Shown: piece by piece, positions 1 through 37,718 of the stretch
Position numbering within the stretch: the stretch's first letter is position 1
Layout: every line of letters starts with the position of its first letter
Source: Desulfobotulus alkaliphilus
GTDB lineage: Bacteria; Desulfobacterota; Desulfobacteria; Desulfobacterales; ASO4-4
DNA length: 37,718 nt
Direction: 5' to 3'
NCBI RefSeq assembly: GCF_007830435.1
Contig: NZ_VLLC01000030.1
Coordinates: 1-37,718, forward strand
Notes under the pieces: generated by a model
What the model saw: the letters and a program-made list of their open reading frames with translations, nothing else
Told to the model about the DNA's origin: nothing
Databases searched by the model: none
Position numbers and translations under genes: made by a program

Positions 1-155
1 AAAGCCGTTGTGACTTCTTCGGCTGCCAGCTGAATTTTGTGGCATACGGCGGGTATGAGCATGAGATCTGAACATCGCTGCCCAATAAAGGCCATTAGCT
101 CAGGGAGGACCAGGGTGCCTGTATTAATGTGAAGCAGGGGCAGGATTTTGTTCAT
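1..155 (-). CDS. Partial ATP-binding (GHKL-like) protein, N-terminus only
   Basis: The reverse strand encodes 51 residues from an ATG at 155 and runs off the left edge, so only the N-terminus is visible. It is colinear without indels with the N-terminus of the gene at 3230-4276, and the distal 95 bases are identical to it. The visible part ends just after the helix (AAEEVTTA) that corresponds to the N-box of HATPase_c_2/anti-sigma-type ATP-binding domains. From the full-length copy it is inferred to be an ATP-binding regulatory protein. Differences lie in the first 18 codons, where sequence divergence begins abruptly. Family identity depends entirely on the paralogue. Confidence 0.6.
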   Translation of the reverse strand, partial: MNKILPLLHINTGTLVLPELMAFIGQRCSDLMLIPAVCHKIQLAAEEVTTA

Positions 156-277
156 GGAAGCTCCGGAAAATTTTATGGTTCACCAGGGATGTAAGTGTTC
201 TTGCTATATATTCAAGAAGTTTTTTTGTAATAAAACCTGATTTTATGTATCTTAAAAAAGTGGATGCTTCAAGGGGA
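1..277. repeat. Duplicated segment, second copy at 4122-4400
   Basis: Bases 1-95 are identical to 4122-4216. Similarity continues with substitutions to the start codon (155 matches 4276). It is then lost for about 60 bases and returns at 216-277, which matches about 4342-4400 almost exactly. The duplication therefore covers the gene start and its upstream region, with a diverged block just upstream of the start codon. The left boundary is outside the window. Confidence 0.85.
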
Positions 278-513
278 CTCACACTACCCAAATCCTCCAT
301 CAAATTCAGCCACACACTCCTAATAGTGTTTCGGGGAGGCTTTTTTCAGCCCTCAACAGGGCGCTGAGGATTCAAAAATAGTCTTTTTATGAGGAATACG
401 TCTCAAGTATAAGGAACAGGACTCAAAACAAATCAATCTTCGGTAATTTTAGGCGCATCTATTCCTCTTGAGGCAATTTTTAGAAAAAAATAGTTGTTTA
501 CCAAAGGATCGGG
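278..513. other. Non-coding stretch between duplicated segment and transposase remnant
   Basis: No reading frame with a plausible ribosome site is visible. The stretch is AT-rich towards its right end and lies downstream of the transposase remnant on the minus strand. I could not identify a terminal inverted repeat or target-site duplication that would mark an insertion-sequence end. Confidence 0.4.
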
Positions 514-1050
514 CTAAACAATTAACATGCTGATCCTTTTTCTTATCTCCGATATCCAGCCAACAGCTCTTGTGCATCGTATAATCAGCACACGAGCCTT
601 TTCATAGATGTGGGCCGGGATATGGATGAGTTTAAAACGAATAATCTTCATCTTCCGTGTAACCCAATCTTCCCCCAAAGCCAGTAGTTTCATAGCCGCG
701 TGAAGATTCAGGGCCAGAATCATAATCCACCACCAGGCAGCATTCTCCCCAGAGTACAAGATGGAAGACGACCGCCTGCAAAATCTTCTTTCATGGCCCG
801 GTGAACCTCTTCGCTTTCCCCGCAACGTTTGTAAAGCCATTGGATCAGTTTTTCTCCATGCCAGTCCATATTCGTCACAATACCGAAGATTTAATATTTT
901 TTATCGTTCATTGTTGCCGCTGGAAAAGGATATTCCTTTTCTTCTTCCATTCCAGGGATTTCCTCCTGTTCCAAAATGACTTTACGGGTCGCAAGACATC
1001 TGTATTTTCTGCCATTTTTTGTATTTTTTTGACAAAAAAAGACGGCAGGG
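514..1050 (-). pseudogene. IS1380-type transposase, decayed C-terminal part
   Basis: Reading the minus strand and joining frames gives the C-terminal part of a DDE transposase of the IS1380 group. It contains a block around YRCLATRKV, then FGIVTN followed by GEKLIQW, CGESEEVHRAMKEDFAGG and NAAWWWIMILALNLHAAMK, and ends in a basic IRF region. Two lesions are visible. An in-frame stop (TAA, read on plus as tta at 891-893) lies between DKKY and IFGIVTN. A one-base frameshift at about 744-752 separates RLPSCTLG from ENAAWWW. The N-terminal two thirds of a usual 430-500-residue protein is absent or unrecognisable, although an open frame continues to 1199. The element is non-functional. Family assignment is from remembered motif similarity. 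Confidence 0.7.
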
Positions 1051-1564
1051 AGGGGCCGGCTTGAAGCTTTCCCACGGGTGATGCAGAAAGTGCTTTGGCT
1101 TATGTGTAATGATTTAAGTTGAATATCTCTTGTGGTCTGGACATTGCTAAGAAACATGCGGAATTGTTTCGGAGTCACAATTGATTGTGTGCTGTTCATT
1201 GTTTATTAATTTGTATTTTTCTGAATAGCAACTCACGTAGTGTTATAACATCTTGGCCTAGAGTAATATCTTGTCGGAGTCAAACTTATTTCGACCCGCG
1301 ATGGACAAATATTCGTTGTTTTTAATTGTTTGAATTAAAAGGACTAAATTCAATATGTTCAGGCAGCTTTATTTCCATAACCGTTGGTTTTGTTAGGTGT
1401 TCGGGTATCGTAGCAGTATGCATTGTATACGGAATGTTCATGTGTATTGGTGCATAGGGGCATTTTCGTTTTTGGGTTGCCGTTATCAGGGGGCTGTGCC
1501 TTGTCTGATTTTGGAGCACTTTTTAATATTTTGATGATAATGGAAAATGTGTGCGGAGGGGATT
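1051..1564. other. Intergenic stretch with no recognisable gene
   Basis: AT-rich sequence. The minus-strand frame reaching 1199 may be residual insertion-sequence DNA but has no recognisable domain. No RNA gene is evident. Confidence 0.4.
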
Positions 1565-1636
1565 ATGTTCAAGTTTGCCTACGTAGTCGTATTGGTTTCT
1601 GCTGTTCTGGTTACGTTTAATCTGTTTTTTTTCTGA
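1565..1636 (+). CDS. Possible 23-residue hydrophobic peptide
   Basis: ATG at 1565 is preceded by GGAGGGG at 1555-1561, a strong ribosome site, although the spacing is short. The frame encodes 23 residues that are almost wholly hydrophobic (MFKFAYVVVLVSAVLV and a Phe-rich end), consistent with a single membrane segment. A second small peptide starting with Met-Phe-basic follows at 1693. No family is recognised. It could be a membrane micro-protein, the signal-peptide stub of a lost gene, or chance. Confidence 0.3.
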   Translation: MFKFAYVVVLVSAVLVTFNLFFF

Positions 1637-1692
1637 TTGTTTTGGATTTTAGCCGTATTGGTGATTGCTGTTGATGCCATAGGGGAGGCGTT

Positions 1693-1797
1693 ATGTTCAG
1701 GGTTTCATGGGGAGTTTCTCTGCTTTTTTTGGTTGCCGCCATTATGGCGGGCTGTTTTTTTCAGATTCTAAGGAAAACCGGGGACATGAGACCCTGA
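1693..1797 (+). CDS. Possible 34-residue small lipoprotein
   Basis: ATG at 1693 follows AGGGGAGG (1681-1688) at good spacing. The product begins Met-Phe-Arg, has a hydrophobic core (VSLLFLVAAI) and a lipobox-like MAGC with Cys at residue 21, then a 13-residue tail. This resembles very small entericidin-like lipoproteins or the truncated start of a larger lipoprotein. It lies about 70 bp upstream of the secreted TPR gene and could be cotranscribed with it. There is no homologue I can name; support is the ribosome site plus the lipobox. Confidence 0.4.
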   Translation: MFRVSWGVSLLFLVAAIMAGCFFQILRKTGDMRP

Positions 1798-1812
1798 ACA
1801 GCGCTCTAATGA

Positions 1813-1829
1813 AAAAGGAATCTCCTTTT
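1813..1829 (+). terminator. Weak AT-rich hairpin upstream of the TPR gene
   Basis: AAAAGGA and TCCTTTT form a perfect 7-bp stem with a 3-base loop, followed after two bases by a short T run. It could end transcription after the small lipoprotein frame or act in the leader of the TPR gene. The stem is A/T-rich, so the call is weak. Confidence 0.25.
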
Positions 1830-1864
1830 AGCTTTTTATCATTAACTACATGACAGGAGACATA

Positions 1865-2941
1865 ATGCAATACATGAGATTTGCCATCCTCGCCCTTGTC
1901 CTGATGGGCACAGTCCCTCTGGCGGTGTATGCTCAGGGCGCCGGTATTGAATGGGACATCCTTAACCAGGAAGGTATGGAGTTGGGCCGGACAGGCCAGT
2001 ACGACCGTGCGATAATGGTCACACAAAAAGCCCTGCAGGTCGCTGAACAAAATGTGGGCCCGAACCATCCCGATGTGGCCACAAGCCTGAACAACCTGGC
2101 CTTGCTCTACTACAACCTGGGCGACTACGCTAAAGCAGAGCCCCTTTATAAGCGCTCGCTGGCAATCTGGGAGAAGGCCCTTGGGCCGAACCATCCCGAT
2201 GTGGCCACAAGCCTGAACAACCTGGCCTTCCTCTATTACACCCAGGGCGACTACGCCAAGGCAGAGTCCCTTCATAAGCGCTCGCTGGCAATTCGGGAGA
2301 AGGCCCTTGGCCCAGGCCATTCCGATGTGGCCACAAGCCTGAACAACCTGGCCTTGCTCTACAACACCTTGGGCGACTACGCCAAGGCAGAACCCCTTTA
2401 CAAACGCTCGCTGGCAATCCTGGAGAAGGCCCTTGGGCCGAACCATCCGAATGTAGGCGCAAGCCTGAACAACCTGGCCGGGCTCTACAACAACTTGGGC
2501 GACTACGCCAAGGCAGAGCCCCTTCTTAATCGCTCGCTGGTAATCCGGGAGAAGGCCCTTGGCCCGAACCATCCCGATGTGGCTCAAAGCCTGAACATCC
2601 TGGCTTTGCTCTATAACACCCTGGGCGACTACGCCAAGGCAGAGCCCCTTCATAAGCGTTCACTGGCAATCTGGGAGAAGGCCCTTGGCCCCGACCATCC
2701 CCATGTGGCTACAAGCCTGAACAACCTGGCCTTGCTCTATAACAACTTAGGTGACTACGCCAAGGCAGAGCCCCTTTATAATCGCTCGCTGGCAATCTGG
2801 GAGAAGGCCCTTGGGCCGAACCATCCCGATGTGGCCACAAGCCTTGAGAATCTTGCTTTTTTATATCGGGCCACAAAGCGTGATTCTGAGGCTGTGGCCC
2901 TGGAGCAGCGTGCTGCAAAGATCCGTGCCATGAAAAGATGA
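1865..2941 (+). CDS. Secreted kinesin-light-chain-type TPR repeat protein
   Basis: The start at 1865 is chosen because AGGAG lies just upstream (1854-1860) and the protein then begins directly with a signal peptide (MQYMRFAILALVLMG, cleavage likely after VYAQ). The upstream in-frame ATG at 1850 would lack a ribosome site. After a short half-repeat come six 42-residue units of the form LGPNHPDVATSLNNLA-LYNxLGDYAKAEPLYKRSLAIxEKA and a degenerate seventh, typical of TPR_12/kinesin-light-chain repeats. Such proteins form solenoids that bind partner proteins. Export suggests a periplasmic or extracellular role, but the ligand is unknown. The gene stands alone, convergent with the ATP-binding gene at 3230-4276. 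Confidence 0.85.
   Translation: MQYMRFAILALVLMGTVPLAVYAQGAGIEWDILNQEGMELGRTGQYDRAIMVTQKALQVAEQNVGPNHPDVATSLNNLALLYYNLGDYAKAEPLYKRSLAIWEKALGPNHPDVATSLNNLAFLYYTQGDYAKAESLHKRSLAIREKALGPGHSDVATSLNNLALLYNTLGDYAKAEPLYKRSLAILEKALGPNHPNVGASLNNLAGLYNNLGDYAKAEPLLNRSLVIREKALGPNHPDVAQSLNILALLYNTLGDYAKAEPLHKRSLAIWEKALGPDHPHVATSLNNLALLYNNLGDYAKAEPLYNRSLAIWEKALGPNHPDVATSLENLAFLYRATKRDSEAVALEQRAAKIRAMKR
2054..2809 (+). repeat. 126-bp tandem DNA repeat encoding TPR units
   Basis: Six consecutive 126-bp units are strongly conserved at nucleotide level, including at synonymous positions (for example the shared block around gggcgactacgccaaggcag). This points to recent expansion or homogenisation by unequal recombination. 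A seventh, diverged unit follows to the stop codon. Confidence 0.9.
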
Positions 2942-3041
2942 TATGGCCAACCATTACGGGTAAAACAGGAAGATGTGCTGCCCTCCGGGCCGGAATCCGG
3001 TCCGCTCCTGCATGACCATCGGGCCATGGTCTTTAAGACCC

Positions 3042-3072
3042 TTAAGGTCATTAAGTTCCTTAATGACCTTAA
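3042..3072. terminator. 14-bp perfect palindrome between convergent genes
   Basis: TTAAGGTCATTAAG (3042-3055) pairs perfectly with CTTAATGACCTTAA (3059-3072) across a 3-base loop. It lies between the plus-strand TPR gene and the minus-strand gene ending at 3230, where a bidirectional terminator would be expected. The stem is AT-rich and there is no clear T run, so a protein-binding site is an alternative. The rest of 2942-3229 shows no gene. Confidence 0.5.
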
Positions 3073-3229
3073 TAAAGGCTGTATTCTGCGGCAGGCAGAA
3101 TCTTTGTCTGTCCATTCCCTTGAGCCGAAGCTTCTGCCCTTCCGCTATTTTTGGAGGGACGGTGTGTCATGCATGCGGGAATAAAAGCCCCATGGGATAT
3201 TAACCCTTTTGATGCATCCGGCCATGGCC

Positions 3230-4276
3230 TCAAAAGGCGAAATGTACGGAGTCCGTGGTTCTGGATCTGGAGGCCCATGGTATTCCAGACGTTTCATCCC
3301 TTGCCGCTGGTCCGGAGGGCGAGGTGGTTCTGGCTCCCTTTGCTTTTTGAATCTGAGAGGTAGGGAGCTTTTCTGCAGGGCCGCGGACGGAACCCCAACC
3401 ACCCGCAGTGTGGAACGTGAATATCTGGATCTCGTCTCTGACGGAACCCGGCTCTACGGCCTTCATGGTTATCGGAACAGCAATCTCTACCGTATCAAAG
3501 AGCCGTGTCTGTACACCGGAAAAGGGTTTGCGTCCCACCCGCTCCATGCAGTGGCAGGCCAGATCCTCAGCCATGCGGCGTCTGTCTTTGCCCGTGAAGA
3601 TAAAGGGACCATAGCCCCGGAGGAGGCGTCCTTCTTCGGGGATGCAGAAGGCGGCCCCTGCCACCTCACCGGATTCCGTTTCCGCCAAAACCCCGAAAAG
3701 CTGGCCCTCTGCCGTAAGGGCGGCAAGCCTTGCCGGATGAAAGTTTTTTGTATCAGGGTTGATGCCTTTGATGTGATGAAAAAGCCGCTGCCCGCAGGCT
3801 GCCATGGTTTCCGGTGTGGGCCGGATGAGGCGGTAGAAGCGGTGGGCCGCAAGGGGAGGCGGAAGGGAAACGGGCTGGTCAAAGACCTTTTCCACGGAAA
3901 AGGTCAGGTGCAGGCGGCGGCTTTCGTCTTTTTCTAAAGAGAAAAAGTCCACCCAGCGACTGGCCAGCGCCAGCCCCAGACCGGAGGCATCTTTTTCAAG
4001 ATCCGGCCGCCAGGCGAGGTTGAAGGCGGAAAGGTCCATATCCACAGGCGGGCAGGTCAGTGTCAGGGTGATGCGGTCGGCCCTTTCCTGCACCTGTATG
4101 GAAAGGGGTGTGTTTTCCGGCAAAGCCGTTGTGACTTCTTCGGCTGCCAGCTGAATTTTGTGGCATACGGCGGGTATGAGCATGAGATCTGAACATCGCT
4201 GCCCAATAAAGGCCATCAGCTCAGGGATGGCAATGGTGTTTGTGTAAATGTGAAGAAGGGGAAGGGCTTTGTTCAT
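3230..4276 (-). CDS. ATP-binding (HATPase/GHKL-like) regulatory protein with C-terminal extension
   Basis: 348 residues from ATG at 4276, preceded on the minus strand by GGGAG. Residues about 1-130 resemble the anti-sigma/serine-kinase type ATP-binding fold: an AAEEVTTA helix near residue 45 at the N-box position, although the usual Asn is not obvious, and a glycine-rich ASGLGLALASRWVD near residue 100. Residues about 145-285 form a second domain with features reminiscent of acyltransferase-like folds (RLIRPTPETM; a Gly-Tyr-Gly-Pro block), but I cannot name it. The last 60 or so residues are rich in Ser, Arg, Gly and Pro and look unlike folded protein, so the 3' end may be frameshifted. Likely role: partner-switching or phosphatase-type signalling, by inference. 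A second copy starts at 155. Confidence 0.6.
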   Translation of the reverse strand: MNKALPLLHIYTNTIAIPELMAFIGQRCSDLMLIPAVCHKIQLAAEEVTTALPENTPLSIQVQERADRITLTLTCPPVDMDLSAFNLAWRPDLEKDASGLGLALASRWVDFFSLEKDESRRLHLTFSVEKVFDQPVSLPPPLAAHRFYRLIRPTPETMAACGQRLFHHIKGINPDTKNFHPARLAALTAEGQLFGVLAETESGEVAGAAFCIPEEGRLLRGYGPFIFTGKDRRRMAEDLACHCMERVGRKPFSGVQTRLFDTVEIAVPITMKAVEPGSVRDEIQIFTFHTAGGWGSVRGPAEKLPTSQIQKAKGARTTSPSGPAARDETSGIPWASRSRTTDSVHFAF

Positions 4277-4541
4277 GGAGACTCCCGAGGATGCCTGTGT
4301 TCAGTCAATACCGCAGTACTTTGACAGGAGATGTTTTTGTGAGAAGTTTTTTTGTAATGAAAACTGATTTTATGTATCTTAAAAAAGAGGATGCTTCAAG
4401 GGAACTGTTTCACAGCACCTGTTTCCCCCTTATCCGCTGGCACCATGGGTGCTGGCAAGCACCCGACCAGCAAAGTGTGGCTGAGTCAGGGGAGTCATCA
4501 GAATATTCAATCCCTTCAGGACATGAAAACGGAGATGCAAA

Positions 4542-5072
4542 ATGGATCATATTATCGAAGAAGTAAAGGATCTGTATCAGATTATTGCCCTGAAACCCTT
4601 CAGGAAAACTCCCGGAGTCACCTTTGATATTCTGCCCAATTCCGCCATGCCGGATATCCATTCCATGGACAGGGTGATGCACAGGGGAGGAGCCGTATCT
4701 CCGGGGCCCATAGGGGATGTGGAAAGGCCCTGGTACATGCACCCCCATCAGGCGGATAATCTCATGGTGTTTTACGGAGAAAGAACCGTGGATATTTATT
4801 CTGTGGCCCACGGAAGGGTGGAAACCTTTGTGGTGACTCCGGACAGAATTATAAAAAACGGAGACGTGATCCATGAAGGGGGCGGTATGCTGGTCTGGCC
4901 TGTGAATGTTTTCCACAGAATCCGCAGCGGAGAAGAGGGGTCCGCATCCCTGAACCTTGCCGTGCACTATGAAGGTTTTGATGTTCGTAGCAATTTTAAT
5001 ATCTATGATTTGAATACCCAGACAGGGGAATATCGTGTGATCCGGGAGGGATTCAAGGATCAGAGCCTGTAG
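4542..5072 (+). CDS. Cupin-like protein
   Basis: 176 residues; ATG at 4542 is preceded by GGAG with 7-base spacing. The central part has a cupin-like layout. WYMHPHQADN at about residues 63-72 resembles the His-x-His metal motif, but the usual Glu is replaced. Then come a GERTVDIYS strand, a GDVIHEGGG turn and a WPVNVFHRI block carrying the later His of motif 2. No signal peptide is present, so it is probably cytoplasmic. Cupins of this size may be isomerases, dioxygenases or small-ligand sensors; the substrate cannot be told here. The 265-bp upstream gap contains the right part of the duplicated segment. Confidence 0.55.
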   Translation: MDHIIEEVKDLYQIIALKPFRKTPGVTFDILPNSAMPDIHSMDRVMHRGGAVSPGPIGDVERPWYMHPHQADNLMVFYGERTVDIYSVAHGRVETFVVTPDRIIKNGDVIHEGGGMLVWPVNVFHRIRSGEEGSASLNLAVHYEGFDVRSNFNIYDLNTQTGEYRVIREGFKDQSL

Positions 5073-5095
5073 GGTGGTTATTGTGCAAGACAACC

Positions 5096-5165
5096 GGGCT
5101 GTTTGCCAGTGACATTCATGTTTCAGATCACTGGCAAATGACCTGGTGTCTATGCACCTGCCAGC
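5096..5165. repeat. Hairpin-forming repeat, copy 1 (probable bidirectional terminator)
   Basis: TTTGCCAGTGA (5102-5112) pairs with TCACTGGCAAA (5128-5138) around a 15-base loop, between the 3' ends of the convergent cupin and GGDEF-EAL genes. The whole 70-base stretch aligns at roughly three quarters identity with 10175-10244, including flanking sequence to the right of the hairpin that overlaps the last codons of the GGDEF-EAL gene. This is consistent with a terminator or a REP-like interspersed element. Confidence 0.6.
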
Positions 5166-7330
5166 GTGGGTTCTGTCTTTGAAACCGGTGTGCAGATGCA
5201 GTCAGAAGATCTTGCCGGATGAGAGAATAAAAGGTCTCCGGGCTGGGGCTTTGAAAAAAGGTATCCCTGCCCCATGGGGCAGCCAAAGCTTTTCAAAATA
5301 TCCAATTGCTTGTTCGTTTCAATGCCTTCGGCCACCACGGAAAAGCCCATGCGGGAGGAAAGCTCCATCACGCTGCGGACAATTTCCATGCATTCGGGCC
5401 TGTCCGGCAGTCCTGCCACAAAGCTTCTGTCTATCTTGATCTGGTTCAGGGTGAATTTCCTCAGGCAGGCCAGATTGGCATAACCCGTGCCAAAGTCATC
5501 AATGGCAATGCCAACCCCCATATCCCGAAGACGGTTCAGGCTGTCCATGGCCGTTTCTGACTGGGAAAAGAGCAGGCTTTCCGTGATTTCAAGGTGAAGC
5601 CTTGCCGCTTCAAAACCGCTTGCTTTCAGGGCTTCTGCCACCATGTCCGCAAAGCCCTTTTCCTCAAACTGGCGTGCGGAGACATTGACGGCAAGGTAGG
5701 GTTGATTTTCCATGCAGGGCCATGCGGCGGCTGTGTTCAGGGCCTTTTCCAGTACCTGCTGGCCCAAGGGAACGATCAGCCCGGTTTCTTCGGCAAGGGG
5801 AATGAAGTCTGCCGGGGAAACCATGGAACCATCGGTCTGCTGCCAGCGGACAAGGGCCTCAAAGCCTGCGGTTTTTCCGGTTTCAAGGTCAACGATGGGC
5901 TGAAACCACACGGGAAAGGCTTTTTGGCTGAGGGCTTCCCTCAGGGCGGCTTCCATCTCCATGGCATCCACGGCTTTGTGGTGAAAATCTTTGTGGAAAA
6001 TTTCAAAACGCCCCTTGCCGCAGGCCTTGGCCCTGTACATGGCAAGGTCTGCATCCCGCATCACGGATTCCGATGTTTCGTAGCTGTTCAGGGGATAGAC
6101 CATGCCGACGCTGGCACCGATGTGAACGGTTTTTCCATCCACGTCAAAGGCGCTGGCAGCGGTATCCAGTATGCGGCGGGTGATTTCCTCCACATCCTGC
6201 AGGGTGCTGACGGATGTGACGAGCAGGGCAAACTCATCTCCGCCCATGCGGGCCACCAGATCCCATGGCCGTATGTTGTCCCGGAAACGGGCAGCAACCT
6301 CGCAGAGGAGACGGTCCCCTGCGGAATGCCCCAGCGTATCGTTGACGGCCTTGAAACGGTCCAGATCCACAAACAGGACGGCACTCCGGTTTTTCTGCTC
6401 CGGATTCTGAAGAAGGCCGTCAAGGTGCCGGGCAAAAAGCCTGCGGTTGGCAAGATCCGTCAGGGCATCATGGGAGGCCTGATGACGCAGGTCTTCTTCC
6501 AGACGTTTTCTCCGGGAGATGTCTTCCATCACAAGGAAGATATCCCGGTTTTCAGGGGAGGTATGTACAGGGTAGCCCACCATGGCCACGGGAACGGGGT
6601 GGCCCTTGGCGTGGCGGGTACGGATTTCACAGTGGACGGTCTCTCCTATGCTGATGCGGGAAAGGAACTCTTTGTGCTCTTCGGGTTTTTCCGTTTCAAG
6701 GCAGGAGATGGGCTTGCCCGTAAGGCTTTCTGCGGCATAGCCGAGAATACGCTCCACACCGGGATTGGCCTCCATGACTTCCCCTTCATTGTTCACAAGA
6801 AAAATGGCCTGGGGCGCATGGGCGAAAAGCTGGCGAAAGTAGCTTTCCTGACGGATGCGGTTTCTGTTTTCCTCGTGGAGGGCCCGGGCCATGGTTTCAC
6901 AGCGGGCTTTGTGGCGGGAGATGATGTGATCCTGATAGCGTTTCAATGCCACATGGTTGTCCACCCGTCTGCGGGTGATGGCCGGGGCAATGGGCTTGCG
7001 GATATAATCCACGGCTCCGATGGAAAGCCCTTCGGCTTCATCGCCCTCATCGGTTTTTGCAGTGACAAAGATCACGGGGATGTGCCGGGTCGCTTCATTT
7101 TTTTTCAGTTCCCTGCACACGGTGAAGCCATCCATTCCGGGCATCATGACATCAAGGAGGATGAGGTCGGGTTTGGCGGGGGCCCTGTGGATCAGTTCAA
7201 GGGCCTGATGACCGCTGGTGGCCACCTGTATGGCGTAGCTGTCCATGAGCAGATTGCCCAGAATATCGATGTTGGCAGGGGTGTCGTCCACGATGAGAAG
7301 ACGGGCCTGCTCCATGGGTTCGGATGTCAT
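5150..7330 (-). CDS. Response regulator with PAS, GGDEF and EAL domains (cyclic-di-GMP turnover)
   Basis: 726 residues. Order: REC at about 8-125, with phospho-acceptor Asp60 in LILLDVMMPG and Lys112 in IRKP; a coiled linker; PAS at about 165-285; GGDEF at about 295-450, with the signature intact near residue 362; EAL at about 465-710, with FEALVRW near 488, DDFGTGYANL, KIDRSFV and VVAEGIET all present. Both catalytic halves therefore look intact, so the protein may make or degrade cyclic-di-GMP depending on phosphorylation. No membrane segment is seen. Its ATG overlaps the stop of the upstream hybrid kinase by ATGA (7327-7330), so the two are translationally coupled and probably partners in a phosphorelay. 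Confidence 0.93.
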   Translation of the reverse strand: MTSEPMEQARLLIVDDTPANIDILGNLLMDSYAIQVATSGHQALELIHRAPAKPDLILLDVMMPGMDGFTVCRELKKNEATRHIPVIFVTAKTDEGDEAEGLSIGAVDYIRKPIAPAITRRRVDNHVALKRYQDHIISRHKARCETMARALHEENRNRIRQESYFRQLFAHAPQAIFLVNNEGEVMEANPGVERILGYAAESLTGKPISCLETEKPEEHKEFLSRISIGETVHCEIRTRHAKGHPVPVAMVGYPVHTSPENRDIFLVMEDISRRKRLEEDLRHQASHDALTDLANRRLFARHLDGLLQNPEQKNRSAVLFVDLDRFKAVNDTLGHSAGDRLLCEVAARFRDNIRPWDLVARMGGDEFALLVTSVSTLQDVEEITRRILDTAASAFDVDGKTVHIGASVGMVYPLNSYETSESVMRDADLAMYRAKACGKGRFEIFHKDFHHKAVDAMEMEAALREALSQKAFPVWFQPIVDLETGKTAGFEALVRWQQTDGSMVSPADFIPLAEETGLIVPLGQQVLEKALNTAAAWPCMENQPYLAVNVSARQFEEKGFADMVAEALKASGFEAARLHLEITESLLFSQSETAMDSLNRLRDMGVGIAIDDFGTGYANLACLRKFTLNQIKIDRSFVAGLPDRPECMEIVRSVMELSSRMGFSVVAEGIETNKQLDILKSFGCPMGQGYLFSKPQPGDLLFSHPARSSDCICTPVSKTEPTLAGA

Positions 7331-9957
7331 GGGTGTACTCCCTGATGGTTTTCCTGAAATGCTGCGCTGAGGCTTGCCTGAATCTGCTGTAGAATGCTTC
7401 GGGCATTCTGGAAATCATAGCGTTCTGCCGCATCCATGAGTTTTCTGAAATCCATGGCCCTGCCGCATCCGGACAGGAGATTTTCCAGCTCAGCCGTTTT
7501 TGCCTTGGCGTTCATGCGGTTGGCTGCAAAGAGACCGTCCAGTTCCCCAAGGGCTGAGAGCACTTCCGGAAGGGGTGCTGTGCCGGATTCTGGCGAGGGA
7601 CCGTTTGCGGAGGGGATGTTTTTTTCTATGGCCTCCAGTACCGCATCCATGGACTGGCTGAGCAGGGAAAGGCCTTCTTCTAAAGGCTCTTTACCTGTAT
7701 CCTGAAGGATAGCGGTTTCAACGGTTTTTGCCGCCGCCGACAGACCATGGGCCCCGATGTTGGCTGCCGTGCCTTTGAGGGTGTGGGCCAGCAGCCGGGC
7801 GTTTTCCTTATCTCCCCTGCCAAGGCTGTTTTTTATTTTTTCCGGTGTTTCAGACTGGTTGCGGGCAAATTCTTCCAGCACTTTTTCATAAAGCTGACGG
7901 TTGCCAAGAAAGCGGTGGATGACCCCATGGCTGTCAAGGGGAGTTCCGTCAGGGTGGGGCTGCCCGGAAGGTCTGCGGTGGGTCGCAGGCATCGGTGCAT
8001 TCTTGCCGCTGTTCTTCTGATATCCGGCCAGCATGGAAAAAAGGGCCTGGGCATTCAGGGGTTTGGTGAGGTGTCCGTCCATGCCGGCCATTCTGGAGAG
8101 GGATTCTTCCTCCATACCCGCATCTGCGGTCAGGGCGATGATGGGGATGTTTCTCCATTTTGGCAGGCTGCGGATCTTTCTGGTGGTTGCACGGCCATCC
8201 ATTCCCTCCATGCGCACATCCATGAGGATGATATCCACCTCTTCCCTTTCAAGGAAGACGAGGGCTTCTGCACCGCTGGATGCGGTATGGACACAGACAC
8301 CTGCGGGTATCAGCAGCTCACGGGCGATCATGCGGTTGACGCTGTTATCTTCCACCAGAAGGATGCGGAGTCCCCTAAGGTTTTCCGGTCCTGCCGGAGC
8401 AGGGCAGGGCCTTACACGGAGATCGGCCCCAAAGATTTCCATGATGGTGTCAAAGAGGGTGGAAGGCCGCAGGGGCTTGTTGAGAAAGGCCGTGCATCCG
8501 GGGCTGGCCATAGCAACGCCTTCTTCATCGGGCCGGGACCCCATGAGAATGACCGGGGGCAGAGGGTCATGGTCCTGCGCCAGTTTCCGGCAGAGGGCAA
8601 GGCCATCCGTATCCCTTAAACGGATATCAAGGAGAATGAGGTCCGGATGGGGGGCTTCTTTCAGCGTATCCAGCAGCTTTTGTCCTGTATCCGCATGGTG
8701 AAAAGAAAAACCGAAATCCTTCAGATAGCGGCCCAGTACCCTTGCCGTTACCGGGTGATCTTCCGCCACAAGGCAGTGCAGACGCTGGAGCCGTTCCGGC
8801 AGGGGCGGCCTTGTATGGGTGACGGGCTGGACAGGCAGGGCCAGGGAGAAGGAAAAGGTGCTGCCCCGGCCTTCTTTGCTGTCAAGGGTCATGTGGCCGC
8901 CCATCTGCCGGATGATACCTCTGCATATGGCAAGCCCAAGGCCTGTACCGCCGTATCTGCGGGTAATGGAACCATCGGCCTGGGTGAAGGGCAGAAAGAT
9001 TTCCTTCTGATGTCTGAGGGCAATGCCCATGCCCGTATCCTTTACCTCAAAGACCGTACGCTCTGTTGCGGGATCAAAATGAACTTTGAGGCAGATATCC
9101 CCCGACTCCGTGAACTTGAGGGCATTGCCCATAAGATTGATGAGCACCTGACGGATTCTTGGCCCGTCGCCCGTGACGCATGCGGGAACGTTTTCTCTTA
9201 CATCGGCAATGAGTTCGATTTCCTTTTTTCCTGCCTGCCCGGCAAAGATGGCGCAGACATCTTCCACCAGTTCCCGTATGCGGAAGGGTGCTTCGTTCAG
9301 GGGAAGACGGCCTGCACTGATACGGGAAAAATCTAAGGTGGCATTCATCTGGTCCAGAAGGGCTTTGCTGGCCGTTTGGATGATGCGCAGGTGTTCGGAC
9401 TGGGCCGGGGTTACGGAAGAACGCAGAAGAACATCGCACATGCCGGAAATGGCATGGATGGGGGTACGGATTTCATGGCTCATGGTGGCAAGGAAACCGT
9501 CTTTGGCCCGGCTGGATGCTTCCGCCGCATCCCTTGCCTCTTCCAGCTGGTGATAGGCGGTTTCTAAGGCCAGGGTACGTTCCTGCACCCGCTCTTCCAG
9601 CTCACTTTCCCGGATACGGATTTTTCGGGCCATCCAGTTCATGTGGCGCATGAGGGTGATGAATTCGTTTTCATCCTCTTTCTGGGGAGGAAGGGAAAAA
9701 TGGGGATCCTTTTCATCCTGAAGCCTGCGGCAGAAAACCATGATGCGGCTGAGGGGGGTGGTGACCATCCATTTGATGCCCGGTGTTTCCGGGCTGAAAA
9801 AAATGATGAAAAAGGCTGAAATCAGGGCAATGCCCAAAACATCCTGAAAGAGGCTTTCCTCAAGCAGGCCGTTGCGGCTGGCAGTGATGCCCATGATCAA
9901 AAGCGGCAGGAGGATATGGATGGCGGTGATCAGTCTGAACTGGTTGGCAAGTCGCAT
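7327..9957 (-). CDS. Hybrid sensor histidine kinase (HisKA-HATPase-REC-REC-Hpt)
   Basis: 876 residues. Two N-terminal membrane segments (about 8-24 and 39-55) enclose almost no periplasmic loop. They are followed by a linker and coiled coil, a HisKA domain with His161 in MSHEIRTP, and a HATPase with DTGMGI and GGTGLGLAI. Then come a first REC (Asp near 442), a second REC (Asp near 580, in ILMDVRMEGMDG) and a C-terminal Hpt with His near 725 in LAHTLKGTAAN. This is the layout of a BarA/ArcB-like phosphorelay kinase lacking a large sensor domain. Phosphate would pass from His161 through a REC Asp to Hpt, then to the REC of the downstream GGDEF-EAL protein. A good promoter lies upstream at 9994-10022. 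Confidence 0.93.
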   Translation of the reverse strand: MRLANQFRLITAIHILLPLLIMGITASRNGLLEESLFQDVLGIALISAFFIIFFSPETPGIKWMVTTPLSRIMVFCRRLQDEKDPHFSLPPQKEDENEFITLMRHMNWMARKIRIRESELEERVQERTLALETAYHQLEEARDAAEASSRAKDGFLATMSHEIRTPIHAISGMCDVLLRSSVTPAQSEHLRIIQTASKALLDQMNATLDFSRISAGRLPLNEAPFRIRELVEDVCAIFAGQAGKKEIELIADVRENVPACVTGDGPRIRQVLINLMGNALKFTESGDICLKVHFDPATERTVFEVKDTGMGIALRHQKEIFLPFTQADGSITRRYGGTGLGLAICRGIIRQMGGHMTLDSKEGRGSTFSFSLALPVQPVTHTRPPLPERLQRLHCLVAEDHPVTARVLGRYLKDFGFSFHHADTGQKLLDTLKEAPHPDLILLDIRLRDTDGLALCRKLAQDHDPLPPVILMGSRPDEEGVAMASPGCTAFLNKPLRPSTLFDTIMEIFGADLRVRPCPAPAGPENLRGLRILLVEDNSVNRMIARELLIPAGVCVHTASSGAEALVFLEREEVDIILMDVRMEGMDGRATTRKIRSLPKWRNIPIIALTADAGMEEESLSRMAGMDGHLTKPLNAQALFSMLAGYQKNSGKNAPMPATHRRPSGQPHPDGTPLDSHGVIHRFLGNRQLYEKVLEEFARNQSETPEKIKNSLGRGDKENARLLAHTLKGTAANIGAHGLSAAAKTVETAILQDTGKEPLEEGLSLLSQSMDAVLEAIEKNIPSANGPSPESGTAPLPEVLSALGELDGLFAANRMNAKAKTAELENLLSGCGRAMDFRKLMDAAERYDFQNARSILQQIQASLSAAFQENHQGVHP

Positions 9958-9993
9958 GGGATTCCGTTACTTTTAAAGTTTAATTGCGGAATC

Positions 9994-10022
9994 TTTTTAG
10001 GCATGGCTAAAAAACTTGTCAA
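9994..10022 (-). promoter_or_regulatory. Sigma-70-type promoter for the kinase/GGDEF-EAL operon
   Basis: On the minus strand TTGACA (10017-10022) is followed by exactly 17 bases and TAAAAA (9994-9999), a full-consensus -35 and a 4-of-6 -10. Transcription would start near 9986, about 30 bases before the kinase ATG at 9957. The rest of the 9958-10319 gap holds the hairpin repeat copy 2 and no gene I can support. Confidence 0.6.
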
Positions 10023-10174
10023 GAACTATTTGGCTTTTTTTGGTTTCCTTCCCTTTTATCCGTGGAGGGTACTGCTACAAAACAGGGCAGTGAGAATTTT
10101 TGGTAATTATTCAGCACCGTTTCCGAACGGCCAATGCTGTAGTTGCAGCAGCTTCGTACTGTTGCAAGGCTCCG

Positions 10175-10244
10175 TGGCTATTTGCAAGTGACATTGCAAT
10201 CGTTTCGTCACGGGCAAATAGCCTGGGGCCTGTGCATCTGCCTT
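10175..10244. repeat. Hairpin-forming repeat, copy 2
   Basis: GGCTATTTGC (10176-10185) pairs perfectly with GCAAATAGCC (10214-10223). An inner GTGAC/GTCAC pair (10188-10192 with 10207-10211) extends the stem. The stretch aligns with 5096-5165. It lies about 75 bp beyond the 3' end of the lipoprotein gene that stops at 10320, so it may terminate that transcript. Confidence 0.6.
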
Positions 10245-10319
10245 GCAGGTATGGTACCTGGAAAACAGTAGCTGGGATTGGGTGATCATCAGATAGAGTG
10301 TAAGAACCGGCTGGAGGGC

Positions 10320-10778
10320 TTATTCTCTGTGGAAGGTTCTGGGGAAAATGCTTTGTCTCTGGCTGTCAAGTTCTTCCTGTGTGGGGGCGGTGCCCTCCCT
10401 GTAAACCACTTCAAAATCCGTTATGGTGATGCTTCTCACCGGCGTTGTGAGAATGTTGTCTGCTACCCGTTTGACAATCTTTCTCATGCGCTTTCCTTTG
10501 TCATCCATTTGCCTGCTGGTGTAGGGCCGGATGATGAGATCCATGGCGTAACGCATTCTCTCCCTTTGTCTGTGGGATTCCAGAACGCCTTCCTGATCGG
10601 AAAAACCAAGGGTGATTTCCGCTTTGACATAGCTGCCGTCTTCCGCTGTTCCCATGTAGGAAAAGCTGTACTTGTAGGGCGCTTCCCCCATGAGAAAAGC
10701 CAGTTTTTCACAACCCTGAAAAAGAAAAGGCAGAAGGAGCAGGATGAAAAATCTGTATTCTGTCAAAGGGTGGCGCAT
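10320..10778 (-). CDS. FliL-like small lipoprotein of unknown function
   Basis: 152 residues. The start at 10778 is chosen for the excellent GGAGGAAAA ribosome site; a longer upstream frame has no such site. The N-terminus is a lipoprotein signal (FFILLLLPFLFQGC), with Cys23 as the lipidated residue. The mature part has strand-helix features (ITLGFSDQEGVLESH, a long basic helix, then VRSITITDFEVVYREG). Its order recalls the periplasmic domain of FliL: helix, conserved basic stretch, then a strand ending in TDF. This resemblance is only suggestive. No flagellar gene is in the window. The gene follows a terminator after the DUF3683 gene and appears monocistronic. Confidence 0.6.
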   Translation of the reverse strand: MRHPLTEYRFFILLLLPFLFQGCEKLAFLMGEAPYKYSFSYMGTAEDGSYVKAEITLGFSDQEGVLESHRQRERMRYAMDLIIRPYTSRQMDDKGKRMRKIVKRVADNILTTPVRSITITDFEVVYREGTAPTQEELDSQRQSIFPRTFHRE

Positions 10779-10863
10779 TTTTCCTCCAAAGCGTAAAGAC
10801 GGGGGATCGCCTGAGGGGAGCAGAAGAGATCTTGTACGGGATGCATTCAGGCGATGTGATAAA

Positions 10864-10889
10864 GGCCCGGCTCCACCGGGAGCCGGACC
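10864..10889 (-). terminator. Intrinsic terminator of the DUF3683 gene
   Basis: Read on the minus strand, GGTCCGGCTCC and GGAGCCGGGCC form an 11-bp GC-rich stem with one G-U pair, followed by TTTAT. It sits about 50 bp after the stop codon at 10940. Confidence 0.75.
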
Positions 10890-10939
10890 CTTCTTTCTTG
10901 TGGAAATATCCCGCCATGCCAGCATCAGAGACAGCAACA

Positions 10940-13900
10940 TCAGATATTGATGGCATCCGTATTGGCCAGAAGCCGCTTCAGCTCTTTTTCCCACTGGGAA
11001 CCACCGATGCGCAGGGCAAGTTCTTCGGTGATATGACGGGGAATGATGCCGAGGTCCATGTTGCGGCCAAGGCCCTGAATACAGGAGGGACAGTTTGTAA
11101 GTAGCACGGGAGGCTCACTGCTGTCCAGCCCCTTCAGTGTTCTTTGGAGGGTGGCATGTTTGCGAAGCCGCATGCGGTTGGTGATGTCCGTGCGGCTTAA
11201 GGCCATGGTGCCTGCCTCAGAGCAGCAGTGGGGGGTGTTTTTCAGGGTCTCGCCGCTTGTTTCCCGGAAAAGCCGGATGGCATTTCCTTCCATGGAATCA
11301 TGGCAGGGAGCATGGTAAAGCCGGACACTCTCTTCCTTTGGAACCCCAAGGCCCTTTTCCATGACAAAGCGGGAGGCATCCGTGATCTGGCAGTCAAAGA
11401 TATTCTGTGTGCCCAGCTCTTCAAGGGCCTCTTTGCAGGTGCCGCAGGTGACAACACAGGCGTCAAAGGTCAGGTAGCGAAGCATTTCCCTTGTCTGGTT
11501 GAACAAAATGGTGTTGCGCAGATGCAGATGATCCCGTTGCAGGGTTTCCGCATTGACGGTGGCAGGGAAGCTGCAGCAGAGGTAGGGAGGAGGCAGGACC
11601 ACCCGGACACCGGCTTTGAGCAGGATATAAATGCCTGCCCGGCTGATGACGCTGTGCAGCCGTTCGGAGCCGCAGCCGGGGAAGTAGAATACCGTGGCAG
11701 TGGCTTCGCCCTGGGGTTCCATGAGCAGCACCTGATTGGGCCCGCAGGCGGGCAGCACATCACGCAGTGTCTCTTTGGGTAAAGATGGCATGGGCGCATC
11801 CAGAAGCTGCAGGGGTTTTAAGTTTTTCACCCATGCGGGATTCAGGGGAGAAAAGCTTGCTTTTCCGATATGGAAGGGGCTTTTTTTCCGGATACGGGCC
11901 ACAGCCTTTGCTCCCAGGCGCTGGGCTTCTCCACCAAAGCGCAGTACACCTTTGCGGAAAATCGTATTGGGGAGCTGGGCGTTGCTTTTGAGGTAGGCCA
12001 GCACCATGCGGGTGGGCAGCACCTTCCGTTTGTATCTGAGGGCGGCCAGAATTTCCCTTTCCAGTATGGAAACTTCACCGGTATCAATGTCCACGGGGCA
12101 GGGAATTTTGCATTTGTGGCAGATGGTGCAGTGGTCTGCGATTTCCTCCAGATGGCGCAGGGCACGGAAGCGGCCCGTATGGGTGCGCTGGGCATCATAG
12201 AGGATGGCCTCGATGAGGGCGGCCACCGCAAGGTTCTTGTTTCTGGGGTGATAGAAAAGGTTCTGCTGGGGATAAAAGGTGCAGCAGTCTGCCTTGCATT
12301 TACCGCAGCGGACACATTTGGCGATTTTATCGGAAAGCTCCTTCAGGGAGCCGTGCTGCAGAATTTTGGCCTCAATGCCCAGAAGATTGAAGGAAGGCGT
12401 GAAGACCTTTTCCGGGACTAAAGGGTCTTCCAGTTTGCCGGGGTTCATGACATTTTTGGGATCCACCTTCTTGCGGTACTGGCTCAGGGCAAGGATCTGC
12501 TCCTTATCAAAATATTTCATCTTTGTGATGCCGATGCCATGCTCCCCGGATACCACACCGCCTAAGGCCACTGCCTTTTCCATGACATCATCGGCGGTTT
12601 TGTTGGCTCTGGCCATCATTTCAAGGTCATTGGAGAATACGGGGATGTTGACATGGATATTCCCGTCTCCCGCATGCATGTGGGTGGCAAGGATGATCTG
12701 TCTGGACCTGACAGCGGCAATGAGTTCTGCAATTTCTGCGGATATTTTTTTATAGCCCTGAAAAAGTTCAAGGATATCTTCCTGAAATTCCCTGAGCAGA
12801 CTTTCTGCGGCCAGTTCTTCGTGGGTGGCGGAGCTTAGGGCCAGAAGGGTATCTTCGCAGAGCTGTACCGCTGTGGCTGCCTTGCTTTTCACCCATTCTT
12901 TGTCTTCCGCATCCGCAGGCTGGGCGGTATCCAGATACATGCGGACGGCATCCACGGCAGCCCGCTGGTTGTAGCGGTTTTCCTCGCCATTGTAATCTTC
13001 GGCAAAGCGGGCAAAGGCGGCCAGCTGTGGCAGGGGCAGAACTATATCCTCATTGAGCTTGAAGGCATTGGTGCGGGCCGCAATGGCACCGAAACGCTTG
13101 CGGTCCTGCCAGAAGCGTGTGGCTTCGGCCTTGTCTTTGGCAAAGAAGATTTCCGTGTTGGGGTAGGGTTCAAGGAGGCGCGCCAGATTGTCCTTGCCCC
13201 GCTCCAGCTGCTCCGGCCTGTGGGCCACCATGTCCACCAGCAGTACGGCCTTGGGAATTTCACTGCGTGCCGCTTTAACCTTATACCCTATGGCTTTGAT
13301 GTATTCATCATCAAAGTGCTCTAAGGCCATGAGGGCTTCTTCGCCCCTGTTTTCAAAGGTTTCGGACAGGGCGACGATTACCCGGCTGGCCTCCTCCATG
13401 TCTTTGCCGAAAAACTCCAGACAGCAGGTGGCCTTTTCCTCATAGGCTTCATAAAGGATGAATTCTGCGGATGTGATGACACCATCGCAGCCTTCCTTCT
13501 GGATACCGGGAACCCCTGCCAGCGCCTTGTTGGTGATGTCCTTCCACAGCCCGGGTTTGCGGATTTCACTGCCAAGGATACGGATTTCTTCCGTATGCAT
13601 GGTTTTTAAGTCTTTGACCGCATAGGCCACCACATCTTCGGGCTGGATTTTCCGCATGGGATGGTTGGTCCGGCGGACTTCCAGAAAGCGGCCGTCGGGC
13701 ATGGCGATTTTGAAGGCAACAAGGTTGTCGATGGCCGTACCCCAGAGCACGGCGGTTTTGCCACCGGCGTTTTCCGCAATATTACCGCCGATGGTGCAGG
13801 CCCAGGCAGAGGTGGGGTCCGTTGCGAAGACCAGGTTTCTTACTTCTGCAGCCTTCATGGCCGCTTCCGTGACCACACCGGCCTCAAGGCGGATGACGGG

Positions 13901-14611
13901 CATATGTTTTTCAATGCCGTCGTCTCCGGTAAAGGGCTGTTCCTCAATGCCGTGGATATGGTTGAGTTTTTCCGTATTCACCATGATGCAGCGGTCCCGT
14001 ACGGGAACAGATCCGCCCGTAAGGCCTGTTCCCGCACCTCGGGGAATGGCGTGCATGCCCATGTCTCCGATGGCGGCCAGAATCCGGGGAACCTGATGTT
14101 CTTCGGAAGGGCGCACCACGGCAAAGGGCAGGCAGAGCCGCCAGTCCGTGGCATCGGTGGCGTGGCTGTTCAGGCTGAAGGGGTCAAAATAAATGCTTTC
14201 TTCTCCGGTGATGGGAGCCAGACGCTTTTTTACCTTGCGCCGCAGGGCCTTTATTTCGCGGATTTCCTTCTGCAGTTCCCCAAGGCGGGTGTGGCAGCGG
14301 TCCAGAACAATCTGTACATCGGAATTGAGGGCCGCCTCGGCAACGGCCTTGAGATCCTTGCCCGCATTGGTGAAGAATTCCTTTTGTCTGCGGTGGGAAT
14401 TGATGAGATCCTCATAAACAAAGGGGTTTCTCCTGAGAATGAAGAGATCGCCAGCAAAGCGCATGAGGAGCTGGGCGGAACGGCCCGTCACCCGCTGGCT
14501 CCTGAGGTTTTCCAGGACCTGCCAGATATCATTGCCAAGGATCTGGCAGATTACCTGACGGTCGTCGGCGGAAGTGTAGTTGTACGGGATTTCCCGGTAA
14601 TTGACATTCAT
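10940..14611 (-). CDS. DUF3683-type FAD/Fe-S oxidoreductase (lactate/glycolate dehydrogenase-like)
   Basis: 1223 residues; ATG at 14611 is preceded by GGGAGG. The N-terminus, REIPYNYTSADDRQ, is the hallmark of the DUF3683 domain. An FAD-binding (PCMH/GlcD-type) domain follows at about 170-420, with AIPRGAGTGLTGGSVPV. The FAD-oxidase C-terminal domain is at about 430-740, with HMHAGDGNIHVN and GEHGIG. Two 4Fe-4S motifs come next: CVRCGKCKADC near 765 and CTICHKCKIPCP near 827. Two CCG (heterodisulfide-reductase-like) cysteine modules occupy the C-terminal third (CCSFPATVN, CGTCKEALEEL, CCSEAGTMAL, NCPSCIQGLGR). It thus fuses the roles of GlcD/LldE/LldF-like subunits and probably oxidises a 2-hydroxyacid, passing electrons to a membrane or soluble carrier. 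The substrate is not determinable. It stands alone between two intergenic regions. Confidence 0.92.
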   Translation of the reverse strand: MNVNYREIPYNYTSADDRQVICQILGNDIWQVLENLRSQRVTGRSAQLLMRFAGDLFILRRNPFVYEDLINSHRRQKEFFTNAGKDLKAVAEAALNSDVQIVLDRCHTRLGELQKEIREIKALRRKVKKRLAPITGEESIYFDPFSLNSHATDATDWRLCLPFAVVRPSEEHQVPRILAAIGDMGMHAIPRGAGTGLTGGSVPVRDRCIMVNTEKLNHIHGIEEQPFTGDDGIEKHMPVIRLEAGVVTEAAMKAAEVRNLVFATDPTSAWACTIGGNIAENAGGKTAVLWGTAIDNLVAFKIAMPDGRFLEVRRTNHPMRKIQPEDVVAYAVKDLKTMHTEEIRILGSEIRKPGLWKDITNKALAGVPGIQKEGCDGVITSAEFILYEAYEEKATCCLEFFGKDMEEASRVIVALSETFENRGEEALMALEHFDDEYIKAIGYKVKAARSEIPKAVLLVDMVAHRPEQLERGKDNLARLLEPYPNTEIFFAKDKAEATRFWQDRKRFGAIAARTNAFKLNEDIVLPLPQLAAFARFAEDYNGEENRYNQRAAVDAVRMYLDTAQPADAEDKEWVKSKAATAVQLCEDTLLALSSATHEELAAESLLREFQEDILELFQGYKKISAEIAELIAAVRSRQIILATHMHAGDGNIHVNIPVFSNDLEMMARANKTADDVMEKAVALGGVVSGEHGIGITKMKYFDKEQILALSQYRKKVDPKNVMNPGKLEDPLVPEKVFTPSFNLLGIEAKILQHGSLKELSDKIAKCVRCGKCKADCCTFYPQQNLFYHPRNKNLAVAALIEAILYDAQRTHTGRFRALRHLEEIADHCTICHKCKIPCPVDIDTGEVSILEREILAALRYKRKVLPTRMVLAYLKSNAQLPNTIFRKGVLRFGGEAQRLGAKAVARIRKKSPFHIGKASFSPLNPAWVKNLKPLQLLDAPMPSLPKETLRDVLPACGPNQVLLMEPQGEATATVFYFPGCGSERLHSVISRAGIYILLKAGVRVVLPPPYLCCSFPATVNAETLQRDHLHLRNTILFNQTREMLRYLTFDACVVTCGTCKEALEELGTQNIFDCQITDASRFVMEKGLGVPKEESVRLYHAPCHDSMEGNAIRLFRETSGETLKNTPHCCSEAGTMALSRTDITNRMRLRKHATLQRTLKGLDSSEPPVLLTNCPSCIQGLGRNMDLGIIPRHITEELALRIGGSQWEKELKRLLANTDAINI

Positions 14612-15256
14612 GGGGCAGACCTCCCGGATATGGCATAAGGATGTCGGGCATCCTGACTGCTTATAAAAGGAAAAAAAGGGAAACGAACCCGCATAGGGGA
14701 TGTTTCCCGGCAGGGGAATCCGGGATGAATCTGGCCGGATTCCGACTTTACAGCCCGCATCTACCTACCATTTTATGGAGGAAAAAGGCAAGGAGAAGGG
14801 CAGGAGGGATGTACTTAAAATTCTGAATACGGGAAGGGGACGTCCGTAGATGGTTCCCGTGATTTTTTTCTGGAAAAAATGATATTTCCAAGTTATGCTG
14901 AAAGAGGATTTCATGAATAAAAGTTTGGTCTTGTGCTTTTTTTGCGTCAGGTGATGGCATCAGCGTTTCTGCTGCTGTTATGGAGAACTGCAAAGGCGTC
15001 TTTTTTCAAAGGCTGGATGTTTGTAACTGGGCACAAAACACTGTTAGTCATATGGGTCTTGCCTTTGTGAGGTGTCTTTGGTTTCGGGGTCGGGGTTGTG
15101 TATGGTCCGGGCAGGGCAGGGTAATGGTAAAGTAAGAACAGCGAGGTGCACCGGCTTTGAAATGAGAATGGATATCCTGTGGTTGTGGCAGGCTGCTGCC
15201 ATGAATCGCAATCATTAAAATACTGTAACCTTACGTCTTGAGACAAGGAGATGCGT
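14612..15256. other. Divergent 645-bp intergenic region upstream of the T6SS locus
   Basis: No supported gene. A very short frame at about 14913-14954 with AGAGGA upstream encodes 13 residues that look like the start of a signal peptide, and is probably debris. A small inverted repeat TGGCAG-GCTG-CTGCCA (15186-15201) lies about 55 bp before tssB and may be an operator. No convincing sigma-70 promoter for tssB or for the DUF3683 gene could be fixed by eye. Confidence 0.4.
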
Positions 15257-15787
15257 ATGGCAATTCAGGATGAAATTCCCAAGTCACGCCTGACACTCAG
15301 GTACAGAACGGAAATCAACGGGCAGCCCGAGGATGTGCAGTTGCCACTAAGGCTGCTGGTCACAGGGGATTATTCCCTGGGCAGTTCCAAGGACCGCAAG
15401 GTGGACCTTGATGAACGTCAGCTCCGGAACATGGATGGCAGAAACACCGATGCTGTCATGAAGGATATGGGTGTGAAGCTGAGCTTTACGGTTCCCAACC
15501 GCATTGATCCGGAGAAAGAAGAGGATATGCAGGTGGAAATTCCCATTGAAGGTATGCGGGGCTTTTCCCCTGAGCAGGTAGCCCAGAAAATTCCAAGGGT
15601 CAAAGGGCTTTTGACCCTGAAGAGCCTGCTTGAGGAGGTGAATTCCAACATTGATAACCGCAAGGAATTCAGAAGGCTTCTCAGTGATCTTGTCAGCAAT
15701 CCGGATGCCCTTTCCAAAATGCAGGAGGAGCTGAAGGCCTTTGACAGCTTTAAGCTTCCCGACAATTCTTCCACACCTGCGGGTTAA
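15257..15787 (+). CDS. tssB: TssB, T6SS contractile sheath small subunit (VipA/IglA)
   Basis: 176 residues. The start at 15257 is preferred over 15251 because AAGGAG occupies 15245-15250 and would abut the earlier ATG. The sequence has TssB features: SRLTLRYRT near the N-terminus, LPLRLLVTGDYSLG, the VDLDERQLRNMD stretch and an acidic/basic C-terminal helix after RVKGLLTLKSLLEEV. TssB pairs with TssC (next gene, 98 bp downstream) to form the cytoplasmic sheath that contracts to fire the Hcp tube. It is the first gene of the T6SS locus. Confidence 0.92.
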   Translation: MAIQDEIPKSRLTLRYRTEINGQPEDVQLPLRLLVTGDYSLGSSKDRKVDLDERQLRNMDGRNTDAVMKDMGVKLSFTVPNRIDPEKEEDMQVEIPIEGMRGFSPEQVAQKIPRVKGLLTLKSLLEEVNSNIDNRKEFRRLLSDLVSNPDALSKMQEELKAFDSFKLPDNSSTPAG

Positions 15788-15885
15788 GGGCAGGCCTTGG
15801 GTTTCTGTTCAATATTTCCTTTCTGATTCCTATTCTATCCACATCTTATTTTCCTTCTACCCTTTACATATAAGGAATAAACGCT

Positions 15886-17394
15886 ATGGCGGATGAAACT
15901 TTGCAGGAAGTTAAAACCGAAGAGCAGACCGAGGCCCTGGATCTGAAGCGTTTTCTTTCCAGTATGCGCCTCAGTACAGAGGTGAGTGAGCCTGTACCCA
16001 TGGTACAGGACGGCCTTGCCACGGTTCAGGAGAATGTGAGTGATGAAGACAGGTTTATTTCCGGCCTTGCAGCCCTGCTGATGAATGTGGACCCTGCAAC
16101 GGGTCGTTTTGACAAGGCCATTATTCTGGATCTTATTGCAAAAATCGACAAAATGGTGAACAGCCAGCTCAATGAGATCATTCACCATGAAACCTTTAAG
16201 AAGGTGGAATCGAGCTGGCGCTCCCTCAATGATCTGATCCTGAACACCAATTTCAAAGCCAATGTCATGATCGACATTCTTGACGTGTCCAAGGACGAGC
16301 TTTTTGAGGATTTTGAGTCCAATGCCGTGGACATAACGGGCAGCGCCCTCTTTAAAAAGGTGTATGTGGCAGAATACGATCAGTATGGTGGCAAGCCCTT
16401 TGGAAGCATTGTGGGATTGTACGAGTTCAGTCATACGCCCCAGGATGAGTTCTGGCTGAAAACCATGGGCAAGGTTGCCGCAGCCAGCCATGCACCCTTT
16501 ATCGGTTCCGTATCCCCCCGCTTTTTCGGCTGTGAATCCATAGAGGAACTGGCGGGTATCAAGGATCTTGAAGGTCTCATGAGCCATCCCAAGTACGGAT
16601 CATGGAACAAGCTCAGGGATTCTGAGGAGGCCGCCTACATTGGTCTTACCCTGCCAAGATACATTGCACGGCTTCCCTATGATCCTGTAACCAATCCTAC
16701 GGGCGATCTGATTTTCAGGGAGGAGGTGAAGGGTAACGACAACAAGGACTATGTCTGGGGCAGCAGCGCAGCCCTCTTTGCCCAGAATATGGTCAGATCC
16801 TTTGCCCAGTCTGGCTGGTGTCAGCATATCCGCGGACCCAAGGGGGGCGGACTGGTTTCAGGCCTTCCCGTACATACCTTCAATGTGCGGGGTGAGGATG
16901 AGATCAAGGTACCTGTGGAAATGGTTATTCCTGATTACAGGGAGCTTGAGTTCGCCAATGCCGGTTTCATGCCCCTTGTTTACAGAAAGGGAACGGCGGA
17001 TGCCACCTTCTTCAGTGCCCAGTCCCTTAAAAAAGCCAAGAAATTCAAAGATCCCAAAGACTCGGAAAATGCCCAGCTTGTCACCAACCTTTCCTATACC
17101 TTTTCCATTACCCGCATTGCCCATTATGTGAAATGCATCATGAGGGATAACATCGGCAGCACGGCCGATGCATCCTATATCAAGCAGACCCTTGAAGGCT
17201 GGATTTTTAAATATGTAACAACAGCGGTAAATCCCGACGACCTTACGCTCCGTTATTACCCCTTTAAGGCGGCAGCGGTGGAGGTGGCCCCCAGGGAAGG
17301 TATGATCGGGTGGTACGACTGTGGTATCAGCATTCTTCCCCATATTCAGTTTGAAGGCATGGATGTGGAACTGAGGCTGGATGCAAGGCTTTAG
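15886..17394 (+). CDS. tssC: TssC, T6SS contractile sheath large subunit (VipB/IglB)
   Basis: 502 residues, the usual family length; AAGGAA precedes ATG 15886. Recognisable blocks are the N-terminal helix before VSDEDRFISGLAALL, VESSWRSLNDLI, FKKVYVAEYDQYGGKPFGSIVG, FIGSVSPRFFG, RYIARLPYD, the WCQHIRGPKGGG stretch and the C-terminal sheath core LTLRYYPFKAA followed by GWYDCGISILPHIQFEGMDVEL. It forms the TssB/TssC sheath on the baseplate and is remodelled by ClpV (gene at 28236). Highly confident by motif order and by its position after tssB. Confidence 0.95.
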   Translation: MADETLQEVKTEEQTEALDLKRFLSSMRLSTEVSEPVPMVQDGLATVQENVSDEDRFISGLAALLMNVDPATGRFDKAIILDLIAKIDKMVNSQLNEIIHHETFKKVESSWRSLNDLILNTNFKANVMIDILDVSKDELFEDFESNAVDITGSALFKKVYVAEYDQYGGKPFGSIVGLYEFSHTPQDEFWLKTMGKVAAASHAPFIGSVSPRFFGCESIEELAGIKDLEGLMSHPKYGSWNKLRDSEEAAYIGLTLPRYIARLPYDPVTNPTGDLIFREEVKGNDNKDYVWGSSAALFAQNMVRSFAQSGWCQHIRGPKGGGLVSGLPVHTFNVRGEDEIKVPVEMVIPDYRELEFANAGFMPLVYRKGTADATFFSAQSLKKAKKFKDPKDSENAQLVTNLSYTFSITRIAHYVKCIMRDNIGSTADASYIKQTLEGWIFKYVTTAVNPDDLTLRYYPFKAAAVEVAPREGMIGWYDCGISILPHIQFEGMDVELRLDARL

Positions 17395-17456
17395 GCAATT
17401 ACCTGTGATGAAACTGTCTTTAACGCACCCTTTTCATTCTATCAAGGAGGAAGGTC

Positions 17457-17783
17457 ATGGCTGAGTCTTCATTCAACTGCAGTGTGTATCAGGGGTTCAA
17501 TTTTCAGAAAGACGGTCAGGAGCTTGTGGGGCATCTGGTATCCCTCACCATCGGCGATGAGGAAATGACAGCGGATATGGATGTAACGGATCCCACATCG
17601 GCGAATATGTCCGAATATGTCAAGGTGGTTGGGGTTATTTCCAAGATTTACTGGAATGGCGGCTATGCGGACCCCATCCAGCTTGCCTTTCAGGTGAGTA
17701 CGGCGGTGAAAAACAAGGTGGCCATGCTCCAGCACCAGAGCCTTTCCAATACGGAAGTGGTGATGAAGTTCAATATTTATGAC
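17457..17783 (+). repeat. Duplicated hcp 5' part, second copy at 37392-37718
   Basis: Aligned without gaps to 37392-37718 with about five substitutions. The two copies flank the gene row from tssK to the ANL-like gene as direct repeats about 20 kb apart, so recombination between them could delete or loop out the T6SS block. Confidence 0.9.
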
Positions 17784-18032
17784 TATGACCCCGATGCCAA
17801 AATGTATTATCTCTGCTTTCATTCCGACGATACGGACCTGAAGGGTCTTATCATGAAGTCCGGCGGGGATCTTGCCATCAACATCGACATGGATCAGTCC
17901 ATGGAGGTGGTAAGCCCCAAGAATTATACCATGAGCCTTGGTGTCATGCCCCAGCCCGAGAGTCAGGACATTCACCTTGCCGTATCCAATACGGATAAGT
18001 TTGTTAAAAAATGGGGCGTTACCGTGGGCTGA
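17457..18032 (+). CDS. hcp: Hcp-like T6SS tube protein (TssD), copy 1
   Basis: 191 residues; AAGGAGG precedes ATG 17457. It occupies the usual Hcp position after tssC, is of suitable size and is rich in beta strands. The sequence (YQGFNFQKDGQELVG, MDVTDPTSANMSEYVKV, VVMKFNIYDYDPDAK) is far from classical Hcp of Pseudomonas or Vibrio. The assignment therefore rests on context, size and the presence of a near-identical second copy at 37392, a common habit of hcp genes. Hcp hexamers stack into the inner tube and also serve as a chaperone and receptor for small effectors. A hairpin follows at 18056, suggesting that transcript level drops after this gene. Confidence 0.75.
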   Translation: MAESSFNCSVYQGFNFQKDGQELVGHLVSLTIGDEEMTADMDVTDPTSANMSEYVKVVGVISKIYWNGGYADPIQLAFQVSTAVKNKVAMLQHQSLSNTEVVMKFNIYDYDPDAKMYYLCFHSDDTDLKGLIMKSGGDLAINIDMDQSMEVVSPKNYTMSLGVMPQPESQDIHLAVSNTDKFVKKWGVTVG

Positions 18033-18055
18033 TTGGCGTGGTGCAGGATTATGAT

Positions 18056-18082
18056 GCAGGCACAGGTTTGTTCTGTGCCTGC
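18056..18082 (+). terminator. Hairpin after hcp copy 1 (attenuator)
   Basis: GCAGGCACAG (18056-18065) pairs with CTGTGCCTGC (18073-18082) over a 7-base loop. No strong T run follows, so it may act as an RNA-stabilising or partial termination hairpin that keeps hcp mRNA more abundant than the downstream structural genes. Confidence 0.55.
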
Positions 18083-18143
18083 AGAAACATTCTGCCTCTT
18101 TACCCTGCATTTTTCTTATATCCTTATTTTTTGAGGTTGATAC

Positions 18144-19382
18144 ATGGATAAGCTGGCTCGCATACGCTGGGAAATGGGTCAGACTCTTCTCCCCGGACAT
18201 CTCATTGCCCAGGAAGACGCCCTTGCTGCCGAGTGTGATGCACGGTTCAGAATCCTTGGCCTGCCATCCCATGGTATTGCAAGGCTGCAGCTTAACACCT
18301 CCCTTCTGGCCGAGGGTGTGCTTGCTGTCCAGCATCTCAGTCTTGTCATGCCCTCGGGTATTTTCCTCGACATTCCGGGTAATGCCAGGGCTGAATCCCT
18401 GAACATGAATACCTTTGGCAGGTCCGCTCTTTCCCTTTATCTCCATCTGCTTTCCGCTGATGCGGAAGGAGGTTCAGAACATGGAGAAGATGACAGCGAC
18501 GGTATTCCCCGCAGGCTGCATTCCCTTGTGATTTCAACGGATCAGGCCCGTACGGGGGCTTTGGAAACCATGCGTCTGGGTGTCTTTGTGAGAGACCCTG
18601 AGGGGAAATGGTCCCTTGGAAGCGAGGGCGTGCCGCCTTTGCTTCAGTTGGGTGCTTCTCCTTATTTCAAGGCGGAAACTGCTGAGCTGATACAGATACT
18701 TGAGGTTTTTCAACATAAGCTATCCCAGAATATTTCAGCCAGTTATCTCAGCGGAGACAGCATGTTCAGCGCAAGGGAGTGTCTGAAAAGCGCCCTTCGT
18801 ACCCAGCGCTTTCTTGCCAATATCTCCGGACATATACGGCTGCATCCCTATCATCTTTATGAAATGCTGAAAGATCTTCTTACGGAGGTGGCCTTTTACA
18901 GGAATCTCATGCCCGAACATGTGCTTGAGCCCTATGACCATGAAGATCCTGCGGCCTGTTTCGGTAAAATCATTAACCCCCTTTATGAGCATATCCGGTA
19001 TTTTCAGCGCAGTTCTCCCTATCTTCCCTTTGAAAGCAGAGACGGTCTTCTTCAGCTTGTCTTTCCTGAAGAGGTGAGTCGGGCAAAGGAGGTGTATCTC
19101 CTTGTTCAGAAATCCCAGGTGCAGGAGCGTATCTTTCTGGATAATATTAAAATTACGGCGAAAAGCAGGCTTTCTCTGGTACACAGGCTTGCCCTTCAGG
19201 GGATACCGCTGTCAAGGCTGGAAAGGCCCCCTTTTCAGCATATGTTCGGACCGGAGGTGGATTTTTACCGGCTTCATCCGGGGGATGAATGGGATCAGGC
19301 CATCAAGGATAAGTCGCTGGTGTTCTACGAACCTCCTTCCATGAAGGAGATGAGGTTCTTTCTTTACTGGAGGGAAAACTGA
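18144..19382 (+). CDS. tssK: TssK, T6SS baseplate adaptor
   Basis: 412 residues, ATG 18144 after GAGG. The N-terminus IRWEMGQTLLPGHLIAQED matches the TssK opening pattern (W-x-E-G/M-x-x-L-x-P-x-H-x-x-x-Q-D). The middle and the C-terminal part (RLHPYHLYEMLKDLL, then DGLLQLVF) follow the family's shell-shoulder-neck-head layout. The protein ends FFLYWREN. TssK trimers connect the baseplate wedges (TssE/F/G) to the TssL/TssM membrane complex. It directly precedes tssE with a 3-bp gap, so the two are probably translationally linked. Confidence 0.87.
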   Translation: MDKLARIRWEMGQTLLPGHLIAQEDALAAECDARFRILGLPSHGIARLQLNTSLLAEGVLAVQHLSLVMPSGIFLDIPGNARAESLNMNTFGRSALSLYLHLLSADAEGGSEHGEDDSDGIPRRLHSLVISTDQARTGALETMRLGVFVRDPEGKWSLGSEGVPPLLQLGASPYFKAETAELIQILEVFQHKLSQNISASYLSGDSMFSARECLKSALRTQRFLANISGHIRLHPYHLYEMLKDLLTEVAFYRNLMPEHVLEPYDHEDPAACFGKIINPLYEHIRYFQRSSPYLPFESRDGLLQLVFPEEVSRAKEVYLLVQKSQVQERIFLDNIKITAKSRLSLVHRLALQGIPLSRLERPPFQHMFGPEVDFYRLHPGDEWDQAIKDKSLVFYEPPSMKEMRFFLYWREN

Positions 19383-19385
19383 AAT

Positions 19386-19769
19386 ATGGCATTGTTCAGA
19401 AAGTTTTCACGGGCTCCGGGCAGTCTGAGTGAAGAGCAGAAAGAAATTAACGATATTATTGAGCACCTGAATGCCATCCTGAATACCAAAAAACACTATG
19501 GATCTCCCCTTGGGAATCTGGGTATGGAAGATTTGAGTCATTACCGGTCAAAGGCTGCCATAGGCCGCATCATTATGGAAGAAATCAGGTACAATATAGA
19601 AAACTTTGAGCCAAGGCTTGAGATTGTAAGCATAGAGCATCTGGAAAAAGAAACTCCCATGCATCTTTTTTTCCGCCTTAGGTGCAGACTCCTTGGAAAA
19701 TCCCAGGAGATGGAAGTGGTTTTTGATTCCGCAAGCAGTTTTTTCAGGCTGAATCAGGCAGGCAGATAA
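19386..19769 (+). CDS. tssE: TssE, gp25-like T6SS baseplate wedge protein
   Basis: 127 residues. It carries the gp25/IraD-type core: HLNAILNTKKHYGSPLGNLGMEDL, where the Gly-Ser-Pro-Leu-x-x-Leu-Gly block is diagnostic, then an IRYNIENFEPRL stretch that matches the conserved I-x-x-Y/F-E-P-R-L motif of the family, and a C-terminal strand with FRLRCRLLG. The protein seeds sheath assembly at the baseplate. It begins 3 bp after the tssK stop and relies on a GGAGGG within the end of tssK. Confidence 0.88.
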   Translation: MALFRKFSRAPGSLSEEQKEINDIIEHLNAILNTKKHYGSPLGNLGMEDLSHYRSKAAIGRIIMEEIRYNIENFEPRLEIVSIEHLEKETPMHLFFRLRCRLLGKSQEMEVVFDSASSFFRLNQAGR

Positions 19770-19828
19770 AGGCTTTCTTTTATGCGGTCCGAAGAACGGA
19801 GACATCTTAATTTTTCAGGCGAGGTCCC

Positions 19829-21454
19829 ATGTTTACTGATGCATTGTCAATCGGTCTGAAGCTGAATTTATCAGGTAAGGAGGTCTCTGTTCCTGCGGGC
19901 AATATCAAGTCTCTGGAGCTGGATCTTTATTCATGGGGTTACAGGGGAAGGGCTGTTTTTATGGTTTCCCTTGAAAAGGAGCAGGATGAGGTATTTGATG
20001 CCTTTACCGGGAAAAAGCTGATTACCCTTGATATTTCCATCAAGCCCCATTTTATCCCCAAAGGCATCACCGTTGCCCCCCTTTGCGTCAAGGCCCTTGT
20101 GACGGCAAAATCCCTTTTGCGGGAGCAGACCATAGAAGGCGGAGCTCTTGTAGGAAATCCTGTTGTTTACAGGGTTTATTCCATTGATTTTGCGGATAAG
20201 GCTCAGGTTCTGTGGCCCTTCCACCGGCCCTGCGATCTGATGGTGGATCAAAGCATGAAGGATCTTCTGGAGGCCCATAAAAGTGCTGAAGTGACACTGA
20301 AGTATGAGTGGGAGCTTCTGGATGAGATACACCCCATGCTTTCCCTCGGCCTTGGAGCAGGGGAGGGCAGCTCGCATTTCTATGATTTTATTATCTGGTA
20401 TGTTTCCTTCCATGGCGGTGTTTTTACCTGCAGTGCCAAAGACAGTGCATACACCTTTGCTGCTGAAAAAAAGGCAGACGGAGAGCCTGTATCTCTGAAT
20501 TCAGAAGACATACTTTCCGTTCGGGTGGATTTTCCCCAAACCCAGAGGCATAAGCCCTGTCTGCTTAATGGCTATTCGGAAAACCCTATGAATCAGGATG
20601 TTTCGGAAAATCCCGATGGTGTGTCTGGACTGCGGCGGGATTTCCTTGAGAGATACCCTCTGGCTGCGGATTTTACGGCAAGGCAGGAACTGGAAAAGGA
20701 AAAGTTCAGGATAAGGGAGCATGAATTATTCATCGAGTTTTCAAAATGGCCCATGACACTCCTTGATGCAGGACTTCTTTTCAAACTGAAAGGGTCTCTC
20801 TGGGGGAAAAAGCTTTTTACCGAAGAAAAAACATACAGACTGCGCAGTCTTCATATCCGGGCCATGGCCACGGATCAGAACCCTGTGGCCGATCACAACA
20901 TGACCTTCAACCGCTATGAAACGGCCCTTTCCTGCAGGCTGGAAACCCTTGATGAGGCCTTTGTGGATCTGCCGGATTTCATCCCCCCTGTTTATCCCTT
21001 CCATGTGGAGGGCAAAATAATCAGTGATGAATGGGATGAAGAGGACATCAGCTATGAAATGCATGAGGATGACGATACCTCGGAGCAGCAGTACAGGGTA
21101 AAAATTCCCCTCTGGGATAATCAGGAGGTCAAGGCACCCTATATGCCCCTTGTCCATTCCGGACATTTTTACTTTCCTGTTTATAAGGATGCAAGGGTGC
21201 TTGTGGCCCTTGATTTTCAGAAGGCAGCCATTGTTTCCTGTCTGGACTGGCGGGGGGAGGCAAGGGTGCCCCAGGATACCCAGGGCAACAGGATTTTCAT
21301 GGGCCTGAAGCCGGACAGCCGCACAGCCATCAGCCATACCTATGAAAACAAGCTGCCTGTTTTCACCATGGAGCGGGTGGAGGATAAGGATACGGAGACC
21401 ATCGTTTTTTCAGACGGTAATCTTCTGATTCAGACCTGCGAGAAAAAGGAATAG
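19829..21454 (+). CDS. VgrG-like spike hub lacking the beta-helix (TssI hub, gp27/gp5-OB part)
   Basis: 541 residues; ATG 19829 follows GAGG. Residues about 1-370 fit a gp27-like hub: an N-terminal beta barrel, then a second domain around the stretch DEIHPMLSLGLG...YDFIIWYVSFHGGVFTC, comparable with the VgrG block that ends in an 'EGIYYYF' type strand. Residues about 395-500 fit a gp5-like OB fold (VEGKIISDE, QYRVKIPLWDN, PYMPLVHSGHFYFPVYKDARVLVALDF), the diverged counterpart of the VgrG 'VRFPWD ... PRVGDEVLV' region. The protein stops soon afterwards, where normal VgrG continues into the triple-stranded beta-helix; that part is probably the next gene. An intrinsic terminator follows at once. 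Sequence is strongly diverged, so the call rests on layout and position. Confidence 0.68.
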   Translation: MFTDALSIGLKLNLSGKEVSVPAGNIKSLELDLYSWGYRGRAVFMVSLEKEQDEVFDAFTGKKLITLDISIKPHFIPKGITVAPLCVKALVTAKSLLREQTIEGGALVGNPVVYRVYSIDFADKAQVLWPFHRPCDLMVDQSMKDLLEAHKSAEVTLKYEWELLDEIHPMLSLGLGAGEGSSHFYDFIIWYVSFHGGVFTCSAKDSAYTFAAEKKADGEPVSLNSEDILSVRVDFPQTQRHKPCLLNGYSENPMNQDVSENPDGVSGLRRDFLERYPLAADFTARQELEKEKFRIREHELFIEFSKWPMTLLDAGLLFKLKGSLWGKKLFTEEKTYRLRSLHIRAMATDQNPVADHNMTFNRYETALSCRLETLDEAFVDLPDFIPPVYPFHVEGKIISDEWDEEDISYEMHEDDDTSEQQYRVKIPLWDNQEVKAPYMPLVHSGHFYFPVYKDARVLVALDFQKAAIVSCLDWRGEARVPQDTQGNRIFMGLKPDSRTAISHTYENKLPVFTMERVEDKDTETIVFSDGNLLIQTCEKKE

Positions 21455-21456
21455 GC

Positions 21457-21486
21457 AAAAGCCGGGGATCATACGCCCGGCTTTTT
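21457..21486 (+). terminator. Intrinsic terminator between the hub and spike genes
   Basis: AAAAGCCGGG (21457-21466) pairs perfectly with CCCGGCTTTT (21476-21485) over a 9-base loop, with a run of five T at 21482-21486. It starts 3 bases after the stop of the VgrG-like gene, inside an otherwise tight same-strand gene row. It probably acts as an attenuator for the downstream T6SS genes; the A-run on the left makes it potentially bidirectional. Confidence 0.8.
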
Positions 21487-21536
21487 GACATCCGCTGATC
21501 ATTTTAAACCTTATTTTTACGGGCGAAAGGCAGAAT

Positions 21537-22127
21537 ATGGGAACTCTGGTCTGTCGCATTGAACTGGATAAGCATAAGGGGATCACCGTTACCGTGGAAA
21601 ATGAGGATGGCGGAATCACCCAGACCATATCCATGGATGGCACTTCCATTGTCACCACATGCAAGGGCGATGAGGAAACCAGTACCATCACCCAGAAGCA
21701 GGACAGCATTGCCATAAAATGCAAGACCTTTACCCTTGATGCCGAGGAGATCACCTGCCATTCCACAAAGAATACCACCCATAAAAGCGATGAAAAGTAT
21801 GATGTAAAAAGTACCAAAGATATGACGCTCACCACGGATGCCGCACTGAAGGTCAAGGCTTCCAAAAAAGCGGAACTCAGTGCCCAGAGTGTGGATATCA
21901 AGGCCGATAACAAGGCGTCTTTCTCGGGTATGGATGTTGTTGCAGAAGCGAAGCAGAAGGCGGAGATGAAAGGCCTGATGCTGAATCTTTCCGGCAAGAC
22001 CAAGGCTGAAATGAAAGGGCTGGCCGTGAAGGTCGCAGCGGATGCAGCCCTTGACCTTGAGGGCCAGCTCACAACTCTGAAGGGTTCCATTGTCAATGTA
22101 CAGGGTTCCATGGTTAAGATTGGCTGA
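21537..22127 (+). CDS. Beta-helical spike protein (separate VgrG C-terminal needle-like domain)
   Basis: 196 residues, ATG 21537 after GAAAGG. Residues about 40-196 consist of short alternating strands rich in Lys, Thr, Asp, Ala and Val with roughly eight- to ten-residue periodicity (for example STKDMTLTTDAALKVKAS, KAEMKGLMLNLSGKTKAEMK, VAADAALDLEGQLTTLKGS). This is the signature of the triple-stranded beta-helix at the tip of VgrG/gp5 (DUF2345-like). No signal peptide or membrane segment is present. Immediately downstream of a VgrG-like hub that lacks this part, it is best read as the needle of a split VgrG, extending the hub and carrying the DUF4280 tip encoded at 27797. Alternatively it could be a baseplate spike of phage gpV type. 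Confidence 0.65.
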   Translation: MGTLVCRIELDKHKGITVTVENEDGGITQTISMDGTSIVTTCKGDEETSTITQKQDSIAIKCKTFTLDAEEITCHSTKNTTHKSDEKYDVKSTKDMTLTTDAALKVKASKKAELSAQSVDIKADNKASFSGMDVVAEAKQKAEMKGLMLNLSGKTKAEMKGLAVKVAADAALDLEGQLTTLKGSIVNVQGSMVKIG

Positions 22128-22141
22128 TATTATCGGGGGAA

Positions 22142-23797
22142 ATGATGCGCATGGACGAAAGAATGTACAAAGCCTTTCAGGAGGAAATGAATGCCCTTGA
22201 GAGTTTCCGTATCTCCTATGCGGCATTGTATCCATCTGTTCCTCTGGAGCGGAACGATCCCGATGTGAAGCGGCTCATGGAGGCCATGGCCTTTTTTGGC
22301 GCAAGGTCAAGGCTTGCGGCGGAACGCCATGTGCTGGCCCTGAGACAGAGGCTTTTTCATCAGTTTTTTGATTACCTTGTTTCTCCTGTGCCTGCCATGG
22401 CCCTTCTTCAGGCCAGACCCTCATCCCAGCTTGTGGATCCAGTGAGCATTCCCGCAGGCTCGGAGTTTCTCATGACGGTGCCGGATGGCAGGCAGGCTTT
22501 TTTCAGGCTTGTTACGGGCCTAAGACTTTTTCCCCTTGCAGTGAAAAGCGTCAGTACCCTGCTGGGGGCAGGCCGGGGTTTTCGTATTCTTCTGCGTCTG
22601 GCTTCGCCCTTTGCACGCCGTGATGACAAATGGACCCTGAACATGCACATCACCCATCTGAATGATTTCAGGGATTCTCTTAAGCTGCTGCACACCATAA
22701 AACAGCATCTGAAGCAGGCTTCCGTGGTTTATGAGGATGACGTGGACGAAAACAGCAAAGGTCTTCCCTGTACCTTGACATTTGGCATGCAGCCGCTGGC
22801 TGAGGGAGAGGAAGGGGCCGAGCTGATTACCCATCCTCTGGAAAGGGAAAGGCTGGCTTTTACCCTTCCCCAGCAGGATCTTTTCATGAATGTAGAGCTG
22901 CCCCCTTCTCCGGATGCCTGGAAGCGGCTGACCATATGTCTGGATATGGATGATGGCTGGCCCAGAAATACGGTGCTGCATCCGGATATGTTTCAGCTTT
23001 TTGTTGCTCCCGTGGTGAACCTTAAAAAGGATTTTACCCATCCCCTCTTCTGTGAGGGGCTGAGGGAACGCTATGATCTTTTCCATCCCAGACCAGAGTA
23101 CGGGTTTGCCCTGCATTCGGTAAAGGGGGTGTATGAGGTGAGCAAGGAAGGCCTTTTTCCCCTGATGCCGGGTATTGTATCCGGGAGCAGCGGTTCCTAC
23201 GAGATGGATTATGCATCAGGCGGGTCAGGGGGGGCTGTCAACGGGCTGATCCTTAATTATCCGGAGGCCTTTGACGGTGGCAGGCAGATTGCCGTGGAAG
23301 GTCTCTGGCATCAGCCCTGGATTTCGCGTTTTATGGGCCAGAAGCTCAGTATTGTTCCCTTTACCAGACAGATTCCAGGGGTTCGCTGGGACTGGGCCGG
23401 GGCAGGGCGGGGTTTTATGGAAAATACCTTTCTTCAGCATGAAGACGGTGTGCTGCAGCTTGTGGCACTGATGAACAAGACCATACTGAACGTGGAGGAT
23501 ATCCGTCTGATTCTTGCGGCTTCAGGAATAGACAGGATACCTGAGTACAGGGAAGCCATGGGGCTGCTGGAGGATGCACGCTGTCAGCATGCCCCCTGCA
23601 GAAAACCCTCAGGGAACACGGTCCTCAAAGAGGTGTATTCCCTTGGTTTCCGCGACGTGGGCGAAGCTGTCATGCCCTTGCTGGAGAATTTCGGGCGCCA
23701 TGTGCAGCGCATTCTCAATGCCTGGGTGGCGGATACGCCTGTGGAGGTGGAAATGGAATCAGGCCTGACTCCCGTCAGGAGGGGAAAAACCGCATGA
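22142..23797 (+). CDS. tssF: TssF, T6SS baseplate wedge protein
   Basis: 551 residues. The N-terminus has the TssF/VasA pattern: NALESFRISYAALYPSVPL, then DPDVKRLMEAMAFFGARSRL, HQFFDYLVSPVPAMALLQ and PVSIPAGSEF. These correspond to the family's 'DPDVERLLEGFAFL' and 'L-x-P-x-P-S' motifs. The C-terminal part is diverged. TssF forms the wedge with TssG and TssE. Several ATGs are possible (22142, 22145, 22151); GGGGG at 22135-22139 favours 22142 or 22145. The stop overlaps the tssL start by ATGA, so tssF and tssL are translationally coupled. Confidence 0.88.
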   Translation: MMRMDERMYKAFQEEMNALESFRISYAALYPSVPLERNDPDVKRLMEAMAFFGARSRLAAERHVLALRQRLFHQFFDYLVSPVPAMALLQARPSSQLVDPVSIPAGSEFLMTVPDGRQAFFRLVTGLRLFPLAVKSVSTLLGAGRGFRILLRLASPFARRDDKWTLNMHITHLNDFRDSLKLLHTIKQHLKQASVVYEDDVDENSKGLPCTLTFGMQPLAEGEEGAELITHPLERERLAFTLPQQDLFMNVELPPSPDAWKRLTICLDMDDGWPRNTVLHPDMFQLFVAPVVNLKKDFTHPLFCEGLRERYDLFHPRPEYGFALHSVKGVYEVSKEGLFPLMPGIVSGSSGSYEMDYASGGSGGAVNGLILNYPEAFDGGRQIAVEGLWHQPWISRFMGQKLSIVPFTRQIPGVRWDWAGAGRGFMENTFLQHEDGVLQLVALMNKTILNVEDIRLILAASGIDRIPEYREAMGLLEDARCQHAPCRKPSGNTVLKEVYSLGFRDVGEAVMPLLENFGRHVQRILNAWVADTPVEVEMESGLTPVRRGKTA

Positions 23798-24510
23798 ATA
23801 AAAGTTTATGGGCTGAAATATATAAGGTTTTCAGGACAAGGGACAGGGTTTTTTCTCCATTCAGGGCTTCTGTGGGGGAAGGGGGAGAGAGCTTTGCTTC
23901 AGAAAAGGAAAACGATCCTGAAAGGTCAGGACTTTATACCCGTATCCGGGAACCCGGTCCCGATGATCTTGTGCAGGCAAGGTCTGCAATCCGTGAAGCC
24001 CTTGAAAATTTGAGGGAGGCCCTTTCCAGGGAGCTTATGGAAAGGGATGTGTATTATCTCCTTTTTCCCATTGTGGCCCATCTCGATGAAGGGGTTCAGA
24101 CCCGCTACATGGATCCTGCCATATCCGGAGGCTGGCCGCCTCTGCAGAGGGAGCTTTTTGATACGGATGCGGCGGGTGTGGTTTTCTACGAGACCCTGGA
24201 GGATCTTCTGCTGAAACCTCAGACCCTGCCTGCGATTTTTGAGGTGTATTATTTCTGTCTGAGTGATGGCTTCAATGGCCGTATGGTGAACAATCCGTCG
24301 AAAAGACAGGAGTTTATGGAAAGGCTCACCAACCGTATTCCTGTGCCGGAGATGTCTGAATTGTCACATGTCTGGGAAAGGGAGCTGACTCCGGTTGCAG
24401 AAGACAGGATTTCCCCCTTTTGGCTTTATGGGGGGGCTCTTTCCTGTCTGATTCTTTTTTATTTTATCCTGAGTTATCTGGGCTCTTACTGGATGGAGAT
24501 GAATTTTTAA
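23794..24510 (+). CDS. tssL: TssL, DotU/IcmH-like inner-membrane T6SS protein
   Basis: 238 residues; ATG overlaps the tssF stop (ATGA). The cytoplasmic DotU-type domain shows the paired helices around VQARSAIREALENLREAL, the YYLLFPIVAHLDEGVQ block (the conserved 'A-x-x-D-E' helix) and LLKPQTLPAIFEVYYFCLSDGFNG, equivalent to the family's 'LE-x-Y-x-C-L-x-L-GF-x-G' motif. A single C-terminal membrane segment (about 206-230, FWLYGGALSCLILFYFILSY) anchors it with almost no periplasmic tail, so there is no peptidoglycan-binding (OmpA) domain. It joins TssM and TssJ in the envelope complex and contacts TssK. Confidence 0.9.
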   Translation: MNKSLWAEIYKVFRTRDRVFSPFRASVGEGGESFASEKENDPERSGLYTRIREPGPDDLVQARSAIREALENLREALSRELMERDVYYLLFPIVAHLDEGVQTRYMDPAISGGWPPLQRELFDTDAAGVVFYETLEDLLLKPQTLPAIFEVYYFCLSDGFNGRMVNNPSKRQEFMERLTNRIPVPEMSELSHVWERELTPVAEDRISPFWLYGGALSCLILFYFILSYLGSYWMEMNF

Positions 24511-24601
24511 GGGCCGATTCTGCCGGGCTGATTTTCTCCATTCCTTTCAGGATTCCAATGAAAGGGAAAAGCGTTTCACCCACAAAGAGGATATCTGGAA
24601 A

Positions 24602-24967
24602 ATGGATGGGTCAAAGGAGTTGTTTGCCATTGAAAAACTCAGGCGATGCTGGTCCGGGGCCGATGGGGATGCAAAAAAATCAGGGCCTGAATCCTTAATG
24701 GAAAAGGCCTTTGATGAAAAAGCCATGCCTGCTGCCATGTTTTCTGATCTTGAAGAAGAGCTTGTCCGTCTTTTTTTATCCTTTCCCGGACACCTTGAAA
24801 GTCTTCAGGCGGAGCTGAAGCGTATTGCGGTCCTTGCAGGGCTAAGCGATCAAAAGGGTATGGTTTCAGGCGAGGACGAAGAGGCTGTATCCTGGAAGGA
24901 AATCCGTATGGAGCTGGACCGTTTTGAGGATCTTCTTGAGGCCTTGATGCTGGATGCGGGTGTCTGA
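24602..24967 (+). CDS. Small acidic helical protein, T6SS-linked, unknown
   Basis: 121 residues between tssL and tssG, same strand, gaps of 91 and 41 bp. It is not recognised. The predicted protein is acidic and helical, with heptad-like segments (FSDLEEELVRLFLSFPGHLESLQAELKRIAVLAG and, near the end, MELDRFEDLLEALM), and has no signal peptide, membrane segment or cysteine motif. It could be a chaperone/adaptor or a baseplate accessory. The start is uncertain because only GAGGAT some 13 bases upstream resembles a ribosome site. Position inside the T6SS row is the main evidence that it is real. Confidence 0.5.
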   Translation: MDGSKELFAIEKLRRCWSGADGDAKKSGPESLMEKAFDEKAMPAAMFSDLEEELVRLFLSFPGHLESLQAELKRIAVLAGLSDQKGMVSGEDEEAVSWKEIRMELDRFEDLLEALMLDAGV

Positions 24968-25008
24968 TCTGATATTATTTTTGAGTATAGACGAAAAAAG
25001 AGGGATGA

Positions 25009-25866
25009 ATGGCTTCTTTTGAGGGTAGAATCCGTAAGAGAATCCGGGACTGCGATGCCCTGTCTCTCATGCGTCTTCTCATGCACCATGGCTATAAAAT
25101 GGATCAGATTTTTTTCCTTGGACATCCGGACTCCTGTTCAAGGGAAACCCTGTTTGAAGACATCCGGTTTTTTCAAAAACCCTATTCCCATGTACTGATT
25201 TCCGTGAATATGGGGCTTTTGTCCGCCCAGAGTCCCCTTCCCAGTTATTTTTTCAAAAGAATGGAGTCCCACACCCTTGATGCGCTGAGCTTTATTCAGT
25301 TTATTCATTACTTTGATCATTTTCTCCTGCTGAATTTTTTCAGGAGTGTTTATCCTGAGTCGGATACAAGAATTTACAGTGATTATCAAAAAGGTCAGCG
25401 CAGCACCCTGCAGATGCTTTCCCTTCGCTCCCCGGTCACCCTCCACTGGGTGATGGATGCGGTTTTTCCTGAACTTACTGTCCATGTCAGGAAGGGGACT
25501 TTAAAGCATCATGCCCGCCTGAACGCCAGTGCCTTTATCCTCGGAACGGCTGTTTTTGGTCGCAATGCAGTGCTTGGGGGCAGCTTACGTCAGCCAGCAA
25601 GGGGCCTCCGGGTGGAGATGTTCACGGACAGTGAAACGGCACCCTGCGGTCTTCCCTGGATGCAGGTAATCAAGGGGCGTCTTGAGAAAATTGTGTTTCC
25701 TGTTCTGGGGGCTGTGGGAGTGGAGCTTGAAATCTTTCTTGTGCTGTCAGGCAAAAGAAATCCGGTTCAGCTCAGATCCGGTGCTTCCCTTGGTTATGAT
25801 GTCATAGAGGGTGGCGATTCAAAGCACCGTATTCTGCCGGTTTTTTCAGGCTGTGTTCTTGAGTAG
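25009..25866 (+). CDS. tssG: TssG, T6SS baseplate wedge protein
   Basis: 285 residues, ATG 25009 after GAGGG; somewhat shorter than the usual 300-370. Family features in order: DIRFFQKPYSHVLISVNMGLLSAQSPLPSYF, corresponding to the 'LGLxGxxGPLPxxY' block; then FIQFIHYFDHFLLLNFFRS, corresponding to the 'F-L-D-x-F-x-H-R' helix; and a second-half region with TAVFGRNAVLGGSLRQPARG, corresponding to 'G-x-x-V-x-x-x-x-x-x-F-R'. The match is pattern-level only, but tssF, tssE and tssK are present in the same row and no other gene here could be TssG. Confidence 0.75.
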   Translation: MASFEGRIRKRIRDCDALSLMRLLMHHGYKMDQIFFLGHPDSCSRETLFEDIRFFQKPYSHVLISVNMGLLSAQSPLPSYFFKRMESHTLDALSFIQFIHYFDHFLLLNFFRSVYPESDTRIYSDYQKGQRSTLQMLSLRSPVTLHWVMDAVFPELTVHVRKGTLKHHARLNASAFILGTAVFGRNAVLGGSLRQPARGLRVEMFTDSETAPCGLPWMQVIKGRLEKIVFPVLGAVGVELEIFLVLSGKRNPVQLRSGASLGYDVIEGGDSKHRILPVFSGCVLE

Positions 25867-25932
25867 TCTTGTTTTTTGCATCCATAGGAAAGTCCACCGT
25901 GCTTTTTTAATCATCAGTCAGGGATGGGATCA

Positions 25933-26898
25933 ATGAATATTGAATACCTGAGAAGAGAGCTGTCACCCAGTGAAAAACCAGGCCTTGACATTACGGATCC
26001 AAGGCTTGTGGACATTGCCACCCTCGCCCAGAACGGTGAGTACATGGCAGCGGCAGTGGCCGTTGAGGGGGTTTTTGAAGAAGGGATTTATGATGTAAGG
26101 CTTATGGGTTTTTTCCTTTACGGCCTTTTTCTTGAAGGTGGGGTGCGGGGGCTGAAAGAAGTCTTTTCTGCCCTTTCCTTTTTTCTGGAAACAAACTGGA
26201 ACTATACGGGACCGGAAAAGAAGCGGGAAAAGCACGGACAGGTGGGGCTGGGCTGGTTTTTTAACCAGCTTCTGAAAAAACTTCAGCATGAAGAGGCCTC
26301 AAAGGGAGGAATCTGGCAGCAGTGGCTGCAGGAAACCCATTCGGATGATGCGGGAGATGCCCTGGAAGCGGCTTCCGATCTCAGGCGGGTCATGTCTCAG
26401 GTCCTTGAAGATGCAGCAGAGCCTCTGCTGGACGGGCTTTTAAAAATATCCGACTGGCTCAGGGCTTTCCAGAGGCTGGTTTACAGTGAGGAGGCTGTAG
26501 CAGAGGAGACCCCGGAGGAAACAGAGGCGTCAGAAGAAGAAAAGCAGGAGAAAACGGCAGCCTCTGGCGGGGCTGGCTCCCGTACCCCGTGCGGGGAAGG
26601 GCTTCTGGTTGAGGGGTCCGTTCATCTGGAGCTGCTCATGAAAAAGCTTCAAATTTTTGAGCAGCTCATGGAAAGGGAAATGTATCCCAGGGCGGCCCTT
26701 GTGGCCGATGATATCATGCAGACCATAGAAAATTTTGACCCAAGGCTTTATTTTCCTAAGCTTTTCAGTCGTTTTTTTATGCTTCTGGCATTGCGCAGTG
26801 AGGATGTCATGCAGTTTGAGGAAATGAAGGAAAGTCCGGAATGGCAGGCCATGCGGGAGTTTTTCAAGGTGGATCCCGATGCCTTTGTGGATTTCTGA
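25933..26898 (+). CDS. tssA: TssA-like (ImpA_N/VasJ-type) T6SS protein
   Basis: About 321 residues. The start at 25933 gives GGGATGGG a usable ribosome-site spacing; the ATG at 25924 also remains possible. The N-terminal region (GLDITDPRLVDIATLAQNGEY, then GIYDVRLMGFFLYGLFLEGGVRGLKEVF and LETNWNYTGPEKK) follows the ImpA_N pattern, where a slow-to-fast helix pair ends in 'G-L-x-x-x-L-x-L-x-x-x-x-W-x-x-x-x-P'. An acidic linker (about 195-220, Glu/Lys-rich) leads to a C-terminal domain of VasJ type ending EFFKVDPDAFVDF, where 'L-x-x-x-D-P-x-x-A' is usual. TssA primes or caps sheath and tube polymerisation. Divergent; symbol assigned on layout. Confidence 0.65.
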   Translation: MNIEYLRRELSPSEKPGLDITDPRLVDIATLAQNGEYMAAAVAVEGVFEEGIYDVRLMGFFLYGLFLEGGVRGLKEVFSALSFFLETNWNYTGPEKKREKHGQVGLGWFFNQLLKKLQHEEASKGGIWQQWLQETHSDDAGDALEAASDLRRVMSQVLEDAAEPLLDGLLKISDWLRAFQRLVYSEEAVAEETPEETEASEEEKQEKTAASGGAGSRTPCGEGLLVEGSVHLELLMKKLQIFEQLMEREMYPRAALVADDIMQTIENFDPRLYFPKLFSRFFMLLALRSEDVMQFEEMKESPEWQAMREFFKVDPDAFVDF

Positions 26899-26979
26899 TC
26901 CCTGTTGAATAAGGCTTTCTGTTTATACCTGCAGGTCGCTGGCGGATTGAAGAGCAAACTGAAATGTAAAGGGGGGGCT

Positions 26980-27723
26980 GTGAAATGTAAAGGGTGTGGC
27001 ATTGAGTCGCTTTCAGATGAGGGCATGACCATGGTAGCAGACTGGCCCTTTTGTTCCCCCTGCTTTGAAAAACTGCTGACGGGCGGAGACAGGGCTGTCA
27101 GTGCAAGGGATACGGAGGAAAGTGCCGGAGCCAGCCAGGAAGCTCAGGAAGTCCATGGGGGGGCTGGGGATAAAAAGGTGCCGGGCTGTGAACTCTGCGG
27201 TGCTCCCCTGGGTGAGGATGACTGCAGGGTGGGCATATGGAAGTTCTGCAGGATCTGTTTTCAGGATCTTGTCATGGCACCATCTCCGCCCCGGCCTGTC
27301 CAGGGAGAGGATTCAGAAGAAGCGGAAGAAGACGGGGGGAGCAGGGAAGACGCATTTTTCGTTCCGGATCACATGAAAAGTGTTCTCTGTGCAGGCTGTG
27401 GACGGAGCATTCCCCTTGGTGGTGCAAAGCCTGTGGAGGAAAAATGCTATTGTCCGGACTGTTTTCTTTTGCTTCCGCCAGAAAGAGCAATCCAGGGGCC
27501 TGCTTTGGCGCAGAAAGATGAACGCTCTTCCCATGGTACATCTTCAGCCTCTGAAACGGAAGTATGTGAGGCATGCCTGCGCAGGCTGCCCCTGAGAAGA
27601 CTTCAGGAGGTGCAGGGCTTTGAGATCTGCTCCGCCTGCCTTGCAACGGATGAGGCCATGGCCCTTGAACTGGCCCGCAGCCACCACAGAAAGCGTATGG
27701 AGGCAGAAAGGCGTCAGGTTTGA
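26980..27723 (+). CDS. Four-module zinc-finger protein, T6SS-linked, unknown
   Basis: About 247 residues from GTG 26980, chosen because seven G (26971-26977) lie just upstream. The frame stays open upstream to TTG codons at 26947 and 26905. Four similar modules each have CxxC, about 20 residues, then CxxC: CKGC...CSPC, CELC...CRIC, CAGC...CPDC and CEAC...CSAC. They are LIM/zinc-ribbon-like tetracysteine zinc sites. Modules are joined by Glu/Ser/Gly-rich linkers. There is no signal peptide, and the C-terminus is basic and helical. It precedes the DUF4280 tip gene by 73 bp, so it may be an adaptor for tip or cargo loading, or itself cargo. No named family is recognised. Confidence 0.7.
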   Translation: MKCKGCGIESLSDEGMTMVADWPFCSPCFEKLLTGGDRAVSARDTEESAGASQEAQEVHGGAGDKKVPGCELCGAPLGEDDCRVGIWKFCRICFQDLVMAPSPPRPVQGEDSEEAEEDGGSREDAFFVPDHMKSVLCAGCGRSIPLGGAKPVEEKCYCPDCFLLLPPERAIQGPALAQKDERSSHGTSSASETEVCEACLRRLPLRRLQEVQGFEICSACLATDEAMALELARSHHRKRMEAERRQV

Positions 27724-27734
27724 ACGGCTTTTTC

Positions 27735-27778
27735 CTCACCCTAGGGTAGGCAAAAAATCCTTTCCCGGCAAGGGTGAG
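27735..27778 (+). other. Inverted repeat before the DUF4280 gene
   Basis: CTCACCCT (27735-27742) is complementary to AGGGTGAG (27771-27778) across a 28-base loop that also contains the palindrome ACCCTAGGGT at its left edge. It lies between the zinc-finger gene stop and the ribosome site of the DUF4280 gene. Could be a weak attenuator; function not supported beyond the pairing. Confidence 0.3.
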
Positions 27779-27796
27779 CATAAAGAAAGGTTTTAC

Positions 27797-28180
27797 ATGG
27801 GATTCCTTGTAACCAATGGTGCTGTGATGACATGCAGCTTCGGCGTTGCGCCTTCTTCCCTGATTGTGCTGCCCGTAAATATGGTTTTTGCCACGACCCC
27901 GGCCGCAACCATCATGGATTTTATACCGATTGTGAATATCCCACCCTTTGGCATGTGTACCACGCCGAGCAACCCTGCGGTGGCAGCAGCAACGGCAGCC
28001 GCTCTGGGTGTGCTGACACCTATGCCCTGTGTTCCGGTGACGGTGGCCCCATGGGTTCCCGGAAAACCCACGGTACTCATAAAAAGCTTTCCTGCCCTGA
28101 CGGACGCCAGCAAGCTGATGTGCATCTGGGGTGGGGTGATTTCCATAAGCTTTGCCGGACAGGTGGCGGTGCAGCTTTAG
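27797..28180 (+). CDS. DUF4280 PAAR-like T6SS tip protein
   Basis: 127 residues. ATG 27797 is chosen because GAAAGG precedes it and the protein then starts exactly like the family (MGFLVTNGAVMTCSFGVAPS). Further DUF4280 marks are NIPPFGMCTTPSNPAVAAATAAALG, PMPCVPVTVAPWVPG and LMCIWGGVISISFAGQ. The regularly placed Cys residues probably bind a metal, as His/Cys do in the PAAR cone. DUF4280 is regarded as PAAR-like and sharpens the VgrG spike. Here it would cap the separate spike protein of 21537-22127. No C-terminal toxin extension is attached. Confidence 0.88.
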   Translation: MGFLVTNGAVMTCSFGVAPSSLIVLPVNMVFATTPAATIMDFIPIVNIPPFGMCTTPSNPAVAAATAAALGVLTPMPCVPVTVAPWVPGKPTVLIKSFPALTDASKLMCIWGGVISISFAGQVAVQL

Positions 28181-28235
28181 TCTTTCCCATAAGGACAGCA
28201 TGGATAACGGATAACATCATGAAAGGATATGGAAG

Positions 28236-30956
28236 ATGATCATTGACCGCTTTAATCTCAAGTCCCAGGAGCTGATTGAAAAGGCCTGCCGTCTGGCTGT
28301 GAAGAAGGAGCATCAGTGTGTGACCCCATGGCATCTTCTTTCAAGCCTTCTGGAAGTTCCCCGAAGTCCTGTCCGTTCGGCCCTGACGGATGCAGGAACC
28401 CGTATGGAGGCCTTGGAAGCAAGGATATCCGGTCATCTTCTTACCCTTCCCAAGGCCCTTGCAGATGCCCAGCAGACCCCCATCAACCGGGATCTGGAAA
28501 GACTTTTCATTCTGGCCGAAGAAACGGCAACCCAGCTTGGGGAATCTGCCATCGGTATTCACCATTTGCTGCTGGCCATGCTGGATGTGGGAGAACCTGC
28601 GGCTGCACTGACTGAATCCGGTACAGATAAAGAAAAGCTGGGAACAGCGCTGAAGGCCATGCGGTCATCTGCCTCTGAAAAGGGTGGAGGAACAGGCCTT
28701 TCGCAGGAATTTGAATATCTGGCAAAATACACAAGGGACCTTACGGAAACGGCCCGCAGGGGCGAGCTGGATCCTGTGATCGGCAGGGATGAGGAGATCC
28801 GTCTGACCATTCAGATTTTAAGCCGCCGCCTTAAGAATAATCCCATTATCATCGGCGAGCCGGGGGTGGGTAAAACCGCTGTGGTGGAAGGGCTGGCCCT
28901 TCGCATTGTAAAGGGTGATGTCCCAGACAGTCTCAAAGATATTTCCATTCTGGCTCTGGATCTGGGACAGCTCATTGCCGGGGCAAAGTTCAGGGGGGAG
29001 TTTGAAGAACGATTCAAGCGGGTGCTGGAGGAAATCGAGGCCGCAGGAAATGTGATCACCTTCATTGATGAAATTCATATGCTGGTGGGGGCAGGGGCTT
29101 CCGGAGGTGCCATGGATGCGGCCAACCTCATCAAGCCAGCCCTTTCCAGGGGAAAAATCCGCTGCATCGGTGCCACAACCCTGGAAGAATACCGCAAGCA
29201 TATTGAAAAGGATGCCGCACTCATGCGCCGGTTCCAGACCGTTACCGTGGATGAGCCTTCCATGGAGCAGAGTCTGGCCATTTTAAGGGGGATCAAGGAA
29301 AAGTACGAGACTCACCATGGCGTTCATATTACGGATGCGGCCCTTCAGTCGGCCGTGAAGCTTGCCAAACGCTACATCACAGACCGTTTTCTTCCGGACA
29401 AGGCCATCGACCTTGTGGATCAGTCAGCGGCCAGCCTGCGCATCGCCCTTGCTTCGAGGCCCGAAGACATGGAGCGGATGGCAAGGGAGATTGTGGCCCT
29501 TGAAATAGAAGTCAGGGCCCTGGAAGGGGAGACGGACAAGGCCAGTGCAGAGCGTCTGGAGGTGGCAGGGGCTGAACTTGCAGCCCTTAAGGAGGAAAGT
29601 GAAAAAAGGGTGGCTGCATGGGAAGAGGAGAAAAAAGCCCTGCTTGCGGTGCAGGATGCAGGAAGAAGCCTTGAAGCCGCCAGAAAGGAACTTGAGCAGA
29701 AAATCCGCGAGGAGGATTTCGCAAGGGTTGCCGAGCTTCAGTACAAGGTGATTCCTGAGGCGGAAAAGGTACTGGAACAGTATCAGGGCCTGAATACTGA
29801 AAATCAGACTGGAGAGGTGAGCAGAAGGGATCTTCTCCCTGAGGATGTGGCAGTCTGTGTTTCCCGCTGGACCGGGGTTCCCGTGTCAAAGATGATGGCA
29901 GAAGAAAAGGATCGCTGGCTTAAGCTGGAAACCCATCTGCGAAACAGGGTTGCCGGTCAGGATGAAGCCCTTGGAACCGTAGCCAGAGCCGTGCGCCGTT
30001 CCAGGGCAGGGGTGCAGGATCCCAACCGCCCCGTGGCCTCCTTTCTCATGCTCGGACCTACGGGTGTGGGCAAGACGGAGCTTGCCAAGGCCCTTGCAGA
30101 GTTTCTCTTTGATGATGAAAAATCCCTGATACGCATTGATATGAGTGAGTTCATGGAAAAGCACTCTGTGGCCCGCCTTACGGGAGCGCCTCCCGGTTAT
30201 GTGGGATATGATGAGGGCGGGGTGCTGACCAACAAGGTAAAAAGAAAACCCTACAGCGTTGTTCTTTTTGACGAGGTAGAAAAGGCCCATCCCGATGTTT
30301 ACAATATTTTCCTTCAGGTATTTGACGACGGAAGGCTTACGGACGGGCAGGGCCGGACCACCCACTTCTACGACACCGTTCTTCTCATGACCTCAAACCT
30401 TGGAGCCGACCGCATCGAGGCCGCAGAGACGGAAGAAGACGTTTTAAAGATGAAGCGGGCCATTATGGAAGTGGTGCAGGGCTTTTTCAGGCCGGAATTC
30501 CTCAACCGTCTGGATGATATCATCATTTTCCGTCCCCTCACGCCGGAGGTCATGAATCCCATCGTGGATATTCAGCTCATGCGCCTTTCAAAACTCCTTG
30601 GGGACAGGAAAATCAAACTGGAAGTGGATGCAGAGGCAAGGGAGTTTCTGGCTGCAGAGGGGTACAACCCCCTTTACGGTGCAAGGCCCCTGAAGCGGGT
30701 TATACAGACAAGGCTTCAGGACCCCCTTGCTGAAATGCTCATTGAGGATGGGATGGAAGAGGGGGGCGAAATTCTTGTATCCGTCAGGGACAATACCTTA
30801 AATATAAGCAGGGCAGGGGAGGATGGCAGGCCTTTGTTCCCGGAGGGTGAACAGGAAGGATCTGAAACGGTTTCTGAAGCTGCACCTTTCCCTCCCTCTG
30901 AATCCCATGGTGAAGAAGATGATGAAGATGGTGAAGGGCATGGGAATAACCATTGA
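28236..30956 (+). CDS. clpV: ClpV (TssH), T6SS sheath-recycling AAA+ ATPase
   Basis: 906 residues. The N-terminal Clp-N repeat domain occupies about 1-150. The first AAA+ domain has Walker A GEPGVGKT at about 207-214 and Walker [10 protein letters not shown] shortened Clp middle region with coiled coil lies at about 410-530. The second AAA+ domain has GPTGVGKT at about 607-614 and [13 protein letters not shown], and the ClpB D2-small domain ends near 850. The N-terminus and the position inside the T6SS row identify it as ClpV rather than ClpB. An acidic tail of about 45 residues (Glu/Asp/Gly-rich, ending HGNNH) extends the usual C-terminus. It extracts TssC from contracted sheaths to recycle them. 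Confidence 0.93.
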
Positions 30957-31011
30957 TACAGATGTGTGTCAGGCCTGACTTTTCATCAATATTAAGGATC
31001 TGTGGCCGTAT

Positions 31012-34000
31012 ATGAAATATTTGAACATGCTCAATTCATTTGTGAAGTCCTGGCTTCAGCAGACCCTGAACCTTCCCCCCAAGGTGATTGTCATTGGCAT
31101 GGCCCTGACAATTTCCCTGGTGGGGCTGCTGATCCTATGGATTCGTAAGAGAAAAAAGGCGAAAGAAGATTCTTCCGAAAAGTCTGGCCCCGATAAAAAA
31201 CCTGCCATGCCAGCCAAAAGCCTTGTCCGGGTCTGGAAGGAGTTTCTGTCCGGGATACCATGGAGAATAAGGCGGTATACCGGCAGGCTTCCCGTGTATG
31301 TGCTCATGGGGGAATCGGGGAGTGGCAAGACGGAGCTTATACGGAAATATACGGATTATGAGGCCCTGTCCCTGCAGTTTCAGGCGGGCCATACCACATC
31401 CCCCCTGTTTCAGATCTGTCTTTCTTCAAAGGCTGTGCTTATGGAAATGCCCTCGGGTATTCTGTTCCATAAGGAAGCTGACGGAAGAAGGGCGCTGGTC
31501 AAACTCTGGAAAGCCCTTCCGGGCAAAAGAATACCCCACGGGGTTGTCTGTATCCGGGGTTCCATGCTTGAAAAAGAAACCCCTGAAAACCTTAAGCGCC
31601 TTGCCCTTTATCTGCGGGGCAAGATCAACCTCATGGCTTCTCCGTCCGGAAAACCCGTTCCCCTGATCCTTTCTTTGACCCACATGGATACTGTAACAGG
31701 GTACAGCCAGTGGGTATCCTTTCTGGAATCTCAGGGTATGTCCCTGGAAGCTGTATGGAATGAAGGCTCAGGTTTTCCGGACATTGAAAGGGCGCTGGAT
31801 ATTTACGCTGCCATGCTGCCCCTTGCCCTCACAAGGGTTCCTTCCGGTGATTACCTTGCCATGGTTGACTTTCTTGAGAATGCAGGGAGATGGCTTGGTG
31901 TGCTTTCGGCTTTCACAAAGGTTCTTCTGGCTGAGGACCCTTTTTCCAGAACGCCTTACCTGATGCGTATGAGCTTTCATGGAGAAGGTCAGGGGCTTGA
32001 AAGCAGCGGGCCCTTCAGCATGACAGCCCATAAGGAATCCCGTGATTTCAGGCTGGGCAGATACCGGCACCCCCTGGCTGCCGGTAGTATTCTTGCGGCG
32101 GGGATATTGGGCATGGCAGCGTTTTTTACTGCCAGTTACAGAGAGCTTGAAGAAATTGACCGGCACCTTGATGCCATGGAACTCATTAAGCCGATGAGTT
32201 ACAGCGAGCTGCATCAGTTTTTTCCCATGCATTATGGACGGAATATCGCATATCGCTTGCTTCCCGAGTTTTTTCCCGAACGGAAGAAAAGAAAACGGGA
32301 GAGGCTCATCGAGCTTATCCGTCACCATTATCTTTACCCGGAGTATAAAAGGCTGCAGCTCCGGCTCGATGATCAGGAAAAAATGATTTATCTGATTGCT
32401 CTCCTTTATTCTACACCGAAAAACGATCTGCGGAATCTGATTCTTGCAAGATATGAAGACTGGGAAAGGGTGCTTGGACTTCCGCCAAAGCTTGTGATGG
32501 ACTATGCCATACATAATACCTCACCCCCGAATATAGATATGGAACTCAGTTTAAGCCGTATCAGCAGTTCCTGGAGCTGGGATCCTGCTGAAAGTCCTCT
32601 GATGCTGCATTTTCTTTTAAGAAGGCTGGACTCCCTGTATGGGGATGATTTTATAACGACGGAAGTTCTTGAAGGGCTGCAGGAGATTGCGGCACCGGTT
32701 CAGTCTCTTGTAAAAAAGGTTTTTTCATTTCCCATGTTGTATGATGTTGTGGAAATAGTAAAAAATGTGACTCCCCTTGGAGCGGATATAGAATGGATGC
32801 AGAGAAGGGATCTTCTGTTACGCCATGAGCAGTTGATGGAGCTTTTGAGATACATTGAAGTAGATTCTGTAGAGCCGCCTGATATAAGAGGTCTTTCTCT
32901 TGATGCTTTCATGGAGCTGCTGCTTTCTCTTCCCAGGAGTCCTGCGACCTATAATGAACCCCTTACCTTAAGTTTGTGGGACAGGCGTTTTGAGATTAAT
33001 GTCCAGAAATGGAATGATCTTGTTCTCCGTTCCCAGACAACATTTCTCATGCGCCAGTTTATGGCGGAACATCATCAGAGTCAGGGTCTTCTCTTTTTTC
33101 AGGGCACAGGGGAGTTCCCCGATATCTGGCTGAATCCTTCCAGTGACGGCACCCATTTTTTTGCGGGACAGGCCCGCATTGATGGCCGGTTTACCCGGCC
33201 TGCCTTTGAAAAGAGGGTGAAGCGTTCCGTGGAGGCCCTTGAAAATCAGCTGAAGGTTCTGCCCGTATCAGAGGGGGAAAAGGAGCGTTTCAGAGACTTT
33301 GTTCAGAGGCAGATTCTGCTTTATGCAGAAAGATATGCGGAGCAGTACACCATCTATTATCAGCGTTATCATCTGCGTGTGGATTCTCCTGCGGAATTTC
33401 GTTTTGTGCTGCAGCAGATTCCTTCCATGGGTTCTCCCTTCATGAATTTTCTTATGACCATGAAAGAGAATACAATGCTGGATGTGGGGGACAGCCCCAT
33501 GCTGAGGCCAGTGGCAAGGCGGATGGATGATTTTGCTTTCATGGGAAGGGTTATGGGGGAACAGGATGGCCGCTATCCCCAATGGGAAACCTATAAAGGT
33601 CTCATTGCCCGCTTGCAGGAAGGACTCCGTGAGGTATCCTTTTATATTTCCCAGGAAGAAAGGGAACAGGGGGCCGCTCTCAAGGAGAGGCTTTCTCCTC
33701 TGGGACGCATGGCCCTTGACATACTGGCCCGGTCACCGGATTCCCATATGGCCATGGCAAGGATGTGGCTGGGTACCGTGGGTGTTGCACCGGAATGGCA
33801 GCAGCCCTTCCTTGAACCCTTTCATGCGCTGGAAAGGCTGGGCAAGGGAGAAATTGAAGAAAGGGTTGCTTCGCTGTGGTCTGATCTTTCAGAAAGGCAT
33901 ATGAAGCCACTTCAAAACAGCTTTCCCTTTCATCCTGCGTCGGCCCGTACCCTGCCCCTGGAAGCCCTGCAGGCATCCCTGCATCCGGACGGGAACTTCT

Positions 34001-34596
34001 GGAAGCAGTTCAGGGCTTATATGGGAACGGTGTGCACCTACGGAGGCGGGCAGTGGAGGGGGACCATGGGAAATCTCCGCCTTCCTGCTGACATGCTTGC
34101 CACCGTGAACGGGGCCGATCGCATCCGGCGTGTCCTCTGGGATGAAAAGGGAGAGCCCCGGGCTCTGCAGCTTACGGTCAGGCCCGCCATTCTGCCCTCC
34201 GTTCAGGGAGGTGCCGCCCTGCCCGTGAGTACCTATCTGCGCGCAGGCCGGGAAAGCGTGTTCGGTTTTAATCAGATGCCTGCATGGCAGCCTCTGGGCT
34301 TTGAATGGTGGCGTGAAGGTTCTTCTGCGGCAGGTATGGCCTTTGAAATGCGGACTTCGGGGAGAAGGGCTTACAGGGAGATTGCTGCGGAGCCTGAACT
34401 CTGGTCCTTTTACCGCCTCCTGCAGAGGGGGCGGCGTGTGGAGGGCGGTGCCGTGTCATGGTTTCTGGAAAGCCCATGGGGAGGGGCGGACTTTGATATG
34501 GTTTTTGCATTTCAGAGTGATCCCTGGGCCCTCATTGGTTTCAGTGACAGCTTGCAGCAATCAGGAGATGGGAGGCGTTTTCATGGCAGCCACTGA
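31012..34596 (+). CDS. tssM: TssM, IcmF-like inner-membrane T6SS protein
   Basis: 1194 residues. An N-terminal membrane segment (about 24-42) is followed by the cytoplasmic NTPase-like domain, with Walker A GESGSGKT at about 100-107, so the ATP site looks intact. A second membrane segment (about 354-373, AAGSILAAGILGMAAFF) leads to the long periplasmic IcmF-related region and a C-terminal beta domain (about 1030-1194) of the type that binds TssJ. Only two membrane segments are visible where three are common, because the N-terminal hairpin is shortened. The gene's end overlaps the start of tssJ. TssM spans the periplasm in the trans-envelope complex. Confidence 0.9.
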   Translation: MKYLNMLNSFVKSWLQQTLNLPPKVIVIGMALTISLVGLLILWIRKRKKAKEDSSEKSGPDKKPAMPAKSLVRVWKEFLSGIPWRIRRYTGRLPVYVLMGESGSGKTELIRKYTDYEALSLQFQAGHTTSPLFQICLSSKAVLMEMPSGILFHKEADGRRALVKLWKALPGKRIPHGVVCIRGSMLEKETPENLKRLALYLRGKINLMASPSGKPVPLILSLTHMDTVTGYSQWVSFLESQGMSLEAVWNEGSGFPDIERALDIYAAMLPLALTRVPSGDYLAMVDFLENAGRWLGVLSAFTKVLLAEDPFSRTPYLMRMSFHGEGQGLESSGPFSMTAHKESRDFRLGRYRHPLAAGSILAAGILGMAAFFTASYRELEEIDRHLDAMELIKPMSYSELHQFFPMHYGRNIAYRLLPEFFPERKKRKRERLIELIRHHYLYPEYKRLQLRLDDQEKMIYLIALLYSTPKNDLRNLILARYEDWERVLGLPPKLVMDYAIHNTSPPNIDMELSLSRISSSWSWDPAESPLMLHFLLRRLDSLYGDDFITTEVLEGLQEIAAPVQSLVKKVFSFPMLYDVVEIVKNVTPLGADIEWMQRRDLLLRHEQLMELLRYIEVDSVEPPDIRGLSLDAFMELLLSLPRSPATYNEPLTLSLWDRRFEINVQKWNDLVLRSQTTFLMRQFMAEHHQSQGLLFFQGTGEFPDIWLNPSSDGTHFFAGQARIDGRFTRPAFEKRVKRSVEALENQLKVLPVSEGEKERFRDFVQRQILLYAERYAEQYTIYYQRYHLRVDSPAEFRFVLQQIPSMGSPFMNFLMTMKENTMLDVGDSPMLRPVARRMDDFAFMGRVMGEQDGRYPQWETYKGLIARLQEGLREVSFYISQEEREQGAALKERLSPLGRMALDILARSPDSHMAMARMWLGTVGVAPEWQQPFLEPFHALERLGKGEIEERVASLWSDLSERHMKPLQNSFPFHPASARTLPLEALQASLHPDGNFWKQFRAYMGTVCTYGGGQWRGTMGNLRLPADMLATVNGADRIRRVLWDEKGEPRALQLTVRPAILPSVQGGAALPVSTYLRAGRESVFGFNQMPAWQPLGFEWWREGSSAAGMAFEMRTSGRRAYREIAAEPELWSFYRLLQRGRRVEGGAVSWFLESPWGGADFDMVFAFQSDPWALIGFSDSLQQSGDGRRFHGSH

Positions 34597-35122
34597 CCGG
34601 TCCGGTTCTTTACTCAAGGGAAATACTTCGGACAGGAGAGCTGTCGTACATAAGCCCCTCCTGTTTCTGCTGCCAGTCCTGCTGATTTTTTTATCTGCCA
34701 CAGGCTGCGGCAAACCATGGCAGACAGCTCCCGGTCCCCAGATGCTCCTTAGAATACAGGCCATGCCCGATGCCAACAGGGGCCGGATTTTTTATATGCT
34801 TGTCCGGGAAACAACAGAGAAACAGTACCTTACGGAAAGCTACGCAGAAATAGCCGCCCTCGTGTTTTCAGAACCTGGGGATCCTTCCGTGCTGGGGGTT
34901 TTCTCTCTGGTTCCGGGGAAAAAAGCGGAGTTTCGTGTGGCCATCCCGGAGCAGAATCCCGTGGCCTTTTACTTCCTTTTCACCGAACCCTCGGAAGACT
35001 GGAACCATATGATGCCTTTGCCCCTGAAACCGTCCTATGAAATTCTGATTCAGGAGCGTTCCGTGACCATTGATGACAGGTCTCCGGGAGATCTGTTCGG
35101 CACCTCATTTTTTGGTGGCTAG
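34583..35122 (+). CDS. tssJ: TssJ, outer-membrane T6SS lipoprotein
   Basis: 179 residues from ATG 34583, chosen because GGGAGG sits at good spacing; the start lies inside the last codons of tssM (14-base overlap, different frame). A long basic N-region precedes the hydrophobic core and lipobox LSATGC, with Cys42 lipidated. The mature part shows the TssJ pattern of a beta sandwich: MLLRIQAMPDANRGR, corresponding to the 'N-x-D-x-x-G-x-x-x-P-v' strand; then VRETTEKQYLTESYAEIAALVF and VPGKKAEFRVAIPE. It anchors TssM to the outer membrane. Confidence 0.85.
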   Translation: MAATDRSGSLLKGNTSDRRAVVHKPLLFLLPVLLIFLSATGCGKPWQTAPGPQMLLRIQAMPDANRGRIFYMLVRETTEKQYLTESYAEIAALVFSEPGDPSVLGVFSLVPGKKAEFRVAIPEQNPVAFYFLFTEPSEDWNHMMPLPLKPSYEILIQERSVTIDDRSPGDLFGTSFFGG

Positions 35123-35169
35123 GAGATTCGGTGATTATTTGAAATACCATCATCAAGGAGGGCCGGGTC

Positions 35170-36945
35170 ATGGATCTGGAAAAGGCGCTGGATATCGGCG
35201 CACTGGAACGCAGCCTTTGTTTTGCCGGGGACAAGGAGCCCGGTCTGCCTCCATGGCTTGAGGCTTCATGGAAAGAGCCTGCGTCTTTCTGGGAAGGCCT
35301 GTGGGAAAGGGCAAAACGTATCTCTGCCTTGCATCCGGCCTCTGTTCCCTTCCGTCATTATGACTTTTACCACGACACGGTTCACAGGTTTGAAGACAGT
35401 GGCAGACAAGCCATGAAAGAAGCCGATGGCAAAGAGGGCTGGAAGGGCCTCTCCTTTGCGGCACTGGGCCAGAAGTCCCTCGGCCTTGCTTCCCTCTGGA
35501 TGGATAGCGGGGCAGAAAAGGGGAAGGTGGTGGCTCTGGTCTTTGAAGAGGGAGAAACCCTCATGCTGACCCTTCTGGCAGCTTTCAGGCTGGGCATGGT
35601 CGTTTCCCCCATTCCGCCCCGTGGTCGCCGTCTCCTTGCGGAACGCCTTAAAAATCTTTCCCCTGACTTTGTGGTCGCAGAAGACATGCATGCTTCCCTA
35701 AGGGTTTTTTCCGGTTTCAGGCGCCTTGCCCATGAGGCCTTACAGGGCAAAGCTCCGGGATCTGATATTCCCTTTTCATCCTCCGGTTACGTTCCCCAGG
35801 AAACCGCAGCCCTGCTCTTTGATCCCACTTGCCCTGAACCCTGCATCCCCCGGCCGGTGACGGCGCAAACCCTTTATCTGGGTTCCCTGAGGGACGGTAT
35901 GCTTGCCATGGGCCTGAAGCCCGGCGATGCCTATGCTGCACCGGGTTTTAATCCTATGGAAATACAGCCTTCCCTCATGCTTTCAGGGCTCCTTGCCGGA
36001 GCCTGCCTTGTTTGTCCCGGTACGGAGGATATGGAAAAAAAGGCCCTGCAACTGGCTTCTGTCAAGCTGAGAATTCTTGGGGTCAGCAGGGCCTTCAGGG
36101 AGAGTCTTGATGGTGTTTCTGTGGATTTGGGCAAAAACTGTTCCAAATGGTTCCGGCATCCGGGGGAAGGCCCTCCTTCCCAGGGCTGGAATGATTTTAT
36201 GAAGGAAAAGGGCCTTGAAAAGGCCTTTGCCTTCAATTTTGTATGGAATGCTTCTCTGGGAGGGGCCTGCCTGTTTTCCGCAGGGTTGACGGGCAGGGTT
36301 CATGGCAATGTTTTGCCTGCGGCCGGGGTTCGCTGGCGCATGGGCGATATGGCGGATCCTTCACTGGAAGCTGCCGGATTCCATGGCATCTTTATGCCTT
36401 CTTCTGAAACAGGGGATTGCGGAGAGGATGCGGTATGGATGAATGCTTCTGCCATGCTCAGCCCCCATGGCAGGCAATGGCTTTTTTCTCCCCTCCCCCA
36501 TACCGGCGCCAAAGGGCTTTATTATCCCCGCAAAGAAGCCTTGGATGCCTTGGGTGATGTTTTACCCCCCCCTTCCTTTGCTTCTCTGGTGTTTTTAAGG
36601 CCCCAGGGCTTTCGGGAAGATATTGTCTGCAGACTGCTGGTGTTTTTGCCCCTCAAACCAGAGGGTGAAGCAGAAAAAAAACAGGGCCATGCCGCTCTTT
36701 TGTCCGAAATCCGGACCTGTCTCGCAAGGGAGCTGGGTGAGGCCTTTGTGCCGGATCAGGTCATTTTCTTACCGCTTTTCCCTTTGCTGGACGAAGAAGG
36801 CAGGGTTGATGAACAGTGGTGCGCCAGCCAGTATCTCACCGGCAGGCTCCAGCGCAAGGCCAGATACGCCGTGTTTCAAAAAACCGGAGCCCTTAAAGCC
36901 CTTTGTACCCGTCTTCAAACCACTTCTGCCACAGAGCTTCCGTGA
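35170..36945 (+). CDS. Degenerate AMP-forming ligase-like (ANL-type) protein, T6SS-linked
   Basis: 591 residues, ATG 35170 after AAGGAGG. The N-terminal half follows the adenylate-forming enzyme layout: a DTVHRFEDS region, GWKGLSFAALGQKSLGLASLW, corresponding to 'TY-x-E-L', then KVVALVFEEGETLMLTLLAAFRLGMVVSPIPP, corresponding to the typical 'V-A-x-x-x-x-N-x-x-E-x-x-x-x-x-L-A-x-x-x-x-G-A-x-x-x-P' helix-strand block. The nucleotide loop, normally 'T/S-S/T-G-T-T-G-x-P-K', is replaced by ALLFDPTCPEPCIPRPV. No catalytic Lys motif is seen near the end (LLDEEGRVDEQWCAS stands where 'P-x-x-x-x-G-K' is expected). It is therefore likely a non-catalytic relative or a strongly diverged enzyme. It is the last gene before the second hcp, 47 bp after tssJ. 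Confidence 0.55.
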   Translation: MDLEKALDIGALERSLCFAGDKEPGLPPWLEASWKEPASFWEGLWERAKRISALHPASVPFRHYDFYHDTVHRFEDSGRQAMKEADGKEGWKGLSFAALGQKSLGLASLWMDSGAEKGKVVALVFEEGETLMLTLLAAFRLGMVVSPIPPRGRRLLAERLKNLSPDFVVAEDMHASLRVFSGFRRLAHEALQGKAPGSDIPFSSSGYVPQETAALLFDPTCPEPCIPRPVTAQTLYLGSLRDGMLAMGLKPGDAYAAPGFNPMEIQPSLMLSGLLAGACLVCPGTEDMEKKALQLASVKLRILGVSRAFRESLDGVSVDLGKNCSKWFRHPGEGPPSQGWNDFMKEKGLEKAFAFNFVWNASLGGACLFSAGLTGRVHGNVLPAAGVRWRMGDMADPSLEAAGFHGIFMPSSETGDCGEDAVWMNASAMLSPHGRQWLFSPLPHTGAKGLYYPRKEALDALGDVLPPPSFASLVFLRPQGFREDIVCRLLVFLPLKPEGEAEKKQGHAALLSEIRTCLARELGEAFVPDQVIFLPLFPLLDEEGRVDEQWCASQYLTGRLQRKARYAVFQKTGALKALCTRLQTTSATELP

Positions 36946-37391
36946 GTAAAGAATCCTGATAGCTTCGGAAGCCGCTTACCTTCATGTCCGTAAAGACGGC
37001 TTCTGGATTGGAAAAAAGCAGATTCCCGCCATAAAAGTTGGCATATGCTTATTTCAGTGGCGCTTAAAACAGGTGCCTGTAAAGGCTGTGAAAAGGTCCG
37101 CTGATCTTGCATGGTCCGCTGTTTCTGTCAGAGGGCGAAGCAATATCATGATGGCATATTTTATGCTGTAAGGCTTGTCATGCCCAGGGACGCACCATGA
37201 ACAGGGTCTTTCATCAGGGGGACGGGCCTGTGACGCCAGAAAAAAACGGACTTGTTTGTAAGGAAAGGAGAAAAAAACATAAGAAAAATTTAAGGAGGGC
37301 TGTCATCAGCTTTACGGAAGGAACGGGGTTTATTTCTGGCTATGTCTGTTCGGGAAGAAAATTCAATTTACCAGAATAAAGGAGGCATATC
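36946..37391 (+). other. 446-bp intergenic region before the second hcp
   Basis: No supported gene; a 60-residue frame from 37197 is basic, without a domain, and probably chance. GAAGCCG (36968-36974) and CGGCTTC (36997-37003) could pair as a weak hairpin after the ANL-like gene. A sigma-54-like site lies at 37152-37167. Confidence 0.45.
37152..37167 (+). promoter_or_regulatory. Candidate sigma-54 promoter for the second hcp
   Basis: TGGCATATTTTATGCT matches the -24/-12 consensus TGGCAC-N5-TTGCW, with GG at 37153-37154 and GC at 37165-37166, i.e. correct spacing. Transcription would start near 37178, about 210 bases before the hcp ATG. hcp genes of other bacteria are often under sigma-54 control. 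The match is by eye only; the -24 C is T and the -12 first T is A. Confidence 0.5.
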
Positions 37392-37718
37392 ATGGCTGAG
37401 TCTTCATTCAACTGCAGTGTGTATCAGGGGTTCAATTTTCAGAAAGACGGTCAGGAGCTTGTGGGGCATCTGGTATCCCTCACCATTGGTGATGAGGAAA
37501 TGACAGCGGATATGGATGTAACGGATCCCACATCGGCGAATATGTCCGAGTATGTCAAGGTGGTTGGGGTTATTTCCAGTATTTACTGGAATGGCGGCTA
37601 TGCGGACCCCATCCAGCTTGCCTTTCAGGTGAGTACGGCGGTGAAAAACAAGGTGGCCATGCTCCAGCACCAGAGCCTTTCCAATACGGAAGTGGTGATG
37701 AAGTTCAATATTTATGAC
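37392..37718 (+). CDS. hcp: Hcp-like T6SS tube protein, copy 2 (partial, cut by window end)
   Basis: 109 residues from ATG 37392, after AAAGGAGG; the 3' end lies outside the window. Protein and DNA are nearly identical to 17457-17783: about five base differences in 327 and one visible amino-acid change (Lys to Ser at residue 62). The upstream sequences are unrelated, so only the coding part is shared, which suggests gene conversion or a duplication with separate promoters. As Hcp is needed in large amounts, an extra, separately controlled copy is typical. Confidence 0.75.
   Translation, partial: MAESSFNCSVYQGFNFQKDGQELVGHLVSLTIGDEEMTADMDVTDPTSANMSEYVKVVGVISSIYWNGGYADPIQLAFQVSTAVKNKVAMLQHQSLSNTEVVMKFNIYD

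What the first reader, a model, noticed from the sequence alone, without database searches (positions are those of the whole stretch)
19829..22127. VgrG split into separate hub and beta-helical needle genes
A 541-residue hub (gp27-like plus an OB fold) ends where VgrG normally enters its beta-helix. The following gene encodes 196 residues with beta-helix-type repeat spacing and no other fold. Together they would equal one VgrG. If correct, needle and hub assemble from two polypeptides, allowing separate dosage or exchange of needles. That canonical VgrG fuses gp27/gp5 parts is established; the split is read from sequence; the assembly is inference.
Basis: partly seen in the sequence, partly recalled or inferred. 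Interest (0 to 1): 0.8.

Follow-up and report, generated by a model that had tools for sequence, protein, structure and literature searches.

The report
Two-piece T6SS spike outside Francisella
This sulfate-reducer-type bacterium appears to build the tip of its type VI secretion harpoon from two separate genes, a hub and a needle, an arrangement known from Francisella and here found in related clusters of environmental bacteria.

Summary
The window carries a type VI secretion (T6SS) cluster of the order that includes Desulfobacter. The VgrG role is split between a 541-aa hub (19829-21454) and a 196-aa needle (21537-22127). The hub model's best Foldseek match in the PDB is Francisella PdpA of the PdpA-VgrG spike (E 1.6e-17); gp44, gp27 and VgrG hubs also match. 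The needle family profile matches Francisella VgrG (E 1e-5) and the needle end of other VgrGs. No canonical VgrG was found in the genome. The split is not decay: in samples of 389 genomes of the order, the same 14 have hub and needle. None of 18 full-length hubs carries a needle. In 17 of 17 places the needle precedes TssF, whereas only 7 of 18 hubs abut it. Split spikes are already known from Francisella T6SSii, described in print as Francisella-only. New here is the spread to Desulfobacterota and a planctomycete, in clusters mixing Francisella-like parts (IglI, IglE) with a canonical TssK, and a hub lacking PdpA's first ~170 residues. Assembly, separate dosage and needle exchange are unproven.

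The parts
19829..21454 (+). Hub protein, 541 aa: gp27-like trimer-hub domain (about 1-377), then a probable OB/neck region; PdpA-like without PdpA's N-terminal ~170 residues
   Evidence: Foldseek top 6u9g/6u9e/6u9f PdpA E 1.6e-17 to 1.2e-16; VIA Z 18.6-18.8, model 2/5-538 vs PdpA 172/179-817
21537..22127 (+). Needle protein, 196 aa: VgrG beta-helix part alone
   Evidence: NF041249 TssI_Fran 25 bits E 1.5e-5, below its cut-off of 100; family profile vs PDB: 6u9e_B VgrG 1e-5, 8gra_I VgrG 490-613 1.1e-5
21457..21485 (+). GC-rich hairpin (10-pair stem, 9-base loop) ending in a T run between hub and needle genes; possible attenuator (speculative)
   Evidence: fold of 21448-21520: z -2.83, 1 of 200 shuffles as good; not in the terminator scan, whose loop limit is 8; not general at other junctions
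15251..15787 (+). TssB, small sheath subunit
   Evidence: TIGR03358 147 bits > 97; nearest solved chain Francisella IglA, 90.8 bits vs 69.7 next
15886..17394 (+). TssC, large sheath subunit
   Evidence: TIGR03355 515 bits > 271; nearest solved chain Francisella IglB, 414 bits vs 385 next
17457..18032 (+). Probable tube protein (Hcp/IglC role), by position only
   Evidence: no meaningful family or PDB match; conserved between TssC and TssK in most relatives mapped
18144..19382 (+). TssK, canonical type
   Evidence: TIGR03353 336.8 bits > 100; nearest solved chains are named TssK
19386..19769 (+). TssE (gp25-like)
   Evidence: TIGR03357 59.2 > 53.2 bits; PF04965
22142..23797 (+). TssF
   Evidence: PF05947 80.9 bits > 25; NF041246 IglH/TssF 35.5 bits, below cut-off 75
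23794..24510 (+). TssL/DotU
   Evidence: PF09850 75.4 bits > 27
25009..25866 (+). TssG
   Evidence: PF06996 18.6 bits, below cut-off 24.6; conserved in relatives
25924..26898 (+). IglI-family protein
   Evidence: NF041244 317 bits > 100
26905..27723 (+). Conserved Cys-rich (zinc-ribbon-like) protein, directly before the hub in several clusters where the hub has moved
   Evidence: weak TraR/DksA zinc-finger match, below cut-off
28236..30956 (+). ClpB-like sheath-recycling ATPase (role inferred)
   Evidence: ClpB TIGR03346 1146.8 bits vs ClpV TIGR03345 795.9; both below their cut-offs
31012..34596 (+). TssM/IcmF
   Evidence: TIGR03348 56.4 bits, below cut-off 388; conserved in relatives
34583..35122 (+). 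IglE/TssJ-type lipoprotein (start codon inferred)
   Evidence: PF22361 IglE_N 109.6 bits > 26; NF041245 37.8 bits, below cut-off 75

Best explanation
Shown from sequence and predicted fold: the cluster has, in place of VgrG, two proteins, a gp27-like hub whose best fold match is PdpA and a short protein matching VgrG needles. Inferred: three hubs form the ring that adapts the 6-fold tube and baseplate to 3-fold symmetry and end in a beta neck. Three needle chains assemble as a trimeric beta-helix, dock on this neck through their conserved N-terminal strands (MGTLVCRIEL...), and are fired with the tube, as PdpA and VgrG are in Francisella. The split is an old, stable trait of a T6SS lineage in Desulfobacterota and at least one planctomycete (Uabimicrobium), not a broken VgrG. 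Because the needle stays before TssF while the hub gene lies elsewhere in many clusters, the two parts are independent genetic units.
For: Hub fold: Foldseek's top three matches are PdpA in the PdpA-VgrG complex, then eCIS spikes, VgrS, VgrG, gp44, gp27; VIA Z 15-19 to these. Needle: family profile E 1e-5 to Francisella VgrG and 1.1e-5 to VgrG residues 490-613; TssI_Fran E 1.5e-5. Co-occurrence: the same 14 of 389 genomes have hub and needle. 16 of 16 hub genomes searched have a type-A needle (5 of these genomes gave no row to the query alignment), and the sister species G001, in which no hub was found, has none. 0 of 18 full-length hubs carry a needle; in 17 of 17 places the type-A needle is followed by TssF as the next recognised gene (gaps up to 256 nt); 7 of 18 hubs abut the needle. 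No canonical VgrG in the own genome. Francisella-type company: IglI 317 bits, IglE_N 109.6 bits, sheath nearest IglA/IglB among solved chains, ClpB-like ATPase.
Against: No significant sequence-level match of the hub to Pfam, NCBIfam or PDB, and hub vs VgrG profile alignment is not significant. The hub model is of moderate quality (mean pLDDT 59, residues 376-457 below 50), so the OB fold is not shown. The needle model fails from residue 78 on and its Foldseek matches are weak. Trimerisation and hub-needle contact were not tested. VIA ranks a cyanophage baseplate protein (8kea_A, Z 19.3) level with PdpA (18.8). TssK is canonical, unlike Francisella's IglD. Searches list only 34 of 389 genomes each; that both drew the same sample is assumed from the identical listed rows.
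Confidence: 0.87

Rival explanations
1. A single VgrG gene recently broken by a frameshift or stop, now a pseudogene pair.
For: Together the two products equal one VgrG in length and order; 82 nt separate them.
Against: Hub and needle are separate in all 16 genomes with both, in relatives whose hubs are 29-42% identical, and often far apart or on different contigs. The needle has its own conserved start (MGTLVC), and 15 of 18 hubs end at a similar point while 3 have a longer helical-looking tail.
Confidence: 0.02
2. The needle is not the spike but a cargo or cap; the hub's own C-terminal strands form a minimal spike.
For: The hub ends in several predicted strands (483-538, block pLDDT 48-71); three hubs have extra C-terminal tails.
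Against: Needle profile matches the needle end of VgrGs of several systems and Francisella VgrG; same position before TssF in 17 of 17; co-occurrence with the hub.
Confidence: 0.07
3. Hub and needle are interchangeable modules: one hub is loaded with different needles, or alternative hubs share a needle.
For: G026 and G753 have one detected hub but two needle types, type B next to a PAAR gene; G732 has two hubs and one detected needle. In G026 the main cluster contig held no hub in the 19.9 of 24.1 kb examined.
Against: Hub and type-A needle trees broadly follow the cluster genes. Not every hub candidate was scored (3 of 8 in G026, 3 of 4 in G753), so a further hub is possible (one search scored 2 of 2 in G026 and saw one). 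Type B is only weakly related to type A (17.8-20.8 bits) and its function is unknown.
Confidence: 0.25

Closest known systems
Francisella T6SSii central spike, PdpA + short VgrG (PDB 6u9e/6u9f/6u9g)
   Same: Hub and needle are two proteins; the hub model's best Foldseek match is PdpA; the needle profile's best PDB match is the 6u9e VgrG; IglI, IglE and ClpB-type partners.
   Different: Hub is 541 aa and aligns to PdpA from residue ~172 on, so PdpA's N-terminal part is missing; needle below the TssI_Fran cut-off; TssK is canonical; ATPase inside the cluster; different phyla.
Canonical T6SSi VgrG (TIGR03361)
   Same: gp27-like hub fold and beta-helix needle in one spike.
   Different: Canonical VgrG is one polypeptide; no TIGR03361 match in this genome.
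Phage hub/spike pairs: T4 gp27/gp5, Mu gp44/gp45, P2 gpD/gpV (pairings of Mu and P2 recalled)
   Same: Separate hub gene; gp44 and gp27 are structural matches of the hub.
   Different: In phages the OB fold travels with the needle (gp5: PMC5924787; others recalled); here the hub aligns through to the neck region and the needle is needle only. No phage record of the collection matches the hub.
eCIS spikes (Pvc8, AFP, Anabaena, Algoriphagus)
   Same: High structural matches for the hub and weak ones for the needle.
   Different: Hub and needle are in one chain there (both match 7aef_q, 6j0m_A, 7b5h_AJ); this cluster has TssL/M-type membrane parts.
Split vgrG loci in Acinetobacter (PMC6838775, one passage read)
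   Same: Separate N- and C-terminal VgrG domains are reported.
   Different: Reported for some strains of one genus; here the split is the rule of a lineage.

Membership tests
VgrG/gp27-gp5 central spike | gp27-like hub fold | tested here: met
   PdpA, VgrG, gp44, gp27 at Z 15-19 over model ~3-377
VgrG/gp27-gp5 central spike | OB fold after the hub domain | tested here: inconclusive
   hub 376-457 pLDDT <50; alignments to PdpA and VgrS extend to 538-541
VgrG/gp27-gp5 central spike | beta-helix needle | tested here: met
   by sequence profile, E 1e-5 to VgrG needles, and family period 6.9-7.8; the fold model itself failed
VgrG/gp27-gp5 central spike | trimer | not testable with these tools
   no complex prediction on hand
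Canonical VgrG (TssI, T6SSi) | hub and needle in one polypeptide, TIGR03361 | tested here: not met
   genome; proteins
Francisella-type split spike (PdpA + VgrG) | separate hub and needle genes | tested here: met
   0 of 18 full-length hubs fused to a needle
Francisella-type split spike (PdpA + VgrG) | hub has the PdpA fold | tested here: met
   Foldseek top 3; VIA level with 8kea_A but covering 359-383 vs 277 residues, rmsd 18-20 A over the whole chain
Francisella-type split spike (PdpA + VgrG) | N-terminal ~170-residue part of PdpA (bears the lid, recalled) | tested here: not met
   the hub starts where PdpA residue ~172 aligns
Francisella-type split spike (PdpA + VgrG) | needle above TssI_Fran cut-off (100 bits) | tested here: not met
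   25 bits; of 3 relatives scanned, 22.8 and 21.2 bits and one no hit
T6SSii subtype | IglI family protein | tested here: met
   317 bits > 100; 3 of 3 relatives scanned 187-325 bits
T6SSii subtype | IglE lipoprotein | tested here: met
   PF22361 109.6 > 26; but NF041245 37.8 < 75, and 3 relatives 51.5-60.4, also below
T6SSii subtype | divergent IglD instead of canonical TssK | tested here: not met
   TIGR03353 336.8 > 100; nearest solved chains named TssK
T6SSii subtype | common ancestry with Francisella clusters in a tree | not tested
   no Francisella sequences were fetched; only solved-chain scores

The most novel reading that the evidence does not exclude
These clusters are a deep environmental branch related to Francisella's T6SSii, with the split spike in a minimal form without the PdpA N-terminal part. 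In some members one hub is served by two needle types, so spike tips are swapped without changing the hub.
Probability: 0.25. Interest if true: 0.72.

Novelty: new variant of a known kind. Interest (0 to 1): 0.5.

Why it matters
T6SSii has been described as restricted to Francisella (PMC4793230, abstract and passages) and 'in a class by itself' (PMC9600919, passages). A Francisella-type two-part spike with IglI- and IglE-like partners in environmental anaerobes gives that outlier relatives, and a source of non-pathogen proteins for structural work. It also offers a natural setting to test whether a T6SS hub can take more than one needle.

Tried and rejected
Frameshift or pseudogene reading: rejected (16 genomes keep two genes). 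Full VgrG elsewhere: no TIGR03361 match in the own genome; PF05954 and PF04717 were not searched genome-wide. PAAR tip: PF13665 none; PF05488 only two sub-threshold matches at 14.0 and 13.3 bits; DUF4280 was not searched in the own genome. Hub in the phage, plasmid and viral-contig collections: none. The first genome-contig scan with the single hub found nothing; the alignment scan found 7. A phylum sample of 395 genomes gave only the own genome with profile A1, so the lineage is rare. The IglI survey of the phylum gave matches in 16 of 297 genomes, only the own one over the cut-off; the rest are weak (TssA-like by my reading) and were not followed. hhalign hub vs VgrG is not significant; needle vs VgrG gives 66.6% probability on 25 columns only. 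Single-needle Pfam scan: DUF2345 at 14.2 bits, below cut-off. The needle fold model is poor and its Foldseek matches are weak (7b5h E 0.048, 6u9e_B 0.65). That a hairpin sets dosage was left as speculation: one strong inverted repeat at another junction (L025), none at L027 or L057; the other adjacent junctions were not folded. The planctomycete survey was not done (one search failed). Literature: ten searches. No title or abstract start that I saw describes a Desulfobacterota or Planctomycetota T6SSii-like split spike. Searches matched 743 and 861 papers, of which only 12 each were listed, and most listed papers were not opened. One that was (PMC3608642, passages) mentions T6SS machinery in a Desulfovibrio without VgrG or Francisella. 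This is no proof of absence. Yang et al. 2019 (the PdpA-VgrG structure paper, recalled) is not held; its lid is recalled.

Full report
Observation. Both ORFs are present at the stated coordinates. They lie in a T6SS gene row: TssB, TssC, a probable tube protein, TssK, TssE, hub, needle, TssF, TssL, TssG, an IglI-family protein, a Cys-rich protein, a ClpB-like ATPase, TssM and an IglE-type lipoprotein. The genome is assigned to the order of Desulfobacter and Desulfoluna by inference: contigs of genomes labelled 'same order' have the same lengths as four named records (26,570, 57,713, 40,403 and 57,645 bases).

Hub. No significant Pfam, NCBIfam or PDB sequence match. A model from 8 sequences, its own included (mean pLDDT 59, pTM 0.55), has Francisella PdpA of the PdpA-VgrG complex as its top three Foldseek matches (E 1.6e-17 to 1.2e-16). 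Then follow eCIS spikes, Salmonella VgrS, and phage gp44 and gp27. VIA-align gives Z 18.6-18.8 to PdpA over 359-383 residues, model 2/5-538 against PdpA 172/179-817. It gives 19.3 to cyanophage 8kea_A over 277 residues, which counts as a tie. The rmsd of 18-20 A over the full chain shows that the domain arrangement in the model is not reliable. The gp27-like domain is well supported; the OB fold is not shown.

Needle. Single-sequence evidence is weak: TssI_Fran 25 bits against a cut-off of 100, DUF2345 14.2 bits, and 6u9e VgrG E 0.42. A 12-sequence profile reaches 6u9e_B at 1e-5, 8gra_I VgrG (residues 490-613) at 1.1e-5 and further VgrG/eCIS needle ends. The long VgrG and eCIS chains are hit only from about residue 464-520 on, and the hub aligns up to about residue 490-600 of such chains. 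The break therefore falls around the neck of the spike.

Is the split real and stable? In 389 genomes of the order, 14 have the hub and 14 have the needle, and they are the same 14. Each call lists only 34 of its genomes; that both used one sample is assumed from the identical listed rows. If so, the other 375 have neither at these thresholds. Two more hub genomes, Syntrophus (L026) and the planctomycete Candidatus Uabimicrobium amorphum (L028; lineage), came; both have a needle. In these 16 genomes I count 18 full-length hubs and 17 type-A needles. One further hub (L030) is cut by a contig end and its genome was left out of the counts. Needle hits of the 12 query members are expected by construction; G002, G026, G646, G731 and G753 gave no row to the query. 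None of the 18 hubs carries a needle: 15 end near a QTKEE-like tail (some deviate), and 3 (L031, L051, L052; 643-650 aa) carry a longer tail that looks coiled-coil by eye, with a weak, sub-threshold Apolipoprotein match in L031. In 17 of 17 places TssF is the next recognised gene after the type-A needle, with gaps up to 256 nt. Seven hubs lie directly before the needle: the window, G002, L025/G527, L026, L027/G499 and two in G590. The other 11 lie elsewhere: next to the IglI/Cys-rich genes, on the other strand, in an island, or on another contig. Genes of a second, weakly related needle type (B, 128-130 aa) stand beside a PAAR gene in G026 (L031) and G753 (L058); the L058 one matches DUF2345 at 23.2 bits, below the cut-off of 30.7.

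The hub is gp27-like. No canonical VgrG was found in the 98%-complete genome, although 37 of 146 sampled genomes of the order have a match. Of the hub genomes whose rows I saw in that call, G499 has a canonical VgrG on another contig, while G000, G002 and G026 have none. Trimerisation could not be tested.

Mechanism. By analogy with PdpA-VgrG (PMC5924787, section 14 and 15 passages read: PdpA co-immunoprecipitates with VgrG and looks like a cap on the VgrG needle; IglC, PdpA and VgrG depend on each other for secretion), hub and needle should form one spike that caps the tube. This is inference. Dosage: an 82-nt spacer with a hairpin (z -2.83) separates the genes here, but the consensus scan found terminator-like sites no more often than in shuffles and does not include this one, and the hairpin is not general. 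Exchange: gene counts of one detected hub and two needle types (G026, G753) or two hubs and one detected needle (G732) leave it open. Tree distances: over all 12 clusters the hub correlates with TssF/TssK/TssC at r 0.87/0.74/0.78 and the needle at 0.79/0.71/0.78 (TssK in 10 and TssC in 9 of the 12). Without L028 and L059 these become 0.92/0.87/0.91 and 0.70/0.59/0.71, and hub-needle is 0.82 (0.76 over all). The lower needle values of the subset may be noise of a short, simple sequence.

Relation to known systems. T6SSii was reported only in Francisella (PMC4793230, abstract and passages; PMC9600919, passages). The present clusters share IglI (317 bits), IglE_N (109.6 bits), sheath proteins nearest to IglA/IglB among solved chains, a ClpB-like ATPase and the split spike. 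They differ in a canonical TssK, a cluster-encoded ATPase, and a hub without PdpA's first ~170 residues. I therefore call them T6SSii-like and do not file them as T6SSii. A split vgrG is also mentioned for some Acinetobacter strains (PMC6838775, one passage).

Verdict. Real, and a good catch from raw sequence; the kind of split is already known, and its occurrence, distribution and minimal form are the new part.

Noticed in passing
L028:4004-6574 (-): In Candidatus Uabimicrobium amorphum the two sheath subunits TssB and TssC are fused in one 855-aa ORF.
   Followed up: no
window 35170-36945: 591-aa protein with a weak, partial, sub-threshold AMP-binding (acyl-CoA synthetase-like) match. It follows TssM and the lipoprotein gene here, and in many relatives lies between TssM and TssB; role in the T6SS unknown.
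   Followed up: no
window 26905-27723: Cys-rich zinc-ribbon-like protein conserved in these clusters, directly before the hub in several of those where the hub has moved.
   Followed up: partly
L031:7780-9983 and L058:13861-15737: Cassette of short type-B needle, PAAR protein and methyltransferase-like protein; PAAR and methyltransferase also in L055 and L056.
   Followed up: partly
L031, L051, L052: Three hubs carry a ~100-residue C-terminal tail that looks coiled-coil; beside two of them (L031/L022 and L052) lies a gene for a long protein with sub-threshold Apolipoprotein-type helical matches.
   Followed up: no
L049:8485-8871 (-): A DUF4280 protein (PAAR-like, by recall) lies next to the hub of Desulfobacter vibrioformis.
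   Followed up: no
L024:17651-18226: Second copy of the probable tube protein in the sister species G002, 99.5% identical to its first copy.
   Followed up: partly
L025:11618-11743: Strong inverted repeat (about 26-bp arms, z -7.0) between hub and needle genes in a Desulfobacteraceae MAG.
   Followed up: no
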